Assembly (NCBI RefSeq): GCF_020164745.1
Contig: NZ_JAIUGV010000005.1
Coordinates: 186,001-250,000 of the forward strand
Source: Mesorhizobium sp. ES1-4
GTDB taxonomy: Bacteria; Pseudomonadota; Alphaproteobacteria; Rhizobiales; Rhizobiaceae
Direction: 5' to 3'
DNA length: 64,000 bases
The notes under the pieces are model-generated. The model searched no databases and was not told where the DNA came from. It saw only the letters and a list, made by a program, of their open reading frames with translations. The position numbers were made by a program, and so were the translations under genes. How positions within the stretch are numbered: position 1 is the first letter of the stretch; each line of letters begins with the position of its first letter. Below are positions 1 through 64,000 of this stretch, in pieces.

Positions 1-104
1 TTGTTGCATCCGGTCTTCGACCGTGTTTGCGGCCGCGCACGAAAAATCTTGACGTCGCGCCTGCGGAGCCTTCTACAGAAGGTGCCCCCACATGGAGACG
101 CCAG

Positions 105-506
105 ATGTTCGGTGCCGTCCCGCTTTTGATCGTGCCTTTCGTGCTCTACAATCTCGGCCTGCTCGGAATATTCGGCGGCGGCGACGATCCATGGGCGAGC
201 GAGGTGTTCTCGTTCAGGATGATGTCGGGCGGGGTGTTCTCGATGACGCTCGGCGACCTGATGGTGCTGATCGGGCTGATCTTCCTGTTCCTCGAAATGG
301 TGAAGTCGGCGCGTACGACCACGGCTTCGATCATGGACCATCTTCTGTCGACGCTCGTCTTCGTCGCTTTCCTGGTCGAATTCCTGCTGGTCAAGGGTGC
401 GGCGCACTCCATCTTCTTCACGTTGATGATCATTGCGCTGTTCGACGTGCTGGCCGGGTTCGCCGTGTCGATGCGGTCGGCCAGCCGCGACATCAATTTC
501 AATTAG
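105..506 (+). CDS. small four-helix inner-membrane protein, unknown function
   Basis: This 133-residue protein is almost entirely hydrophobic. Four membrane segments can be seen, at roughly residues 3-22, 45-64, 78-97 and 103-122, separated by short polar loops. I chose the ATG at 105 because it has GGAGA six bases upstream; an in-frame start at 27 would add a polar leader with no matching ribosome site. No catalytic motif is visible and I do not recognise the family beyond a generic rhizobial integral membrane protein. The gene stands alone, followed directly by a palindromic repeat. Confidence 0.7.
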   Translation: MFGAVPLLIVPFVLYNLGLLGIFGGGDDPWASEVFSFRMMSGGVFSMTLGDLMVLIGLIFLFLEMVKSARTTTASIMDHLLSTLVFVAFLVEFLLVKGAAHSIFFTLMIIALFDVLAGFAVSMRSASRDINFN

Positions 507-649
507 GATGCGTTGATATTCAGGTGATGCCGGCCTGCGAACGGCGGTCTCCTGCGCTTCCGGTGCTCACGTACCCAAACGTACGCTCCGCTCCGGTTCT
601 CGGAGCCCACCATTCTCGGCTCGGCCTGACCCGAATCTCAACACATCCT
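505..649. repeat. long imperfect palindromic element, full-length copy
   Basis: The outer arms start with AGGATG and end with CATCCT. The first 26 bases match the reverse complement of the last 26 at about 21 positions. The middle contains a further inverted segment around ACGTAC. This resembles the intergenic mosaic or MITE-like palindromes common between rhizobial genes. It begins inside the stop codon of the upstream gene. A shortened relative lies near 8012-8053. Confidence 0.6.
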
Positions 650-660
650 AGACCGAAGCC

Positions 661-1092
661 TCAGCCCGGATCGGCGGTGAAGCCGGCGGCCTCGATGCCG
701 GCGATGGCGGCTGCCTCGTCATTGTCCGACGTGTCGCCGGAAATGCCGACGGCACCGACAACAGTGCCGTCCGTGTCCCGGATCAGCACGCCGCCGACGA
801 CCGGCAGCACGCGTCCCCCCGACACGTCGGAAATCCCGGCAACCAGATGCGGACGCTCCTTGGCGAAGGCCTCGACCTTGCGCGAGCCCATGCCGATGGC
901 CAGCGCGCCGTAGGCCTTGCCGGCCGACATTTGCGGGCGCAGGAACGAAGCGCCGTCCTGGCGTTGGAAGGCGACAAGGTGCCCGCCGGCGTCGAGCACA
1001 GAGACGCCGAGGGGCTTGAGCTTGAGATCGGCGCCCCTGGCGAAGGCGGCATTGATGATCTCGACGGCTTTTTCGAGCGACAGCGCGGTCAT
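661..1092 (-). CDS. GlcG/HbpS-type heme-binding family protein (DUF336)
   Basis: The 143-residue product has the whole of the GlcG/HbpS (DUF336) fold. This includes the N-terminal helix beginning LEKAVEIINAA, the central segment with LDAGGHLVAFQRQDGA, the conserved AGKAYGA turn, and the C-terminal GGVLIRDTDGTVVGAVGISG. Family members are small proteins that bind heme, cobalamin or degradation intermediates; the ligand here cannot be read from sequence. Length is normal for the family. It appears to be a single-gene unit with no obvious partner. Confidence 0.85.
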   Translation of the reverse strand: MTALSLEKAVEIINAAFARGADLKLKPLGVSVLDAGGHLVAFQRQDGASFLRPQMSAGKAYGALAIGMGSRKVEAFAKERPHLVAGISDVSGGRVLPVVGGVLIRDTDGTVVGAVGISGDTSDNDEAAAIAGIEAAGFTADPG

Positions 1093-1258
1093 GGCAATCT
1101 CCTGTTGAACAGCTCAATCATCGGCGGCCAGCCGGACGAGGCAATCCCGGTTTCGCATGAAAGTGCTTCCCGTGAAGGAGCGGGATGAAGGCGCGCCTAT
1201 CCGCTGGTGCCACGACTTCTCGATTCAGAGTGAGGAATTGGCGGACAGGCCGGGGGCG

Positions 1259-1513
1259 TTACTTCTTCTTGGCGCGGGCCGGCTTCTTGGCGGGTGCGGC
1301 AGGCGTGTTGGCCAGATCTTCGGCTTCCTTGGCGAGCCGCAGCGCCCGCAGCTTGTCGGTCTTGGCCTTGCGCGCGTCGCTCTCGGCGACGTACTCGGCC
1401 ATGGCCTTCTGACGGACTGTCGCCGCCTCTTCCTGCTTCTTGAAGCGCAGATCGGCACGCGCGCGGGCAGTGTCCCTAGAGTTCTCAACCAAGAGTCTAT
1501 CCAATCCCGTCAC
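1259..1513 (-). CDS. small lysine/alanine-rich charged protein, unknown function
   Basis: An 84-residue protein, rich in Lys, Arg, Glu and Ala, with a long predicted helix (about residues 15-70) and a basic AKKPARAKKK-type tail. The likely start is the GTG at 1513, because the in-frame sequence upstream reads as noise that overlaps the next gene's coding region. The tail resembles histone-like or nucleic-acid-binding tails, but no domain is recognisable. Conserved hypothetical proteins of this type are known in rhizobia; function not assigned. Confidence 0.55.
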   Translation of the reverse strand: MTGLDRLLVENSRDTARARADLRFKKQEEAATVRQKAMAEYVAESDARKAKTDKLRALRLAKEAEDLANTPAAPAKKPARAKKK

Positions 1514-1568
1514 GTGTGATTTCCGTCTCTTGTAGCAGAGCCGGCCTTTCAACGGGGAAAATAGTTGG

Positions 1569-2096
1569 TCAGGCGGCGGGGCTGACGTAAGCGGCCTTTT
1601 CGGCAACCACCGCTTCATAGGCGGCCCGCAGCGTCGCGCGAACAGAAGGGCCGCACGTTTCATCGAGGGGTGTACCGAGGTGCTCATGGCGCAACTCGGC
1701 CATGAATTTCTCCCACAGTGGCGGTCCGCCCTTTTCCAGGAGCTCCGCGCGGATCGAGAGTTCCTCGCTCGTCGGCAGCCAGATGCGGCCCCAGGCGCCG
1801 AGATGGGCCAGGATGGGAACCAGCGTGATGGCCATCTCGGTCAGGCTGTAGATCGCCTTCTGCTTGTGACTGGGGTCGTGCGCCTTGGTCAGCATGCCAA
1901 GCTCCATCAGCCGCTTCAACCGGTCGGCGAGAATGTTGGAGGCAATGCCTTCCATCGATCCATTGAGCAATTCGCGGAAATGGCGCCTGCCGCCGAAAAT
2001 CATGTCGCGCAGGATGATCAGACTCCAGCGGTCGCCGAACACCTCGAGCGAGAGGTTGATCGGGCAGCCGGACCGGCGATCGAGGGGCATTCGCAT
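1569..2096 (-). CDS. HxlR-family winged-helix transcriptional regulator
   Basis: The 175-residue protein begins with a Cys at residue 11 (in SGCPINLSLEVFGDRWSLIILRD), followed by the characteristic GDRWSLLILRD helix and the F-G-G-R-R-H-F-R-E-L turn, all hallmarks of the HxlR winged-helix domain (about residues 10-100). The C-terminal extension of about 75 residues may carry a sensing function. It is transcribed divergently from the alpha/beta hydrolase at 2183, with an 86-bp intergenic region containing inverted GTTGCA/TGCAAC half-sites. That arrangement suggests it regulates the hydrolase, an inference from position. Confidence 0.88.
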   Translation of the reverse strand: MRMPLDRRSGCPINLSLEVFGDRWSLIILRDMIFGGRRHFRELLNGSMEGIASNILADRLKRLMELGMLTKAHDPSHKQKAIYSLTEMAITLVPILAHLGAWGRIWLPTSEELSIRAELLEKGGPPLWEKFMAELRHEHLGTPLDETCGPSVRATLRAAYEAVVAEKAAYVSPAA

Positions 2097-2111
2097 CTCT
2101 CCACAAAACCA

Positions 2112-2146
2112 GTTGCATTATCGTATCGGTTTTACTATCGTGCAAC
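2112..2146. promoter_or_regulatory. candidate HxlR operator/promoter between divergent genes
   Basis: Inverted half-sites GTTGCA (2112-2117) and TGCAAC (2141-2146) bracket two TATCG repeats. On the plus strand TTGCAT (2113-2118), 17 bases and TATCGT (2136-2141) could form a promoter for the hydrolase. Overlap of the two is the usual layout for local HxlR control, but no binding data are available. Confidence 0.35.
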
Positions 2147-2182
2147 CGATTGCGAAATGCAATCAGAAACGGGAGCCATGAA

Positions 2183-3040
2183 ATGACCACCAGAGACAGT
2201 CCCGACATCGTATCTGAAACCCTGGGCGATCCGGCGAATCCCGCGCTGCTCCTGATCATGGGCGCGATGGCCTCGATGCTGTGGTGGCCGGAGGCGTTTT
2301 GCCGGAACCTGGCGGATGCCGGCCTCTACGTGATCCGATACGACAATCGCGACACCGGCCGGTCGACCAAATATCCGGTGGGACAGCCGCCCTACACTTT
2401 CGACGACATGGCCGACGACGCGATTGCCGTTCTCGACAGCCACGGCATCGGCAAGGCGCATGTCGCGGGCATGTCGATGGGCGGCATGATCGCGCAGCTC
2501 GTCGCGCTCAGGCATCCCTTACGCGTCGCTTCGCTGACCGTGATCAGCAGTTCGCCGGTGGGGATCGACACTTCGCATCTGCCGCGGACAACCGACGCCT
2601 ATCTGGAGCATTCGGCAGACGGGGCCAAGGTCGACTGGGGGGACCGCCGTCAGGTCATCGACTTCATGGTCGGGGATGCGCGGGCGATCGCCAGCACAGC
2701 CCATTCGTTCGACGAGGCCAAGATGAGAGCGTTCATCGAACGGGATTATACCAGGTCCAACGGCTTCCTGAGCGCCACCAATCATTTCATGCTCGGGGGC
2801 ACCGACCAGTGGACGGGTCGCCTGCACGAGATGAAAGCGCCGTTGCTGGTCATCCACGGCACGTCGGACCCGATCTTTCCGGTCGAGCATGGCGAGGCCC
2901 TGGCCCAAGCTATTGCCGGCGCGAAGCTTCTTCGTGTCGAAGGCGGCGGTCACGAACTGCATCCGGACGACTGGCCTGATCTGGAAGCCGCCATCGTCGC
3001 GCACGTCCGATCCAACCGAGACTTCGCTTGTGAGGCTTGA
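2183..3040 (+). CDS. alpha/beta-hydrolase
   Basis: A 285-residue alpha/beta-hydrolase. The nucleophile elbow is G-M-S-M-G-G with Ser98. The acid is Asp229 in HGTSDP, and the catalytic His257 lies in GGGHEL, so the triad is complete. An oxyanion-hole region (LLIMGAMASM) precedes it. It resembles the esterase or aclacinomycin-methylesterase-like group, but the substrate cannot be deduced. The start at 2183 has GGGAG upstream. The in-frame upstream codons from 2150 lack a good ribosome site. It is probably controlled by the divergent HxlR gene. Confidence 0.88.
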   Translation: MTTRDSPDIVSETLGDPANPALLLIMGAMASMLWWPEAFCRNLADAGLYVIRYDNRDTGRSTKYPVGQPPYTFDDMADDAIAVLDSHGIGKAHVAGMSMGGMIAQLVALRHPLRVASLTVISSSPVGIDTSHLPRTTDAYLEHSADGAKVDWGDRRQVIDFMVGDARAIASTAHSFDEAKMRAFIERDYTRSNGFLSATNHFMLGGTDQWTGRLHEMKAPLLVIHGTSDPIFPVEHGEALAQAIAGAKLLRVEGGGHELHPDDWPDLEAAIVAHVRSNRDFACEA

Positions 3041-3108
3041 CGAGCGAGGCTTGCCGAAATAGTTAAGTAAACGCTTCAGTGTTGGCACAAAAACAGACGA
3101 GCCCAAGA

Positions 3109-3765
3109 ATGTCCCTGACCCTGCATTTCCACCCGCTGGCCTCCTTCTGCTGGAAGCCGCTGATCGCGCTCTACGAGAACGCCACGCCTTTCGCGCCTGT
3201 CATCGTCGATCTCGGCGACGAGCAATCGCGCGCGGCCTTCCTGGAGATTTCGCCGACCGGCAAGATGCCGGCGCTGCGCGACGAAGCGCGCGAGCGCACG
3301 GTGCTGGAATCGACCATAGTCGTGGAATACGTGGCGGCACACTATCCAGGACCGGTCGACCTCGTGCCGGCCGACATCGATCTGGCGCTGGCGGTCCGCC
3401 AGGCCGACCGCTTCTACGATTTCTACGTCCAGGAGCCGATGCAGAAGATCGTCGGCGACAGGTTGCGGCCGCAGGACAAGACCGACCCGTTCGGTGTCGA
3501 GCAGGCGCGGGCTCAGTTGCGCAATTCCTACGCCATCATCGAACAGGAGATGCAGTCGAGACAATGGGCTGTCGGCGATGCCTTCACCCTGGCCGATTGC
3601 GCGGCGTCCCCCGCACTCTTCTACGCCAACAAGGTCGAGCCTTTCGGCGAAAAATATCCGGTCGTGAAGCGCTATCACGACCGCCTGCTGCAGCGTTCCG
3701 CCTTTGCCCGCGTCATCGAGGAGGCGCAGCCCTACTTCAAGCTCTTTCCCTACAACAACGGCTGA
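3109..3765 (+). CDS. glutathione S-transferase family protein
   Basis: The 218-residue protein shows the N-terminal thioredoxin-like GST domain (residues 1-80, including the SPTGKMPALRD segment with the cis-Pro and the glutathione-contacting E-S pair in VLESTIVVEYV). An all-helical C-terminal domain follows, with the conserved N-capping FTLADCAASPALFYA motif. GSTs of this type conjugate or reduce electrophiles with glutathione in the cytoplasm. Start at ATG 3109 is favoured by alignment with the domain beginning (MSLTLHFHPL). The ArsR-type gene begins 5 bases after its stop, suggesting an operon. Confidence 0.88.
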   Translation: MSLTLHFHPLASFCWKPLIALYENATPFAPVIVDLGDEQSRAAFLEISPTGKMPALRDEARERTVLESTIVVEYVAAHYPGPVDLVPADIDLALAVRQADRFYDFYVQEPMQKIVGDRLRPQDKTDPFGVEQARAQLRNSYAIIEQEMQSRQWAVGDAFTLADCAASPALFYANKVEPFGEKYPVVKRYHDRLLQRSAFARVIEEAQPYFKLFPYNNG

Positions 3766-3770
3766 CCGCG

Positions 3771-4094
3771 ATGCTGCACGATCCCGCCCAGCTCGACCTG
3801 ATGTTCCAGGCGCTCGCCGATCCGGCGCGGCGGCAGATGGTCGACCGGCTGTCGCGTGGCCCTGCATCGGTCAGCCAGTTGGCCGAGCCGCTGGCGATGT
3901 CGCTGTCGGCCGTCGTCCAGCACCTCAACCTACTGGAGGCGAGCGGCCTGGTGCGCACGCGGAAGGTCGGACGGGTGCGCACCTGCCAGATCGAGCCGAA
4001 GGCGCTGCGAGCGGCCGAGCACTGGATCAACGAGCGGCGTCTCTCGTGGGAGCGCCGGCTGGATCGGCTCGGCGATTTCCTGGCCGAGGGCTAG
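3771..4094 (+). CDS. ArsR-family winged-helix transcriptional regulator
   Basis: A 107-residue winged-helix repressor: LMFQALADPARRQMVDRLSRG opens the domain, and LAMSLSAVVQHLNLLEASGLV is the recognition helix region, as in ArsR/SmtB proteins. No metal-binding Cys pair (CxC) is present, so it fits the non-metal SdpR-like branch often paired with GST, SnoaL or AHSA1 genes. It is 5 bp downstream of the GST gene and 13 bp upstream of a SnoaL-like gene, so the three probably form one operon. Confidence 0.85.
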   Translation: MLHDPAQLDLMFQALADPARRQMVDRLSRGPASVSQLAEPLAMSLSAVVQHLNLLEASGLVRTRKVGRVRTCQIEPKALRAAEHWINERRLSWERRLDRLGDFLAEG

Positions 4095-4107
4095 AGAGGA
4101 AGCTTCC

Positions 4108-4470
4108 ATGTCAAAGTCCAAATCCGAGTTGGTGCGCGGCTATTTCGCCGCCTTTCAGGCCGGTGACCGCGCCGTGATGGAAGCCGCGCTGGCCAACGAT
4201 TTCACCTTCACCAGCCCCTATGACGACGCCATAGGCCGCGCCGCCTACTTCGTGCGCTGCTGGCCGAACGGCAAGCTGTTTCGTTCAATCACGGTCGAGC
4301 GGGTCTGCGAGGACGGCGACGCGGTCTTCGTCCTCTACCGTGGCGAGACATCGGACGGCAAAAGCTTCCGCAACACCGAACTCCACCGCTTCCTGGGCGA
4401 CCAGCTACACAGTGTCGAGGTCTATTTCGGCGCCGCCTGGAAGGACGGCGTCTTCATCCCCCAGCAATAG
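4108..4470 (+). CDS. SnoaL-like (NTF2-fold) protein
   Basis: The 120-residue protein has the NTF2/SnoaL pattern: an initial helix (ELVRGYFAAFQAGDRAVMEAAL), a buried aromatic strand (DFTFTSPYDD) and a final strand (VEVYFGAAW). Family members include polyketide cyclases, isomerases and many stress proteins of unknown role; no active-site assignment is safe. The ATG at 4108 follows AGAGAGGAAG. It is the last gene of the GST-ArsR-SnoaL set. Confidence 0.8.
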   Translation: MSKSKSELVRGYFAAFQAGDRAVMEAALANDFTFTSPYDDAIGRAAYFVRCWPNGKLFRSITVERVCEDGDAVFVLYRGETSDGKSFRNTELHRFLGDQLHSVEVYFGAAWKDGVFIPQQ

Positions 4471-4480
4471 CCGGATTCAC

Positions 4481-4520
4481 GCATGATCCCGAAGACCGGC
4501 CTACAGTTTCGGGGTCACGC
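4481..4520. repeat. short palindromic intergenic repeat (GCATGATCCCGAA type)
   Basis: GCATGATCCCGAA (4481-4493) faces TTCGGGGTCACGC (4508-4520), with two transitions between the arms and a 14-base spacer. The motif resembles a repeat familiar from rhizobial intergenic regions. It lies between the SnoaL-like gene and the AHSA1 gene and may act as a hairpin in the transcript. Confidence 0.45.
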
Positions 4521-4552
4521 TCCGGGTAATTCAATCCACCGAGGAAGGTTTC

Positions 4553-5017
4553 ATGACCGAACGATCCGTTGTCCATTCCACCTTTGTCGTCGAGAGGACC
4601 TATCCGGTGGCTCCGGCGAAAGTCTTCGCCGCGTTCAGCAACCCGGATTCCAAGCGGCGATGGTTCGTCGATCCCCATGACCCGACGCCCAGCCGGCATG
4701 AAATGGACTTCCGCGTCGGCGGCAGGGAGGTCAATGCCGGCTGCCCGAGCGATGGGCAAATGCATTTCTTCAACGCGGTCTATCAAGACATCGTGCCGGA
4801 CCAGCGCATCGTCTACAGCTATGAGCTGCTGTTCGGCGAAACGCGCGTCTCGGTGTCGCTGGCGACAATCGAATTTATGGCGGAAGGCGGCGGCACGCGG
4901 CTGGTGATGACAGAGCAGGGCGCCTTCCTCGACGGCCACGACACCTCAGCCACGCGCGAGCACGGAACGGGCGAACTGCTCGACGCGCTCGGCGCCTTCG
5001 TGAATTCGCAGTCCTGA
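4553..5017 (+). CDS. SRPBCC (AHSA1/CalC-like) protein
   Basis: A 154-residue START/SRPBCC-fold protein with the AHSA1 signature: [25 protein letters not shown] at the N-terminus, GGREVNAG, and the C-terminal strand [16 protein letters not shown] before the long closing helix. These proteins bind hydrophobic ligands in a cavity. It converges with an ArsR gene 31 bp downstream; ArsR-AHSA1 pairing is very common, suggesting functional linkage. A GAGGAAGG ribosome site precedes the ATG. Confidence 0.88.
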
Positions 5018-5048
5018 CCGGCAGGTCGGCTGTCGCGGGGAGGAATGG

Positions 5049-5312
5049 TCAAGCTTCCCAGAATTGATCGAGCCAGATGTTGAGTTTCAGGAAGCCGGAA
5101 TTGCTCACCCTATAGACACGCCGCGTGCCTTCAGCCTTGGCGTTGACCAGACCGGCGTCGAGCAAGACTTTCAGATGCTGCGACACGGCCGGACGGGAGA
5201 CTGGCAGCCCGGCCGCCAATTCGTTGACGGTCTTCGGACCGCGTCGAAGTTCTTCCAGAAGATGGCGCCGATTGGGGTCGGCGATCGCCATGAAGGCGTC
5301 GGAAAACATCAT
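5049..5312 (-). CDS. ArsR-family transcriptional regulator
   Basis: A short 87-residue winged-helix protein beginning MMFSDAFMAIADPNRRHLLEEL, with recognition helix GLPVSRPAVSQHLKVLLDAGLV and wing NAKAEGTRRVYRV. It lacks metal-binding cysteines. It is convergent to, and probably functionally paired with, the adjacent AHSA1 gene. The product is slightly short for the family (usually about 100 residues) but the domain is complete, ending in LNIWLDQFWEA. Confidence 0.86.
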   Translation of the reverse strand: MMFSDAFMAIADPNRRHLLEELRRGPKTVNELAAGLPVSRPAVSQHLKVLLDAGLVNAKAEGTRRVYRVSNSGFLKLNIWLDQFWEA

Positions 5313-5343
5313 ATTTCATTTGTGAGGCAAAGTTTTTCAAATC

Positions 5344-6591
5344 TCAACTGTTTGCTTCTGCTTTTCTTCTCGGATCGAGCCGCAATGCTTCAGGGGTCAC
5401 CGAACGGTCGGCCGGCTGCGTCTTGAAGGCGTCGCGATCCTCGATCGGCACGGGAGCGCGGCGGCTGATGCGCAGCAGCGTGTAGCCAGCCAGGGACAGA
5501 TGCGCGAAGGCGGTCGCGAGGAACAGGCCCTCCGGGCGCATCCAGCCCATCAGGGCGGCGGCCAGCAACGGCCCGATCATAGTGCCGAAGCCGTAAAGCA
5601 GCAGCAGCCCGCCCGAGACCTTGACGAAATCCTCGGAACGCGCGTGGTCGTTGGCATGCGCCACGGCGATCGAATAGAGCGTATAGGCGAAAGCGCCGTA
5701 GGCGGCGGTGAAGACGAGGACGAAGACCGCGGAGCGCGGCTCGAACAGGAAGATGAGAAGCGCAAACAGTGCCGCGCCGAAGGCGGCACCGGCGAGCACG
5801 AAGCGGCGGTCGGTCTTGTCGGAGAGGCGCCCGGCCGGAAGCTGCATGGCGGCGCCGGCGACCACGACAAGGCTCATCATCAAGGCGATCTCAGCCGTGG
5901 AGATGCCGATGCGGGCACCGTAGACCGCGCCAAGCGTACCCCAGGCGCCGTTGGCGATGCCGATCAAGAGGCAGGCGATCGCCGACACCGGCGAGTTGGC
6001 GTACAGCCCCTTGACATCGAGCTTGACGTCCTGAAGCGGCTTCGGATGCGAGGCCGTCGAAACCGCGGTTGGGATCAGCGACAGGCAGAACAGGATGCCG
6101 GTGATCATGAACAGCGAGGCGGATTTCACATCGCCGCCGGCGACGATCATCTGTCCTCCCATGATCGAGGCATAGGTGACCATCATATAGAGGCCGAAGA
6201 CAGTGCCACGGTTCTCATTGGTGGCCTTCTCGTTCAGCCAGCTCTCGATGACCATGAAGGCGCCGGCCATAGTGAAACCGGTGAAGGCGCGCAGCAGGAT
6301 CCAGACATATTCGTCGATGACCAGACCCGTCAGCAGCGCCACGATGGCGCCGGACGCGGCAAAGGCGCCGAAGGCGCGCACATGCCCGGCGCGGCGCACG
6401 ATGCGTGGCGCAAAGAAGCAGCCCGTGACGAAGCCGCCCGCCCACGCCGTGCCCATCAGGCCGAGCGAGGCGGTCGAGAACCCTTCCACCTGACCGCGCA
6501 AGGGCAACAGCAGCCCGTGCAGTCCCGATGCCGCCAGGAGGAAGGCGGTGCCGCGAAGCAGGGAAAGGATCGGTCGGTAGGCTGCGAGCAT
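5344..6591 (-). CDS. MFS transporter (YcaD-like)
   Basis: The 415-residue protein is a 12-helix major facilitator. It starts in the first membrane helix (LLRGTAFLLAASGLHGLLLPLR), carries the inter-helix motif RIVRRAGHVR after helix 2, has the central break around residues 190-205 (TASHPKPLQDVKLDVKGL) and a second six-helix half with GRLSDKTDRR. It is most like the YcaD group of putative drug or sugar exporters; the substrate is unknown. ATG at 6591 is chosen because the in-frame extension to 6921 reads through the next gene and is Arg/Pro-rich noise. Confidence 0.85.
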   Translation of the reverse strand: MLAAYRPILSLLRGTAFLLAASGLHGLLLPLRGQVEGFSTASLGLMGTAWAGGFVTGCFFAPRIVRRAGHVRAFGAFAASGAIVALLTGLVIDEYVWILLRAFTGFTMAGAFMVIESWLNEKATNENRGTVFGLYMMVTYASIMGGQMIVAGGDVKSASLFMITGILFCLSLIPTAVSTASHPKPLQDVKLDVKGLYANSPVSAIACLLIGIANGAWGTLGAVYGARIGISTAEIALMMSLVVVAGAAMQLPAGRLSDKTDRRFVLAGAAFGAALFALLIFLFEPRSAVFVLVFTAAYGAFAYTLYSIAVAHANDHARSEDFVKVSGGLLLLYGFGTMIGPLLAAALMGWMRPEGLFLATAFAHLSLAGYTLLRISRRAPVPIEDRDAFKTQPADRSVTPEALRLDPRRKAEANS

Positions 6592-6676
6592 TTTTTGATC
6601 CGGCTGGACTGGAAGGGACGCAGGTTTGAAGACAGTCGCATTCGGGCTTTTCGGCGGCGGACGGTCGCCCGGCGAA

Positions 6677-6871
6677 TTATCCGCGGCGGAACAGCGCCTC
6701 GGCAGCCGACTTGGTGTTGTCCTTGGTCTTGAGTTCGGCCTCCAGCCGGATGATCTCGTCGCGCAGGATGCCAATGCGCTCGGACAGATCTCCGACGGAA
6801 AGCAGCGACAGGTCTTGCCCGATCTCGTGCGGGCGCGCCTTCTTCTTGGGTTCGTCGTCGAAGATCGCCAT
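6677..6871 (-). CDS. DUF1192 family protein
   Basis: A 64-residue protein, MAIFDDEPKKKARPHEIGQ at the start, followed by the conserved LSVGDLSERIGILRDEIIRLEAEL coiled-coil that defines DUF1192. Function unknown; members are widespread in alphaproteobacteria and often lie next to an NAD(P)H quinone oxidoreductase, as here, where the two genes diverge with about 120 bp between them. Confidence 0.85.
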   Translation of the reverse strand: MAIFDDEPKKKARPHEIGQDLSLLSVGDLSERIGILRDEIIRLEAELKTKDNTKSAAEALFRRG

Positions 6872-6991
6872 TGCCGCTCCTCCTCCGCCAGACCAGATTG
6901 GCCATTTGCCTGATTTGGCAATCAGCATACATAGGGCAGGGGCATCGATGCAAACAGCCGATAGAGCCGGCGAGAAAAGACGGGAAACTTC

Positions 6992-8002
6992 ATGGCGAGC
7001 GGACAGAGAATTCCGGCACGGATGGCGGCGATCGCGATCTCGGAGCCGGGCGGGCCCCGGGTGCTGAAGCCGGAAACGCGCGACGTTCCGGTGCCGAGTC
7101 CTGGCGAAATCCTGATCAAGGTCCATGCCGCCGGCGTCAATCGGCCCGACGTGCTGCAGCGCAAAGGCGCCTATCCGCCGCCGCCCGGCGCATCGGACCT
7201 GCCCGGTCTCGAGGTATCTGGAGAAGTGGCAGCCCTCGGCGACGGGATATCGCGCTGGCGCATTGGCGACAGGGTCTGTGCACTGACGCCGGGCGGCGGC
7301 TATGCCGAATATGCCAGGGTTCATGCAGGCAGCGTGCTGCCGCTGCCGGCGGGCTTCACCCACACGGAAGCGGCGGCGGTGCCGGAGAACTACTTCACGG
7401 TCTGGCACAATGTGTTCGAGCGCGGCGGGCTGAAGAAGGGTGAGACACTGCTCGTCCACGGCGGCTCGTCCGGCATCGGCACCACGGCGATCCAACTCGC
7501 CTCGGCCTTCGGCGCCTATGTCATCACCACCGCCGGCAGCAAAGAGAAATGCGACGCCTGCCTGAAGCTCGGCGCCGACCGCGCGATCAACTACCGCGAG
7601 CAGGATTTCGTCACGGCTGTGAAAGAGGCGACGGGCGGCAAGGGCGCCGACGTCATCCTCGACATGGTCGGCGGCGACTATGTCCAGCGAAACTACGAGG
7701 CCGCTGCGATCGAGGGCCGCATCGTGCAGATCGCGGTACAGGCAGGGGCTGTCGCGAGCGCCGATTTTTCCAGAATCATGGTCAAGCGGCTGACCCATAC
7801 GGGTTCGACGCTGAGGCCGCGCACCGTCGAGTTCAAGGCGGCGATCGCGGCGGCACTGGAGGCGCAAGTGTGGCCCCTGCTGGGCTCGCGCAAGGTCGCT
7901 CCGGTCATGGACATGATCTATCCGCTCGCCGATGCCTGGCGGGCGCATGAACGCATGGAGGAGGGCGAGCATATCGGCAAGATCGTGCTCGACGTCGGCT
8001 AG
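6992..8002 (+). CDS. NAD(P)H-quinone oxidoreductase (zinc-free MDR, PIG3-type)
   Basis: The 336-residue product is a zinc-independent medium-chain reductase. The GroES-like domain (residues 10-130) has HAAGVNRPDVLQRKG, and the Rossmann domain opens with HGGSSGIGTTAIQLA (residues 156-170), the AXXGXXG-type NADPH site of quinone oxidoreductases. Structural-zinc cysteines are absent. It probably reduces quinones or other enone substrates using NADPH in the cytoplasm. A second possible start is the ATG at 7022. Confidence 0.9.
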   Translation: MASGQRIPARMAAIAISEPGGPRVLKPETRDVPVPSPGEILIKVHAAGVNRPDVLQRKGAYPPPPGASDLPGLEVSGEVAALGDGISRWRIGDRVCALTPGGGYAEYARVHAGSVLPLPAGFTHTEAAAVPENYFTVWHNVFERGGLKKGETLLVHGGSSGIGTTAIQLASAFGAYVITTAGSKEKCDACLKLGADRAINYREQDFVTAVKEATGGKGADVILDMVGGDYVQRNYEAAAIEGRIVQIAVQAGAVASADFSRIMVKRLTHTGSTLRPRTVEFKAAIAAALEAQVWPLLGSRKVAPVMDMIYPLADAWRAHERMEEGEHIGKIVLDVG

Positions 8003-8011
8003 GCCGCGTCG

Positions 8012-8053
8012 ATTCGGGGTGAGGCCGGCCTGCAAACTGCCTCACCTCAATCT
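8012..8053. repeat. shortened copy of the palindromic element at 505-649
   Basis: ATTCGGGGTGAGGC (8012-8025) pairs with GCCTCACCTCAATCT (8039-8053). The stretch GCCGGCCTGC is shared with the long element near the left end. The central part of that element is missing here. It sits directly downstream of the quinone oxidoreductase stop codon. Confidence 0.45.
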
Positions 8054-8215
8054 CGGCCGGTTGTGGGGCTTGCGCGCCCTGCCTAGAAGATGAACAGAGG
8101 CTTAATGGTGCAATGCAGCATTTGCATCATTGCTATGCAAAATCGGCCGTTCAAGTCCCGTTCGAAGATGACTATTTGAGCATCACCGAAACGAACCCAA
8201 TTCAGGAGGACTACC

Positions 8216-8356
8216 ATGAACCCGATCCGCGCTTTCCGTAACTGGCGCATGTACAACGAGACCGTTCGCGAACTGAACCGCCTCAACGCGCGTCAGCTCA
8301 GCGACCTCGGCATCAACCGCGGCGACATCGAGAGGATTGCCCGTCAGGCAATCTGA
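8216..8356 (+). CDS. DUF1127 small protein
   Basis: Translation from ATG 8216 gives 46 residues: MNPIRAFRNWRMYNETVREL, then a second half reading LNRLNARQLSDLGINRGDIE before the tail RIARQAI. The L-x-x-L-x-x-R-x-L-x-D-L-G-I/L-x-R-x-D-I signature is diagnostic of DUF1127 (YjiS-like) proteins. In other alphaproteobacteria, members affect phosphate/carbon metabolism and RNA turnover. An AGGAGG ribosome site lies 6 bases upstream. A strong intrinsic terminator about 75 bases downstream suggests a single short mRNA. Confidence 0.9.
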   Translation: MNPIRAFRNWRMYNETVRELNRLNARQLSDLGINRGDIERIARQAI

Positions 8357-8429
8357 TTGCAAGCGCGGCCTGCCGCAAGGCAGGGCCGCAATACAGAGCC
8401 GCCGCAGACGCTTGTCGTCGCCGGTTCCG

Positions 8430-8466
8430 AACCCGCTGGACCCTGTCCGGCGGGTTTTGTCTTTTT
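8430..8466 (+). terminator. intrinsic terminator after the DUF1127 gene
   Basis: AACCCGC (8430-8436) pairs with GCGGGTT (8450-8456). The inner loop has an additional GGA/TCC pair, and the hairpin is followed by TTTTGTCTTTTT. This ends the DUF1127 transcript. Confidence 0.75.
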
Positions 8467-8630
8467 GGGGGCAGAATAGCGGCGGAGACAATCGCACCGT
8501 CCCGACCGGCGCCGGGCAGGCTGGCCTCTATTTCGGCAAGGCATCTTGGCGCCCGAGAGCGTTGCTCAAGAGCACGGAACCGTTCCGATAATCGCCGGTT
8601 CGCTGTTTCTGGCGGGCTTCTCCAAAAACA

Positions 8631-8659
8631 TTGCGAAACAGCCAGGGAACGGTTATATA
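8631..8659 (+). promoter_or_regulatory. candidate promoter of trcR
   Basis: TTGCGA (8631-8636), a 17-base spacer and TATATA (8654-8659) form a housekeeping-type promoter about 80 bases before the trcR ATG. The gap from 8357 to 8737 otherwise holds only the DUF1127 terminator. Confidence 0.5.
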
Positions 8660-8737
8660 GGCCGCGAATTTCCCATTTTGGTGGCTCTAAACCACCGCCC
8701 GCGCGGGAACGCGGGCGAACGAGAAGGATTTTTGTAC

Positions 8738-9433
8738 ATGGCCAACACGCTGCTGATGCCCAAGGCGACCGCCGTCTGGCTGGTCGACAACACCGCGCTT
8801 TCCTTCGAGCAGATCGCACAGTTCTGCGGGCTGCATCCGCTCGAGGTCAAGGCGATCGCCGACGGCGAATCAGCGCAAGGCATCAAGGGCATGGACCCGA
8901 TCATGACCGGCCAGCTGACCCGCGACGAGATCGCGCGCGCCGAGAAAGACCCGAACCAGCGCCTGAAGCTCTCCGACCCCAAGGTGCGGGTGCCGGAATC
9001 CAAGCGCAAGGGTCCGCGCTACACGCCGCTGTCGAAGCGTCAGGACCGGCCGAATGCGATCCTGTGGCTGGTGCGCAACCATCCCGAACTCAAGGACGCG
9101 CAGATTTCGCGCCTCGTCGGCACCACGAAGTCGACGATCGAGCAGATCCGCGAACGCAAGCACTGGAATTCGGCCAACCTGCAGCCGATGGACCCGGTGA
9201 CGCTCGGCCTCGCCTCGCAGATCGACCTCGACATGGAAGTGAACCGCGCCTCGCGTGGCCGTGAGCAGGCGCCGCCGGTCGGCGACACGCTGCTTCCGGC
9301 GGCATTGACGGAGCGGCTGGTGCCGGCGCCAGAGAAACCGAAGGACGAGGACGCGGAACTCGACGCCAGCGCCGTGTTCGCCAAGCTGTCGGCCCTGAAG
9401 TCGAAGGATACCGACACGGGCGAGGAGGAATAG
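8738..9433 (+). CDS. trcR: cell-cycle transcriptional regulator TrcR (DUF1013)
   Basis: The 231-residue protein matches the alphaproteobacterial DUF1013/TrcR family throughout. It starts MANTLLMPKATAVWLVDNT, followed by a helix-turn-helix-like segment (LSFEQIAQFCGLHPLEVKAI), a second one (DAQISRLVGTTKSTIEQIRER), and the conserved NSANLQPMDPVTLGLASQIDLD motif. TrcR is a conserved, GcrA-linked regulator in Caulobacter-type cell-cycle networks. The ATG at 8738 has GAGAAGGA upstream. The C-terminal 50 residues are variable and acidic, ending in a run of Glu. Confidence 0.9.
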   Translation: MANTLLMPKATAVWLVDNTALSFEQIAQFCGLHPLEVKAIADGESAQGIKGMDPIMTGQLTRDEIARAEKDPNQRLKLSDPKVRVPESKRKGPRYTPLSKRQDRPNAILWLVRNHPELKDAQISRLVGTTKSTIEQIRERKHWNSANLQPMDPVTLGLASQIDLDMEVNRASRGREQAPPVGDTLLPAALTERLVPAPEKPKDEDAELDASAVFAKLSALKSKDTDTGEEE

Positions 9434-9473
9434 CATCGGCTCTTCCTTCTCCCCTTGGGGGAAGGAAGGACCG

Positions 9474-10193
9474 TCAGCTTCGCGCCGCGCGGTCCGGCGC
9501 CATGCCATAGTCCTCGCTGCGCTCCACCGCCCGGTAGAAATCGGCAAGCTGCTTGCCGCGTTCGGGCTTGAAGATGCGGCCGGCGATGACCACCGAGGCA
9601 ATGCGGTCGATGCGGAAAGCGCGGAAATCATCGCGCATCTCGCACCAGGCGACCAGCGTCCACACCTTGCCCCAGAACCACAGGCCGAGCGGCCTGATGT
9701 CACGCGCGGTGCCGCGGCCGGCCTCGTCACAGTAGTCGATAGTCAATACCTGGCGTTTCTCGACCGCTCGCTCGATCAGGTCGATCGCCTCGCGGGCGGC
9801 GTCGCTGACCACCCACATGGGCGTGTGGATCTCGGTGCGGGCGATGCGGTCCTTTTCTGCATCGGGCAGAACGGCACCGATCTTGACCAGCGCCTCGTCG
9901 GCGGCCCGCGCCATGGCAGCGCCGCCAAAGGCGCGCACCATGCGGGCGCCGGCAACCAGCGCCACGATCTCGTCACGCGTGAACATCAGCGGCGGAAGGT
10001 CGAAACCCTCCCTCATCATGTAGCCAACGCCAGCCTCGCCGTCGATCGGCACGCCCGTCGACTGCAGGTCGGCTATGTCGCGGTAAATGGTTCGCTCGGA
10101 AACCTCGAGCCACGTGCCGAGCTTCTGGGCGGTAACCAGGCGGCCACCACGCAGATGCTGCACGATCTGAAAGAGCCTGTCGGCGCGGCGCAT
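9474..10193 (-). CDS. YafY-family regulator (HTH + WYL domain)
   Basis: A 239-residue regulator with an N-terminal HTH_11-type winged helix (MRRADRLFQIVQHLRGGRLV through SERTIYRDIADLQ, residues 1-60) and a WYL ligand-sensing domain (about 140-215, with RPLGLWFWGKVWTLVAWCEMR). Proteins of this type usually repress or activate adjacent genes in response to small ligands or nucleic acids. The ATG at 10193 follows GGGGAAG. Neighbours on the same strand, the 135-residue unknown protein and the DJ-1 remnant, are separated from it by about 70 bases. Confidence 0.88.
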   Translation of the reverse strand: MRRADRLFQIVQHLRGGRLVTAQKLGTWLEVSERTIYRDIADLQSTGVPIDGEAGVGYMMREGFDLPPLMFTRDEIVALVAGARMVRAFGGAAMARAADEALVKIGAVLPDAEKDRIARTEIHTPMWVVSDAAREAIDLIERAVEKRQVLTIDYCDEAGRGTARDIRPLGLWFWGKVWTLVAWCEMRDDFRAFRIDRIASVVIAGRIFKPERGKQLADFYRAVERSEDYGMAPDRAARS

Positions 10194-10265
10194 CGTTTGC
10201 TTCCCCAGTGTCTTTCCTACGCATGCCGTGGCTCCCGGACCGGATCCACTTCCACATGGCATGCA

Positions 10266-10673
10266 TTATGGCTTCAGCCCCTCGCGCTTGCGCTGCGTGG
10301 CAACGAATTCCGCGCCGAAGGACAATTTACGCGTTGTCGGCGTCTTCGCATCGAGCACGCGCCAGAAAGGTGCGATGTCGCTCAGCGTCATGCCGCGCTC
10401 AAGGTCCTCCCTGGCGGCCTCGGCGACCGTGCGCAGATGATAGCCTATGGTGACCGGGCATGTCACTTCGGCGCCGTGCTCGATGGCAAGGGCGGTCCGT
10501 AGAGCGCGAACATCCATCTCGACGCCTTTGGGAATCGAGCGAATGAAATCGTCGACCTGGCGAGCGGTCGGCACCAGCATCGGCTGGCCCTCGATGACAT
10601 CTCCCATCGTGCGCGGCGTTGGTTTCACGCCGTTGATGCCTGGTGTGTTCAGCCTGTCGTTCCAACTCTTCAT
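10266..10673 (-). CDS. conserved protein of unknown function
   Basis: The 135-residue protein begins MKSWNDRLNTPGINGVKPTP and contains the helical core ARQVDDFIRSIPKGVEMDVRALRTALA, a CPVTIGYHLRTVAEAA segment and FWRVLDAKTPTTRKLSFG. The general pattern (short helical protein with a single CPV) faintly recalls alkyltransferase-like folds but lacks the PCHR active site, so I do not assign it. The start is supported by AAAGGA. A perfect 12-bp inverted repeat lies 46-75 bases upstream and is probably its operator. Confidence 0.65.
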   Translation of the reverse strand: MKSWNDRLNTPGINGVKPTPRTMGDVIEGQPMLVPTARQVDDFIRSIPKGVEMDVRALRTALAIEHGAEVTCPVTIGYHLRTVAEAAREDLERGMTLSDIAPFWRVLDAKTPTTRKLSFGAEFVATQRKREGLKP

Positions 10674-10718
10674 AGATCGTCCTTTCGGCCGGCCGTGCGC
10701 AACATCCACCATCGCACG

Positions 10719-10748
10719 AGGCTCCTGACAACATACTGTCAGGAGCCT
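10719..10748. promoter_or_regulatory. perfect 12-bp inverted repeat, TGACA-N6-TGTCA operator candidate
   Basis: AGGCTCCTGACA (10719-10730) and TGTCAGGAGCCT (10737-10748) are perfectly complementary around six bases. There is no T-run, so a terminator is less likely than a protein-binding site. It overlaps the intended stop of the DJ-1 gene and lies about 60 bases upstream of the 10673 start. A near-identical site occurs at 11674-11695. Confidence 0.5.
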
Positions 10749-11328
10749 TCAGCATACCCCTTGGCGAACAACGCCCGCATCTGCGCGACATCGCTGCTTT
10801 TTCGGGATAGAGCGTCTGTAGAAAGGCAAGAGCGAATGTGCCGGGTGCCGAACCCGGCGCGGAAACGATCTTGCCGTCGGCCACGGCATGCGGCACGTCC
10901 TGATAATTGTTATCGCCAGCATAGCCGGCTTCGTGGCCATTGATCCAGTCACGGCCATTGCTGGTATGCCTGGCTTTTTCGAACAGCCCGGCCCGGGCCA
11001 GCGCCAGCGTCCCGGCGCAGATACCGCCTATGACGCCGCCGCGCGACGCGACTGCAGTGAGCAGTTCGGCCGCATCCGGCGGCGCCTTGCCAGCCCACTG
11101 ATCCGAGCCGATGACGGCGACAGCATCGAGATCGGTGTTCTCACCGGCTTTCACCGAGCGGTCCGGCGCCAACCGAAAACCGCTAATTCCCGTCACCGGC
11201 TTGCCGTCAGGCGTCAGCGACACGGCTTGGGCGCCGAACCATTCGACCGCCGAGGCCGCCAGCAGCCCATATTCCCAATCAGCAAAACCTTCGATGAACA
11301 GGAAGCCGATTCTCTTCTGATCGGGCAT
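10739..11328 (-). pseudogene. DJ-1/PfpI family gene with a frameshift near the 3' end
   Basis: From ATG 11328 the frame reads a typical DJ-1/PfpI protein: KRIGFLFIEGFADWEYGLL at the N-terminus, the nucleophile elbow GGVIGGICAGTLALA, and FALAFLQTLYPEK about 175 residues in. The reading frame then changes at an A5 tract (plus-strand T5 at 10798-10802). One additional base restores SSDVAQMRALFAKGYAEGS and a stop at 10739, the normal family ending and length (about 196 residues). As given, the open frame runs on through unrelated sequence to 10399. It is either a single-base sequencing error or a recent inactivating or phase-variable mutation. Confidence 0.75.
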
Positions 11329-11365
11329 AAGCTCGCTCCATCCCTCGCGCGCGGTCTCATTTCAC

Positions 11366-11406
11366 GCGTGTCGTACCCCCGAAACGGGCCACTTTGGGCG
11401 ACACGC
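11366..11406. repeat. REP-like palindrome (GCGTGTCG...CGACACGC)
   Basis: GCGTGTCG (11366-11373) and CGACACGC (11399-11406) are perfect inverted arms around a degenerate CCCCGAAA/TTTGGG stem. It is the same repeat type as 20442-20485, found between genes in rhizobia. It lies between the DJ-1 start and the small DUF1127-like gene. Confidence 0.5.
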
Positions 11407-11462
11407 ATTGGTATCTGGGCGTTGACGCATCCGCATCCAACTGCTGCGTCGAATTTTTTATC

Positions 11463-11630
11463 TCAATTGCCGCGAAGGCGACGGTCGGCATACATGTCCG
11501 GCCAGCCGATATCCTTGCGGATGTCGGCGGGAAGCGAGTTCATGAAGCGCTGCGTGCGGATCTCATTGCGCATGGTCCGCACCTTGCCGACATAGTGCTG
11601 CATGCCGCGCAGAATGGTAAAACCGTTCAT
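11463..11630 (-). CDS. small DUF1127-like protein
   Basis: A 55-residue protein starting MNGFTILRGMQHYVGKVRTM and ending with LPADIRKDIGWPDMYADRR, which corresponds to the L-x-x-L-P-x-D-I-R-K-D-I-G-W-P-x half of DUF1127-like peptides. An AGAGAGGAGA ribosome site precedes the ATG at 11630. The TGACA-N6-TGTCA palindrome at 11674-11695 is centred about 55 bases upstream. Function unknown; probably a small regulator-type peptide. Confidence 0.7.
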   Translation of the reverse strand: MNGFTILRGMQHYVGKVRTMRNEIRTQRFMNSLPADIRKDIGWPDMYADRRLRGN

Positions 11631-11673
11631 GGATATTCTCCTCTCTCTAACCGCAGGCAGTATCGCATACCCC

Positions 11674-11695
11674 TGCTGACAGCAGTCTGTCAGGA
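11674..11695. promoter_or_regulatory. second TGACA-N6-TGTCA operator candidate
   Basis: TGACA (11677-11681), six bases, TGTCA (11688-11692), with flanks extending the inverted repeat to 11 bases with one mismatch. On the minus strand it reads CTCCTGACAG then TGTCAG, matching the site at 10719-10748 in core, spacing and distance to the downstream start codon (about 55 versus 60 bases). Confidence 0.45.
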
Positions 11696-11949
11696 GGATG
11701 GGAGGGCGCGCGACGATGATCCGTTCGGCGTGTGTCCTGACGGAAAGCGTTGTTTTTCGCTGCATGGCGCGATGCCGCCGCGGCAGGTCCGACTGTCGCC
11801 AACTGTTCACCAGTAAGGCACCAATCCAGGCAGCATTGTTCATCGTGTGATGACGGACTGTTGGGATAATCGGCCTTCAGTGAAGGGACCGCACTTCTGA
11901 TATGAAAGGAGAAAATTGTTCCCCAAAATAGCTAAAAAGGGAGGCGACC
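11696..11949. other. intergenic stretch without recognisable gene
   Basis: The gene-free region runs from 11631 to 11949. Apart from the palindrome at its left end I see no reading frame with family features and no terminator. It presumably carries the divergent promoters of the DUF1127-like gene and the dioxygenase gene. Confidence 0.4.
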
Positions 11950-12903
11950 ATGAGCTTGCAACTGACAGGAATCCACCATCTGACCGCAATCACCGCCAAT
12001 GCACCGGGCAATCTTCATTTCTACACCAAGGTGCTGGGCCTGCGGCTGGTCAAGAAGACTGTGAACCAGGACGATACCTCGGCCTACCACCTCTTCTATG
12101 CCGACGGCGAGGCAACGCCGGGCACCGATCTCACCTTCTTCGACTGGCCGGTTGGCCGCGAACGGCGCGGCACCCACAGCATCGCGCGGACCAGCCTCCG
12201 GGTCGGCAGCCGGGAGAGCCTTGGCTGGTGGAAGCAGCATCTGGCCGGCGAGGGCGTCGTGACAGGGGAGATTGCCGATATAGGCGGCTACCCGTCACTG
12301 GATTTGGAAGATCCCGAAGGCCAGCGTCTGCGGCTCGTCAACGATGGCGGCGGGGGCGGTAGCCATCCCTGGGCGCAAAGCCCGGTGCCGGCCGAGCATC
12401 AGATTCGCGGGCTCGGGCCGATCGTCATCAGTGTCCCCGACATCACCAACACCGAGGCGGTGCTGACCAAGGTGATGAACATGCGCGAAGTCCGCGACTA
12501 TGCCTCGCCGGATGGCGAGGGCCAGGTCCACGTCTTCGAGATGGGCGCGGGCGGGCCGGCAGCGGAGCTTCATGTTGCCGTCCAGCCTGGCCTGGCACCA
12601 GCGCGGCAAGGCGCCGGTGCGGTCCATCATGTTGCCTTCAGGGCGCCTGACCAGGAGACGCTGCATCAATGGACAGCGCGCCTGGCCGAATTCCGGCTGC
12701 CGTCGAGTGGCGAGGTCGAGCGCTATTACTTCCGCTCGCTCTATTTTCGCGAGCCGAACGGCATCCTGTTCGAGATCGCCACGGACGGGCCGGGGTTCAC
12801 CGCCGACGAGCCGCTGGAGACGCTGGGCGAAAGCCTTGCCCTGCCGCCTTTCCTCGAAGCAAAACGCGCTTCGATCGAGGCCGGCCTCAAGCCGCTGAGG
12901 TAA
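11950..12903 (+). CDS. ring-cleaving dioxygenase, two VOC domains (PcpA/LinE/MhqO-like)
   Basis: The 317-residue protein has two vicinal-oxygen-chelate domains (about 5-135 and 150-285). Likely metal ligands are His9/His10 in GIHHLTAIT, His226/His227 in AVHHVAF and Glu275 in [10 protein letters not shown], which match the spacing of PcpA/LinE-type hydroquinone dioxygenases. Such enzymes use Fe(II) to open hydroquinone rings, or in MhqO-type enzymes to detoxify quinones. The gene appears monocistronic. A paralogue lies at 59165 in an operon with a hydrolase. Confidence 0.88.
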
Positions 12904-13016
12904 ATCGTTCCCTGGGAGGCAGCGCCGCGTTCCGGTTCGGGACACGGCGCTTGTTTGTTTCTCTGAGATCGAAGAAGGCGCTTTGACAGTTGGCCGCGTT
13001 GCTGGTCAAAGGCGGC

Positions 13017-13178
13017 ATGACGAAACTCCTGGCCCTTGTCATTGTCGGGTTCATGCTGATTCAGATCATCAAGCCGCTTGGCTGGCCCGGGCTCAAGCGA
13101 CGCGGCGATTTCTGGAAGCTGGCGCTTCTTGCCATGGCGGCGATCTCACTGGCGGCCGTGCTTGGGCATTTGGCATAG
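13017..13178 (+). CDS. small two-helix membrane protein
   Basis: A 53-residue protein, MTKLLALVIVGFMLIQIIKP then a short basic loop (GLKRRGDF) and a second helix (WKLALLAMAAISLAAVLGHLA). AAAGG six bases upstream favours the ATG at 13017; an in-frame start at 12990 is possible. No family beyond a generic small inner-membrane protein is recognised. Confidence 0.6.
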   Translation: MTKLLALVIVGFMLIQIIKPLGWPGLKRRGDFWKLALLAMAAISLAAVLGHLA

Positions 13179-13202
13179 GCCCGCAACATTCGCCGTCGGG
13201 AT

Positions 13203-13700
13203 TCAGTCACCAAGCACTGGTCCGACAAGGTGTTCCGCCCAGGCCCGGTAGCCGGCCTCCGAGGCATGAAAACCGTCGGAGGCAAAGCCGGCCTCCGGCT
13301 TGGTGATCGGCAGGCGTGGCGCCGGCACCGCGCCGCGCTCCAGGCAGAGGCGCTCGCCCATCCGGTTCATCGCGATGGCGCGGACCTCGAGGATCTTGCC
13401 GAGCAGCGACGGCATGGCGGGCGCCCGTGTGAACTCCAGCACCGGCGACCATACGACGCGTGCTTCCGGCCATTTGGCGCGCAGCGCATAAAGCAGGCCG
13501 CCGAACTCTTTCTTGAAGCGAGGCACGGAATGGAAATTCTTGGTGTCGTTGGTGCCGATGGCAAGCACGATATGCGTCCAAGGGTCAGCCGACAGATTGA
13601 GCAGGACATGGTCGCGGATCTGGCCCGATGTCGCCGAATTGAAGCCGGCCGCGCGCCAGATGGGAAAGGCGAGCCAGGTGAGAAGGGCCGGGAAACGCAT
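13203..13700 (-). pseudogene. SGNH/GDSL hydrolase with internal deletion of the catalytic block
   Basis: The open frame (165 residues) keeps the SGNH block III (AIGTNDTKNF) and the final DGFH segment (SDGFHASEAGYRAWA). Its N-terminal MRFPALLTWLAFPI is joined directly to WRAAGFNSATSGQIRDH. In intact family members some 60-70 residues lie between these two segments and carry the GDS motif with the nucleophilic Ser. That region is missing here without loss of frame, so the product cannot have normal esterase activity. Interpretation as an in-frame deletion rests on knowledge of the family's usual layout. Confidence 0.65.
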
Positions 13701-13762
13701 GGCAATACCGTGCAACGAGCTGCGTCAGCCTTAGCGCAAGTTTCGGCGGGGGTGAACGCTCT

Positions 13763-14503
13763 TCAGTCGCAGCAGCCCGGATGCGCCGGCTGACGGTCCT
13801 GATATTCGTCATGCAGGCGGACCCAGTCCATCAGGCCATGATAGGGGCCATTTTCGTTGCGCCCCTTCGGCGTCATGTCGAGATAGGCATAGGTGCCGAT
13901 CAGCGCCTCGCCGCCGCGGGCACGCGACAGGAAGGTGAGGAAGATGTCGCCATTCCCATCCCTGTAGAAGACGCTGGCGCCGGGAAGCTCCTTCGATGTC
14001 CGGGGCCGGGTCTCGAAATTATAGGTGGTGTCGCCGGCGGCGATCTGCCTGTCGGTGAAGGAAACCTGCATGTCGAAGTTGAAATCCGACGCATAGGACG
14101 ACACCCAGTCGAATTTCCAGCCCATGCGCTGCTTGTAGGGCAGAAGTTCCGCCAGCGGCGCGCGCGAGACCACCACCAGCGACACGTCGTGATGACTGAG
14201 ATGCAGATTGGCGCTGTCGATATGATCGGCGAGGAAGGAGCAGCCCTCGCAATGATGGGCGCAGCCTGGTCCAAACATGAAATGGTAGACGATCAGCTGG
14301 CTGTTGGCGCCGAACAGGTCGGCTAGCTTCTTCGGGCCTTGCCCGGTCTCGAAGACATAGTCCTTCCTGATCTTCAGCCAGGGCAATTCTCGCCGCTCGG
14401 CTGCGATGCGCTCGCGCAACCGAGTCAGTTCCTTCTCACGGGACAGATGCGCCTTGTGCGCCTGGAACCAGTCTTCGCGTGAAACGACCTTGTTGCGATG
14501 CAT
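13763..14503 (-). CDS. DUF899 thioredoxin-like protein
   Basis: The 246-residue protein is a DUF899 member: the LPWLKIRKDYVFETGQG segment, then a thioredoxin-like fold with CEGCSFLADH (C85-C88) and later FNFDMQVSFT and the C-terminal MTPKGRNENGPYHGLMDWVRLHDEYQ, a family hallmark. The CxxC suggests a redox role; the reaction is unknown. The ATG at 14503 follows GGGAGAG. It ends with GCCD, so a second Cys pair occurs at the C-terminus. Confidence 0.85.
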   Translation of the reverse strand: MHRNKVVSREDWFQAHKAHLSREKELTRLRERIAAERRELPWLKIRKDYVFETGQGPKKLADLFGANSQLIVYHFMFGPGCAHHCEGCSFLADHIDSANLHLSHHDVSLVVVSRAPLAELLPYKQRMGWKFDWVSSYASDFNFDMQVSFTDRQIAAGDTTYNFETRPRTSKELPGASVFYRDGNGDIFLTFLSRARGGEALIGTYAYLDMTPKGRNENGPYHGLMDWVRLHDEYQDRQPAHPGCCD

Positions 14504-14625
14504 GTGTCTCTCCCTGTCTGCACCCCAAGGACGTTCGGGATGAGCGCAAACCGACATCGCCGCCAGTGACGCTGGAGAGGAAATAGGATTGGGACGAGCC
14601 TGGCCCAAGTCTCGGCAGATACGAA

Positions 14626-14653
14626 CAAAAACCCGGGCACGTTGGCCCGGGTT
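14626..14653 (-). terminator. intrinsic terminator after fba
   Basis: On the minus strand AACCCGGGC and GCCCGGGTT form a 9-bp stem (plus-strand 14645-14653 and 14630-14638) with a 6-base loop and a following T-run (plus-strand A-run 14626-14630). It lies just after the fba stop. Confidence 0.75.
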
Positions 14654-14677
14654 CGCAGCAAGACGGACGAATTGCGA

Positions 14678-15706
14678 TCAGGCGGCGTTTTCCAATGCCG
14701 GCTGCCATTTTCCGAGTGCCGCCAGATGGTTCATGTGGGCGCGGTGAGTAAAAGCGGCCTGGCCTGCGGCGACGTTCGAGGCCTTGCCGCTCCAGGCCTT
14801 CTGCGGCGCGGCCTGCAGGGCGCGGCCATAGGAGAAGGTCAGCTTCCACGGATGAGGACCGATGGCGTTTATGGCGTTGAGGTTGGCTGTCGCCTCCTCG
14901 TCCTCCTGGCCGCCGGAGAGGAAGGCGATGCCCGGCACCGCCGCCGGCACGGTCTCGCGGAACAGTTTTATGGTCTTTTCGGCAACTTCCTCGGGGCTGT
15001 TCGTCCTGCCTGACGCCTTGCCGGCGATGACCATGTTCGGCTTCAGGATCGAGCCTTCAAGCACCACGCGCGCGGCGTAGAGCTCCTCATAAAGCTTCAT
15101 CAACGTCGCCTTGGTGATCTCGTAGCAGGTATCGATGTCATGGGCGCCGTCCATCAGCACTTCCGGCTCGACGATCGGCACGATGCCGGCCTCCTGGCAC
15201 AGGGCGGCATAGCGGGCGAGCGCATGGGTGTTCGCACTGATGGCGGTGGCCGAAGGCACGCCCTTGGCCGCGTCGATGTCGATCACCGCGCGCCATTTGG
15301 CGAAGCGGGCGCCGAGCTTGTAGTAGTCGGCGAGCCGCTCGCGCAGGCCGTCGAGACCCTCGGTGATCGTGTCGCCAGGAAAGCCGGCCAAAGGCTTGGC
15401 GCCGGCATCGACCTTGATGCCGGGAATGGCGCCCGCTGCCTTGATGATGTCCACCAGCGGCGTGCCGTCGGCGGCCTTCTGGCGGATGGTCTCGTCATAG
15501 AGGATGACGCCGGAAATGTACCTGGTCATCGCGTCCTTGGTGCGGAACATCATTTCGCGGTAGTCGCGGCGGCTGTCGGCTGTCGATTCGACGCCGATGA
15601 CGTCGAAGCGCTTCTTGATCGTGCCGGAGCTTTCATCGGCGGCCAGCAGGCCCTTGCCGTTGGCCACCATCGCGGCGGCAATGTCTTCGAGACGTTCGCT
15701 CATCAT
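14678..15706 (-). CDS. fba: fructose-bisphosphate aldolase, class I
   Basis: The 342-residue enzyme splits fructose 1,6-bisphosphate into dihydroxyacetone phosphate and glyceraldehyde 3-phosphate. It is of the class I type: LLAADESSGTIKKRF near residue 20, KWRAVIDI around 137, and the Schiff-base Lys222 in EGSILKPNM, followed by FLSGGQ. Length and all active-site segments are normal. Start is ATG 15706, or the next codon at 15703. It is last in the tkt-gap-antiporter-pgk-fba order and ends at an intrinsic terminator. Confidence 0.95.
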   Translation of the reverse strand: MMSERLEDIAAAMVANGKGLLAADESSGTIKKRFDVIGVESTADSRRDYREMMFRTKDAMTRYISGVILYDETIRQKAADGTPLVDIIKAAGAIPGIKVDAGAKPLAGFPGDTITEGLDGLRERLADYYKLGARFAKWRAVIDIDAAKGVPSATAISANTHALARYAALCQEAGIVPIVEPEVLMDGAHDIDTCYEITKATLMKLYEELYAARVVLEGSILKPNMVIAGKASGRTNSPEEVAEKTIKLFRETVPAAVPGIAFLSGGQEDEEATANLNAINAIGPHPWKLTFSYGRALQAAPQKAWSGKASNVAAGQAAFTHRAHMNHLAALGKWQPALENAA

Positions 15707-15852
15707 GCTTCTCCTGAAGGGGTTCGTTCCGCGCTTAACGGAAGTCTACCGCCAAAGGAATGGCGTCGGAAAGCTCGAATCGATTGAAAGTCTCAGGCGC
15801 TGGCGCCGGCACCACTTGAGGTGATCGGAATGCCTGTGAGCCGTCGGACGTC

Positions 15853-17049
15853 TCAGCGCTTCAGCACGTCGACGCCGGGTAACGGCTTGCCTTCCATCCA
15901 CTCCAGGAAGGCGCCGCCGGCGGTCGAGACATAGGTGAAATCGTCGGCGACACCGGCATGGTTGAGGGCTGCTACCGTATCGCCGCCGCCGGCGACCGAA
16001 ACCAGCTTTCCGGCCTTTGTACGCGCCGCCGCATGCTTGGCTGCCGCCACCGTGGCGTGATCGAAGGGCTCGATCTCGAAGGCGCCGAGGGGGCCGTTCC
16101 AGACCAGCGTCGCGGCGCGGTCGATCCATTCGCCGATCGCCGTCACGGTCTTGGCGCCGACATCGAGGATCATGCCATCGGCCGGCACGTCGGAGATGGC
16201 GACGGTCTCGCAGGCCGCACCCGCCTTGAATTCCCTGGCGACGACGCCGTCGACCGGCAGGATGATGGCGCAGCCGGCCTCGGCCGCCTCGATCATGATC
16301 TGCTTGGCGGTTGGTGCCAGATCATGTTCGCACAGCGACTTGCCGACATCGGTGCCGCGCGCGGCGAGGAAGGTGTTGGCCATGCCGCCGCCAATGACCA
16401 GAGCGTCGACCTTCTTGACCAGGTTCATCAACAGGTCGATCTTGGTCGAGACCTTGGCGCCGCCGACGATGGCAACGACCGGACGCACCGGGTTGCCCAG
16501 GCCTTTCTCGAGTGCCTCAAGCTCGGCCTGCATGGTGCGGCCGGCGAAGCAAGGCAACAGATGGGCCAGGCCCTCCGTCGAGGCATGTGCCCGATGAGCC
16601 GCCGAAAAGGCATCGTTGACGAAGATGTCGCCATTGGCCGCGAGCCGTTCGGCAAAGGCCGGATCGTTCTTCTCCTCGGCCTTGTAGAAGCGGGTGTTTT
16701 CCAGGAGCAGGACGTCGCCCTTGTCCATTGCGGCGACAGCGCTGCCTGCCGTGTCGCCGACGCAATCGCTGGCGAAGCCGACCGGACGGCCGAGGACCTC
16801 AGCCGTCGCCCTGGCGATAGGCTCAAGCGAGAATTCGGGCGAGGGGCCATCCTTGGGCCGGCCGAAATGGGCGAGCAGGATGACCTTGGCGCCCTTGCCG
16901 GACAATTCTGCGATGGTCGGCGCGATCCGCTCGATGCGGGTGGCGTCGGTGACCTTCCCGTCGGCGACGGGAACGTTGAGATCGACGCGCACCAGCACGC
17001 GCTTGCCGCTGATGTTGCCGATATCGTCCAGTGTCTTGAAGGCAGCCAT
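15853..17049 (-). CDS. pgk: phosphoglycerate kinase
   Basis: A complete 398-residue phosphoglycerate kinase, transferring phosphate from 1,3-bisphosphoglycerate to ADP. The N-domain signature [13 protein letters not shown], the substrate segment [11 protein letters not shown], the basic patch region SAAHRAHAS, the hinge [15 protein letters not shown] and the C-terminal nucleotide loop [11 protein letters not shown] are all visible. ATG 17049 (MAAFKTLDD) is preferred; an in-frame ATG at 17064 is possible. The same-strand gene upstream is an antiporter, with about 155 bases between. Confidence 0.95.
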
Positions 17050-17204
17050 GCCGGTCCCTTTCATCTGAAAATCGCCGGGACCATACCCCGCATCAGCGGC
17101 GATGCAAGGCTTTGGCTGCGGTCGGTGCGAAATTTTGAGGTGGCCACGGACATGGTGCGTGAAGACCGTCCGGCGTATGTCGGGTGCGTAAACGGCCGCC
17201 CTTG

Positions 17205-19085
17205 TCAGCTTTCGGTCGATGCCTTCTCGACCGGAGGCTCAGGGGCGTCTTCCACGTGCGTGGCCATCCGCGCCTCAGCCGGCTTGCGCCATTTGCGGAT
17301 GAAGGCGCCGAGACGGTCGCCTATCTCGCCGGCGCTGAGGAAGATGGGCACGCGCGCCACCGGCGCGGTCGGCTCGAAGGAAAGGCCAAGACCCGTGATC
17401 CTGCCCTTGTCGTCGACATCCCTGACGATCAGCTCGATCGGGCCGAGCAGCACGCGGTCGGCATATTCGGCATTGCCGCCGAGCCGCGCCGTGACCAATG
17501 CGCCGACGGTTTGTCTCTGCTCGGCCTCGGTAAGGCCAGGGCCATAGGCGGCTTCCAGTTCGGCGGCGGAGCGTGCGGGGTCGACGGCGAAGGCGCCGAA
17601 GAAATCGGCATCCTCGGGCTCGACCACGGCGCGGCTGGCGAACAGCTTGTCCAGCAGGCGCGGATAGCGGTCGGGCACGAAGATATAGACCTGGTCGCCG
17701 GCGGCGAGACGGCCCATGTCCTGGAAACGCATCGAGCGGCCGTCACGCAGCACCAGCGAAGGCCGTGCCCAGCGCGGGATGCGCTCGCCGCGTGCCACCG
17801 GACTGCCGGGCGCGACGCGATAGGCGAGAAGCTCGTGATGGGCGGAACCGGGCAGTTCCAGCTCGACCTTGTCCAGAGGTCCGAGCCGCGCCGGCACGAT
17901 GAGGCCCAGGCGCCGCGCCAGCGGGCCGACGGTCCAGCCCTGGATAACCAGCGACACCAGGACGATGATGAAGGCGGCGTTGAAGATGGTGCGGCCGTTC
18001 TCCAGCCCGCCGAGCAGCGGTGTGATGGCGAGCAGGATCGATACGGCGCCGCGCAGGCCGACCCAGGAGACGAAGGCGACTTCGGGACGCGGCAGGCGGA
18101 ACGGAATCAGGCAGAGCCACACGGCGACGGGTCTGGCGATGAACATCAGGAACAGGCCGAGGGCTATCGCGGGCACCATGATCGCCGGGAATTGCGAAGG
18201 CGTCGCGAACAGGCCGAGGATCAGGAACATGATGATCTGCGCCAGCCATGACATACCGTCCTGGAAGCGCTTCAGGATGGTGACGGCGCGGATGTCGGAA
18301 TTGCCTGCGATGAGCCCGGCGGTATAGACGGCCAGGAAGCCCGAGCCGCCAATCGCGCCGGCGGCGGCGAAGACCATCAGCGACAGGGTCAGCACGAAGA
18401 TCGGCAGCAGGCCGTGGTCGAGGTTCAGCCGATCGACTAGGCGCACGATGGCGAGGCCGCCAAGCACGCCGACAATGGCGCCGAGGCCCATGTTGACGAG
18501 GAAGCCGAGGATCAGATTGGTGACCAGGACGTTGGCTTCCGGGTTAGCGTGGGCGGCGATGACCTCGACCAGGGTGATGGTCAGGAAGATGGCGATCGGA
18601 TCGTTGGTGCCCGATTCCACTTCCAGCGTGGAGCGCACGCGCTCGCGCAGATTGATCTCGCCGGCGCGCAACAGAAAAAACACCGCCGCCGCGTCGGTCG
18701 AGGCGACGGCGGCGCCCAGCAGAAAGGATTCCAGCCAGCTGAGGTCGAGCAGGTAGTGGGCGGCGGCGCCGATAAGGCCGGTGGTGAGAAGCACGCCGAA
18801 GGTCGCCAGCGACAGCGCTGGTGCCGCCGCCTGCCGCAAGGCGTTGAGCGGCGTGCCGAAACCGGAATCGAACAGGATGACGGCCAGCGCCAGTGAGCCG
18901 GCAAAATAGGCGACGCGGGCATTGTCGAACTGGATGCCGAGGCCATCGGTTCCAGTGGCGAGCCCGATGCACAGAAACAGGAGCAGCAGCGGGGCGCCGA
19001 AGCGGAAGGCGATCAGGCTCGAAAACGCAGCGGCGACGACAAGGGCTGTGCCAACCAGCGTGATGAGATAGATCGCATGCTCCAT
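17205..19085 (-). CDS. potassium/proton antiporter (CPA1, NhaP2/CvrA type)
   Basis: The 626-residue protein has about 12-13 membrane helices (residues 5-395), with the CPA1 core [31 protein letters not shown] and [20 protein letters not shown] (the ND pair for ion exchange), and [13 protein letters not shown]. The cytoplasmic tail (about 410-600) has a TrkA_C-like segment with [17 protein letters not shown] and a CorC_HlyC-like domain, as in CvrA/NhaP2. It should exchange K+ or Na+ for protons. It is placed between gap and pgk on the same strand, which is not the standard order for these glycolytic genes. Confidence 0.88.
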
Positions 19086-19218
19086 CCGTGATTTGCCCCT
19101 CGAATTCCTCTGCCTCCCGGCATCGCGGCAGAGTGGGGCGAAGGCGTGACCAGTGCAAGGCGGGAGGGTGGTTTTTTGCCTTATGCCGCTGATTTTCGTG
19201 TTGCTGCTCCGGCAAACG

Positions 19219-19243
19219 AAAAGCGCCCGGACGAAGCCGGGCG
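19219..19243 (-). terminator. intrinsic terminator after gap
   Basis: Plus-strand CGCCCGG (19224-19230) and CCGGGCG (19237-19243) form the stem, with a 6-base loop and, on the minus strand, a following CTTTTCGTTT. It separates gap from the antiporter transcript. Confidence 0.7.
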
Positions 19244-19272
19244 TTTCGAGTGTCGGGAAGAAGGATATCCGA

Positions 19273-20283
19273 TCAGGCGATGGTCTTGCCGAAAGCGACG
19301 GCGGTGTCGCTCATGCGGTTGGAGAAGCCCCATTCATTGTCGTACCACGACAGCACCGAAACGAAGTTGCCGTCCATGACCTTGGTCTGGTCGAGCGCCA
19401 CGATCGAGGAACGCGGATCGTGGTTGAAGTCGATCGAGACGTTCGGGTGATGGGTGACGCCGAGGATACCCTTCAGCTTGCCGTTGGACGCTGCGATGAC
19501 CGCCTCGTTGATTTCCTGCACGGTGGTCGAACGCTTGGCGATGAACTTGAAGTCGACGACCGAGACATTCGGCGTCGGCACGCGGATCGAGATGCCGTCG
19601 AGCTTGCCCTTGAGGTCGGGCAGGACGAGGCCGATTGCCTTGGCGGCACCGGTCGAGGTCGGGATCTGCGACAGCGCGGCGGCGCGGGCGCGGTAGAGAT
19701 CCTTGTGCATGGTGTCCAGCGTCGGCTGGTCGCCGGTGTAGGAGTGGATCGTCGTCATCATGCCCTTTTCGATGCCGACCGTGTCGTGCAGGACAGCCGC
19801 GAGCGGCGCCAGGCAGTTGGTGGTGCAGGACGCATTCGAGATGACGATGTGGTCCTTCGTCAGCTTGTCGTGATTGATGCCGTAGACGACGGTCAAGTCG
19901 GCGCCGTCGGAGGGTGCCGAGACCAGCACGCGCTTGGCGCCGGCGGTCAGGTGCGCGGCCGCCTTGTCACGGGTGGTGAAGATACCGGTGCATTCGAGCG
20001 CGATGTCGACGCCAAGTTCCTTCCACGGCAGCTGCGTCGGGTCCTTGATCGCGGTGACCTTGAACTTTTCCTTGCCGACGGTGATCTGGTCGCCGTCGAC
20101 CGACACTTCATGGGGGAAGCGGCCGTGCACGCTGTCAAAGCGCAGCAGGTGGGCGTTGGTCTCGACCGGGCCGAGATCGTTGACGGCGACGACATCGATG
20201 TCCTTGCGACCGGACTCGTGGATGGCACGCAGGATGTTGCGGCCGATGCGGCCAAATCCGTTGATGGCAACTCTGACGGTCAT
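19273..20283 (-). CDS. gap: glyceraldehyde-3-phosphate dehydrogenase, type I
   Basis: The 336-residue dehydrogenase begins with the NAD-binding [20 protein letters not shown]. Catalytic Cys153 lies in [13 protein letters not shown], the general-base His in [11 protein letters not shown], and the phosphate-binding [17 protein letters not shown] follows. Asp36 in VNDLG suggests NAD preference over NADP. It catalyses reversible oxidation and phosphorylation of glyceraldehyde 3-phosphate. It follows tkt on the same strand with about 210 bases between, holding a REP-like repeat, and ends at an intrinsic terminator. Confidence 0.95.
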
Positions 20284-20441
20284 TTTTTCTCTCCCTGGGA
20301 GCTGGAAGTCGATTGGTCCGCAGCTTCATAGCGGCGGACGGGCGAAGAATCCAGCCGCAACCAGCCGGATTTAAATCGATTAGGTTGGGCCAGTCCGGCG
20401 AAGGGGCCTTTCATGCGACTTCGCCGGGGATTTTGTTTCGT

Positions 20442-20485
20442 GCATGTCGTATCCCAAAACCGCGATACACTTTTGGGCGACATGC
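20442..20485. repeat. REP-like palindrome (GCATGTCG...CGACATGC)
   Basis: GCATGTCG (20442-20449) and CGACATGC (20478-20485) are outer arms; CCCAAAA (20453-20459) and TTTTGGG (20471-20477) are inner arms. It is better preserved than the related copy at 11366-11406 and lies between tkt and gap. Confidence 0.6.
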
Positions 20486-20492
20486 CCGGGCC

Positions 20493-22484
20493 TCACTTGC
20501 CGTGCAGGCGCGCTTCCGCTGCCTTGGCCGCAGCCTCGGCGGTGATGCCGAAATGCGGATAGAGCTGCTCGATGGTGCCCGAGGCGCCGAAGCCAGTCAT
20601 GCCGATGAAGATGCCATCGGAGCCGATGAGATGATCCCAGCCCTGGCGGATGCCGGCCTCGATCGCCATCTTGATCGGGGCCGAACCGATCGTCTTCTTG
20701 CGGTAATCGTCGCTCTGCTTGTCGAACAGTTCGAAGCAAGGCACCGAGACGACGCGGGTCGGGTGGCCATGCTTTTCCAGAAGGTCGCGGGCGCCAAGCG
20801 CGATCTCGACCTCGGAGCCGGTGGCGAAGATCGTCACCGCCGCCTCGCCGTTTGCGGCGGCGAGTTCATAGGCGCCCTGGCTGCTCAGGTTCTTTTCGGT
20901 GAACTCGGTGCGCACTGTCGGCAGGTTCTGACGGGTCAGCGCCAGCGTCGACGGCGTCTTTTCGGATTCGAGCGCGATCTGCCAGCATTCGGCGGTTTCC
21001 ACCGCGTCGGCCGGGCGGAAGACATTGTGGTTGGGAATAGCGCGAAGGGCCGCCATTTGCTCGACCGGCTGGTGGGTCGGGCCGTCTTCGCCCAGACCAA
21101 TGGAATCATGGGTCATGACGAAGATCGAGCGGATGCCCATCAGCGAGGCAAGCCGCATCGACGGACGGGCATAGTCGGAGAAGCACAGGAAGGTGCCGCC
21201 ATAGGCGATGAGGCCGCCATGCAGCGTCAGGCCGTTGATCGCGGCAGCCATGCCGTGCTCGCGGATGCCGTAGTGGACATAGCGCTGGCCATAGTCATCG
21301 GGCGTGATGTTCTTGGTCTGGCTGGTCTTGGTGTTGTTCGAGCCGGTCAGATCGGCGGAGCCGCCGATGGTTTCGGGCACAGCGCCGTTGATGACCTCCA
21401 GCGCCATTTCCGACGATTTGCGGGTGGCGACCTTCGGCTTGTCGACGGACAGCTTCTTCTTGTAGTCGGCGATGACGGCGTCGAAGTTGGACGGCAGTTT
21501 GCCGGCGAGACGGCGCTCGAACTCGGCCTTCAGCTTGGCGTCGGCCTTGGCAAGGCGGCCTTCCCAGTCGGTGCGGGCCTTGACGCCAGCCTTGCCGGCG
21601 GTGCGCCAGGCGTCGAGGATATCGGCCGGGATTTCGAAGGGGGGCGAATCCCAGTTGAAGAACTTGCGCGCGCCGGCGATCTCGTCTGCGCCGAGCGGCG
21701 AGCCATGCGCCTTGTTGGTGCCGGCCTTTGTCGGGGCGCCGAATCCGATGGTCGTCTTGCAGGCGATCATCGTCGGCTTATCGGAATGGCGGGCGGCCTC
21801 GATCGCGTAGGCGATCGCTTCGGGATCGGTGCCGTCGACATGGCTGGCGTTCCAGCCGGAAGCCTGGAAGCGGGCAACCTGGTCGGTGTTGTCGGCGAGC
21901 GACACCGGGCCGTCGATCGAGATGTTGTTGTTGTCCCAGAAGACGATCAGCTTGTTGAGCTTCAGGTGGCCGGCAAGCGCGATGGCTTCCTGGGAAACGC
22001 CTTCCATCAGGCAGCCGTCGCCGGCCAGAACATAGGTGTAGTGGTCGACGATGTCGTTGCCGAAGGCGGCGTTCATGATGCGCTCGCCGAGCGCGAAGCC
22101 GACCGAATTGGCAAGGCCCTGGCCGAGCGGGCCGGTCGTGGTTTCGATGCCGGTGGCGTGGCCGTATTCGGGATGGCCCGCCGTTTTCGAGCCCAACTGC
22201 CGGAAATGCTTGATCTGGTCGATGGTCATGTCTTCGTAGCCGGTGAGATACAGCAACGAATAGAGCAGCATCGAACCGTGGCCCGCCGACAGGATGAAGC
22301 GGTCGCGGTCGGCCCAGTGCGGGGCCTTTGGGTCATATTTCAGGAAGCGGGTGAACAGCACCGTGGCGATGTCGGCGCAGCCCATGGGCAGGCCGGGATG
22401 GCCGGAATTCGCCTTCTCGACGGCGTCCATGGAGAGAAAACGGATCGCATTTGCCATCCGGTCATGTTGTTCGCGCGACGTCAT
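20493..22484 (-). CDS. tkt: transketolase
   Basis: The 663-residue enzyme moves two-carbon units between sugar phosphates using thiamine diphosphate. Visible are [22 protein letters not shown], the TPP motif [13 protein letters not shown]...NNN, the Pyr-domain [18 protein letters not shown] with the catalytic Glu, and the C-terminal domain with [10 protein letters not shown]. Length is normal. The ATG at 22484 has GGAGG upstream. It heads the minus-strand carbon-metabolism cluster and diverges from the DUF4164-zapA pair. Confidence 0.95.
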
Positions 22485-22742
22485 GGTTCCTCCGGGGTGG
22501 GTTTGGGGGCTTGGGAGAGCCCTTGAAAAGGGTGCGCGACACATAGCAGGCGCGCGCTTTTAGTCAACAAATCGGGTGCGGATTTGCCGGGCTTGTGATG
22601 CCGTGGGAGGGGCAACATTAGCGTTAGCGGGGGACAGTCGCGAGAGCTTTGTTGACGTTGGCTTCACCCGGTGCCTAATGTTTCTCGGATAACGCGTTCT
22701 GAACGCGAACGATTCGGTGATGGGCAGGGCACAGGACGAGCC

Positions 22743-23015
22743 ATGACCGGGGAAGCCACACTCAAGGAAGTCATCTCTCGGCTTGGCAAGGCCATCGAGG
22801 GGCTGGAAAATGCCGTCGCGGCCAAGCTCGAGCACGAGCGCGACTATTCGGAAGCCGAGGCCGAGGTCCAGCGCATGAACGCCGACCGCTCGCGCCTGGC
22901 GCAGGAACTCGACAATTCCGAAGCACGCGCCGAACGGCTGGAAGATGCCAACAAGGAAGTGTCGCGACGGCTGGTAACCGCGATGGAAACCATCCGCGCC
23001 GTGTTGGACAGGTAG
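22743..23015 (+). CDS. DUF4164 coiled-coil protein
   Basis: A 90-residue, almost wholly helical protein (LKEVISRLGKAIEGLENAVAAKLEHERDYSEAEAEVQRMNADRSRLAQELDNSEARAERLEDANKEVSRRL), matching DUF4164, small coiled-coil proteins encoded directly before zapA in rhizobia. The zapA start follows its stop by 11 bases. A role in division-ring assembly is inferred only from this position. The start at ATG 22743 excludes a polar, unrelated leader. Confidence 0.85.
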   Translation: MTGEATLKEVISRLGKAIEGLENAVAAKLEHERDYSEAEAEVQRMNADRSRLAQELDNSEARAERLEDANKEVSRRLVTAMETIRAVLDR

Positions 23016-23026
23016 GAGCTGGTCCG

Positions 23027-23392
23027 ATGGCACAGGTCACGGTTTCAATCGACGGCAAGCAGTACCGCATGGCTTGCGACGAAGGCCAGGAAGAGCATCT
23101 GATCGATCTCGCCGAACGCTTCGACCGTTATGTCTCGCATCTGAAGGATTCTTTCGGCGAGATTGGCGACCAGCGGCTGACGGTCATGGCCGGTATCATG
23201 GTTATGGACGAGCTTTCCGAGATGCAGAAGCGCGTCAAGGGCATGGAAAGCGAAGTGCTGACCTTGCGCAAGACGCGCGACGAGGCGCTGACCAAGGCCG
23301 ACAAAAACGACAGCGTGCTGACCAACGCGCTTGGCGCCCTGGCGCAGCGCATGGAAGACCTGGCGACGTCGCTGGCGATCAGCAAGGCCTGA
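23027..23392 (+). CDS. zapA: cell division protein ZapA
   Basis: The 121-residue protein opens MAQVTVSIDGKQYRMACDEGQEEHLIDLAERFD, the ZapA signature, followed by a long helix that dimerises and tetramerises (LTVMAGIMVMDELSEMQKRVKGMESEVLTLRKTRDEAL). ZapA crosslinks FtsZ filaments at mid-cell. The 6S RNA gene that follows zapA in some bacteria was not found in the next 200 bases. AGGAG precedes the ATG. Confidence 0.9.
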   Translation: MAQVTVSIDGKQYRMACDEGQEEHLIDLAERFDRYVSHLKDSFGEIGDQRLTVMAGIMVMDELSEMQKRVKGMESEVLTLRKTRDEALTKADKNDSVLTNALGALAQRMEDLATSLAISKA

Positions 23393-23599
23393 GGCGCCTC
23401 GCGGATCGTCGGCGTTTGTCTCACGCCCGGTATCGTGCCTTATTTTGCCCTGATCGGCTGGTGCGGAAAAATTTTTGCCCGTCGGATGAACAGCTGTCAT
23501 CTCCAGCGTTTAATCAGTCACGCTGTGGTGGTACGATTATGTGCCAGTGCCGGCCGGCGAAAAATGCCGGCTCCATTTTCACAAGGGTAGGGATAGGTC

Positions 23600-24259
23600 A
23601 TGAGTCTTCGTATCAACGACATCGCGCCGGACTTCACTGCCGAGACCACGCAAGGGACGATCACCTTCCATGACTGGATCGGCGACGGCTGGGCGATCCT
23701 GTTCAGCCATCCGAAGAATTTCACGCCCGTCTGCACGACCGAGCTTGGCACGATGGCGGGGCTGGAAGGCGAGTTCAAGAAGCGCAACGTCAAGATCATC
23801 GGCATTTCGGTCGACCCGGTCGAAAGCCACGGCAAATGGCAGGACGACATCAAGACGGCGACCGGCCATTCGGTGCATTATCCGCTGATCGGCGACAAGG
23901 ACCTCAAGGTCGCCAAGCTCTATGACATGCTGCCAGGCGGCGCCGGCGAAACTTCGGAAGGCCGCACGCCCGCCGACAACGCCACCGTACGCTCGGTCTA
24001 TGTCATCGGGCCGGACAAGAAGATCAAGCTGGTGCTGACTTACCCGATGACGACGGGGCGCAACTTCGACGAGATCCTGCGCGCGGTCGATTCCATGCAA
24101 CTCACCGCCAAGCATCAGGTGGCGACCCCGGCGAACTGGAAGCAAGGCGAGGACGTCATCATCACGGCCGCCGTTTCCAACGAGGATGCGATCAAGCGCT
24201 TCGGCGCCTATGAGACCATCCTGCCTTATCTCAGGAAGACCAAACAGCCTTCCGCCTGA
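23600..24259 (+). CDS. 1-Cys peroxiredoxin (PRDX6-type)
   Basis: A 219-residue peroxiredoxin. The peroxidatic Cys45 lies in NFTPVCTTELG. The C-terminal extension (SMQLTAKHQVATPANWKQGEDVIITAAVSNEDAIKRF) is that of the Prx6/1-Cys group; no resolving Cys is evident. It reduces hydrogen peroxide and organic hydroperoxides in the cytoplasm. AGGG and GGATAGG precede the ATG. The next gene, a metallo-hydrolase on the same strand, begins after about 145 bases. Confidence 0.92.
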   Translation: MSLRINDIAPDFTAETTQGTITFHDWIGDGWAILFSHPKNFTPVCTTELGTMAGLEGEFKKRNVKIIGISVDPVESHGKWQDDIKTATGHSVHYPLIGDKDLKVAKLYDMLPGGAGETSEGRTPADNATVRSVYVIGPDKKIKLVLTYPMTTGRNFDEILRAVDSMQLTAKHQVATPANWKQGEDVIITAAVSNEDAIKRFGAYETILPYLRKTKQPSA

Positions 24260-24405
24260 AGCCAGGCCGGCGGAACGGTTTTTGGCCTTTCCGCTTCTGC
24301 AAGCAAAGTCATGCTTGACTGGTTCGCCGGAGAGGACAACCATGCTCCCCACGGGTGCCTGTAGAGAAAATCGTTCCTACCGGGCGTGGATTGAGGGAGC
24401 CGGGA

Positions 24406-25278
24406 GTGGATGTAGCTTTGGCCAGGCCTTTGGTCACCGGCTTCTATGACAAGCCGACCGGGGCCATCCAGTATGTCGTGGCAGACCCGGAGACGAAGCG
24501 ATGCGCCATCATCGATCCGATCCTCGACTTTGACGAGAAATCAGGCGCGACCGGTACGCGGAACGCGGATGCCCTGCTCGATTTCGTCAGGGGAAACGGG
24601 CTGGAGCTCGAGTGGATCCTCGACACCCACCCGCACGCCGACCATTTCTCGGCGGCGCACTACCTGAAACAGAAGACAGGAGCGCCGACGGCGATCGGCG
24701 ACAGGGTCGTCGACGTTCAGGCGCTGTGGAAAGTCATCTACAACTGGCCGGATTTTGCCGCCGATGGCACGCAGTGGGACAGGCTGTTCGCCGAGGGCGA
24801 GACTTTCCGGATCGGAACCCTTCCGGTCAAGGTGCTGTTCTCGCCCGGACATACGCTGGCCTCGATCACCTATGTGGTGGGGGATGCCGCGTTCGTGCAT
24901 GACACGATGTTCATGCCCGACAGCGGCACGGCGAGGACGGATTTCCCCGGCGGCAGCGCCGCGCGGCTCTGGGGCTCGATCCAAGGCATCCTGGCGTTGC
25001 CCGACGAGACACGCATCTTCGTCGGGCACGACTATCAGGCCGGTGGCCGCGAACCCCTGTGGGAAAGCACGGTGGCGATCCAGAAATCCACCAACATCCA
25101 TCTTGTCGCCGCGCGCTCCGAGGCTGAGTTCGTGGCCCTACGCGAGGCCCGCGACACGACCTTGCCGATGCCACGGCTGATCCTGCACGCGCTGCAGGTC
25201 AACATGAATGGCGGGCGGCTGCCGGAACCGGAAGCCAATGGCCGGCGGTACCTCAAATTTCCGCTTGATGGGCTTTGA
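24406..25278 (+). CDS. MBL-fold metallo-hydrolase (persulfide dioxygenase/Blh-like)
   Basis: The 290-residue metallo-beta-lactamase-fold protein has the metal motif THPHADHF, a second ligand in FSPGHTLASITY, an Asp in HDTMFMPDSGTARTDFPGG and GHDYQAGG. The pattern matches the ETHE1/Blh group, which oxidise glutathione persulfide or handle related sulfur compounds. The start is uncertain: GTG 24406 has GAGGGAG upstream, while a GTG at 24355 would add 17 residues not usual for the family. Confidence 0.88.
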   Translation: MDVALARPLVTGFYDKPTGAIQYVVADPETKRCAIIDPILDFDEKSGATGTRNADALLDFVRGNGLELEWILDTHPHADHFSAAHYLKQKTGAPTAIGDRVVDVQALWKVIYNWPDFAADGTQWDRLFAEGETFRIGTLPVKVLFSPGHTLASITYVVGDAAFVHDTMFMPDSGTARTDFPGGSAARLWGSIQGILALPDETRIFVGHDYQAGGREPLWESTVAIQKSTNIHLVAARSEAEFVALREARDTTLPMPRLILHALQVNMNGGRLPEPEANGRRYLKFPLDGL

Positions 25279-25308
25279 GAGGATCGCTCTGGATTGCTTG
25301 GGCATAAA

Positions 25309-25337
25309 GAAGCGGCGCCAGTTTCCCGGCGCCGCTT
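25309..25337 (-). terminator. intrinsic terminator after rpoH (possibly bidirectional)
   Basis: AGCGGCGCC (25311-25319) and GGCGCCGCT (25328-25336) form a 9-bp stem with an 8-base loop. On the minus strand it is followed by TCTTTATG, a moderate U-rich tail. It sits between convergent genes. Confidence 0.6.
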
Positions 25338-25362
25338 TGGTATCTCCTGACCGAAGCCGGTT

Positions 25363-26274
25363 TTATGCCGCCGGCTGCGCCTCGATGGTGCGCAGTGCCT
25401 GCATCTGGCGCTTGGCGGCGGCCTTGACGGCATCCTGCACCTTCTCGAAGGCGCGCACTTCGATCTGGCGAACGCGCTCGCGGCTGATGTCGAACTCGGC
25501 CGACAGCTCTTCCAGGGTCAGCGGCTCCTCGGCGAGGCGACGCGCCTCGAAGATGCGCCGCTCGCGATCGTTGAGTACGGCCAAGGCGCCCGACAGCATG
25601 CCGCGGCGGTTTTCCAACTCGTCCTGCTCGATCAGCATTTCTTCCTGGCTTTCGTGGTCGTCGACCAGCCAGTCCTGCCATTCGCCGGACTCGCCTTCCG
25701 TCGCCCGGATCGGCGCGTTGAGTGAAGCGTCGCCGGACAGGCGGCGGTTCATCGACACCACTTCGGCCTCGGAAACGTTCAGCCGCGTGGCGATTTCGGC
25801 GATCTGGTCTGGCTTGAGGTCGCCGTCGTCCAGCGCCTGGATCTTGCCCTTCACCTTGCGCAGGTTGAAGAACAGGCGCTTCTGGTTGGCGGTCGTGCCC
25901 ATCTTGACCAGGCTCCACGAGCGCAGGATGTACTCCTGGATCGAGGCCTTGATCCACCACATGGCGTAAGTCGCGAGGCGGAAACCGCGCTCGGGTTCGA
26001 ATTTCTTGACGGCCTGCATCAGGCCGACATTGCCTTCCGAGATCACCTCGCCGATCGGCAGGCCGTAGCCGCGATAGCCCATGGCGATCTTGGCGACGAG
26101 CCGCAAATGGCTGGTGACGAGCTTGTGCGCGGCCGTGGTGTCTTCATGCTCGGCATAACGCTTGGCGAGCATGTACTCTTCCTGCGGCTGCAGCATGGGA
26201 AAGCGGCGGATTTCTTCCAGGTAGCGGCTGAGACCGCCTTCGCCGGAAACGATACTGGGTAATGACTGGGCCAT
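25363..26274 (-). CDS. rpoH: RNA polymerase sigma factor RpoH (sigma-32)
   Basis: The 303-residue sigma factor has region 2 (HLRLVAKIAMGYRGYGLPIGEVISEGNVGLMQAVKKFEPERGFRLATYAMWWIKASIQEYI), the RpoH box QKRLFFNLR at 131-139, and region 4 (LTLEELSAEFDISRERVRQIEVRAFEKVQ). It directs heat-shock transcription. Rhizobia often have two rpoH genes; which one this is cannot be decided from sequence alone. The upstream 190 bases are clear of genes. Confidence 0.95.
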   Translation of the reverse strand: MAQSLPSIVSGEGGLSRYLEEIRRFPMLQPQEEYMLAKRYAEHEDTTAAHKLVTSHLRLVAKIAMGYRGYGLPIGEVISEGNVGLMQAVKKFEPERGFRLATYAMWWIKASIQEYILRSWSLVKMGTTANQKRLFFNLRKVKGKIQALDDGDLKPDQIAEIATRLNVSEAEVVSMNRRLSGDASLNAPIRATEGESGEWQDWLVDDHESQEEMLIEQDELENRRGMLSGALAVLNDRERRIFEARRLAEEPLTLEELSAEFDISRERVRQIEVRAFEKVQDAVKAAAKRQMQALRTIEAQPAA

Positions 26275-26463
26275 GATAGCGCCCCCTCTCTATTGGAGTG
26301 ATGCCCCCGAAACGCGGCGGGCATGTGACGCGAGCACCAAAGGCTCGCCCGCGACATCAGAACTTATACAGGAACAAAACCAGAAAAGACAGGCATTTGT
26401 TCAACACGAAACAGTGTGTCACGCTGAAGTGAACAATGCCACTCAGGTTTTTTGATGGCAGGT

Positions 26464-27519
26464 TCAGAGCTTGCGAAAGCCGCCAACGAGTTCCTCCATG
26501 TCCCCCGGTATCGGCGCTTCGAACCTCATCGTTAAATGGGTAGCGGGATGCCGAAATGCAAGGAGCCATGCATGCAAAGCTTGCCGGGAAAATGCCTTGA
26601 CCCGGCTTTTCAGGGGCTCCGGCAGCCGGTTGGCCTTGGTGCGGAAGGCCTGCCCGTAGTCGGGGTCGCCAATGACGGGATGGCCGATATGGGCCATGTG
26701 AACGCGGATCTGGTGGGTGCGGCCGGTTTCCAGCCGGCATTCGACGAGGCTTGCGGTCGCGAATTCCCGCTGGGCCTCGCCGAAACGCTCCTGCACGGCA
26801 AAGCGGGTGACGGCGTGGCGCGCGTCGTCTCGGCCTTCCGGCACGACAGCGCGGCGCACCCGGTCGGCGGCGCGGCCAAGCGGCGCATCGATCGTTCCCG
26901 TCGGCCTTTGCGGTATGCCCCAGACCAGCGCTAGGTAGGCACGTTCGAGGTCGCCCGTCAGGCCATGGTCGGCGAAGGCCTCCGACAGCGCCTTGTGGGC
27001 GCGGTCGGTCTTGGCGACCACCATGACGCCGCTGGTCTCCTTGTCGAGGCGGTGGACGATGCCCGGGCGGCGCACCCCGCCAATGCCCGAGAGGCTGTCG
27101 CCGCAATGGTGGATCAGCGCATTGACCAGCGTGCCGGTCCAGTTGCCGGCGCCGGGGTGTACGACAAGCCCCGCCGGCTTGTTGATGACGATCAACTCGT
27201 CGTCTTCATAAAGCACGTCGAGCGCTATGTTCTCGCCCTGTGGCCGTGCCGGCTCCGGTTCCGGCATGGCGACCGATACGCTCTCGCCGGCAGCCATCTT
27301 GCGCTTGGTTTCCTCGATGACCTTGTCGTCGATGCGCACAGCGCCCTGCCTGATCAGCATCTGCACACGGCTGCGCGACATGTCCGGCCCAAGACTGGCG
27401 GCCAGCCACTGGTCGAGGCGCTGGCCGGCTGCATCCGGGCCGACGACCAGCACCGTCGGCGCAGCCATCGTGAACCGGTCCTCTATTAATTCAGGGGCCT
27501 CTTCGTTATGAGCGCTCAT
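26464..27519 (-). CDS. rluD: 23S rRNA pseudouridine synthase RluD
   Basis: The 351-residue enzyme has an S4-type RNA-binding domain (about 35-90: QRLDQWLAASLGPDMSRSRVQMLIRQGAVRID) and the RluA-family catalytic domain. Catalytic Asp159 is in HRLDKETSG, followed by YLALVWG and GRTHQIRVHMAHIGHPVIGDPDYG. It makes pseudouridines in the 23S rRNA helix 69 region. The divergent membrane gene starts only 24 bases away, so an internal ATG at 27468 with GAGGA upstream remains possible. Confidence 0.92.
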   Translation of the reverse strand: MSAHNEEAPELIEDRFTMAAPTVLVVGPDAAGQRLDQWLAASLGPDMSRSRVQMLIRQGAVRIDDKVIEETKRKMAAGESVSVAMPEPEPARPQGENIALDVLYEDDELIVINKPAGLVVHPGAGNWTGTLVNALIHHCGDSLSGIGGVRRPGIVHRLDKETSGVMVVAKTDRAHKALSEAFADHGLTGDLERAYLALVWGIPQRPTGTIDAPLGRAADRVRRAVVPEGRDDARHAVTRFAVQERFGEAQREFATASLVECRLETGRTHQIRVHMAHIGHPVIGDPDYGQAFRTKANRLPEPLKSRVKAFSRQALHAWLLAFRHPATHLTMRFEAPIPGDMEELVGGFRKL

Positions 27520-27543
27520 CGAAACCCGTCCGGAATATTTGCC

Positions 27544-27927
27544 ATGACCCGGCCCGATGCCGACGAAGACCAGGAAAAGCCGCTCGACCCCGAGATTGCC
27601 AAGGTGCGGAGCAGGCTCATCCGCTTCATGGCTATCAATCTGGGTCTGCTTTTGCTGGCCCTTATGGTTGTGATCGCGGCGATTGTCTACAAATCACGCA
27701 AAGCAACGCCGGAGAGCCCGCCGCTGGCCGGCGACATCCAGGTGCCCGCCGGCGAACCGCTCAGCGGCGACATCGTGCTGCCGGTCGGTTCCAGGGTGAT
27801 CAGCCAGTCGCTGTCGGGCAACCGCCTTTCCGTCGACGCCGAGCTAGCCGACGGCGGCCATGCGATCTTCGTATACGATATAGCCGAGCGGCGGATGATC
27901 GGCCGTTTTGCAATTCGAAACAAATAA
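27544..27927 (+). CDS. single-span membrane protein, unknown function
   Basis: A 127-residue protein with an acidic N-terminal tail (MTRPDADEDQEKPLDPEIA), one membrane helix (about 33-55: FMAINLGLLLLALMVVIAAIVYK) and a periplasmic domain with repeated beta-like segments (LSGDIVLPVGSRVISQSLSGNRLSVDAELADGGHAIFVYD). It recalls the alphaproteobacterial DUF6476-like anchored proteins, but I am unsure. It is followed by a VOC gene 38 bases on, possibly an operon. Confidence 0.75.
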   Translation: MTRPDADEDQEKPLDPEIAKVRSRLIRFMAINLGLLLLALMVVIAAIVYKSRKATPESPPLAGDIQVPAGEPLSGDIVLPVGSRVISQSLSGNRLSVDAELADGGHAIFVYDIAERRMIGRFAIRNK

Positions 27928-27965
27928 GGCTCGGCAACAATGCAGCAAACAGGTTTGTCGCTGGA

Positions 27966-28373
27966 ATGACCGGCTTCGCCGAACATCGCCGCGTCGCAAC
28001 CGTGGCATTGATCGTCGCCGACTATGACGAAGCGATTGCCTGGTATGTCGGGCGGCTGGGCTTTCTGCTGCTCGAAGATGTCGATCTCGGCGACGGCAAG
28101 CGCTGGGTGACGGTGGCGCCGGCCAACGGGCAGGGCGCCAGGCTGCTGCTTGCCGAGGCGTCCGAAGAGGCGCAGAGAAAAAGCATCGGCAACCAGACCG
28201 GCGGCCGGGTCTTCCTGTTTCTCGAAACCGACGACTTTGCCCGCGACCATGCCGCCATGCTGGAGAACGGCGTCGAATTTCGCGAGGCGCCGCGTTCCGA
28301 ACCCTATGGCACGGTCGCGGTTTTCGCCGATCTGCATGGCAATCTGTGGGACCTGATCCAGCCCAAACGCTGA
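27966..28373 (+). CDS. VOC (glyoxalase-fold) family protein
   Basis: A 135-residue single VOC domain: RRVATVALIVADYDEAIAWYVGRLGFLLLEDVDLG, then RVFLFLETDDFARDHAAMLENGVEF and FADLHGNLWDLIQP. The final Asn-Leu-Trp-Asp-Leu strand is common among bleomycin-resistance or glyoxalase-like proteins. The first metal-ligand His is not conserved at the usual position, so the activity is unclear. The tRNA-Glu gene follows about 90 bases downstream. Confidence 0.85.
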   Translation: MTGFAEHRRVATVALIVADYDEAIAWYVGRLGFLLLEDVDLGDGKRWVTVAPANGQGARLLLAEASEEAQRKSIGNQTGGRVFLFLETDDFARDHAAMLENGVEFREAPRSEPYGTVAVFADLHGNLWDLIQPKR

Positions 28374-28463
28374 CGCGCGGGCTGTTTTTCATTCGATGCG
28401 GTAAAGCCGCCGGACCCCAGTTGCTTTTTCCCGGCCGCCAGCCTATATCGCCCCTTCTTGAAC

Positions 28464-28538
28464 GCGCCCATCGTCTAGCGGTCAGGACACCGCCCTCTCA
28501 CGGCGGGAACAGGGGTTCGATTCCCCTTGGGCGTACCA
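28464..28538 (+). tRNA. tRNA-Glu, anticodon CTC
   Basis: A 75-nt tRNA with encoded CCA. The acceptor arm GCGCCCA pairs with TGGGCGT (one G-U). The anticodon stem CCGCC/GGCGG encloses the loop CTCTCAC with anticodon CTC at 28497-28499. The T-arm CAGGGGTTCGATTCCCCTT is canonical. It decodes GAG; a modest A/T-rich region precedes it. Confidence 0.95.
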
Positions 28539-28761
28539 AACAACGTCGTTGATCTTCAGCCAGTCAACCGATTTCGGACCGGTGCCCGCATGGGCTATGC
28601 ATGCTCGAAGGGTGCAATGCCCTGCGAGGGCTCTGACGCCCTGTGCCCGAATCTCCCCAATTTAAGTCAGGCCGCGGCGCTTGAAAGCACTGCGATCTCT
28701 GATACTTGCGGTGCGGGGTAGCTTCCGTGGCAACGCGGATTTGGGTCGGGTAAGAGTCGGA

Positions 28762-28959
28762 ATGACCTCTGTGAAGACGATATGCACGCGCTGCCATGGC
28801 GGCGGCAAGGTTTTCGACTGCTCCAGATGGCGTGCGTCAAATGGACATTGCTGCCCGCAAGGGACCCATCGAAGTGGTTGTCCTGGGAAGACCGTGGCGT
28901 GCACGCAGTGTGCCGGCCTCGGGACGATACCAGAAGCCGAATTCAGAGCCGTAGCATAG
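28762..28959 (+). CDS. small DnaJ-type zinc-finger protein
   Basis: Translation from ATG 28762 gives 65 residues with two CxxCxGxG motifs (CTRCHGGG and CTQCAGLG), the repeat unit of the DnaJ central zinc finger, separated by a Cys-rich linker with CCPQGTHRSGCPG. No J-domain or substrate-binding domain accompanies it. Zinc binding and protein or RNA contact are plausible, but function is unknown. It is expressed in the direction of the tRNA gene, 223 bases downstream. GGA in GTCGGAATG may serve as a weak ribosome site. Confidence 0.5.
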   Translation: MTSVKTICTRCHGGGKVFDCSRWRASNGHCCPQGTHRSGCPGKTVACTQCAGLGTIPEAEFRAVA

Positions 28960-29111
28960 TCTTTCCACCGCAACGGCGGCGGCCTCGCGGCTAGCTGTTT
29001 GGAGCGTTGGGAAAGTCGTTAAGGTTTTGTTTACCAACAGCCTGTCTACTAGAGACAATTCGCTTCGGCTCGCGACCACGGATGTACTGGCGCGGCTATC
29101 GGGGCGGAAGG

Positions 29112-29140
29112 AAAGGTCGGCTCAGTGCCGGCCTTTTTGT
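29112..29140 (+). terminator. orphan intrinsic terminator (possible small RNA 3' end)
   Basis: AAAGGTCGGC (29112-29121) and GCCGGCCTTT (29127-29136) pair with one mismatch, followed by a T-run continuing to TTTTGTTTT. No protein gene ends nearby on this strand other than the small zinc-finger gene 150 bases upstream. Confidence 0.6.
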
Positions 29141-29206
29141 TTTCCGCGCCTTTTTTCGCGCCATGGGCCAACATTTTCTGGCAAGGACATCGTCATTGTC
29201 GACACA

Positions 29207-29422
29207 TCAATGGCTCATACGCCGTACCTGCGCATGCCGTGCCAAATCCGGCGTCTCAAAGACGTAGTCGCTCCAAGCCGACTCCGGTATCTGCCCGGCC
29301 AGATAGCACTCGAGCAAAAGGTTTTGTTCGGGATTGAGCGCCCGTGGGCCACGCTCGTAATCCAGCCCGAGAGAGTGAAAAAGGTTTCTTGTCAGTTCCG
29401 ATACCGTGAAATGGATCGACAT
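29207..29422 (-). CDS. small conserved hypothetical protein
   Basis: A 71-residue protein starting MSIHFTVSELTRNLFHSLGL with GLDYERGPRALNPEQNLLLECYLAGQIPESAWSDYV. An AAGGAG ribosome site lies 8 bases before the ATG. The composition and ribosome site support a real gene. No domain is recognised; similar short proteins seem common in rhizobia. It is isolated, with 200 bases to the lipoprotein gene. Confidence 0.65.
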   Translation of the reverse strand: MSIHFTVSELTRNLFHSLGLDYERGPRALNPEQNLLLECYLAGQIPESAWSDYVFETPDLARHAQVRRMSH

Positions 29423-29625
29423 CCGCGTTCTCCTTCGCCCCTCAACGCAGCGGCACGATCAAAGGTTTCAAGGCCAGGCACCGGTAACGCCGGATTGATC
29501 GCGTGTTCGCCAGAAGGGGGCGGCCGCTAGCAGTTCTGCGTTGGATAGAATCGCCGAACCGCTCTAACTCTTTGTTTCACGCAATTCCGGACGGAAAAAC
29601 CGCAACCCACTTTCCTGGAATTGCT

Positions 29626-29979
29626 CTACTCGCAGACCATGCGGACTCTTTGGCCGGGCGCGCTTACATTCCGGCATGCCAATTGTTTTACGGGGGCTCC
29701 GGGCGGGGAAGGCGGCGGCGACACGCTGGTCCGATATGGTTTGTGCGGCGCGGGTTTCCCAATCCTGCGCTCTGAAAACCGTCCGGGCTGCTGAGGCGGC
29801 CGCGGAAAGGCGCCGTTGTCGGCCTGGGGCTGGTAGTCGACATTGGGCGGCGGCCGCTCCCATATCCGCCTGGCGTCGAGCGGCCTCGGGATGATGACCG
29901 TACCGTCGTAACTGCGGGAGCAGCCGCCGCCGAAAAGCAGCGCCGCGCCCAGCAAGAAAGGCCCAATCCGTCCATACAT
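29626..29979 (-). CDS. small proline-rich lipoprotein
   Basis: The 117-residue protein has a lipoprotein signal peptide (MYGRIGPFLLGAALLFGGGC), with the lipobox ending at Cys20, and a Pro/Arg-rich mature part (WERPPPNVDYQPQ) ending in a short C-terminal motif CRNVSAPGQRVRMVCE with two cysteines. It should be a surface or periplasmic lipoprotein; function unknown. The start is taken at ATG 29979; an in-frame TTG at 29988 is possible. Confidence 0.7.
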   Translation of the reverse strand: MYGRIGPFLLGAALLFGGGCSRSYDGTVIIPRPLDARRIWERPPPNVDYQPQADNGAFPRPPQQPGRFSERRIGKPAPHKPYRTSVSPPPSPPGAPVKQLACRNVSAPGQRVRMVCE

Positions 29980-30162
29980 TAGCAACACCCCTGCCCATGC
30001 TTATAGCGCGGGCTTGCTCCACGCGACAACGGGACGGAATAACGCAGCAGCAACAGGCCGGTTGCGCCATTAAGGTTAGCGGATCGTTAATGCTTCTGCG
30101 GCACATTCCGCCGACGGACCGCGGAGGGAGGGTTCGGCCTTGAATTTCGGGGTGGGGACAGC

Positions 30163-33100
30163 ATGGCGGAAGTGGACGAAGCAATCGGCGCGCGCGGCAA
30201 GCGCGAACCCGGCAAGGCAGCCGCGCAGGGCGGCGATGGATCGTCCCGCGGCGACATGGATTGCGCCGGCGCGCTTCGCCAACTCGTCGAGGCGGGCTCG
30301 GACTGGATCTGGGAAACCGACGCGGAACTTCGCTTTTCGTGGCTCTCACAAGACTACCAGACCGCGACGGGCATCGATCCGGCCGATGTGCTTGGCCGGT
30401 TCCGCTTCGATTTTCTCAATCAGGTGTTGAAGGGCAACCCCGGCGCGGCGGCCCATCTGGAGGATTTGCAGGCGCGTCGGCCGTTCCGCGACTTCGTCTA
30501 CGAACTGAAGGGTGCCCGGCCCGACTGCCGCTGGGTGCTGACGTCAGGCTTCCCGCGTTTCGACAGCGAAGGAAGATTTGCCGGCTATCGCGGCATAGGC
30601 CGCAACATCACCGCGCTGGCCAGCGCCTTCGAGGGCATGGCACCCCCGGCTGGCGGCGAGTCCGTCGAGCATCTTGCCGATCTCGAGCGGACGATGGATG
30701 CCATGCATATGGGCGTCGTACTTCTGGACGCCAGACTCGACACACTGATCGTCAACAAAGCCTATCGCGCTCTCTCCGGGATTCCGGATGGGGCCGTCAC
30801 CGTCGGCGCGCCGTTCAGCCTGTTGATGGAACTCAACCGCCGCTATGGCATCTATGGCGATATCGATGAGCAGCAGTGGCAGCGCTATCTCGCCACTCGC
30901 ATCGAGGAGATCAGGGCCGGCACCGTCGCGCCTCGGGAATTTGTCCGCGCCGACGGGCGGACCATGATATTCTCCGTCACGGCTCTGTCGGGAGGCAAAC
31001 GCCTGCTGACCTACTATGAGGTCACCGAGGTCAAGCGTCGTGACGCCGAGATCGAGAATGCCAACGCCAAGATCGCCGAGACTTTCGCCAATCTGCGCAC
31101 CATGGTCGATCAGATGCCGATCGGCGTTCTCGTCCTCGATGCCGACATGCGTGCCGAGGTCGTCAACCGCGCCTTTTACGATTTCTGGCAGATCGACGCC
31201 CAGCGCGCCGGAATCGGCTGCAGCTTCCACGATCTGATGGATGCGAGCCGCGACATCGACCCGTGTGGTTCGGACGATGCGACATGGCAACGGCATATCG
31301 CCGAGCGCGAGGCCGAAATCAGAGCCGGCACGGCCGGATCGCGGCAGTTCCCGCGCAATGACGGCCGGACGCTGATCTCGTCGATGGCGCCTTTGGCCGG
31401 CGGCAAGCGGTTCATTTCCTATGTCGATGTCACCGACATGAAGGACCGCGAGGCCGAACTCGCCGAAGCGCTGGAAAAGGCGCGGCTGGCTGAAGCAGTG
31501 ATCAACGGCGTCAAGGATCCGATCTTCGTCAAGGACGACAATCTGCGCTTCGTCTTCGTCAACGAGGCCTTCGCGGCGCTGTTCAAGCAGGCGCCGCAAG
31601 CCATGCTTGGCAAGCCGGGGGGCGATTTCCTCGGGCCGGCCGAGGTCGCCCTGTTCGAAAGCAGCGAACGTGAGGTGCTGGCCAGCGGGCAGCAATACGA
31701 AGTGGAAGAAACTTTCGAGGCCGGCGGCGCCAGCCGTTCGCGCATTGTCAGGAAGAACCGCGTCGGCGTGGCAGGCGGCCGCAACTATGTAGCCGGCTTT
31801 CTCTTCGACATCTCCGACATGAAGCGGCGCGAGACCGAAGCGCAGGATGCGCGCAAGCACCTCGCCAACGTGCTGGAATCGCTGCCGGCTGGCGTTATCA
31901 TCTACGACCGTGACGACAAATTCGTCTTCGCCAACCACAGGCTGCAGGATGAGCTGCCGGCGCTGAAGCCCTTCTGGCAGCCCGGCCGCACTTTCCGCGA
32001 AGCGCTGGAATTCGGCCATTCGGTCGGCTATTTCCGTTCGAGTGGCGATCCTGGGATCGACAACCTGTACGAAGCCGATTCCGAACGCTGGCTCGACGGC
32101 ATGCTGGCGCGTTACCGCCTCCCGAACTCCTCCTATGAGCGCCTCAACGCGGATGGGCACTGGCACCAGGTCTATGACATGCGCACCGATGACGGCACGT
32201 TCATCGGCGTGCGCGTCGACATCACCGACCTGAAGAGCCGCGAGGCGGCGCTTCGTGATTCAATGCGCCAGATCGATCTCTTCCGGCATGTCATGGACGA
32301 GTTGCCGGTGGCCGCCTTCATCAAGGCGCAGGACCTGAGCATCGAGTTCGTCAACAAGGCCTGGTGCGCGCTGACCGGTCTGGCCAAGGACGATGTCATC
32401 GGCCGGACCGACCGTCAGCTGTTCAGCGGCGAAGAAGCAGAGAGCTTCAGCCAGGACGACACCGATGTCGTGGCGAGCGGCGATGTGCGCGAGGTCGAGG
32501 AGCCCGTCACCCATCGTGACGGAACGGTGCGGCAGCTGATGACGCGCAAGAGCCGCCTGGTGGCCACGGACGGATCGGTGCATCTGGTCGGCTCCAGCAC
32601 CGACATCACCGACGTCAAGGCACGCGAGCAGGCCCTGGAGGAGAGCATGCGCGAGAACGAGGTGTTCCGCAGCCTGATCGACAATGTACCGGTGTCGATC
32701 TACGCCAAGCGCTCCGATCTCAGGCAATTCTATGTCAACAAGGGCTGGTGCGATCTCACCGGCTTCAGCAAGCAGGAGGCGATCGGCAAGACCGACGTCG
32801 AGATCTTCGGGCCGGATGGCGAGGCCTTCGTGGCCGGCGATCTCGCCGTGCTGCGTACCGGCGAGACCCAGGAGATCGAGGAGACGGTGCGCCTTCCCGA
32901 CGGCGGCGTCAGGCATCAGTTCGCCCGCAAGGGGGCAATGATCGCCTCCGACGGTTCGCTCTACCTCATCGGCTCGACCACGGACATCACGGAGCTCAAG
33001 CAGCGCGAGGCGGAGCTCGGCGAGGCGCGCCAGCGCGCCGTGCTCGCCGACCGCGCCAAGTCGGAATTCCTCGCCAATATGAGCCACGAGATCCGCACGC

Positions 33101-34713
33101 CGATGAATGGCGTGCTCGGCATGGCAGAACTCCTGGCCAAATCCAATCTCGACCCGAAGCAGAAGACGTTCACCGACATCATCGTCAAATCGGGCAACGC
33201 GCTTCTGACCATCATCAACGACATCCTGGATTTTTCCAAGATCGATGCCGGCCAGCTGGTGCTCGACCCGGCGCCGTTCAATCTCGCCGAGGCGATCGAG
33301 GACGTGGCGACGCTGGTGTCGACACGGGCCAAGGAAAAGGATCTCGAGCTCATCGTGCGCATCGAACCGGGGCTCGAAAGCCTGTTCATCGGCGATGTCG
33401 GCCGCATCCGGCAAATCGTCACCAACCTGCTCGGCAACGCGGTGAAGTTCACCGATGAAGGCCACGTGCTGGTCGACGTGACCGGCGAACGGGTTCCGAC
33501 GGGAACCAGGCTGACGATCTCGGTCACCGACACCGGCATCGGCATCCCCGAGGAAAAACTGAAACTGGTGTTCGAGAAATTCAGCCAGGTCGACACGTCG
33601 TCGACAAGGCGCCACGAGGGCACCGGACTTGGCCTTGCCATCACCTCGCGGCTCGTCGACCTGATGGGTGGCGAGATCGGCGTCGAGAGCGCCGAGGGCA
33701 GGGGCTCGACCTTCTGGTTCACGGTGACGCTGCCTGGGGCCGCGCAGCAGAGCGGGCAGCGCGTCACGCCGGTGGACGTGACGGGCGCGCGTGTGCTGAT
33801 CGTCGACGACAATGCCGTCAACCGGGCCATCCTGGCCGAGCAGATGACCTCGTGGACATTCGATTCCTGTGCGGCCGAAAGCGGCGCCGAAGGTCTCAAG
33901 GTGCTGATCGCCGCGGCGGCCTATGGCGTGGCGGTCGACTGCGTCGTGCTCGACTACCAGATGCCCGGGATGAGCGGCGCCGAAATGGCGCGCATCGTGC
34001 GCAACACCGAGGGCCTCGCGGACACGCCGATCATCATGCTGACCTCGGTAGACCAGTCGCTTGCCAACACCAGCTACCGCGATCTCGGCATCGACGCGCA
34101 GCTGATCAAGCCGGCGCGCTCCTCGGTGCTCCTGGAAACGCTGGTCGCGACCATCCAGCGCCATCGCCACGCCATCGGCGGCCACGCCGTTCAGCCGCCA
34201 GCCGACGACGCGATCGAGATTGCGCCGCCACCATCCCTGGCGCCAGCCGAGCAGCGCGCGCGGTTACAGCCGCCACCGGTTCGTCCCAGGCTGCCTGTCA
34301 CGGGCGGAGGGCACAGGCTGGATATCCTGGTGGCCGAGGACAATGAGGTGAACCAGATGGTCTTCACCCAGATTCTTGGCGAGACCGGCTACGGTTTCGA
34401 GATCGTCGGCAATGGCCGCAAGGCGCTCGACGCTTTCGGCACGCTCAATCCGTGCATGATCCTGATGGATGTCTCGATGCCGGAGATGAGCGGTCTCGAA
34501 GCGACCGCCGCGATCCGGCGGCTGGAGCAGGAGACCGGCACGCATGTGCCGATCGTCGGCGTCACCGCGCATGCGCTCAAGGGCGATCGCGAACGCTGCC
34601 TGGAGGCAGGCATGGACGACTATCTGCCCAAGCCGATCAGCCCCAGGGCCTTGCTCGAGAAGGTCGAGCGCTGGTTGGGCGCCGCCCGTCAGGCCCAGCG
34701 CGACGCGGGATAG
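30163..34713 (+). CDS. multi-PAS hybrid histidine kinase with two receiver domains
   Basis: The 1516-residue cytoplasmic kinase has about seven PAS or PAS-like segments in series (about 36-165, 170-295, 305-430, 440-560, 565-700, 705-825, 830-950), several ending in the T-D-I/V-T-D-x-K exit motif. HisKA carries His975 in NMSHEIRTPMNG, and the HATPase domain has the N-box around 1088-1092 and G-box DTGIGIP from Asp1123. Two receivers have phosphoacceptors Asp1264 (VLDYQMPGM) and Asp1436 (LMDVSMPEM). No membrane helix and no HPt domain are seen, so phosphate must go to a separate HPt protein. It precedes the pst operon by about 530 bases. Confidence 0.92.
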   Translation: MAEVDEAIGARGKREPGKAAAQGGDGSSRGDMDCAGALRQLVEAGSDWIWETDAELRFSWLSQDYQTATGIDPADVLGRFRFDFLNQVLKGNPGAAAHLEDLQARRPFRDFVYELKGARPDCRWVLTSGFPRFDSEGRFAGYRGIGRNITALASAFEGMAPPAGGESVEHLADLERTMDAMHMGVVLLDARLDTLIVNKAYRALSGIPDGAVTVGAPFSLLMELNRRYGIYGDIDEQQWQRYLATRIEEIRAGTVAPREFVRADGRTMIFSVTALSGGKRLLTYYEVTEVKRRDAEIENANAKIAETFANLRTMVDQMPIGVLVLDADMRAEVVNRAFYDFWQIDAQRAGIGCSFHDLMDASRDIDPCGSDDATWQRHIAEREAEIRAGTAGSRQFPRNDGRTLISSMAPLAGGKRFISYVDVTDMKDREAELAEALEKARLAEAVINGVKDPIFVKDDNLRFVFVNEAFAALFKQAPQAMLGKPGGDFLGPAEVALFESSEREVLASGQQYEVEETFEAGGASRSRIVRKNRVGVAGGRNYVAGFLFDISDMKRRETEAQDARKHLANVLESLPAGVIIYDRDDKFVFANHRLQDELPALKPFWQPGRTFREALEFGHSVGYFRSSGDPGIDNLYEADSERWLDGMLARYRLPNSSYERLNADGHWHQVYDMRTDDGTFIGVRVDITDLKSREAALRDSMRQIDLFRHVMDELPVAAFIKAQDLSIEFVNKAWCALTGLAKDDVIGRTDRQLFSGEEAESFSQDDTDVVASGDVREVEEPVTHRDGTVRQLMTRKSRLVATDGSVHLVGSSTDITDVKAREQALEESMRENEVFRSLIDNVPVSIYAKRSDLRQFYVNKGWCDLTGFSKQEAIGKTDVEIFGPDGEAFVAGDLAVLRTGETQEIEETVRLPDGGVRHQFARKGAMIASDGSLYLIGSTTDITELKQREAELGEARQRAVLADRAKSEFLANMSHEIRTPMNGVLGMAELLAKSNLDPKQKTFTDIIVKSGNALLTIINDILDFSKIDAGQLVLDPAPFNLAEAIEDVATLVSTRAKEKDLELIVRIEPGLESLFIGDVGRIRQIVTNLLGNAVKFTDEGHVLVDVTGERVPTGTRLTISVTDTGIGIPEEKLKLVFEKFSQVDTSSTRRHEGTGLGLAITSRLVDLMGGEIGVESAEGRGSTFWFTVTLPGAAQQSGQRVTPVDVTGARVLIVDDNAVNRAILAEQMTSWTFDSCAAESGAEGLKVLIAAAAYGVAVDCVVLDYQMPGMSGAEMARIVRNTEGLADTPIIMLTSVDQSLANTSYRDLGIDAQLIKPARSSVLLETLVATIQRHRHAIGGHAVQPPADDAIEIAPPPSLAPAEQRARLQPPPVRPRLPVTGGGHRLDILVAEDNEVNQMVFTQILGETGYGFEIVGNGRKALDAFGTLNPCMILMDVSMPEMSGLEATAAIRRLEQETGTHVPIVGVTAHALKGDRERCLEAGMDDYLPKPISPRALLEKVERWLGAARQAQRDAG

Positions 34714-34800
34714 CAGCGCGCGGCGCCTGGATTTCAGGATCCGGCGAGGCAAATCGAGGGAATCACCAGGAGGCTTGCTGCTACTTCTGCGTGCAATGAC

Positions 34801-34820
34801 TATGGTGCGATCGCACCATA
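34801..34820. promoter_or_regulatory. perfect 20-bp palindrome
   Basis: TATGGTGCGATCGCACCATA is identical to its reverse complement over all 20 bases. A perfect site of this length is typical of a dimeric regulator's operator; there is no loop, so a terminator is unlikely. It lies about 100 bases after the multi-PAS kinase and about 420 bases before pstS. Confidence 0.5.
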
Positions 34821-35136
34821 TCAAAGGCGGCGTCCAGCCGGAACAATAGAAATCGAATTCCGCTTCTCAGTTACGGGCGGGAGCAGCGACCGCCTGCAAG
34901 AGACAGTGTCACTCTACCCCAACGGACCTGTTTTTGGCGATGGCCCGGCCATGACCCGCTCTGGCTGCGAGCAACGCGCTCCCGTCCGGATTTTCTTCAC
35001 TTGGGAAAGCCCCGCCGAATCCTGGGTGCTTCCAGCCGTCGGACGGCTCAAGCCCCTGATTCCGGCGGTAAACTCGGACCGCGCCGCAGGCGCACGGCAT
35101 CATCGCTTTTGGCCATGCCGGCAACGCGTTACCGGG

Positions 35137-35165
35137 GTGACATGAAACTGTCATGCGACTGTAAT
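35137..35165 (+). promoter_or_regulatory. PHO box upstream of pstS
   Basis: CTGTCAT (35148-35154), GCGA, CTGTAAT (35159-35165) fit the two 7-base half-sites with a 4-base spacer of the PhoB consensus. A third, weaker repeat GTGACAT (35137-35143) continues the 11-base phase. It sits about 80 bases before the pstS ATG, consistent with PhoB activation under phosphate limitation. Confidence 0.8.
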
Positions 35166-35243
35166 AATCGAAGGCTATTGGCCTCAGCGGGCGCCGGCAA
35201 GAGGTGGCGCCGAGAGACCATCTTCCGAACAGGAGCAGGCCAC

Positions 35244-36302
35244 ATGAGACATTTTATCCGCTCGGCGGCCGTTGCGATTGCAATGGCTACGGCGTCCACC
35301 CTCACCATGTCCGCATCGTTTGCAGCTGACATCTCAGGCGCTGGCGCCACTTTCCCCTACCCGGTCTATGCCAAGTGGGCCGACGCCTACAAGAAGGAGA
35401 CCGGCATCGGTCTCAACTACCAGTCGATCGGTTCCGGCGGTGGCATCAAGCAGATCAAGGCCAAGACCGTTACCTTCGGCGCTTCCGACGCGCCGCTGAA
35501 GGGTGAAGACCTCGATTCCACCGGTCTCGCCCAGTTCCCGATGGTGATGGGCGGTATCGTGCCTGTCGTCAATCTGGAAGGCATCAAGCCGGGCGAGCTC
35601 GTCCTCGACGGTTCGACGCTGGCCGACATCTTTGCCGGCAAAATCACCAAATGGAACGACGGGGCGATCAAGAAGCTCAACCCCAAAGCCAAGCTGCCCG
35701 ACCAGGCTATTGCCGTTGTCCATCGTTCCGACGGCTCGGGCACCACGTTCAACTTCAGCTACTATCTGGCCGACGTCAACGCCGACTGGAAGTCGAAGGT
35801 CGGCGTCAACACCGCGCTCGAATGGCCGGTGGGCATCGGCGCCAAGGGCAATGAAGGCGTTGCCAACAACGTGTCGCAGACCGGCGGCGCGATCGGCTAT
35901 GTCGAATACGCCTATGCCAAGCAGAACAAGCTGACCTATACCGACATGGTCAACAAGGACGGCAAGAAGGTCGAGCCGACCTCGGCCTCGTTCTCCGCGG
36001 CGGCGGCCAATGCCGACTGGAATTCGAAGCCGGGTTATGGAGTCATTCTCGCCAACCAGCCCGGTGCCCAATCATGGCCGATGACCTCCGCGACCTGGAT
36101 CCTTCTGTATAAGAAGCCCGAGAACCCCGAGGCCACCAGCGAAGCCCTTAAGTTCTTTGCCTGGTCTTATGCCAAGGGCGACGACATGGCTGCTGCACTG
36201 GACTACGTTCCGATGCCCGACAAGGTCGTCAAGAGCGTCGAGGAGATGTGGAGCAAGGACATCGTCGGCACCGACGGCAAGTCGCTCTACGCTACCCAGT
36301 AA
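35244..36302 (+). CDS. pstS: phosphate ABC transporter, substrate-binding protein
   Basis: The 352-residue periplasmic protein has a signal peptide (about residues 1-28, [20 protein letters not shown]) and the mature phosphate-binding motifs [34 protein letters not shown] and [12 protein letters not shown]. It binds inorganic phosphate and delivers it to PstCA. The ATG is preceded by AGGAG. A PHO box lies upstream. A hairpin after its stop probably lets pstS be expressed more strongly than the distal genes. Confidence 0.95.
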
Positions 36303-36313
36303 CTCTCTTAGCC

Positions 36314-36350
36314 GGAGGAGGGCGCCTAAGGCGCCCTTCTCCTTTCTTTC
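36314..36350 (+). terminator. attenuator hairpin between pstS and pstC
   Basis: GGAGGAGGGCGCC and GGCGCCCTTCTCC pair around TAA, followed by TTTCTTTC. Partial termination here would give excess binding protein over the membrane components, a common arrangement in ABC operons. Confidence 0.6.
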
Positions 36351-36366
36351 GAGCGCGAGGGGCTAG

Positions 36367-37356
36367 ATGACCATCGTTTCAGAAGCCACACCGTCGTCGG
36401 ACTCCATGCGGTCCAGGGACGCGACGGTGCGACGTTTCGCCTTGACGGACACGGTGTTCCGGGAGTCGACACGATTTTCCGCCATTCTCGTCCTGCTCAT
36501 CCTCGGCGGCGTTGCGATCTCGCTGTTTGCCGGCTCATGGGAGGCCCTGTCGAAGTTCGGCTTTTCCTTTCTGACGACCGAGTCATGGAACCCGGTCACC
36601 GAGAATTTCGGCGCCCTGTCGCCGATCTACGGCACCATCGTCACGTCAGGCATCGCAATTCTGATCGCCGTTCCCATCGGCATCGGGATCGCCGTCTTTC
36701 TCACGGAACTTTGCCCGCGACCGCTGCGGCGACCGATCGGCATAGCCGTGGAGCTTCTGGCCGGCATCCCCTCGATCATCTACGGCATCTGGGGTCTGTT
36801 CGTGTTCGCGCCGTTCCTGCAGACGACGATACAGCCGTTCATCATCAACCTCTTTCACGACGTGCCGGGGCTCTCCAGCCTGTTCGCCGGTCCGCCCTAC
36901 GGCATCGGCCTGCTGACGTCGTCGCTCATCCTGGCCATCATGGTGCTGCCGTTCATCACCTCGATCACCAAGGACGTGTTCGACACGGTGCCGGCGGTGC
37001 TTAAGGAATCGGCCTACGGCATCGGCTGCACGACTTGGGAAGTCACGCGGCGCGTCGTCATCCCCTATACCCGCGTTGGCATCATGGGCGGCGTCATGCT
37101 CGGCCTTGGCCGTGCGCTCGGCGAGACCATGGCGGTGACCTTCGTCATCGGCAACGCGCACCGTATCAGCGCCTCGCTGTTTGCGCCGGCGACGACGATT
37201 TCCGCGACCATCGCCAATGAATTCACCGAAGCCGATGGCAGCCTCTACACCTCTTCGCTGGTTGCGCTTGGCCTGATCCTGTTCGTCATCACCTTTATTA
37301 TCCTTGCCATCGCACGCTACATGCTGATGCGCATCGATGCCCGCACGGGAGCCTGA
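36367..37356 (+). CDS. pstC: phosphate ABC transporter permease PstC
   Basis: The 329-residue permease has about six membrane helices and the PstC pattern: TPIYGTIVTSGIAILIAVPIGIGIAVFLTEL-like start, EAA-loop segment SITKDVFDTVPAVLKESAYGIGCTTWEVTRRVVIPYTRVGIMGG and LGRALGETMAVTFVIGN. It forms the membrane channel with PstA for phosphate import. The gene follows pstS by 64 bases; its stop is 3 bases before pstA. Confidence 0.93.
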   Translation: MTIVSEATPSSDSMRSRDATVRRFALTDTVFRESTRFSAILVLLILGGVAISLFAGSWEALSKFGFSFLTTESWNPVTENFGALSPIYGTIVTSGIAILIAVPIGIGIAVFLTELCPRPLRRPIGIAVELLAGIPSIIYGIWGLFVFAPFLQTTIQPFIINLFHDVPGLSSLFAGPPYGIGLLTSSLILAIMVLPFITSITKDVFDTVPAVLKESAYGIGCTTWEVTRRVVIPYTRVGIMGGVMLGLGRALGETMAVTFVIGNAHRISASLFAPATTISATIANEFTEADGSLYTSSLVALGLILFVITFIILAIARYMLMRIDARTGA

Positions 37357-37359
37357 CCG

Positions 37360-38211
37360 ATGTCGACAGCCTCTTCGCTTCACCATAGCCGCAAGCGCAA
37401 GAACAGCGTGATGATGGTGCTGTGCGTCGTCGCCGCCGGCATCGGCCTTGCCTGGCTGGCGCTTATCCTCGGCGCGCTGATCTACAAGGGCCTGTCCGGC
37501 CTTTCGCTGGCCGTCTTCACCGAGATGACGCCGCCGCCCGGCGATGCCGGCGGTCTGCTCAACGCCATCTATGGCAGCGTGGTGATGACCGTCATCGGCG
37601 TCGTGGTCGGCACGCCCATCGGTGTCCTGGCCGGAACCTACATGGCCGAATACGGCCGCTTCTCGCGCCTGACCACGATCGTGCGCTTCATCAACGACAT
37701 CCTGCTGTCGGCACCGTCGATCATCATCGGCCTGTTCGTCTATGAGCTGATGGTGCGGCCGATGGGGCACTTCTCGGCCATCGCCGGCGCTGTCGCGCTG
37801 GCCATCCTGGTTATCCCGGTCGTGGTGCGGACCACGGAAGACATGCTCAATCTGGTGCCGAACGCGTTGCGCGAAGCCGGCACAGCGATCGGTGCGCCGC
37901 GCTGGGTGGTGATCCGTTCAGTTGCCTACCGGGCGGCACTGTCCGGCATCGTCACCGGCATATTGCTGTCGATCGCCCGGATTTCCGGCGAGACGGCGCC
38001 GCTGCTCTTTACCGCGCTCAACAACCAGTTCTGGTCGAGCAATCTCAATGCGCCGATGGCCAGCCTGCCGGTGACCATCTTCCAGTTCGCTCTCAGCCCC
38101 TATGAGGAATGGCAGCAACTGGCGTGGACCGGCGCACTTATAATCACCCTGACGGTTCTCGGGCTGAGCATTTTCGCCCGCAGCCTTACCGGACGCAGAG
38201 AGGACAGATGA
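37360..38211 (+). CDS. pstA: phosphate ABC transporter permease PstA
   Basis: The 283-residue partner of PstC has six helices, with the EAA-type loop [41 protein letters not shown] and [19 protein letters not shown]. Its stop overlaps the pstB start in an ATGA junction, so the two are translationally coupled. A basic N-terminus (HHSRKRKNS) faces the cytoplasm. Confidence 0.93.
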
Positions 38212-39011
38212 AACCGATGTTGTCCACCGAATTGAACACCCCTGACGCGGTCGTGGATAAGGCCAAGATCGAGGTCAAGAACCTCAACTTCTACTATGGC
38301 CAGTCGAAGGCGCTGAAGGATATCAGCCTGTCGCTGCCCGAGCGCAGCGTGACCGCCTTCATCGGCCCGTCGGGCTGCGGGAAGTCGACGCTGCTGCGCG
38401 TCTTCAACCGCATCTACGAGCTTTATCCGAAGCAGACCGCCGACGGCCAGGTGCTGCTCGACGGCCAGAACATCCTCGACCGTTCGCAGGACCTGAACCT
38501 CTTGCGGACCAAGATCGGCATGGTGTTCCAGAAGCCGACGCCGTTCCCGATGTCGATCTACGAGAACATCGCCTTCGGCGTCAGGCTCTACGAGAAGCTC
38601 AGCAAGGCCGAGATGGACGGCCGCGTCGAGCAGGCGCTGAAGCGTGCCGCGCTCTGGACCGAGGTCAAGGACAAGCTGAACGCCAGCGGCCTCAGCCTCT
38701 CCGGCGGCCAGCAGCAGCGCCTCTGCATCGCCCGCACCGTGGCGGTGAAGCCCGAAGTCATCCTTCTCGACGAGCCGGCCTCGGCGCTCGATCCGTTGTC
38801 GACCGCCAAGATCGAGGAATTGATCGACGAATTGCAGGCCGACTACACGATCGTCATCGTCACCCACAACATGCAGCAGGCGGCGCGCGTGTCGCGGCAG
38901 ACGGCGTTCATGTATCTCGGAGAACTTATCGAGTTCGACCGGACGGAGAAGATCTTCACGTCGCCTCGCGAGAAGCGCACGCAGGACTACATCACCGGCC
39001 GCTTCGGCTGA
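38208..39011 (+). CDS. pstB: phosphate ABC transporter ATP-binding protein PstB
   Basis: A 267-residue ABC ATPase: Walker [10 protein letters not shown] at 53-61, the PstB-specific [13 protein letters not shown], the signature [33 protein letters not shown] and the switch His in [13 protein letters not shown]. It powers PstCA. The ATG overlaps the pstA stop, excluding the longer in-frame extension. phoU begins 22 bases downstream. Confidence 0.95.
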
Positions 39012-39032
39012 GTTCATACGAGGACATAAATC

Positions 39033-39740
39033 ATGGCCGAACATACTGTCGCTTCCTTCGACGAGGACCTCGGGCAGATCAGCCGGCTCATCCGTGACAT
39101 GGGCGATCTAGCCGGATCCATGGTCGGCGCTTCGACCAGGGCCCTGCTCAATTCCGACAACGCGCTCGCTCAGCGCGTCGTCTCCGACGACGCCATCATG
39201 GACGCGCGCCAGCGCGAGCTCGACGACCGCGCCATCACGCTCATCGCCAAGCGGCAGCCGATGGCGGACGATCTGCGCCACGTGGTCGGCTCGATCCGCA
39301 TGGCCGGCGACCTCGAGCGCATCGGCGACCTAGCCAAGAACATCGCCAAGCGCGTCGGCTCGGTCGGCGTCAGCGCCGCGCCGCGCGACCTTTCGCATTC
39401 CATCGACTCGATGGCACAGATGGTGCTGATCCAGGTCCAGGCGGTGATCGAGGAATATACCCTGGGCGATGCCACGGCGCTCGCCAAGCTCAGGAATGAC
39501 GACGAGCGCATCGACGTCAAGTACACGTCCGTGTTCCGCGAGCTTCTGACCTACATGATGGAGGATCCGCGCAACATCACGGCTTGCACGCACCTGCTGT
39601 TCTGCGCCAAGAACCTGGAGCGTATCGGCGACCATGTCACCAATATCGCCGAGAATGCGTATTATGTGCTGACCGGTACGCAACTGCCCGCCAACCGTCC
39701 GAAGCAGGACGAGACGGCGATGTCGGCGCCGGCGGCTTGA
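39033..39740 (+). CDS. phoU: phosphate signalling protein PhoU
   Basis: The 235-residue all-helical protein consists of two PhoU repeats, each with the conserved E/D-x-x-x-D acidic cluster (DDAIMDARQRELDDRAITLIAKRQPMADDLR and DLERIGDLAKNIAKRV; later ERIGDHVTNIAENAYYV). PhoU links the Pst transporter to the PhoR-PhoB pair and restrains both. It lies between pstB and phoB with short gaps. Confidence 0.95.
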   Translation: MAEHTVASFDEDLGQISRLIRDMGDLAGSMVGASTRALLNSDNALAQRVVSDDAIMDARQRELDDRAITLIAKRQPMADDLRHVVGSIRMAGDLERIGDLAKNIAKRVGSVGVSAAPRDLSHSIDSMAQMVLIQVQAVIEEYTLGDATALAKLRNDDERIDVKYTSVFRELLTYMMEDPRNITACTHLLFCAKNLERIGDHVTNIAENAYYVLTGTQLPANRPKQDETAMSAPAA

Positions 39741-39758
39741 CGATAGGGTGACCTGCCG

Positions 39759-40448
39759 ATGATCGCGCCACGCATCATGGTGGTGGAGGACGAGGAGCCG
39801 CTCGGTGTGCTCCTGCGCTACAATCTGGAATCGGAAGGTTACCAGGTCGAGGTGGTGACGCGCGGCGACGAAGCCGAGATACGCCTCCAGGAGAACGTGC
39901 CCGACCTCCTGGTGCTCGACTGGATGGTGCCGGCGGTTTCCGGCATCGAACTCTGTCGGCGCCTGCGCATGCGGCCCGAGACCGAGAGGCTGCCGATCAT
40001 CATGCTGACGGCGCGCGGCGAGGAGAGCGACCGCGTGCGCGGCCTCTCGACCGGCGCCGACGACTATCTGGTCAAGCCGTTCTCGACGCCGGAATTCATG
40101 GCCCGCGTCAAGGCGCTGCTGCGCCGCGCCAAGCCGGAAGTGCTGTCCAGCGTGCTCAAGGTCGGCGACATCGTGCTCGACCGTGAATCGCACCGGGTCT
40201 ATCGCAAGAAGAGCGAGATCCGGCTCGGGCCGACCGAGTTCCGGCTGCTGGAATTCATGATGCGCCATCCTGGCCGCGTGTTCTCGCGCAGCCAATTGCT
40301 CGACAATGTCTGGGGCGAGACGATCTATATCGACGAGCGCACCGTGGACGTGCATGTCGGCCGGCTGCGCAAGGCGGTCAACAATGGCCGCATGCCCGAC
40401 GTGATCCGCACCATTCGCGGCGCGGGCTATGCGATCCGCGAGGACTGA
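39759..40448 (+). CDS. phoB: phosphate regulon response regulator PhoB
   Basis: The 229-residue OmpR-family regulator has a receiver with Asp54 in LVLDWMVPAVSG and the acidic pocket VVEDEE, then a winged-helix DNA-binding domain (about 130-228: RLGPTEFRLLEFMMRHPGRVFSRSQLLDNVWG...RTVDVHVGRLRKAVN). It activates PHO-box promoters such as that before pstS. Its usual partner kinase phoR is not found in this window. Confidence 0.95.
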   Translation: MIAPRIMVVEDEEPLGVLLRYNLESEGYQVEVVTRGDEAEIRLQENVPDLLVLDWMVPAVSGIELCRRLRMRPETERLPIIMLTARGEESDRVRGLSTGADDYLVKPFSTPEFMARVKALLRRAKPEVLSSVLKVGDIVLDRESHRVYRKKSEIRLGPTEFRLLEFMMRHPGRVFSRSQLLDNVWGETIYIDERTVDVHVGRLRKAVNNGRMPDVIRTIRGAGYAIRED

Positions 40449-40450
40449 AC

Positions 40451-41689
40451 TCAGGCCACGTTCTTGCCGGATCTCGCCTGCCCGCCAGGCGCGAAGATCT
40501 CCTGGTCGACGAAGGTCAGTGCGCGCATGGCGCAGCCTTCGCGGATGAGCGGCAATTCGTTCGGCTCGGTGTCGAAGGAAATCGATTTCGAGTGCTGGCC
40601 GCCGGCGGTCTGGGCGATGGCCTCGCGCAAGGCCGGCTCGATCAGGTCGAAGGCGGCGGCACTGACGCCAACCATGGCCACGGGGGCGGGATCGATCAGC
40701 GCGAACAGGCTGCCCAGCCCATAGCCGAGCGCCTCGCCGGCCTTGCGATAGGCTTCGCGCTCCGGTCCGTCTTTCTCCCTTGCCGTCGCCGCCAGTGCCC
40801 GCATCTGCGCGTCGCTGACATCGGCGACCGGCTCGGTGTCCTCGCCAAGCTGCCTGGCGTTGCGCCAGATAGCGTAGTTGCCGGCATAGGCCTCGACGCA
40901 GCCGCGCCGTCCGCAGCGGCAGAGCGCGCCGCCCGGGCGATGGATCATGTGGCCGAACTCGCCTCCAGATGAATGCGTGCCGGTGAACAACTCGCCCTTC
41001 AGCACCAGGCCCATGCCGATGCCGTGCGAAAGCAGGATGGCGATGAAGTCGTCGCGGTAGCGTTCGGGGGCGCGCCAGCGCAGTGCCACCGCCATCATGT
41101 TGCAGTCGTTCTCCATGGTGGCGGGAATGCCGAACTCGGCTTCGAGTATGTCGGCGAAGGCAATATCGGTCCGCGGCGTGATCGGCGACCACAGCATGGT
41201 CCGCGCCTCGGTGTCGGTGATGCCCTGGATCGCCAGCGCGATGCGGGCAACACTGCTGACATCGAGATCGGGGTCCTCGAGGCGACGCCGCACTATTGCC
41301 GTACATTCGCCGATCAGCGCCTCGCGCGACATGGTGAGCGTGTCCAGCCGGCGCTGTTCCTCGGCGACCACCTGGCCGGCATAATCGATGACCGCGACGG
41401 ACAGGAAATTCAGCGACAGCACCACGGTCATGACAGCCGCGGCCTCGGGATTGAGGCCGAGGCCAACCTGCGGCCGGCCGCGTTTCAGAGAGCCGGCCTC
41501 GTTCGGCTTGCCTTCGGTCAGGATACCCTCGCCGATCAGGTCGGCCGATATCGCCGATATGGTCGAGTGGCTGAGGCCGGTGGTGGCGGCGATCTCGGTG
41601 CGCGAAGGCTGACCAGCCCGACGCACGGCTCCGATCACCATTGCGCGGTTGCGCCGGCGCAGATCGTCGTGGCGGATTCCGACCGACAT
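40451..41689 (-). CDS. ROK-family transcriptional repressor (XylR-like)
   Basis: The 412-residue protein has an N-terminal winged helix (PSRTEIAATTGLSHSTISAISADLIGEGIL) and a ROK domain with the zinc site His247 and Cys257, Cys259, Cys264 in the CRCGRRGCVEAYAG region. Its position, divergent from the xylose-type transporter, implies it represses that operon and senses a pentose or its phosphate. ATG 41689 is chosen because the upstream in-frame sequence is Arg-rich noise. Confidence 0.9.
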   Translation of the reverse strand: MSVGIRHDDLRRRNRAMVIGAVRRAGQPSRTEIAATTGLSHSTISAISADLIGEGILTEGKPNEAGSLKRGRPQVGLGLNPEAAAVMTVVLSLNFLSVAVIDYAGQVVAEEQRRLDTLTMSREALIGECTAIVRRRLEDPDLDVSSVARIALAIQGITDTEARTMLWSPITPRTDIAFADILEAEFGIPATMENDCNMMAVALRWRAPERYRDDFIAILLSHGIGMGLVLKGELFTGTHSSGGEFGHMIHRPGGALCRCGRRGCVEAYAGNYAIWRNARQLGEDTEPVADVSDAQMRALAATAREKDGPEREAYRKAGEALGYGLGSLFALIDPAPVAMVGVSAAAFDLIEPALREAIAQTAGGQHSKSISFDTEPNELPLIREGCAMRALTFVDQEIFAPGGQARSGKNVA

Positions 41690-41791
41690 GTTTCCCTCCC
41701 CAGTCGCCGTGGCCCTTACGGCCCCTCGACACCTCCGACAACGGCGTGGAATAGTGGCAGAAGCGGCTGGAGCTGTCATTTATTTATTGCG

Positions 41792-41879
41792 AGCCTCGAA
41801 AAAAAGTCCCAAGCGCCTCAAAATCCATCAGAATCGATGTTGACAGTGTTTCGTCGATGGACCAGTATTTTTTCGAGGC
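41792..41879. promoter_or_regulatory. candidate xylF promoter and ROK operators
   Basis: GCCTCGAAAAAAA (41792-41804) and its inverse TTTTTTCGAGGC (41868-41879) form widely spaced half-sites. Between them TTGACA (41840-41845), 17 bases and CAGTAT (41863-41868) form a promoter for xylF, with the second half-site overlapping its start region. This fits ROK repression. Confidence 0.5.
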
Positions 41880-41952
41880 CCGAAAAAATGGGGCCTTTGT
41901 GCCGGCCTTAGGGTCAGTTTGGTCGCGCCATACGCGGCGCAGGGAGGATAAC

Positions 41953-42993
41953 ATGAAGAGATTCACAGCCGCCATCCTGGCGGGTGTCGCCATGTCGCTG
42001 ACGCTGGCTTCGGTCGCGCAGGCGAAGGACAAGGTCATCGGCGTATCGTGGTCCAATTTCCAGGAAGAGCGCTGGAAAACGGATGAGGCCGCCATGAAGA
42101 AGGCGATCGAGGCCGCGGGCGACAAGTACATTTCCGCCGATGCGCAGTCCAACCCCGGCAAGCAGCTGACCGATGTCGAGAGCCTGATTTCGCAGGGTGC
42201 CAATGCGCTGATCATCCTGGCGCAGGACGCTTCGGCCATCGGCCCGGCGGTGCAGAAGGCGCTCGACGAGGGGATCCCGGTTGTCGGCTATGACCGGCTG
42301 ATCGAGAACAAGGACGTCTTCTACCTGACCTTCGACAACAAGGAAGTCGGCCGCATGCAGGCTCGTGCGGTGTTCAAGGTCAAGCCAGAAGGCAACTATG
42401 TCTTCATCAAGGGCTCGGGTGCCGATCCGAACGCCGATTTCCTGTTCTCGGGCTCGATGGAAGTGCTCAAGCCGGCAATCGACAGCGGCAAGATCAAGAA
42501 TGTCGGCGAGGCCTATACGGACGGCTGGCTGCCCGCCAACGCCCAGAAGAACATGGAGCAGTTCCTGACCGCCAACGACAACAAGGTCGATGCCGTGGTC
42601 GCCGCCAATGACGGCACCGCCGGCGGTGTGGTCGCGGCGCTGACCGCGCAAGGCCTTGCCGGCACCGTGCCGGTTTCCGGCCAGGACGGCGACCACGCCG
42701 CGCTCAACCGTATCGCGCTCGGCACCCAGACCGTGTCGGTGTGGAAGGACGCGCGTGAGCTCGGCAAGAACGCCGCCGAGATCGCCTCCCAGCTCGCCGA
42801 CGGCAAGAAGATGACCGACATCGCCGGCGTGAAGGACTTCACGACGCCTGGCGGCAATACCGTCAAGTCGCTGTTCCTGACCCCGGTCGCCATCACCAAG
42901 GACAATCTCAACGTCGTCATCGACGCCGGCTGGATCAAGAAGGACGAAGTCTGCGCGGGCGTCGCCGCAGGCAGTGTCCCGGCCTGCAACTGA
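41953..42993 (+). CDS. xylF: xylose-type ABC transporter, periplasmic binding protein
   Basis: The 346-residue protein has a signal peptide (about residues 1-23, [20 protein letters not shown]) and follows XylF over the mature part. Recognisable segments are [78 protein letters not shown] and [19 protein letters not shown]. The ligand is probably D-xylose or a related pentose. The mRNA carries a hairpin after its stop before xylH. Confidence 0.9.
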
Positions 42994-43018
42994 GCTTGAC
43001 CGGTTGAAGAAATGAAGG

Positions 43019-43047
43019 CGCCGCGGCCCCAAAAGCCGCGGCGTTTT
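43019..43047 (+). terminator. attenuator hairpin between xylF and xylH
   Basis: CGCCGCGGC (43019-43027) and GCCGCGGCG (43035-43043) form a 9-bp stem with a 7-base loop, followed by TTTT. It likely makes the binding protein more abundant than the permease, as in many sugar ABC operons. Confidence 0.65.
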
Positions 43048-43137
43048 CTCAAAGAATTTTGTGTTTCCGCATCACGCGGATAGCTTCTAGGCTGCGTTCG
43101 GCATCCGCGTCAGACGCCAAGCCGGCGGGAGGATTTC

Positions 43138-44490
43138 ATGACCGACACGACCTCAAATGCGCAGGCGGATACCGCGCGCGCCTCGGAGCTCGGCGCGGTC
43201 GCCCGGTTCCTGAAGGCGACCGAGATCGACACCCGCATGCTCGGCATGATCGGCGCCCTGCTGTTGATCTGGATCGCCCTGCATGTGATTTCGAGCCTGC
43301 GTCTTGGCGTCAATCCGCTCGATTTCGACAGCCGCACCTTTCTCACGCCGCGCAACCTGTGGAACCTGTCGGTGCAGACGTCCGCGGTCGCCGTCATGGC
43401 CTGCGGCATGGTGCTGGTCATCGTCATGCGCAACATCGACCTGTCCGTCGGCTCCGCCGAGGGCCTGATCGGCATGGTCATGGGCTTCGCGCAAGTGCAT
43501 TTCCTCGTTCGCTTCGTGGGGCTTGAACTCGGCAACCCGTGGATCTGGGTGCTGGCGCTGGTCATCGGCCTGGCGCTCGGCCTTTTGATCGGCGCCTTCC
43601 AGGGCTTCGTCATCGCCTATCTCGAAGTGCCGGCCTTCATCGTCACGCTGGGTGGCCTGCTGATCTGGCGCGGGGCTGCCTGGTGGGTCACCAGCGGCCA
43701 GACGGTGGCCCCCCTCGACGCCACCTTCCAGCTGATGGGAGGGGGACCGGCCGGATCGATCGGCGCCACCTGGAGCTGGATCGTGGGCATCGTCGCCTGT
43801 CTGGCCGTCGTGTTCGCGCTGTTCAACGGGCGGGTGCAGCGCAAGCGCTTCCGCTTCCCGCTGCGCCCTATCTGGGCGGAGGCGCTGCTCGGCGCCGTCA
43901 CCTGCGCCGTCATCATGGGGGCGGTCTGGCTGGCCAACTCCTATCCGTGGCCAATCGGTATCGTGAACCGGTACGCGGCCGCCAACAACATCACCGTGCC
44001 CGAGGGCGGGCTGTTCATCGCCCACGGCATCGCCATACCGGTGCTGATGGCGATCGCCGTCGGTCTGATCATGACCTTCATCACCAACCGCACCCGTTTC
44101 GGCCGTTATGTCTTTGCCATCGGCGGCAATCCGGAAGCAGCCAATCTCGCCGGCATCAACACGCGCTGGATCACCGTGAAGGTGTTCATGATCATGGGCG
44201 TGCTGGCCACGATCGCAGCCGCGATTTCGTCGGCCCGGCAGAACTCGTCCACCAATGTGCTTGGAACACTGGACGAACTGCTCGTCATCGCCGCGGCCGT
44301 CATCGGCGGCACGTCGCTTGCCGGCGGTTCGGGAACGATCATCGGCGCCATGCTCGGCGCGTTGCTGATGCAGTCGTTGCAGTCGGGCATGGTGCTGCTT
44401 GGCGTCGACTCGCCCCTGCAGAGCATCGTCGTCGGCGCCGTTCTGGTCATCGCGGTATGGCTGGATACCGTCTATCGCAAGCGGGTTTAG
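43138..44490 (+). CDS. xylH: xylose-type ABC transporter permease
   Basis: The 450-residue permease is a BPD_transp_2 protein with about 10-12 membrane helices: [75 protein letters not shown], and the C-terminal [33 protein letters not shown]. The length is that of XylH rather than RbsC. A GGAGG ribosome site precedes the ATG. The ATPase gene starts 10 bases after its stop. Confidence 0.92.
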
Positions 44491-44500
44491 GGATACGATC

Positions 44501-45325
<825 letters not shown>

Positions 45326-45471
45326 GGCGGGACGCGGCCGGGCAGGCCGCGCGGCACGCCCGTTGCCGTTCACGTGATATGCCAGTGATCACTATGGCTT
45401 GGCCTGACCATTGTGTTGGCCCGGCGACTTGCCCATAAAGGTCCCGTTTTGCTCATGGACCGCATCATCCG

Positions 45472-47112
45472 TTGAAAAAGCTTTTTCCAATCGTTGCGTT
45501 CATCGCCGTTGCATTGATCAGCATGACCATGGCGGGATTTGCTTATTTTGCGACGCAGGAAGCCGCCCGCATCAAGTTCGAAGGGTCGGCCGATGACGCC
45601 CTCAACCGAATCGAGAGCCGCATCGACCTGCATCTGTCGCTGCTGCGCTCGATGCAGGCCCTGTTCGACGCGCGCAACGGTGATATTTCCCAGAACGAGT
45701 TCAAGGCCTTCTTCAAGGCGCTGGATGTCGACAACAATTTCGCCGGCCTGCGTGGCATCGGGTTCCTGCGGCTCGTCAAGACGGGCGACGAGGCAGCGGT
45801 CGAGCGCGACATCCTCCACGATTTCGGCGCCAGCCATCCGGTCTATCCGGACACAACGCAGCCCTGGCGCACGCCGATCACGCTTTTCGAGCCGCTGGAT
45901 CCGTCCAACCAGGCCAGCATCGGCTACGACATGTTCAGCGAGCCGGTGCGGCGCGCGGCAATCGAAAAGGCGATGGCCGACGACCAGCAGCATGCAAGCG
46001 GGCTGGTGCAACTGGGCCAGGGCACGGGCGCTGGGCAGACCTTCACCGGCTTCCTGGTCTTCGTGCGGCTCAATGTCGAAACGGCGCCGGAGGTCATCAA
46101 CGCATCGCGATCCTCGACCGCCGGCTTTCTCTATGCGGCCTTCCGGGCCCGCGACCTGTTCCAGGTCGCGCTGAGCCGTACGCCGCTGCTGCCAGTCAAC
46201 ACGGAGATTTATGACGGAGCGGTGAACGAGGACAATCTGTTGTTCCAGTCGGAGACGCCGCCGGTTTCATCCTTTGGCGACAGGCTGCTGGTCGCCCGCA
46301 AGATCACGGTAGCTGGGCGTCCGTGGACCGTGCTGTTCAGGCCGACCAGTGCGTTCTCGCAGCCGTCGTCGCGTGCCATCCCGGTGATGCTGGGGCTGTT
46401 CGGCTTGCTCCTGGCCGGCGCCATCGCGCTGGTGGCGCGCTACCAGGAGCGGGCCTATGACGCGGTGTCGGCCTTGCACGAGACAACGGAAAAGAGCCTG
46501 CTCGAAAAGGACCTGATGCTGCAGGAGATGAAGCATCGCATCAAGAACTCCATCACCAGGGTGCTGGCGATCGCGCGTCAGACGGCTTCGCGGGCAACCG
46601 ACGTCAATGAGTTCTCCGCTTCCTTCGCGGCCAGGCTCCAGGCGATGGCCGCCTCGCAGGACATGTTGACGCGCTCGCGTTGGCAGAAAGCCGATCTTGC
46701 CGATCTCCTGCGCATCGAGCTTGGCCAAGTGTTCGGCAAGGAACTGCCGGAGGGGCTCCTGTCAGGCCCGGAGGTGCTGCTCGACGAAACCACGACGCAG
46801 GCGCTTGGCCTGACTTTTCATGAACTCGCAACCAATGCGCTGAAATACGGCGAGGTCGGCAATTCCGCCAATTCTTCCAAGGGAGACTGGGCGCTGAAAG
46901 TGGACTGGTCGCTGGAAGGGCGTGGGCGCGAGCGGACGCTGGCGCTCAACTGGCGGGAAGCTGGAAAAGAGAAAGTCGAGGCGCCAGCCGTGACCGGATT
47001 CGGCACCAAACTGATCGACCTCAACGTAACGCGCGAATTGCGCGGCACCATCAAGCGCGATTTCCAGGCTGACGGCCTGAAGGTGGAGATCAGAATTCCT
47101 TTGGTCGGCTAA
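45472..47112 (+). CDS. CHASE-domain sensor histidine kinase, HWE type
   Basis: The 546-residue kinase has a first membrane helix (about 5-27), an extracellular CHASE domain (about 40-290, with FAGLRGIGFLRLV and IGYDMFSEPVRRAAIEKAM), a second helix (about 305-325), and an HWE-type kinase core with His355 in QEMKHRIKNSITRV and the N-box ELATNALKYG. The start is a TTG at 45472; no in-frame ATG is available upstream. Being close to phyR, it is a candidate input kinase for the general stress response. Confidence 0.88.
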   Translation: MKKLFPIVAFIAVALISMTMAGFAYFATQEAARIKFEGSADDALNRIESRIDLHLSLLRSMQALFDARNGDISQNEFKAFFKALDVDNNFAGLRGIGFLRLVKTGDEAAVERDILHDFGASHPVYPDTTQPWRTPITLFEPLDPSNQASIGYDMFSEPVRRAAIEKAMADDQQHASGLVQLGQGTGAGQTFTGFLVFVRLNVETAPEVINASRSSTAGFLYAAFRARDLFQVALSRTPLLPVNTEIYDGAVNEDNLLFQSETPPVSSFGDRLLVARKITVAGRPWTVLFRPTSAFSQPSSRAIPVMLGLFGLLLAGAIALVARYQERAYDAVSALHETTEKSLLEKDLMLQEMKHRIKNSITRVLAIARQTASRATDVNEFSASFAARLQAMAASQDMLTRSRWQKADLADLLRIELGQVFGKELPEGLLSGPEVLLDETTTQALGLTFHELATNALKYGEVGNSANSSKGDWALKVDWSLEGRGRERTLALNWREAGKEKVEAPAVTGFGTKLIDLNVTRELRGTIKRDFQADGLKVEIRIPLVG

Positions 47113-47237
47113 ACATCGTCATCGGCAGCGCGCACAAGATCCGGAGACCGCATATAGCCTCCGGATCTGTGTTTACAGAGCGGCTCAGTGGTTTGATGTA
47201 GCCACCGAGCCGCTCCTGGATTGCTCCAATCGCTGAA

Positions 47238-47483
47238 TTAGTTGCAGCGGGCTTGGTAGGTCGTGCCGTTATGACGGCGATACACGCAGTAGCCGTTGCG
47301 CAGGTTGCGAACCAGCAAGCCGGACCCGGCACCGACAGCCGCGCCGATCAGCGCGCCCTTGCCGCCGCCGACCAACCCGCCCACGCCCGCACCGATCAAG
47401 CCGCCGCCGACCACGTCCTGCTCGGTCGTGGTACAGCCGCTGACGGCTACCACCGCAACCATGGCAATAAGTATTTTCCGCAT
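47238..47483 (-). CDS. glycine-zipper lipoprotein (YMGG-like)
   Basis: An 81-residue lipoprotein: signal MRKILIAMVAVVAVSGC ending in a lipobox, then TTTEQDVVGGG and a glycine zipper (LIGAGVGGLVGGGKGALIGAAVGAGSG), ending YCVYRRHNGTTYQARCN. Such proteins lie in the envelope. ATG 47483 is chosen because the lipobox follows it at the correct distance. Neighbouring stress genes make an envelope-stress role likely but unproven. Confidence 0.82.
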   Translation of the reverse strand: MRKILIAMVAVVAVSGCTTTEQDVVGGGLIGAGVGGLVGGGKGALIGAAVGAGSGLLVRNLRNGYCVYRRHNGTTYQARCN

Positions 47484-47564
47484 TGAGTCGCTCCTCACTT
47501 GTGTCCACACTTTAGTAAGCTGCAACCGCCATTTAGCACGAAACGACGGCCTTTGCTGCTCCAA

Positions 47565-47891
47565 TTATTGTTGGCTAGGGTAGTCCTTTTCTGGGCGGAT
47601 CGCGTTCGATGCCATGACGACGTTGGAAATTGCCAACGAAGCGTCGAGGCTGCCGTCTGGCCGCACCTTCCAGACGATTTGATCGTAGTCGTCCTCCAAT
47701 GCGGGATCGACGGCGAGACATTTGGCGACGACATGCGGCGCTTGCCCCTGCACGTCGCCCATGGCGAAGGGGCGCTCGGCGGTGCATTCGTCAGCAGTCG
47801 CAAAAACACTCACAGGCACTTGCAACTCCCGACATTCGCCCATCGTGTTCGAGCAGCCGATCACCAGCAACAACGCGGCTATGTGTTCCAT
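47565..47891 (-). CDS. small secreted Cys-containing protein, unknown function
   Basis: A 108-residue protein with a hydrophobic N-terminal segment (MEHIAALLLVIGC), then CRELQVPVSVFATADECTAERPFAMGDV and a C-terminal VWKVRPDGSLDASLAI. Four cysteines suggest export. An EcfG-type promoter (GGAAC-N17-CGTT) lies 24 bases upstream of the start, tying it to the general stress response. No family name is known to me. Confidence 0.7.
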   Translation of the reverse strand: MEHIAALLLVIGCSNTMGECRELQVPVSVFATADECTAERPFAMGDVQGQAPHVVAKCLAVDPALEDDYDQIVWKVRPDGSLDASLAISNVVMASNAIRPEKDYPSQQ

Positions 47892-47914
47892 GACAGGTGT
47901 CCTCTGGCCGCAAT

Positions 47915-47940
47915 AACGGCCGACATCGTCAAAAAGTTCC
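47915..47940 (-). promoter_or_regulatory. EcfG-type promoter of the 47891 gene
   Basis: On the minus strand: GGAAC (plus-strand GTTCC 47936-47940), 17 bases, CGTT (plus-strand AACG 47915-47918). The -10 element is 24 bases before the ATG. Confidence 0.6.
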
Positions 47941-48061
47941 TGTCATTCCAATGGTGTTACGCGAATACTTCGGAAAATCGCGGCTCCCTAGGTCGCATCG
48001 CTGCGACGTCGCCGACCGGGCGACTTAAACGGGCGGGGCAGTGAGGAGAGCAGGACTTAAG

Positions 48062-48325
48062 TCAGGCCAAATGCCAGAGAACGGCCAGCAATGTTATCGT
48101 GGCCAAGGCAAGAACGGTCCCCTTCATCAAGCCTTTGCCCGCTTCGGGGAGCGTTTCCACGGAGGATTCGGATTCCAGAAATTCGCCCATCGAAATGCGG
48201 GCGGCTTGTTCCAGTCTGTTGATGTCGGCAACCGTCAAGACCTTCCTCCCGTACCGCACTGCAAGCCTCGCCAACAAATGTCCGAAGACGGTGCGGGTTC
48301 CGGCGGTATCCGGGAAAAACAGCAT
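48062..48325 (-). CDS. small membrane-anchored protein, unknown function
   Basis: An 87-residue protein beginning MLFFPDTAGTRTVFGHLLARLAVRYGRKVLTVADINRL, with a C-terminal membrane helix (about 66-85: GTVLALATITLLAVLWHLA). GAGGAC precedes the ATG at 48325. It lies 49 bases downstream of the soluble HWE kinase on the same strand, so may be co-transcribed with it. The middle (LEQAARISMGEFLESESSVETL) is acidic. Confidence 0.6.
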   Translation of the reverse strand: MLFFPDTAGTRTVFGHLLARLAVRYGRKVLTVADINRLEQAARISMGEFLESESSVETLPEAGKGLMKGTVLALATITLLAVLWHLA

Positions 48326-48374
48326 CCGTCCTCGTGGTGAACAGCCGGTTAAGAATCGCTGCTTGCCGAGGCTC

Positions 48375-49409
48375 TTACTGCGTTTCGAAATTGCTGTGCG
48401 GAACGACAAGGTGGTATTCAAGGCGACCGCCGCCTATGTCGAGGTTCGCGGAGCCGTTCAAGGACGCTGGCACCACACGCTCCAACGCGACGCTGCCAAA
48501 GCGTCTTTGACCGACCCCGTCGCCGCTGGTTCCTGTCGTTTCGGCCCAAGTCAAGGACAGCGCGACCTCCCCCGAGGCGGCGGCGTTGAGGTCGGCGGTG
48601 ACCTCCACGAAACCATCCGGCCGGGACAAGGCGCCGTAGCTGACGGAGTTGACGGCAAGTTCATGCATCGCCAGGCCGATATGCAGCGCGGCGTTGGGAT
48701 TGAGGTAGGGATTGGCGCCACGGAAGCGAAGGCTCTGCGCCGGGTTTATCCCGTAGCGGCCGACCTGGCTCGCCACCAGTTCATGCAGGGCTGCCCCTCG
48801 CCAGTTGGAGGATGTCACCAGATCCTGGGAGGAGGCCAGCGACTGCAGCCGACCGCGGAAGCGCGTCAGGAAGTCGCCGATACCGTCGGAATAGCGACCG
48901 GTCTGAGTCGCGATGCTCTGGATGATCGCCAGCAGGTTCTTCGAGCGATGGCTGACTTCACGCAGCAGCGTCGTCAGTGTCTGTTCGCGCCGCTTCTGCT
49001 CGGTTGTCTCGACCATGGTGGTGACGACGCCATGCACATCGCCGTCGTCGCCTCGGTCGGCATCGATCCAGACCTGGAACCAACGAACGCCATTCTCGAC
49101 CGGAACACTGATTTCAAGGCGCTGAGGATCGCCGGTCGCGACCACATCGCGCTTGGCGGCGCCGATACGGTCGGCCTGCGCCATCGATAGGATGCCATTA
49201 CCCTCGGCTTCGTTAGAGACCCAGGGTGCGCGCATGTTGCGAGCCCATACGGTCTTCATCTCGCGATCCTGATAAAGGACCGAAATGCCTGCATTGTGAA
49301 GCGCATGAAGAAGAGCCCGCCCAAGCTGCATGCCGCTTTCAGCGGGATGCAGCGCGATGACTTCGTCGCTCCGTGTGCCTTCCGTTCTATCTGAAGTCCT
49401 GGAACCCAT
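48375..49409 (-). CDS. soluble PAS-HWE histidine kinase
   Basis: The 344-residue cytoplasmic kinase has one PAS-type sensor domain (about 28-140, ending VVTTMVETTEQKRREQ) and an HWE/HisKA_2 core: His154 in REVSHRSKNLLAIIQSIATQT and the N-box AMHELAVNSVSYGAL. No membrane helix. In alphaproteobacteria such kinases phosphorylate PhyR; its location close to phyR makes it a candidate. A degenerate EcfG-like promoter lies 30 bases upstream of the start. Confidence 0.88.
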   Translation of the reverse strand: MGSRTSDRTEGTRSDEVIALHPAESGMQLGRALLHALHNAGISVLYQDREMKTVWARNMRAPWVSNEAEGNGILSMAQADRIGAAKRDVVATGDPQRLEISVPVENGVRWFQVWIDADRGDDGDVHGVVTTMVETTEQKRREQTLTTLLREVSHRSKNLLAIIQSIATQTGRYSDGIGDFLTRFRGRLQSLASSQDLVTSSNWRGAALHELVASQVGRYGINPAQSLRFRGANPYLNPNAALHIGLAMHELAVNSVSYGALSRPDGFVEVTADLNAAASGEVALSLTWAETTGTSGDGVGQRRFGSVALERVVPASLNGSANLDIGGGRLEYHLVVPHSNFETQ

Positions 49410-49438
49410 CGGTCAATCTGTCCACCCAACCCGGGCTG

Positions 49439-49463
49439 AACGGCTTACCCTCAAATGGTTTCC
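49439..49463 (-). promoter_or_regulatory. degenerate EcfG-type promoter of the PAS-HWE kinase
   Basis: On the minus strand GGAAA (one mismatch to GGAAC), 16 bases, CGTT (plus-strand AACG 49439-49442), ending 30 bases before the kinase ATG. It would allow positive feedback; the mismatch lowers confidence. Confidence 0.35.
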
Positions 49464-49554
49464 CTCTAAAGCGGTCCGCCGGACGGTATCCATTGAAGGA
49501 CGCCGCCCGGCGGTGGCTGGAAACCGTTTGAGGGGTGCGGCTTCCAGTGTTCGC

Positions 49555-49719
49555 TCACGCCCGCCTGAACAGGCCGGCCAGTAGAGAAATGACCAGAAAG
49601 GCGAGGAAGATGAAGAACAATATCTGCGCGATGCCGGCGGATGTGCCGGCGATGCCGCCGAAGCCCAGAGCGCCGGCTATAATCGCCACGACGAGAAATA
49701 CGAGCGCCCAGTAAAGCAT
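49555..49719 (-). CDS. DUF1328 small membrane protein
   Basis: Read from the minus strand, ATG 49719 gives 54 residues: [40 protein letters not shown] and [14 protein letters not shown], two membrane helices. This is the DUF1328 (YtjA-like) family of small envelope stress proteins. AAGGAGA precedes the start, and an exact EcfG promoter match lies 30 bases upstream. Too short to be picked by most gene finders. Confidence 0.92.
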
Positions 49720-49748
49720 GGTTCATCTCCTTCGAATGCTGCGGTAAA

Positions 49749-49773
49749 AACGTGGTTTGATGCGGTTTGTTCC
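49749..49773 (-). promoter_or_regulatory. EcfG-type promoter of the DUF1328 gene
   Basis: Minus strand GGAAC (plus-strand GTTCC 49769-49773), 16 bases, CGTT (plus-strand AACG 49749-49752), an exact consensus match 30 bases before the ATG. Confidence 0.7.
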
Positions 49774-49923
49774 ACCATTCGCCGAAAAAGACGGTGCTTG
49801 CAAATCTTCCGGACGGCGCGGGCTGGAAATTCGCCGCCGGTCGATGCGGCATGTCAAAAGGCCGCCGGATGCATCGCATCCCGCGGCCTTTGATTTCCTT
49901 GTCCGGCTTGTGAACGCCGCGAC

Positions 49924-50718
49924 CTATGCGGCAGCCTTGGCCTGCCGGTCGAAGAACAATGCCTGGCTGATCAGCGCCTTCACCATGTCGGGGTTGAACG
50001 GCTTGGTCACGAGGAAGGCTGGCTCGGGGCGCTCTCCGGTCAGGAGACGCTCGGGAAAGGCGGTGATGAAGATCACCGGCACCGATGTCGACGAGAGGAT
50101 TTCGTTCACGGCCTCGATGCCTGAGCTGCCGTCGGCGAGCTGGATGTCGGCCAGCACCATCTTGGGCCGGGTCTTGCCAAACATCGTCACCGCTTCGGCA
50201 TGAGTGCGCGCCGTCCCCACCACCCGGTGACCGAGGCTCTCGACCATCTCCTCTATGTCCATGGCAATCAGCGGTTCATCCTCGATGATCAGTATGTCGG
50301 TCGCCACCTGACGCGAAATCTCGTTGCTTGCCTGCGCGAGCAACTCGCTGAACTGCTCGTCACCGACATCGAGGATTTCAGCCGCTTCGTCCTCGCTGAA
50401 ACCTTCGACGGCAACCAGCAGGAAAGCCTGCCGGGGAAGTGGCGCGATCGCATTGAGATTGGCGGCCGCGCGCTGCTCCCAGCCCGATTGTGTCTGCTCC
50501 TGCGGAACGCGGATGGCGACCGATGTGAAGAGCTTGGCGAACACCTTGTACAAGGCGATCCGGTCGCTCGACGCGTCCGGGAAAATGTCGATATCGGCAA
50601 TGATGGCCTCAAGCATTGCGGCGACCAGCGCGTCGCCGCTCTCCTGCGATCCCGAGACGGCACGCGAAAAGCGCCGCAGGAAAGGAAGATGCGGAGCGAT
50701 GGTGGCGGACAGGCTCAT
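49924..50718 (-). CDS. phyR: general stress response regulator PhyR
   Basis: The 264-residue protein has the PhyR layout: an N-terminal sigma-factor-like domain (about 1-135, LPRQAFLLVAVEGFSEDEAAEILDV) and a C-terminal receiver with acidic pair IIEDEPLIAMD and phosphoacceptor Asp191 in VLADIQLADGSSG. When phosphorylated the sigma-like domain sequesters NepR and frees EcfG. It is divergent from nepR-ecfG, with back-to-back EcfG-type promoters in the intergenic region. Confidence 0.95.
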   Translation of the reverse strand: MSLSATIAPHLPFLRRFSRAVSGSQESGDALVAAMLEAIIADIDIFPDASSDRIALYKVFAKLFTSVAIRVPQEQTQSGWEQRAAANLNAIAPLPRQAFLLVAVEGFSEDEAAEILDVGDEQFSELLAQASNEISRQVATDILIIEDEPLIAMDIEEMVESLGHRVVGTARTHAEAVTMFGKTRPKMVLADIQLADGSSGIEAVNEILSSTSVPVIFITAFPERLLTGERPEPAFLVTKPFNPDMVKALISQALFFDRQAKAAA

Positions 50719-50786
50719 GGTGGACGTTTCCCTCAGATGACGCGATTGAAAAGATAGCGGCCTGCCGATTGCAAGCCCGGAGCAAC

Positions 50787-50811
50787 AACGCGGCTTTTCG
50801 GAAAAAGTTCC
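50787..50811 (-). promoter_or_regulatory. EcfG-type promoter of phyR
   Basis: Minus strand GGAAC (plus-strand GTTCC 50807-50811), 16 bases, CGTT (plus-strand AACG 50787-50790), an exact match, about 70 bases before the phyR ATG. Confidence 0.75.
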
Positions 50812-50819
50812 GTTCGCAT

Positions 50820-50844
50820 GGAACGAATCGGTGGCGGTTGCGTT
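50820..50844 (+). promoter_or_regulatory. EcfG-type promoter of nepR-ecfG
   Basis: GGAAC (50820-50824), 16 bases, CGTT (50841-50844), an exact match about 90 bases before nepR. Together with the minus-strand promoter nine bases away it makes a compact divergent autoregulated switch. Confidence 0.75.
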
Positions 50845-50932
50845 TTAGCGTCGGGATGGGCAACCAGACGAGGGTGCCGCTTGCCTTGTGTTGTGTGATT
50901 AGCGGCTTGAGTTCTGGGAATATAAGGGCGAA

Positions 50933-51136
50933 ATGAAGGACATGACAAAGAATATTCTGGCTGGCGCTGCGGGCAGGCGCCGGGACGGCGTCGGCGACCC
51001 GCTTGGGGCCAACTCCGAAATCGGACGCAAACTCAAACAATATTACGACGAGCTGGTCTCCGACAATGTGCCGGATCGCTTCGCCCGGTTGCTCAGCCAG
51101 CTGGAACAAGCCGAACCCGCACAGAAGAAGGACTGA
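50933..51136 (+). CDS. nepR: anti-sigma factor NepR
   Basis: The 67-residue protein has the NepR core: GANSEIGRKLKQYYDELVSDNVPDRFARLLSQLEQAE, two short helices that wrap around EcfG or the sigma-like domain of PhyR. A TATAAGGGCG stretch precedes the ATG. Its stop is 3 bases before the ecfG ATG, giving the conserved nepR-ecfG operon. Confidence 0.95.
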   Translation: MKDMTKNILAGAAGRRRDGVGDPLGANSEIGRKLKQYYDELVSDNVPDRFARLLSQLEQAEPAQKKD

Positions 51137-51139
51137 GGC

Positions 51140-51685
51140 ATGGCAGCGGTCTCCCAAGGCTTCAAGGCCGATCTGCTTGGGGCTATCCCCAGCTTGCGGG
51201 CCTTTGCCGTGTCGCTGACGCAAAATGCCGACAAGGCCGACGACCTCGTTCAGGAAACGCTGGTCAAGGCCTGGGACAAGCATGAGAGCTTTCAGCCCGG
51301 CACCAATCTCAAGGCATGGCTTTTCACAATCCTGCGCAACGAATTCTATTCGCAGATGCGCAAGCGCGGCCGCGAGGTTCAGGACAGCGACGGCATCATG
51401 ACGGCTCGGCTTGCGGTGCATCCGGCCCAGCACGGCCAGCTCGACCTCAAGGATTTTCGCGGCGCTCTCGAGCAATTGCCGGAGGACCAGCGTGAAGCCA
51501 TCATCCTGATCGGTGCATCGGGCTTCTCCTACGAGGAGGCCGCCGAAATCTGCGGCTGCGCGGTCGGGACCATCAAGAGCCGCGTCAGCAGGGCCCGCAC
51601 ACGCCTGCAGGAAATCCTGAAAATCTCCGGCGAGGACGAGTATGGTCCCGATGCTATCTCGGCCCAGGTCACGGCGGCGCATTGA
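51140..51685 (+). CDS. ecfG: ECF sigma factor EcfG (general stress)
   Basis: The 181-residue ECF sigma factor has region 2 (LRAFAVSLTQNADKADDLVQETLVKAWDKHESFQPGTNLKAWLFTILRNEFYS) and region 4 (LPEDQREAIILIGASGFSYEEAAEICGCAVGTIKSRVSRARTRLQEIL). It directs RNA polymerase to GGAAC-N16/17-CGTT promoters. Translated right after nepR. It is the likely activator of the promoters listed in this island. Confidence 0.95.
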   Translation: MAAVSQGFKADLLGAIPSLRAFAVSLTQNADKADDLVQETLVKAWDKHESFQPGTNLKAWLFTILRNEFYSQMRKRGREVQDSDGIMTARLAVHPAQHGQLDLKDFRGALEQLPEDQREAIILIGASGFSYEEAAEICGCAVGTIKSRVSRARTRLQEILKISGEDEYGPDAISAQVTAAH

Positions 51686-51725
51686 GATGCGGGCCGGATG
51701 ACGAAGGCAGTCGACCCTCGAGGCT

Positions 51726-52181
51726 TCAGGTCTGGCCTTGGGAGTCTCGACCGTAGGCCATCGCCACGGCTTCGACGAGGTCCGCTCCTGAATAGGGCTT
51801 GGTGACCAGCCTCACGCCGGGGAAAGATGCCTTGATCTCGTCCGCATCCGAATAGCCGGACGCAAATACGAACGGCACGCCGGTCTCACGCAGGCCCGCG
51901 GCGAATTCGAGCGTCGAGGCGCCGCCCAGCATCAGATCGACGATCGCGGCGTCGAAATCCGTCGCGACCTTGCGGCCATCGATTTCGGCCAGGTCGCGCG
52001 CGACCACGACTTCACCCGCACCGTGGTCGCGGCAGAGTTGCTCGACATCCATGGCTATGAGGAATTCGTCCTCCAAGACAAGAATGCGCAATCCGTCAAG
52101 TAATTGGGGCACAGGCAATCGCTCCTTGAAACGCCGGGATTCATGATCGCAATTTGGTGTGTTGTCATTTAAAAAAGACAT
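51726..52181 (-). CDS. single-domain response regulator
   Basis: The 151-residue protein is a lone receiver (about 30-145): LRILVLEDEFLIAMDVEQLC, phosphoacceptor Asp82 in AAIVDLMLGGAS, and FASGYSD with the conserved Lys in LVTKPYSGADL. No output domain. Such proteins act as phosphate sinks or relays for HWE kinases and can modulate PhyR. It lies next to ecfG and diverges from a Crp/Fnr gene. Confidence 0.88.
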   Translation of the reverse strand: MSFLNDNTPNCDHESRRFKERLPVPQLLDGLRILVLEDEFLIAMDVEQLCRDHGAGEVVVARDLAEIDGRKVATDFDAAIVDLMLGGASTLEFAAGLRETGVPFVFASGYSDADEIKASFPGVRLVTKPYSGADLVEAVAMAYGRDSQGQT

Positions 52182-52263
52182 GTGCTGGGGGTGAAAGGCC
52201 GATTTCGGTCAAGCGCGTAAAATGGACCTGCCGGCTGCGGGTCTTGCAAGAGAGGGGGGCGAA

Positions 52264-53025
52264 ATGCCAAGCCAGATCGGGCGCGCTTTTGCAACCCGGC
52301 AGTACGCTTGCGAGCAGTGCCCGTTACGGCCCCTGCCGGCATTCCGGGAGTTCGAGAAACAGGAACTGGCCTTCATCAGCAAGTTCAAGAAAGGAGAACT
52401 CGCGGTCGACAAGGGTGCCACGGTCCTCGTGGAAGGAAGTCACAGCGCGCATCTTTACACGGTGTTGTCCGGCTGGGCGTTTCGCTACAAGCTGCTGCAG
52501 GACGGCCGCCGCCAGATCCTCAACTATCTTATGCCGGGCGACCTCATCGGCCTGCAAGGCAGCGTCATGGGGGAAATGCAGCATTCCGTGGAGGCAATGT
52601 CGCCAATGCTGCTTTGCGTGTTCGAACGTGATAACCTGCATGAACTCTACCGTAACCATCCGGGTCTCGCCTACGACATCACCTGGATCGCGTCGCGTGA
52701 AGAGCGGATGCTGGACGAGAACCTGCTCAGTCTCGGGCGCCGCAGCGCGATCGAGCGCGCCGCCTACCTCATCGCCTTCATCGCCAGCCGCGCCAAGGTC
52801 GTCGGGTTGAACGGCAAGCAGTCCATCCAGATACCGATCACGCAGCAGCACATCGCCGATACGCTTGGCCTGTCGCTGGTTCACACCAACAAGACCATCC
52901 GCAAGCTGATGGACCGCCGGTTGATCGTCTGGCGCGACGGCGGTTGCGGCGTCATCGACATTGAAGGCTTGAAGCAGCTTGCCGGCTGGGAAGGGCTGGG
53001 CGAGAGCCGCCGGCCATTGATCTGA
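52264..53025 (+). CDS. Crp/Fnr-family transcriptional regulator
   Basis: The 253-residue protein has N-terminal Cys16 and Cys19 (YACEQCPLRPL), a cyclic-nucleotide-binding-type beta barrel (about 30-145), and a helix-turn-helix (ITQQHIADTLGLSLVHTNKTIRKLMDRRLI). It lacks the full four-Cys FNR cluster set, so iron-sulfur sensing is uncertain. AGAGGGGGGCG precedes the ATG at 52264; the 52222 frame start has no such site. Confidence 0.88.
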   Translation: MPSQIGRAFATRQYACEQCPLRPLPAFREFEKQELAFISKFKKGELAVDKGATVLVEGSHSAHLYTVLSGWAFRYKLLQDGRRQILNYLMPGDLIGLQGSVMGEMQHSVEAMSPMLLCVFERDNLHELYRNHPGLAYDITWIASREERMLDENLLSLGRRSAIERAAYLIAFIASRAKVVGLNGKQSIQIPITQQHIADTLGLSLVHTNKTIRKLMDRRLIVWRDGGCGVIDIEGLKQLAGWEGLGESRRPLI

Positions 53026-53098
53026 CGCGGCACTTCTTGCCGGGATGAGGCTGATCGGGTGCGCGTGGCCGGGTTTTCGGGTAGTTTGTAGCGGCATC

Positions 53099-53123
53099 GG
53101 AACCTTGAGACGCACGGCGCGTT
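53099..53123 (+). promoter_or_regulatory. EcfG-type promoter of the YqjD/YqjE-like pair
   Basis: GGAAC (53099-53103), 16 bases, CGTT (53120-53123), an exact match ending 31 bases before the ATG at 53154. Confidence 0.7.
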
Positions 53124-53153
53124 TGAAATCGAGCAATCACAAGGAGTTAAGCA

Positions 53154-53480
53154 ATGACAACCGCCGCAGGGAAGACCGTCAACGAAGCGCGGACGAATCC
53201 GGATCTCGAAGCCGATATCAGGCAGTTGAAGGCGGATATCGACAAGCTCACCAAACAACTGGCCAAGACTGGCGAACACGGCTACGGCACGGCGCGCCGG
53301 GCGGCGGCCGACGGCGTCGAGCAGTTGCGTGCCCAAGGCGAAGCGGCCTTCGACAGTCTGCGCGGCAACGCCAGGGACATCGAGGCGCAGATGGTGGCAA
53401 GCGTACGGGAAAAGCCGGTGACGTCGCTGGCAATCGCCGCTGGCGTGGGCTTCCTTTTCGCGCTGCTCGCGCGTCGCTAG
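53154..53480 (+). CDS. DUF883 (YqjD/ElaB-like) membrane-anchored protein
   Basis: A 108-residue protein with a coiled N-terminal part (LEADIRQLKADIDKLTKQLAK) and ARRAAADGVEQLRAQGEAAFDSLRGNARDIEAQMVASVREKPVTSLAIAAGVGFLFALLARR, i.e. the DUF883 pattern with a single C-terminal helix and final basic pair. E. coli YqjD/ElaB proteins associate with ribosomes at the membrane in stationary phase. An EcfG promoter precedes it. The downstream membrane gene starts 10 bases later. Confidence 0.85.
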   Translation: MTTAAGKTVNEARTNPDLEADIRQLKADIDKLTKQLAKTGEHGYGTARRAAADGVEQLRAQGEAAFDSLRGNARDIEAQMVASVREKPVTSLAIAAGVGFLFALLARR

Positions 53481-53490
53481 TTCCGCCGAG

Positions 53491-53970
53491 ATGGGACTGC
53501 TGGCTTCTCTGCTCTCGGGTCTCGCCTCGGGTGAAACAATCGCAGCCGTGCGGCGCGCGCGTAGGGCTGCGATCGCCTATGCGTTTGCCGCCCTGGCGAC
53601 ATTCTGCGGCCTCGGCTTTCTGGTCGGGGCGGCCTATATCTGGACATCGGCGCGCTATGGATCGCTCGCCGCCGCGATTGGTTTCGGTGTCGGCTTTCTG
53701 GTGATCGCCGGCCTCATTCTTCTGACCCACTGGCTGATGTCGGGCGTCCGCGTCCGTCGCGAGGCAAGGCGGCGCAAGGCCGACATGAAGGCGATCGGCA
53801 TTACGGCGGCCCTCGCGGTGCTGCCGAGCTTGCTCAAGGCAACAGGTGGGCTCAAGGGAAAAGCTGGGCTCGGGGTTATTCTCGGTCCGGCCGTGGCACT
53901 CGTGGCTTATGCCATCTACCGTGAGAACGTGAAGTCCGACACCGACCATCCGGATGCCGGCGAGGGATAG
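53491..53970 (+). CDS. phage-holin-like (YqjE-like) membrane protein
   Basis: The 159-residue protein has several hydrophobic helices (about 30-50, 55-80, 100-120, 125-145) and basic loops (RVRREARRRKAD). Its pairing with a DUF883 gene recalls the yqjD-yqjE operon, where YqjE is a holin-family protein. Translation starts 10 bases after the upstream stop, so the two share the EcfG promoter. Confidence 0.75.
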   Translation: MGLLASLLSGLASGETIAAVRRARRAAIAYAFAALATFCGLGFLVGAAYIWTSARYGSLAAAIGFGVGFLVIAGLILLTHWLMSGVRVRREARRRKADMKAIGITAALAVLPSLLKATGGLKGKAGLGVILGPAVALVAYAIYRENVKSDTDHPDAGEG

Positions 53971-54138
53971 CAGCGCCGGCGACCTGCCTCGTGTCACTTC
54001 GACAGATCTTCTAGCCCCATCGATATTTCGGCGAAGACCCCATCGCGCCGAAATTCATGGATTACTTCGCTCGAAATGACCTTGGCCAGACTGCGCCGGA
54101 TGAGGGATCGAGCCGAAGCCCTGCCGCTCGGGTGGGGC

Positions 54139-54483
54139 AAGCGGATTGGCCTTGAAGCGCGGGTCGATGGTCGCATCGGCCACCTCCATCGGTTCGTCTC
54201 CCGCCGCGATCGCATGGGCGCAGAAAGAGATGTCGGTCGCCGTTGCGGTCTCGTTCAGGCCGACGCGGGACTTGAACTATTGCCGCTCGATATCGACGAG
54301 CGTAACCAGCGCGACGGGCACTTGCATCACGGCAGTGGCAACGCTGGTGACACGATCGAAATCCGGGTCGGCCGCGGTATCCAGCATCTCCAGCCCGTGC
54401 AGCACGGCGAGCCGGTCTTCATCCTTCACCGCGCGGACGACTTCGGCCGGCAGACGGCGCACTGTTTCAGCCTTGCTATTCAC
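54139..54483 (-). pseudogene. GAF-domain protein remnant with internal stop
   Basis: Minus-strand GTG 54483 opens EDRLAVLHGLEMLDTAADPDFDRVTSVATAVMQVPVALVTLVDIERQ, a standard GAF-domain start, then a TAG (plus-strand 54277-54279) exactly where the family has Trp. Past the stop the same frame continues FKSRVGLNETATATDISFCAHAIAAGDEPMEVADATIDPRFKANPL, before similarity ends near 54139. The rest of the GAF fold and any output domain are missing. So there is at least a nonsense change (TGG to TAG) plus a 3' truncation. Confidence 0.75.
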
Positions 54484-54524
54484 CCAAGTCCCCAATGCGT
54501 GGCCGTTTTGGCCCTGGCCCGCCC

Positions 54525-54549
54525 GGAACCATCCTAGCAAGGAACCGTT
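54525..54549 (+). promoter_or_regulatory. EcfG-type promoter of the 58-aa membrane protein
   Basis: GGAAC (54525-54529), 16 bases, CGTT (54546-54549), an exact match about 58 bases before the ATG at 54607. Confidence 0.65.
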
Positions 54550-54606
54550 ACCCGACGGTGATCTACCGACTGCGCTGGTTGGCGCATAACGAGACGAGGG
54601 CCGACC

Positions 54607-54783
54607 ATGACCAAGACCATTCCTGAAAACAAAGCACGCCAGGGGCGTTGGGGTTGGCACGGCTTGCGTATCCTGATCGCGGCGCTGCTTCTAGCCTTCG
54701 TGGCTTGGGGTGTCGCTGAAATGTATGGCGAAACGGCAAAGACTCCGGCCACCGAGCAAGGAAATGCGCCGAACGGCGGCTAG
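54607..54783 (+). CDS. 58-residue single-span membrane protein
   Basis: ATG 54607 gives MTKTIPENKARQGRWGWHGL, a helix (RILIAALLLAFVAWGVAEMY) and a short polar tail (GETAKTPATEQGNAPNGG). It is too short for most gene finders, but the EcfG promoter, codon use and membrane helix support it. The GACGAGGG run before the ATG may act as ribosome site. Function unknown; an EcfG-dependent envelope peptide is the best description. Confidence 0.65.
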   Translation: MTKTIPENKARQGRWGWHGLRILIAALLLAFVAWGVAEMYGETAKTPATEQGNAPNGG

Positions 54784-54830
54784 ATTTCCGGCCATCATCG
54801 CCACGGATTGCGTCAAGGCCAGGGTCCGCA

Positions 54831-55751
54831 TCAGGCAGCTTTTGCCTCGGCAATGCGGGCGGGCACCAGGACGTTGAGCGCTCCGGGCCGGATTTCGATT
54901 ATCGTCTTTGGATCGAGCCTGACCAGTTCGCCGTCCATGACGGCGCGAAACCTTCTGCCGCCGGAATGAATTTGTAGCACTGCACGGTCTGCCTGGTGGA
55001 TTTCTACGTGCTCGTTGTCGCGCCATTTGCCGCGCGCCACGTCGAATAAGAACTTGACCAATTCGGCACGCTGCTTCGCCACCGTGACATAAATGCCAAG
55101 CACGCCGCCGGCTGGGTTGTCGGCGTACGGCAAATGGCCTTCGCCGAAAAGATTGTTGGTGACGGCGATCCCTGATACGCGCGCCGTCACCTCGGCATCG
55201 CCAATGCCGAGCGTGACGTTCATAGCCGGCGGGTTCTTGATCGTTTCCCAGGCCGCTTTGGCCGAAGCACCGATCTTGCCAAGGCGCGACCCGAATTCCA
55301 TTCCCTGGCGCAACTGCACCATCCTGGCATGCATGCCGATCGAGAATTGGTGGACGAAAGGCTGGCCGTTGGCCGTGGCCATGTCGACCGCGATGATTTC
55401 GCCATCGGCGAAGGACTCCAGCGCTGCATCGAGCGACTGTGGAATGCCAAGGCTACGGGCAAACAGGTTCATCGTGCCGGCCGGCAGTATGGCGAGGGCC
55501 TTTTTCTTATTCATCAGCCTTGCCGCCGCCGCTGAGATGGTGCCGTCGCCGCCACCGGCCAGTACGACATCGACGGCGCGGCGCGATGCAGCCCTGTCGA
55601 GGGTTTCCGCGATCTCCTTGCCGGCAACGACTTCGATGCTGAGAGAGTGGCCCGCCGCTTCCAGCGTCTGACGCATCCGGTCGGAAAAAGCTGCCAGATC
55701 GGTGGTGCGCAAGGTGCCGCCGTCCCGGTTCAGCACCGCCGCGAATTTCAT
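54831..55751 (-). CDS. diacylglycerol/lipid kinase family protein
   Basis: The 306-residue protein is a DAGK_cat-family member: nucleotide motif GGGDGTISAAAARL (66-71 core), LPAGTMNLFARSLGIP, and the C-terminal segment FRAVMDGELVRLDPKTIIEIRPGALNVLVP. Members phosphorylate diacylglycerol, sphingoid or related lipids. Its promoter matches EcfG with a 17-base spacer, so it joins the stress regulon. ATG 55751 removes four ambiguous residues. Confidence 0.87.
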   Translation of the reverse strand: MKFAAVLNRDGGTLRTTDLAAFSDRMRQTLEAAGHSLSIEVVAGKEIAETLDRAASRRAVDVVLAGGGDGTISAAAARLMNKKKALAILPAGTMNLFARSLGIPQSLDAALESFADGEIIAVDMATANGQPFVHQFSIGMHARMVQLRQGMEFGSRLGKIGASAKAAWETIKNPPAMNVTLGIGDAEVTARVSGIAVTNNLFGEGHLPYADNPAGGVLGIYVTVAKQRAELVKFLFDVARGKWRDNEHVEIHQADRAVLQIHSGGRRFRAVMDGELVRLDPKTIIEIRPGALNVLVPARIAEAKAA

Positions 55752-55807
55752 GCCCCGCTCCACTGCTCAATGAGGACTAGGCCGGGCCGCGCCCAGCCGA
55801 GGGCTGA

Positions 55808-55833
55808 AACGCTGCGAACCGCAGAAAGGTTCC
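55808..55833 (-). promoter_or_regulatory. EcfG-type promoter of the lipid kinase gene
   Basis: Minus strand GGAAC (plus-strand GTTCC 55829-55833), 17 bases, CGTT (plus-strand AACG 55808-55811), 57 bases before the ATG. Confidence 0.6.
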
Positions 55834-55932
55834 TTTACGGGCCGAAACAGGGCCGGAGTCCAGGGTTTCGCCGACTGGCCGTCAGGTATCCGCTTCGTGG
55901 TTTTGGTTCCGGAATTCTTGCGGATTTTTGTC

Positions 55933-55957
55933 GGAACAACAGCATAGTCACGACGTT
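55933..55957 (+). promoter_or_regulatory. EcfG-type promoter of the PRC-barrel gene
   Basis: GGAAC (55933-55937), 16 bases, CGTT (55954-55957), an exact match, about 86 bases before the ATG at 56043. Confidence 0.7.
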
Positions 55958-56042
55958 GTGAACCTGTAGAAGCGCCGCATCCGATCTCCCAGCAGTGGGG
56001 GAACGGCGTGCGGCACACGAAATCAGGCACGAGGAGATTACC

Positions 56043-57347
56043 ATGATCCGCACCCTTTTAGCGACGACTGCCCTTGCGACAATGGTTGCAACCGGCGCCT
56101 TCGCGCAGAGCGCCGCGACCCCGGCCCCCGCGAACCAACCTGCTGCCCAGGAGCCGACTGCCGCGCCTGTTCAGCGCGCTGAAGGCAGCATCGTCACCAA
56201 TATTATCGGCGCGTCGGTCTATAATGGCACCGGCGACAATGCCGAAAATATAGGTAAGGTGTCCGACGTCGTCTTCGACAAGGATGGCATGGCGAAATCC
56301 GTGATCATCGGCGTCGGCGGCTTCCTTGGCGTCGGGACCAAGAACGTCGCCTTCGACTATAACAAGCTGCAATGGGCCGAGAAGAACGGCGACCGCTGGC
56401 TTGTTGCGCAGACGACCAAGGACGAGCTGACCGCGCAGCCGGAGTTCGACAGCAAGGCTTATGCGCCGGCCCCTGCCACATCGGCGAGCACCCAGGCACC
56501 GGCCACGTCGACTGACACCGCCCAGAAGCCCGCCGACATGAATGCACAGCCGGTGAAACAGGCTGACGGCAACCTCGCCACAAACATCATCGGTGAAGAC
56601 GTCTACAACGGCACCGGCAACGACGCGCAGAAGATCGGCGACGTCAACGACATCGTGCTGACCAAGGACGGCAAGGCTCAGTCGCTGATTATCGGTGTCG
56701 GCGGCTTCCTGGGCATGGGGGAAAAGAACGTCGCCTATGATTTTGCCAAGGCAAAGTGGGCACAGAAGGATGGTGAGCGCTGGCTGGTGGCTCAGACCAC
56801 CAAGGAAGAGCTGCAGGCGCAGCCGGCCTTCGACCGCAAGGCCTACGACCCGATGCCGGCTACGACGGCATCGAACGAGCCGGCGGCAACCGCCCCCGCC
56901 ACGGCACCTTCCGCAGCGACAGCTCCCGCTGCCGCTCCGGCGGACAAGACGGCGGCGGCGCCGGCTGACGCTACGGCACCCGACCAGACGCAGACCGCGG
57001 CCATCGACAAGTCGACGCTGACGGAAATGCCGCTTGGCGAGATCAGGGGCGAGGATCTGAAAGGCACGACCGTATACGGCGCCAACGACGCCAAGGTCGG
57101 CGAGATCGGCGACGTCGTGCTGATGCCCGACAAGAAACCCGATGCCGTCATCGTCGATGTCGGCGGCTTCCTCGGCATCGGGTCGAAGGAGGTCGCGATC
57201 GGCATGGACAACTTGAAGTTCATGACCGACAAGAACGGCAAGAAGTACCTTTATACGACCTTCACCAAGGAGCAGCTTGACAAGCAGCCGGCTTACGACA
57301 AGGGCTCCTACACCGCGAAGCGCGACGAGCAGCGTCTCGTTCAGTAG
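56043..57347 (+). CDS. exported protein with three PRC-barrel domains
   Basis: The 434-residue protein has a signal peptide (MIRTLLATTALATMVATGAF, cleaved near AFAQ) and three PRC-barrel repeats at about 48-140, 177-268 and 338-428, each with the IIGVGGFLG or VDVGGFLG turn. Ala/Pro/Thr-rich linkers separate them. PRC-barrels bind proteins or RNA in other contexts; here an envelope role is likely. It is driven by an exact EcfG promoter and is one of the longest products of the island. Confidence 0.88.
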   Translation: MIRTLLATTALATMVATGAFAQSAATPAPANQPAAQEPTAAPVQRAEGSIVTNIIGASVYNGTGDNAENIGKVSDVVFDKDGMAKSVIIGVGGFLGVGTKNVAFDYNKLQWAEKNGDRWLVAQTTKDELTAQPEFDSKAYAPAPATSASTQAPATSTDTAQKPADMNAQPVKQADGNLATNIIGEDVYNGTGNDAQKIGDVNDIVLTKDGKAQSLIIGVGGFLGMGEKNVAYDFAKAKWAQKDGERWLVAQTTKEELQAQPAFDRKAYDPMPATTASNEPAATAPATAPSAATAPAAAPADKTAAAPADATAPDQTQTAAIDKSTLTEMPLGEIRGEDLKGTTVYGANDAKVGEIGDVVLMPDKKPDAVIVDVGGFLGIGSKEVAIGMDNLKFMTDKNGKKYLYTTFTKEQLDKQPAYDKGSYTAKRDEQRLVQ

Positions 57348-57376
57348 GCAATAATACGGGGCGGTAGGGAAATTCC

Positions 57377-58939
57377 CTACCGCCCCGCATGCGACGACCT
57401 GGCATATCCTGCGATTCCGTTTTCAGTGAGTTGCGAGAGCGCAAGTGACTGGTCGAGATGTTCGGCCCGCCAGGCAAGCAGCCTTTCGGCGAATTCCAGC
57501 CGGGTGGAACGATGTGCCGGACTGCCGGCGAGGTTCTTCAATTCGCCAGGGTCTGCCTCCATGTCGAAAAGCAGGGGCGGCAGGCCGCCGCCAAAATGCA
57601 CGTATTTGAATTTCTTCGTGCGGATGACCGCGAGGTTGCACTGGCGCGAGGCAATGCCGAAGTGCCGTTCGGCTTCACCGTCGGCGATCGAGCGAAAGTC
57701 GAACTCCCAGTGCGCGGCGTCACGCCATGCGGCGGGGGTTCCGCCGCTCAGGAAGGGTTTCAGCGAGCACCCGTCGAGATGCGGTTCGGGAGCCACGCCG
57801 AGCAGATCGATGAGCGTAGGCAAAATATCCACCGCTTCGGTGAAGCGATCGACAGTGCTGCCGGCGGCCTTGCGGTGGCGTGGGTCGCGGACGATCAGCG
57901 GGATGTGGTAGCTGCCGTCGAAATAGCCGCCCTTGCCCAGCATGAAATGTTCGCCCATCATTTCAGCGTGGTCGGAGGTGAGCACGATGATGGTGTTGTC
58001 CCACGCGCCTTCGGCCCTCAGCGCCTGCCATAGGCGGCCAAGCTGCGCGTCGACCTCCGAGATCATGCCGTAATAGATTGCCCGGATGCGGCGGAAATCA
58101 TCCTCGCTCCAGTCGTGTACCTTGCCCGTGGCGCCGGGGCGGAACTTTGCGCGTTCCTGCCGGCCAAGGTCATAGGCGATGTAAGGGTGGGCCTGAGATT
58201 CGGCGCGCCAGCTTTCCGCCCGATGAAAAGCGGGGCCGTCCGCCGGGTCGTACTGGGTGTTGTACGGTTCCGGCACGACGAAGGGCGGATGCGGGCTGAT
58301 AAAGGAAAGATGCGCAAACCATGGCGCCGCCTCCTCTTGCTCACCCAGCCAGCGGATGAATTCGCCGGCAAGAAAGGCCGTTGGCGTCTGGTCCTTCGAG
58401 TAGACAGGCGGTGCTTCAGTCACCGCGCCGTCCGCCTCGCCCATGGGACGATGGATGTCAGGGCTTCCAGCGCTGGCGTCGATGCCCTGCTGCTTCAGCC
58501 AGGACAACCACTGCTTCTGATCTTCGGGCAGCAATTGGCGCACCGTGAAGCCGGGCAGCACGCCTTCATAGCTGCGCAACCGTGGATCGGCCGGCGCAAG
58601 CTGGCGCGGATCGAGCGACACATCGGTGTAGCCAAACAAGGTCGGGTCGTAACCGACGCTGCGTGCGGCAAGCGCGATATTGCCGTGGCGGGCATCAAGC
58701 GGCGTCCCGTTACGGCAGACACGGTTGTTCATCTGGTAGAGGCCCGTGTAGAGGCAGGCGCGCGCGGGCGAGCACGGGGCCGCGCCGCCGTAATGGCGCT
58801 TGAACAGCACGCCCTCGGCGGCCAGCGCATCGGCATTCGGCGTCTTCACCTGGGGATGGCCGGCAGCCGACAGGCAATCGCCGCGCCACTGGTCGCAGGT
58901 GATGAGGAGCACATTTGGCCGCCTGCCTTTTCCAGTCAC
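57377..58939 (-). CDS. sulfatase-superfamily hydrolase, phosphonate monoester hydrolase-like
   Basis: The 520-residue enzyme has the formylglycine motif CSPAR (Cys56 by GTG 58939 numbering, in GGAAPCSPARACLYTGLYQMNN), N-terminal metal site NVLLITCDQWRGD, and later SDHAEMMGEHFMLGKGGYFDGSYHIPL. Its overall pattern is close to the rhizobial phosphonate monoester hydrolases, which cleave phosphonate and sulfate monoesters. The GTG at 58939 follows AAGGGGAG; an alternative in-frame start lies at 58960. It needs an FGE or similar maturase, not in this window. Confidence 0.87.
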   Translation of the reverse strand: MTGKGRRPNVLLITCDQWRGDCLSAAGHPQVKTPNADALAAEGVLFKRHYGGAAPCSPARACLYTGLYQMNNRVCRNGTPLDARHGNIALAARSVGYDPTLFGYTDVSLDPRQLAPADPRLRSYEGVLPGFTVRQLLPEDQKQWLSWLKQQGIDASAGSPDIHRPMGEADGAVTEAPPVYSKDQTPTAFLAGEFIRWLGEQEEAAPWFAHLSFISPHPPFVVPEPYNTQYDPADGPAFHRAESWRAESQAHPYIAYDLGRQERAKFRPGATGKVHDWSEDDFRRIRAIYYGMISEVDAQLGRLWQALRAEGAWDNTIIVLTSDHAEMMGEHFMLGKGGYFDGSYHIPLIVRDPRHRKAAGSTVDRFTEAVDILPTLIDLLGVAPEPHLDGCSLKPFLSGGTPAAWRDAAHWEFDFRSIADGEAERHFGIASRQCNLAVIRTKKFKYVHFGGGLPPLLFDMEADPGELKNLAGSPAHRSTRLEFAERLLAWRAEHLDQSLALSQLTENGIAGYARSSHAGR

Positions 58940-59164
58940 TTGCGCTCCCCTTGCCAGCACGTTCGAATGCAGACATGGAACCGATTTCCATCAGCCGCGC
59001 AAGACCGGGCTGTTGGCCGAATGGTGAACGGATGTCTTCTTATTGTTCACTTTTAAAGCACAGTCCATTCTGTCTTTGCGGCCTTTGCCGCAATCAATCG
59101 CGTCCTCATATTGGCGTGGACAGCGGCGAGGGCCGCACAAACACCAAGGGAAGGAGCAAAAACC

Positions 59165-60097
59165 ATGCTCGACCAGATCAAGGGCCTGCATCACGTCACC
59201 TCGATGGCCAGGGATGCACGGCAGAATAATGATTTCTTCACGCACAAGCTCGGTCTGCGCCGGGTCAAGAAGACAGTCAATTTCGACGCGCCCGACGTCT
59301 ACCATCTCTATTATGGCGACGAGGCCGGCACACCGGGTTCGGTGATGACCTATTTTCCGTTTCCCAACATCGGCAAGGGCCGTCCCGGCGTCGGCGAGGT
59401 CGGCACCACGGTCTATTCCGTGCCGGAAGGCACGCTCGCCTATTGGGAAAAACGCTTTAGCGACGAAGGCGTGACCAACGTCTCGCGCCAGGAGAGCTTC
59501 GGCGAGATGCGGCTCGGATTTGCCGGCCCGGACGGTGACGGCTTCGCGCTCGTCGAGGACAAGGCCGACGGCAGAGCGCCCTGGTTGAAGGGCGGCATTC
59601 CCGCGGACGAGGCGATCCGCGGCTTTCACTCGGTTTCGCTCAGGCTGAAGGATGGCGGTGCCACCGAGGAGTTGTTGAAGTTCATGGGCTACGAGGAGGT
59701 CGACAGGTCGGGCAATGTCAGGCGGCTTGCCGTGAAGAATGGCAACGGTGCCAACGTCGTCGACATCGAATCGCTGCCGGCCGCTCCCTTCGCCGATCTC
59801 GGCGCCGGCTCCGTCCACCATGTCGCCTTCGCCGTCGAGAACCGCGCCAAGCAGCTCGAAGTGCGCAAGGCGCTGATCGACACAGGTTATGGCGTGACGC
59901 CGGTGATCGACCGCGATTATTTCTGGGCGATCTATTTCCGCACGCCAGGCGGCGTGCTGTTCGAAGTCGCCACCAACGAGCCGGGCTTCGACCGTGATGA
60001 GGACACCGCCCATCTGGGCGAGGCACTGAAGTTGCCCACGCAGCATCAGCACCTGCGGCCCTATCTTGAACAGCATCTGCAGAAGCTGGAGGGCTGA
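59165..60097 (+). CDS. ring-cleaving dioxygenase (MhqO-like), two VOC domains
   Basis: The 310-residue protein is a paralogue of the 11950 gene: ligands His9/His10 (GLHHVTSMA), His218/His219 (SVHHVAFAV) and Glu267 (FEVATNEPGF). Such enzymes open hydroquinone-type rings in quinone detoxification. The next gene, a hydrolase like MhqD, starts four bases after its stop, making an mhqO-mhqD-type operon. AAGGAG precedes ATG 59165. Confidence 0.9.
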   Translation: MLDQIKGLHHVTSMARDARQNNDFFTHKLGLRRVKKTVNFDAPDVYHLYYGDEAGTPGSVMTYFPFPNIGKGRPGVGEVGTTVYSVPEGTLAYWEKRFSDEGVTNVSRQESFGEMRLGFAGPDGDGFALVEDKADGRAPWLKGGIPADEAIRGFHSVSLRLKDGGATEELLKFMGYEEVDRSGNVRRLAVKNGNGANVVDIESLPAAPFADLGAGSVHHVAFAVENRAKQLEVRKALIDTGYGVTPVIDRDYFWAIYFRTPGGVLFEVATNEPGFDRDEDTAHLGEALKLPTQHQHLRPYLEQHLQKLEG

Positions 60098-60101
60098 GGC
60101 G

Positions 60102-60722
60102 ATGAGCACGGACGCTTTCATCCACAAGGTGCTGCCCGGTTCGCCGGGTGGTCCGCTGCTGTTCGTCTTCCACGGCACGGGCGGCGACGAGAGCCAGCTT
60201 GTATCGCTGGGGCGCGATCTCGTGCCCCAGGCGACCATCATCTCGCCCCGCGGCGACGTTTCCGAGCAAGGTGCCGCGCGCTTCTTCCGCCGCACCGGCG
60301 AGGGCGTCTACGACATGGACGACCTGGCGCGGGCGACGGGCAGGATGGCTGAATTCGTCAAGGCCCATGTCGAGGCGGCGAAGCCGTCGGCCGTGCTGGG
60401 TCTCGGCTATTCCAACGGCGCCAACATTCTGGCCTCGGTGGTGTTTGCCGCGCCGGCACTGTTCGATGCCACGGTGCTGATGCATCCGCTGATTCCGTTC
60501 GAGCCGGAGGTGAAAGGCAGCCTTGCTGGTCGTCACATCCTGGTGACCGCCGGCAGGCGCGATCCGATCTGCCCGCCGAACCTGACGGCGCGGCTGGAAG
60601 CCTATTTGCGTGCCGATGGCGCCGATGTCACAGTGGAGTGGCACGAAGGCGGGCACGAGGTGCGGCCAAACGAAATCGAGGCGGCGCGGCGGCTTTTTGC
60701 CGGCGTTGCCCAAGGAGTCTAG
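60102..60722 (+). CDS. MhqD-like alpha/beta-hydrolase
   Basis: A 206-residue hydrolase of the phospholipase/carboxylesterase (YtpA/MhqD) family: oxyanion region FVFHGTGGDE, nucleophile Ser104 in LGYSNGAN, Asp154 in GRRDPICP and His185 in EGGHEV. It is thought to hydrolyse quinone-cleavage products. It is coupled to the dioxygenase upstream and is followed two bases after its stop by a GNAT gene. Confidence 0.88.
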   Translation: MSTDAFIHKVLPGSPGGPLLFVFHGTGGDESQLVSLGRDLVPQATIISPRGDVSEQGAARFFRRTGEGVYDMDDLARATGRMAEFVKAHVEAAKPSAVLGLGYSNGANILASVVFAAPALFDATVLMHPLIPFEPEVKGSLAGRHILVTAGRRDPICPPNLTARLEAYLRADGADVTVEWHEGGHEVRPNEIEAARRLFAGVAQGV

Positions 60723-60724
60723 AG

Positions 60725-61024
60725 ATGCCCGATCAACTGCCGGAGATAGAACTGGAAGATCGCGGCTCCAAGGGCCGCTACGTCCTGCGCGGCCCCGGCG
60801 GCGCCGAGGCCGAGATGACCTTCACCAAGATCGGCGAGCACCAGCTGATCATCGACCACACGGAAGTGCCGGACGCCTTTCGCGGCCAGGGCGCCGGGCT
60901 TCGGCTCGTCACCCGCGCCGTCGAGGACGCGCGGGCCGCGGGCAAGAAGATCATCCCGCTCTGCCCGTTCGCCAACGCCCAGTTTCGCCGCCATCCGGAA
61001 TGGGCCGACGTGCTGAAGCAATAA
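60725..61024 (+). CDS. small GNAT-type N-acetyltransferase
   Basis: A 99-residue minimal GNAT domain (YidJ/Gcn5-related): MTFTKIGEHQLIIDHTEVPD, acetyl-CoA loop FRGQGAGLRLV, and IIPLCPFANAQFRRHPEWADVL, the common PxCPF ending. Such short forms acetylate unknown substrates. It is probably the third gene of the quinone-detoxification operon. Confidence 0.85.
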   Translation: MPDQLPEIELEDRGSKGRYVLRGPGGAEAEMTFTKIGEHQLIIDHTEVPDAFRGQGAGLRLVTRAVEDARAAGKKIIPLCPFANAQFRRHPEWADVLKQ

Positions 61025-61098
61025 GGTCGGACAGGCTTTGTCATTTGCGCGGGTAGCACATCTTGCCTAAGTGGGTATGATGTATCGCTCCCGCGCCG

Positions 61099-62181
61099 AT
61101 GAACGAACCGAATGACCTCCCCATGACAGAATCCGACCTTGTACCCGTCTTCGACGGCCATAACGACACGTTGCTGAGGCTCTATCAGGCCAAGGACGGC
61201 GACGTCGAAAAGCTGTTCATCGAAGGAAAATCGGGCGGTCATATCGACCTGCCGCGCGCCAAGGCCGGCGGCTTTGCCGGCGGCATGTTCGCCATCTTCC
61301 CGCCTCCGGTCGAGAAAGCCAGGCGCAGCGCCGTGCCTTCGGCGCCGAGCGACAGCGAGCCGCTGCCCCCCGAGGTTCCGCGCGCCGATGCGCTCAACTC
61401 GACGATCGCGATGGCGTCCATCCTGTTCCGGCTGGAGCGCGCCGGCGCATTGGCGATCTGCCGCAGCGCGGGCGATGTGCGCGATGCCATGGCGCAAGGC
61501 ACGATTGCCGCGGTGTTCCACATCGAGGGCGTCGAGGCGATCGATCCCGAACTCACCATGCTCGACGTTCTGCATGCCGCGGGCCTGCGTTCGCTCGGCA
61601 TCGTCTGGAGCCGCCCGAATGCGTTCGGTCACGGCGTGCCGTTCCGCTTTCCGTCCTCGCCCGACACTGGACCCGGCCTGACCGATGCCGGCAAGGCGCT
61701 GGTCAAGGCCTGCAATGAACTGAAGATCATGATCGACCTTTCGCATCTCAACGAGAAAGGTTTTCGCGATGTCGCCGCGCTCAGCCAAGCACCGCTCGTC
61801 GCCACCCACTCCAACGTGCACGCGATCTGCGGCCATTCGCGCAATCTCACCGATTGGCAGCTCGGCGCGATCCGCGAGTCCGGTGGCATGGTCGGCCTCA
61901 ACTTCGCCACTGGCTTCCTGCGCGAGGACGGCCGCATGAACGCCGACACCAGCCTCGACATCATGGTGCGCCATATCGATTCCCTGCTGCAGGCTCTGGG
62001 CGAGGACGGCGTCGGTCTCGGCTCGGATTTCGACGGCGCCATGATCCCGGCCGTCATCGGCGACGTCGCTGGCCTGCCAAAACTCATCGATGCGCTGGCG
62101 GCGCGCGGTTTCGGCCGTGCGCTCATCGAAAAGATCGCCTACCGCAACTGGCTGGGCATGCTGGAAAGAACGATTGGTTAG
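61099..62181 (+). CDS. membrane-dipeptidase-type peptidase (M19)
   Basis: The 360-residue enzyme is a peptidase M19 family member: first metal site DGHNDTLLR (His21, Asp23), HIEGVEA with the bridging Glu, a later His pair in PLVATHSNVHAICGHSRN, and GLGSDFDGA near the end. It hydrolyses dipeptides using two zinc ions. Start is ATG 61099, with a second ATG at 61126 equally plausible. It stands apart from the quinone operon by 75 bases. Confidence 0.88.
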   Translation: MNEPNDLPMTESDLVPVFDGHNDTLLRLYQAKDGDVEKLFIEGKSGGHIDLPRAKAGGFAGGMFAIFPPPVEKARRSAVPSAPSDSEPLPPEVPRADALNSTIAMASILFRLERAGALAICRSAGDVRDAMAQGTIAAVFHIEGVEAIDPELTMLDVLHAAGLRSLGIVWSRPNAFGHGVPFRFPSSPDTGPGLTDAGKALVKACNELKIMIDLSHLNEKGFRDVAALSQAPLVATHSNVHAICGHSRNLTDWQLGAIRESGGMVGLNFATGFLREDGRMNADTSLDIMVRHIDSLLQALGEDGVGLGSDFDGAMIPAVIGDVAGLPKLIDALAARGFGRALIEKIAYRNWLGMLERTIG

Positions 62182-62186
62182 ACGGC

Positions 62187-62447
62187 TTATTCGAAGCCCA
62201 TGCGCTTCAGCCAGTCCTTGCCGACGCCACGATCGCGAATGATCGGAAGCGGATTTTCCGCATCGAGCCGCGCGCAGATTCGGTAGACTTCGAGCGTCTC
62301 TGCGCTCATCTCATCACGTTTGTAGAAGAACATGGCGGCGGCATAGCGCGTGCGGCCCGACCATTTCTCGCCGAGCGGCGTGTTGACCAGCTCCCACTGC
62401 TCGGCGGCTTCGCCCTCTTCCTGCTGCTTGCCCGCTTCCTCGGTCAT
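62187..62447 (-). CDS. small hypothetical protein
   Basis: An 86-residue protein with an acidic, Glu/Gln-rich N-terminus (MTEEAGKQQEEGEAAEQWEL) and a C-terminal GVGKDWLKRMGFE. No domain recognised. It follows the GcvT-family gene by 2 bases, so it is probably co-transcribed with it. The peptidase stop on the other strand lies 6 bases away. Confidence 0.65.
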   Translation of the reverse strand: MTEEAGKQQEEGEAAEQWELVNTPLGEKWSGRTRYAAAMFFYKRDEMSAETLEVYRICARLDAENPLPIIRDRGVGKDWLKRMGFE

Positions 62448-62449
62448 AC

Positions 62450-63709
62450 TCAGAAGTCCGCCGGCGGGTTGGCTGTGCGGCGGTCGAGCTTGATGAAGGG
62501 CCGCGCCACGACCTTGGCCCGTTTCATCAGCTTCTGGTACCGCAGCTCGCGCATCGCGTAGATCTCGACCCAGAGGTCTTCCACGACAGTATCACCATAG
62601 GGCCGCGCCAGCGAGGCGATGGCGATGTTGCGCTTGGCCATCGGCGACCACATGGCGGCGCTGACCAGGCCGATCTCCTGGCTCTTCTTGTGGTAGACGA
62701 TCGCGTGCTCGGCCGGGATGTTGCCCTCGATCTCGAGCCCGACCAGCACGTGGCGAAGCTTGCGTTTCGCCCTCGCTTCGAGGATGGCACGGCGGCCATT
62801 GAAATGGTCCTTCTCCAGATCGATCATGAAGCCCAGCCCGATCTCGTCGGGCATGCGCGGGCGGTCGGCACGAATGGCGTGTTCGGCGGTGGTGAAATCC
62901 GCATTGGCGACGATCAGCCCTGCTTCGAGCCGGGCGCGGTTGAGCGCGGTATAGCCAATCGCCCTGACACCGCGCGGTTCACCCGCGCTCATCAGCTGGT
63001 CCCACAGGCTCAGCGCCTTGTCGGCCGGAACGAACAGTTCGTAGCCGAGATCTCCGGTAAACCCGGTGCGTGAAATGATGACCGTGCCGCCGTCATGCGG
63101 AAACTCGGCAAGGTCGAATATTCTCAGTTTCTCGACGCCGGCGAAACCGGCATCGCGCAGCACGGCGAAGGAGGTCGGGCCTTGCAAGGCGAGCCCGGCG
63201 ACGGCCTCGGTCTCTTCCTCGACGGTGACGTCGAAACCAAGGGCACTGTCCAGCAGCCACGGCAGATGCCGTTCCTGGGAACACAAGCGGAAGCGTGTCG
63301 GCGAGAGACGGAACAACGTGCCGTCGTCCAAGACATAACCCTCGTCGTCGCACCACGCGGTGTAATGAACGCGTCCTGGCCTGAGCTTGGTGACATCGCG
63401 CAAGGTGACGCGGTCCAGCAGGGCTTCGGCGTCCGGGCCTTCGATCCGGTATTTGGTCATCGGCGAGATGTCGAACAGCGCCGCCTGGCTCCGGATGGCG
63501 AAATACTCCAGTTCCTCGTCCCACAGCGAATGCGGTGCACGGTAACCGGCCCAATTGTACCAGTCCTGGGTTTTGGCCAGCGCGTCGATGCGCGGCTGGA
63601 AGGGCGTGCCGAGGCGCAGCGTGCGGAAGTGTGATTGCGCCGCACTTCGCTCGGCGACAGCCGCATTGGCTGTCCTTGCGGCGGGCTTCTTGCTGGTCGC
63701 CTGTGCCAT
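62450..63709 (-). CDS. GcvT-family aminomethyltransferase-like protein
   Basis: The 419-residue protein has the GcvT/folate-binding fold: LWDEELEYFAIRSQAALFDISPMTKYRIEGPDAEALLDR, RVHYTAWCDDEGYVLDDGTLFRL, SRTGFTGDLGYELFVP, and the C-terminal barrel domain (about 315-410). The N-terminal 35-40 residues are a polar Ala/Lys extension not usual for GcvT. It is probably a folate-dependent demethylase or glycine-cleavage-like protein acting with the FAD oxidoreductase encoded just upstream. Confidence 0.88.
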   Translation of the reverse strand: MAQATSKKPAARTANAAVAERSAAQSHFRTLRLGTPFQPRIDALAKTQDWYNWAGYRAPHSLWDEELEYFAIRSQAALFDISPMTKYRIEGPDAEALLDRVTLRDVTKLRPGRVHYTAWCDDEGYVLDDGTLFRLSPTRFRLCSQERHLPWLLDSALGFDVTVEEETEAVAGLALQGPTSFAVLRDAGFAGVEKLRIFDLAEFPHDGGTVIISRTGFTGDLGYELFVPADKALSLWDQLMSAGEPRGVRAIGYTALNRARLEAGLIVANADFTTAEHAIRADRPRMPDEIGLGFMIDLEKDHFNGRRAILEARAKRKLRHVLVGLEIEGNIPAEHAIVYHKKSQEIGLVSAAMWSPMAKRNIAIASLARPYGDTVVEDLWVEIYAMRELRYQKLMKRAKVVARPFIKLDRRTANPPADF

Positions 63710-63712
63710 GAC

Positions 63713-64000
63713 TTAGCCCTTCATCGCGATGATGCGCCGCGCGGCGTTCAAGCCGGGCGCACCCGAAACACCACCACCGGGATGCGAACCCGCACCGGCC
63801 AGGAACAGCCCGTCGAGCGGCGTGTCGTAGCCCGACCAGCCGGTGACCGGGCGCGAGATCAGCATTTGGTCGGCCTGCAATTCGCCATGGTGCCAGTGGC
63901 CGCCCGGCATGCGGTAGCGCTTCTCGATGTCATCGGGCGTCAGAAGCTCGGCATGGCGCACGGTTTTGCCGATGCCAGGCGCATAGGCTTCCAACTGAGC
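63713..64000 (-). CDS. FAD-dependent oxidoreductase, C-terminal part (cut by window edge)
   Basis: The visible 95 residues end an oxidoreductase: MPGGHWHHGELQADQML, then PLDGLFLAGAGSHPGGGVSGAPGLNAARRII, the C-terminal FAD motif of phytoene-dehydrogenase or amine-oxidase-like enzymes. The reading frame is open to base 64000, so the N-terminus lies beyond the window. The stop is three bases before the GcvT-family start, so the two genes form an operon, likely an oxidative demethylation pair. Confidence 0.82.
   Translation of the reverse strand, partial: AQLEAYAPGIGKTVRHAELLTPDDIEKRYRMPGGHWHHGELQADQMLISRPVTGWSGYDTPLDGLFLAGAGSHPGGGVSGAPGLNAARRIIAMKG

Follow-up and report, generated by a model that had tools for sequence, protein, structure and literature searches.

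Results

A PhyR-NepR-EcfG locus with linked EcfG-type promoters

In the window, by which we mean the whole 64-kb stretch of DNA analysed, phyR lies divergent from nepR and an adjacent ECF sigma factor gene, and EcfG-type promoters of the form GGAAC-N16/17-CGTT stand ahead of both units. The features of the region are listed below; fractions give the orthologues in related loci that carry the promoter.

47565–47891, minus strand: 108-aa protein, no family match, four invariant cysteines
47915–47940, minus strand: EcfG-type promoter (N17), 24 bases before 47891; 66/67
48375–49409, minus strand: HWE histidine kinase with an HRSKN motif (Pfam HWE_HK, 1.6e-22)
49439–49463, minus strand: variant site GGAAA-N16-CGTT, 30 bases before the HWE kinase gene
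49555–49719, minus strand: DUF1328 small membrane protein (Pfam, 8.3e-16)
49749–49773, minus strand: EcfG-type promoter of the DUF1328 gene; 80/80
49924–50718, minus strand: phyR (Pfam PhyR_sigma2, PhyR_sigma-like and Response_reg; PDB 4g97, E 1.4e-117)
50787–50811, minus strand: EcfG-type promoter of phyR, exact motif; 80/80
50812–50819: 8-bp gap between the divergent -35 boxes of phyR and nepR, which stand back to back
50820–50844, plus strand: EcfG-type promoter of nepR-ecfG, exact motif; 78/80
50933–51136, plus strand: nepR (Pfam NepR, 2.3e-15; PDB NepR chains matched)
51140–51685, plus strand: ecfG sigma factor (Sigma70_r2 and r4; PRK12547, 1.1e-106)
51726–52181, minus strand: lone receiver with a PFVFASGY motif (closest solved structure 2lpm)
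52264–53025, plus strand: Crp/Fnr-type regulator (family matches), EcfG site absent here
53099–53123, plus strand: EcfG-type promoter of the DUF883-like gene; 77/78
53154–53480, plus strand: DUF883-like protein, 108 aa (E 1.7e-5, under the Pfam cut-off)
53491–53970, plus strand: 159-aa protein without family, 10 bases after the DUF883-like gene
54525–54549, plus strand: EcfG-type promoter of the 58-aa gene; 62/70
54607–54783, plus strand: 58-aa protein with a single hydrophobic stretch, no Pfam family
54831–55751, minus strand: DAGK/YegS-type lipid kinase, MamU-like (above the Pfam cut-off, below NCBIfam cut-offs)
55808–55833, minus strand: EcfG-type promoter (N17) of the lipid-kinase gene; 62/65
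55933–55957, plus strand: EcfG-type promoter of the PRC-barrel gene; 62/74
56043–57347, plus strand: triple PRC-barrel protein (Pfam PRC, 1.5e-38, three stretches)

PhyR has both sigma-like and receiver domains, and the NepR model matches nothing in the genome besides nepR. The ecfG gene starts 3 bases after nepR and has no motif of its own among 79 orthologues; the two form a probable operon. From its neighbours and family matches, we infer that the sigma factor belongs to the EcfG (ECF15) group. The PhyR_sigma2 model has eight matches across the genome, phyR and ecfG included, and several of the others may be other ECF sigma factors. Pfam bore out the PhyR, NepR, ECF sigma factor and lone receiver named in a first-pass annotation of this DNA, as well as its two HWE kinases, but one of these (45472–47112) lies outside the promoter cluster.

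The HWE/HisKA2 kinases near the locus carry HRXXN motifs (HRSKN and HRIKN). The kinase at 48375–49409 is a candidate PhyR-branch kinase, and the exact motif precedes it in 58/80 orthologues. Here the GGAAA variant takes this position; among the 20 one-mismatch sites in the window, it is the sole one that lies 10–110 bases before a gene (16 genes considered). The motif was present within 250 bp of the other HWE kinase in 0/71 orthologues and upstream of the lone receiver in just 1/80. The Crp/Fnr-type gene has the motif in 46/57 orthologues and has lost it in this strain; this lost site and the GGAAA variant had both been missed by the first-pass annotation. No Rfam family reached the gathering threshold in 44000–60500.

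Density and chance expectation of the motif

All eight exact matches to GGAAC-N16/17-CGTT in the 64-kb window fall within 47915–55957, and permitting a spacer of 18 added none. As originally described, they lie on both strands close upstream of start codons, at distances of 24 (47891), 30 (49719), 69 (phyR), 89 (nepR), 31 (53154), 58 (54607), 57 (55751) and 86 (56043) bases. Dinucleotide shuffles of the window (n=100) gave a mean of 1.17 matches and a maximum of 5, and none of the 100 reached 8. The initial chance figure of 0.1 per 8.5 kb was close to the genomic rate, since the 137 matches in the genome (6,462,643 bases) correspond to ~0.17 per 8 kb. In a whole-genome scan, the exact pattern was not enriched over a reversed control pattern (137 vs 186 matches). 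The island stands out at ~47x genome density because the motif shows no enrichment genome-wide; for the same reason, any single match is weak proof. A matrix derived from the relatives' island sites also ranks the island high, but orthologues of the same sites had served to train it, and we discarded it as evidence.

Target genes within and beyond the island

Several of the targets had been described as lacking a known role, but the DUF1328, DUF883-like, lipid-kinase and PRC-barrel proteins can be partly named. One 108-aa protein had been called secreted. The 108-aa product of 47565–47891 has no clear signal peptide, as residues 6–13 form a strand in its AlphaFold model (mean pLDDT 78). Its cysteines C13, C20, C36 and C58 are invariant in 26 sequences; Foldseek returned nothing at E ≤0.001 for its fold, the best VIA Z among the Foldseek matches being 5.2, and we assign it no fold. 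The island encodes two proteins of 108 aa, this one and the DUF883-like protein. The 159-aa gene shows no motif of its own across 78 orthologues and probably shares a transcript with the DUF883-like gene.

In 80 mesorhizobial-type loci, whose PhyR proteins are 82–98% identical, we counted 713 motif sites versus 25 matches to the control pattern, and 708 of the 713 lie within -7 to +3 kb of phyR. The per-gene conservation listed above contrasts with 0–5 control matches per gene. Across 20 loci from 18 other families the counts were 85 versus 6. There the motif precedes 6/7 homologues of DUF883, 6/12 of DUF1328, 5/9 of Crp, 10/19 of phyR and 10/15 of nepR; it is rare before homologues of the lipid kinase (0/4), the PRC-barrel gene (1/4) and the HWE kinase (1/11). 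Two of the 20 (L209 and L217) have no exact site.

Outside the island, 56 of 129 sites are intergenic and aimed at a start within 150 bp, and 13 are aimed away, by a crude coding/intergenic classifier; random control places (n=457) gave 44 toward a start and 37 away. The 56 are further candidate promoters; background may account for a quarter of them. Ten downstream proteins were hand-picked from these, and stretches of up to 70 aa were run against Pfam. Six scored above the cut-off (CsbD twice, Ku twice, DUF892 and DUF3008), one matched under it and three had no Pfam match. According to a table in PMC6599016, a PRC-barrel gene, a Ku gene and a Crp-type gene are EcfG-dependent in Sphingomonas melonis.

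Spacing of the divergent phyR and nepR-ecfG promoters

The -35 boxes of the divergent phyR and nepR-ecfG promoters lie 5–10 bp (mostly 8–10), ~19 or 27–32 bp apart; among the classified phyR-linked pairs, to which this rule applies, none has a gap of 11–17 or 24–26 bp. The gap is nearly constant in the short class (sd 0.56 bp), whereas these promoters differ more in their distance from site to start (sd 6.5 and 5.6 bp). For a period of 10.5 bp, a Rayleigh test gave R 0.73 and p about 1e-5 for 21 family-level events, versus R 0.16 and p 0.41 for 33 non-phyR pairs up to 32 bp apart. Helical phasing as a proven period was rejected: the phyR set, dominated by the short and long classes, is fitted best by a period of 19.75 bp, and we therefore claim gap classes and no period. 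Separately, at L233, where the pair precedes an EcfG-like gene and phyR is absent, the gap is 24 bp, and a phyR paralogue (L229) has one of 23 bp. To look beyond the order, 289 genomes were sampled from the class: 18 matched, two of which belong to the order, with control matches in six genomes, and the rule is therefore claimed within the order only. Three outside places were classified, and one of them (L279) is phyR-linked with a gap of 8 bp.

Both promoters also carry an A/T block 12–19 bp upstream of their -35 boxes. The A/T fraction at -19 to -12 from the box, a stretch picked after the profile had been viewed, is 0.71–0.84 for the promoters of phyR and nepR (36 and 78 pairs), versus 0.41 in the 56 other intergenic candidate promoters and 0.39 in 53 coding matches. 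The value in the 56 candidates led us to reject the block as a general feature of EcfG promoters. At a gap of 9 bp, the TT of the opposing GTTCC supplies two of the eight positions, and the block is therefore partly built in. UP elements, the alpha-CTD sites of bacterial promoters, have an A/T-rich tract at about -45 to -60, farther upstream than the -35 box, and these promoters carry such a tract. We infer that the block is a putative UP-like element shared by the phyR and nepR-ecfG promoters.

Discussion

By gene identity, sequence and conservation, this is a locus of the known PhyR-NepR-EcfG type. It is very probably the locus for the general stress response in a Mesorhizobium-like bacterium, with part of the regulon linked in cis. 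By analogy with studied relatives, the regulators would act by partner switching and the targets would depend on EcfG. HWE kinases would phosphorylate PhyR, and phosphorylated PhyR would capture NepR and set EcfG free. EcfG-RNA polymerase would then transcribe phyR and nepR-ecfG, closing a positive feedback loop. From GGAAC-N16/17-CGTT promoters it would also transcribe six adjacent genes or operons, of envelope or unknown function, and probably the gene of the HWE kinase close by.

The linkage of regulators and targets proposed in the first-pass annotation is supported by a published consensus equal to the motif and by sites kept at similar distances in 80 loci with sharp borders. The sites might instead have arisen by chance, or be ancestral sequence retained through close kinship alone; in favour of this, the loose pattern falls below its reversed control genome-wide, and the 80 relatives are close. 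Such an origin is nevertheless extremely improbable given the shuffles, the excess over control in the relatives and the recurrence of the sites in other families; moreover, the 9-bp stretch that separates the conserved boxes is poorly conserved, averaging just 47% identity (52 loci). A narrower regulon, in which EcfG serves phyR, nepR-ecfG and a few genes while the lipid-kinase, PRC-barrel and 58-aa genes answer to a different ECF sigma factor whose -35 box is similar, would fit the scarcity of the exact motif before lipid-kinase and PRC-barrel homologues in other families, and the PhyR_sigma2-model places may include such a factor. Consensus and distance class are identical across the targets, however, and all three sites are kept in the lineage, which makes this division very unlikely.

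The spacing admits at least two readings. The phyR and nepR-ecfG promoters may form one composite bidirectional promoter, with EcfG-polymerase sites back to back ~9, ~19 or 27–32 bp apart, which we hold tentatively, at a little short of an even chance. Gap steps near one and two DNA turns would place an A/T tract 12–19 bp upstream of each -35 box; the short form would have two tracts, each inside the opposing spacer, and the long form one central tract shared by both. Alternatively, and somewhat more doubtfully, the T run after GGAAC in the phyR and nepR promoters may be a stronger ECF -35 box (GGAACTT, as in E. coli RpoE) and the gap a product of compact intergenic packing, with no shared UP-like element. 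A review gives GGAACTT as an RpoE -35 box (PMC8103513, in the portion available). A T run of at least 5 also occurs in 11/62 lipid-kinase promoters, and in the lineage an A/T block at equal offset precedes the DUF1328 promoter, which is not divergent, so the block is not peculiar to the divergent pair. Against this reading, the T run is lacking in long-gap pairs (present in 1/13 and 1/13), yet their gap holds an A/T tract at that offset, and the short-class gap is steady while site-to-start distances vary. If the composite promoter is real, synthesis of sigma, anti-sigma and anti-anti-sigma factors would be coupled through promoter geometry in many of the order's families. The spacing rule, if functional, would be a promoter-level means of keeping the three partner-switch proteins in proportion. 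The island also offers a short testable list of stress genes for Mesorhizobium, a genus sparse in the EcfG literature searched.

The A/T-rich block resembles an UP element in lying about 12–19 bp upstream of the -35 box; unlike one, it is a putative alpha-CTD site at two divergent ECF promoters. The lone receiver resembles the FATGUY single-domain response regulators MrrA, SdrG and Sma0114 in its place beside the locus and in its structural matches (2lpm, which we take to be Sma0114, E 3.8e-12; SdrG 5ieb, E 4e-7). We did not assign it to that group: its motif is PFVFASGY, not PFXFATG(G/Y) as given in the available text of PMC5964349. In relatives, a PFxF motif appears in 36/80 readings (3 FATG, 33 FASG), and the 44/80 readings without it have frames that are perhaps misplaced.

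The Rhizobium etli EcfG1 consensus, GGAAC-N16-CGTT, is the same as the motif here (PMC3892343, in part), and in S. meliloti start sites are mapped behind the RpoE2 promoters of rsiA1 and rsiB1 (PMC3616915, in part). Fixed back-to-back spacing of the two promoters is apparently new; the portions available of PMC3892343, PMC4814048, PMC7083833, PMC6599016, PMC3616915, PMC8103513 and PMC5964349 make no mention of a fixed gap or common A tract between phyR and nepR. As described in parts of PMC4814048, PMC8103513, PMC3892343 and PMC3616915, S. meliloti rsiB1 / rsiA1-rpoE2 and R. etli phyR-tcrY / rpoE4 have the same three proteins in divergent order, and alphaproteobacterial stress loci share the EcfG promoters on both units and a nearby histidine kinase gene. 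Unlike the known loci as there described, the present one combines a cis-linked set of at least six further units with back-to-back promoter spacing.

The EcfG-type motif clusters around phyR, nepR and ecfG

The EcfG-type promoter pattern GGAAC-N16/17-CGTT has exactly eight matches in the 64-kb window, and every one lies inside 47915-55957, the stretch named in the first-pass annotation; the distances that annotation gave from the motif to the named start codons agree with our recomputed values. Shuffled versions of the window contained 1.17 matches on average and 5 at most. Because the whole genome (6.46 Mb) holds 137 matches versus 186 to the reversed pattern used as a control, the consensus alone is not informative. 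Unlike the consensus by itself, its clustering in the island is informative: eight sites in 8.0 kb versus ~0.17 expected from the genome density.

Pfam and NCBIfam models bore out the regulators proposed for this region (PhyR, NepR, an ECF sigma factor, two HWE kinases and a lone receiver) and identified a Crp/Fnr-type regulator, DUF1328, a lipid kinase and a triple PRC-barrel protein; a DUF883-like protein matched its family below the cut-off. The NepR model has a single match in the whole genome, and HRXXN is present in both HWE kinases. The 108-aa (47565-47891) and 159-aa proteins matched no family in Pfam or NCBIfam, and the 58-aa protein none in Pfam. The 108-aa protein has four invariant cysteines; in its predicted structure a strand, not a signal peptide, takes up the hydrophobic start, and a fold search with the model gave no confident match. 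The Crp/Fnr-type gene (52264-53025) lies close to ecfG. Elsewhere in the genome, the model of the PhyR sigma-like domain has a match (4e-21; L083, G000:C34:203782-203943) in a 182-aa open frame, which possibly encodes a second EcfG-type sigma factor.

Sites are conserved gene by gene

Eighty related loci, gathered with PhyR as the best 80 of 564 relatives and nearly all from Mesorhizobium or close genera, contain 713 motif matches versus 25 control matches. All but five of the 713 (708) fall in a stretch from -7 to +3 kb relative to where phyR starts.

Orthologues in these loci with a site ≤250 bp upstream
108-aa gene: 66 of 67
DUF1328 gene: 80 of 80
phyR: 80 of 80
nepR: 78 of 80
DUF883-like gene: 77 of 78
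58-aa gene: 62 of 70
Lipid kinase gene: 62 of 65
PRC-barrel gene: 62 of 74

By the same count, a site precedes none of 71 orthologues of the flanking CHASE-HWE kinase, none of 65 of the sulfatase, only 1 of 80 of the receiver and only 2 of 74 of the glycine-zipper gene. Two further genes have sites in relatives: the HWE kinase gene (58/80), where this strain has a GGAAA variant, and the Crp/Fnr-type gene (46/57), where this strain has lost it. Across 18 other families of the order, 20 loci yielded 85 sites versus 6 control matches; the motif lay ≤300 bp before homologues of DUF883 (6/7), DUF1328 (6/12), Crp (5/9), phyR (10/19) and nepR (10/15), and rarely before those of the lipid kinase (0/4), PRC-barrel (1/4) and HWE kinase (1/11).

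The divergent phyR and nepR promoters fall into a few spacing classes

The phyR and nepR -35 boxes stand back to back in a shared intergenic region, and an exact divergent pair is present in 78 of the best 80 loci. The gap between the boxes was 7 bp in one locus, 8 in 14, 9 in 52, 10 in six, 18 in one, 19 in three and 22 in one, with a standard deviation of 0.56 bp in the short class. By contrast, mean identity of the gap sequence was 47% between 52 loci (39 distinct sequences) and that of the nepR spacer 55%, and the island's second divergent pair, lipid kinase/PRC-barrel, is 25 to 120 bp apart (standard deviation 22; 59 loci).

Exact pairs with gaps of 0-30 bp occur in 90 of 397 genomes of the order, with two control matches; most genomes lack an exact pair, and the spacing rule covers strict-consensus genomes only. 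By our count these make 108 distinct places; 63 of them, picked for family spread and so as to cover off-peak gaps, were classified from sequence, and 35 were phyR-linked. Gaps of 31-60 bp gave 43 places, again by our count, in 37 of the same genomes (control matches in six); seven of the 30 classified were phyR-linked, all with gaps of 31-32 bp. Together with L279, a locus from outside the order, the tally beyond the 80 loci is 43 phyR-linked pairs, with gaps of 5-10 (22 pairs, short form), 19 (one), 23 (one, a phyR paralogue) and 27-32 bp (19, long form), and none at 11-17, 24-26 or 33-60 bp. Gaps of non-phyR pairs are scattered across the range. Since families f14 and f27 hold both forms, the change between them probably happened more than once. 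The spacing is apparently a geometric rule so far undescribed.

Other divergent pairs were seen. In family f11 (L299, L300, L302, L305, L306, L307) the two sites of a divergent EcfG pair at the DUF1328 gene are 55-59 bp apart, a distance that may be constrained as well. In family f35 genomes (L275, L276) exact EcfG pairs diverge across only 4-6 bp and have no adjoining phyR.

An A/T tract lies upstream of the -35 boxes, possibly at a constant offset

At -19 to -12 from the -35 box, a stretch picked after the profile was seen, the A/T fraction is 0.76 for phyR and 0.84 for nepR in the 78 loci, and 0.71 and 0.74 in 36 pairs from other families. Elsewhere in these promoters it is 0.33-0.39 (-11 to -1) and 0.39-0.46 (-40 to -20). 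The 56 candidate promoters outside the island in this genome have 0.41 at -19 to -12. Short-form pairs owe the tract to a T run behind the opposing GGAAC. Within the lineage this run is at least five long in 71/73 phyR and 42/73 nepR promoters; in other families it is so in 11/22 and 10/22. In the long form a T run occurs in 1/13 and 1/13 only, and the A/T tract sits in the gap instead. Among the remaining island promoters, with 46 to 80 cases each, such a run turns up in 0 to 11. The few cases with 18-22 bp gaps have the tract at this offset mainly for nepR.

A constant offset from tract to -35 box would account for both main gap classes by one rule. We prefer to see the tract as a putative contact site for the alpha subunit of the polymerase. 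The main rival is that the T run makes a stronger -35 box: GGAACTT appears as a known ECF -35 sequence in a passage of PMC8103513, and within the lineage an A/T block stands at the same offset in the DUF1328 promoter, which has no divergent partner.

The regulon likely extends beyond the island

A crude gene caller based on codon usage was applied to the sequence around each of the 129 matches that lie outside the island. Fifty-six were intergenic and pointed at a start ≤150 bp away and 13 pointed away, versus 44 and 37 among 457 positions drawn at random from these stretches; therefore, some 43 outside sites may be true promoters. Ten proteins picked from downstream of the 56 sites were scanned as stretches of ≤70 aa: six exceeded the Pfam cut-off, namely two CsbD and two Ku proteins, a DUF892 and a DUF3008 protein; one matched DUF1328 below it and three had no Pfam match. 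From site orientation and these families, a regulon outside the island is therefore likely; the island holds 8 of the 64 candidate promoters. The sites before the Ku, CsbD, DUF892, DUF3008 and weak second DUF1328-like genes are at loci L106, L166, L167, L183, L148 and L189 of this genome.

Relation to the known general stress response

In relatives, according to passages of PMC8103513 and PMC4814048, kinases phosphorylate PhyR, which then takes NepR from EcfG, and freed EcfG activates its own operon together with phyR and the rest of the regulon. By analogy, we infer the same partner switching and EcfG dependence in this strain. Because 58 of 80 relatives keep a site before it, the HWE kinase next door may be part of the feedback as well. 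The first-pass observation of a dense promoter set marking a general stress island is sound, and the system is already known; it is the phyR/nepR spacing rule, apparently undescribed, that merits attention beyond it.
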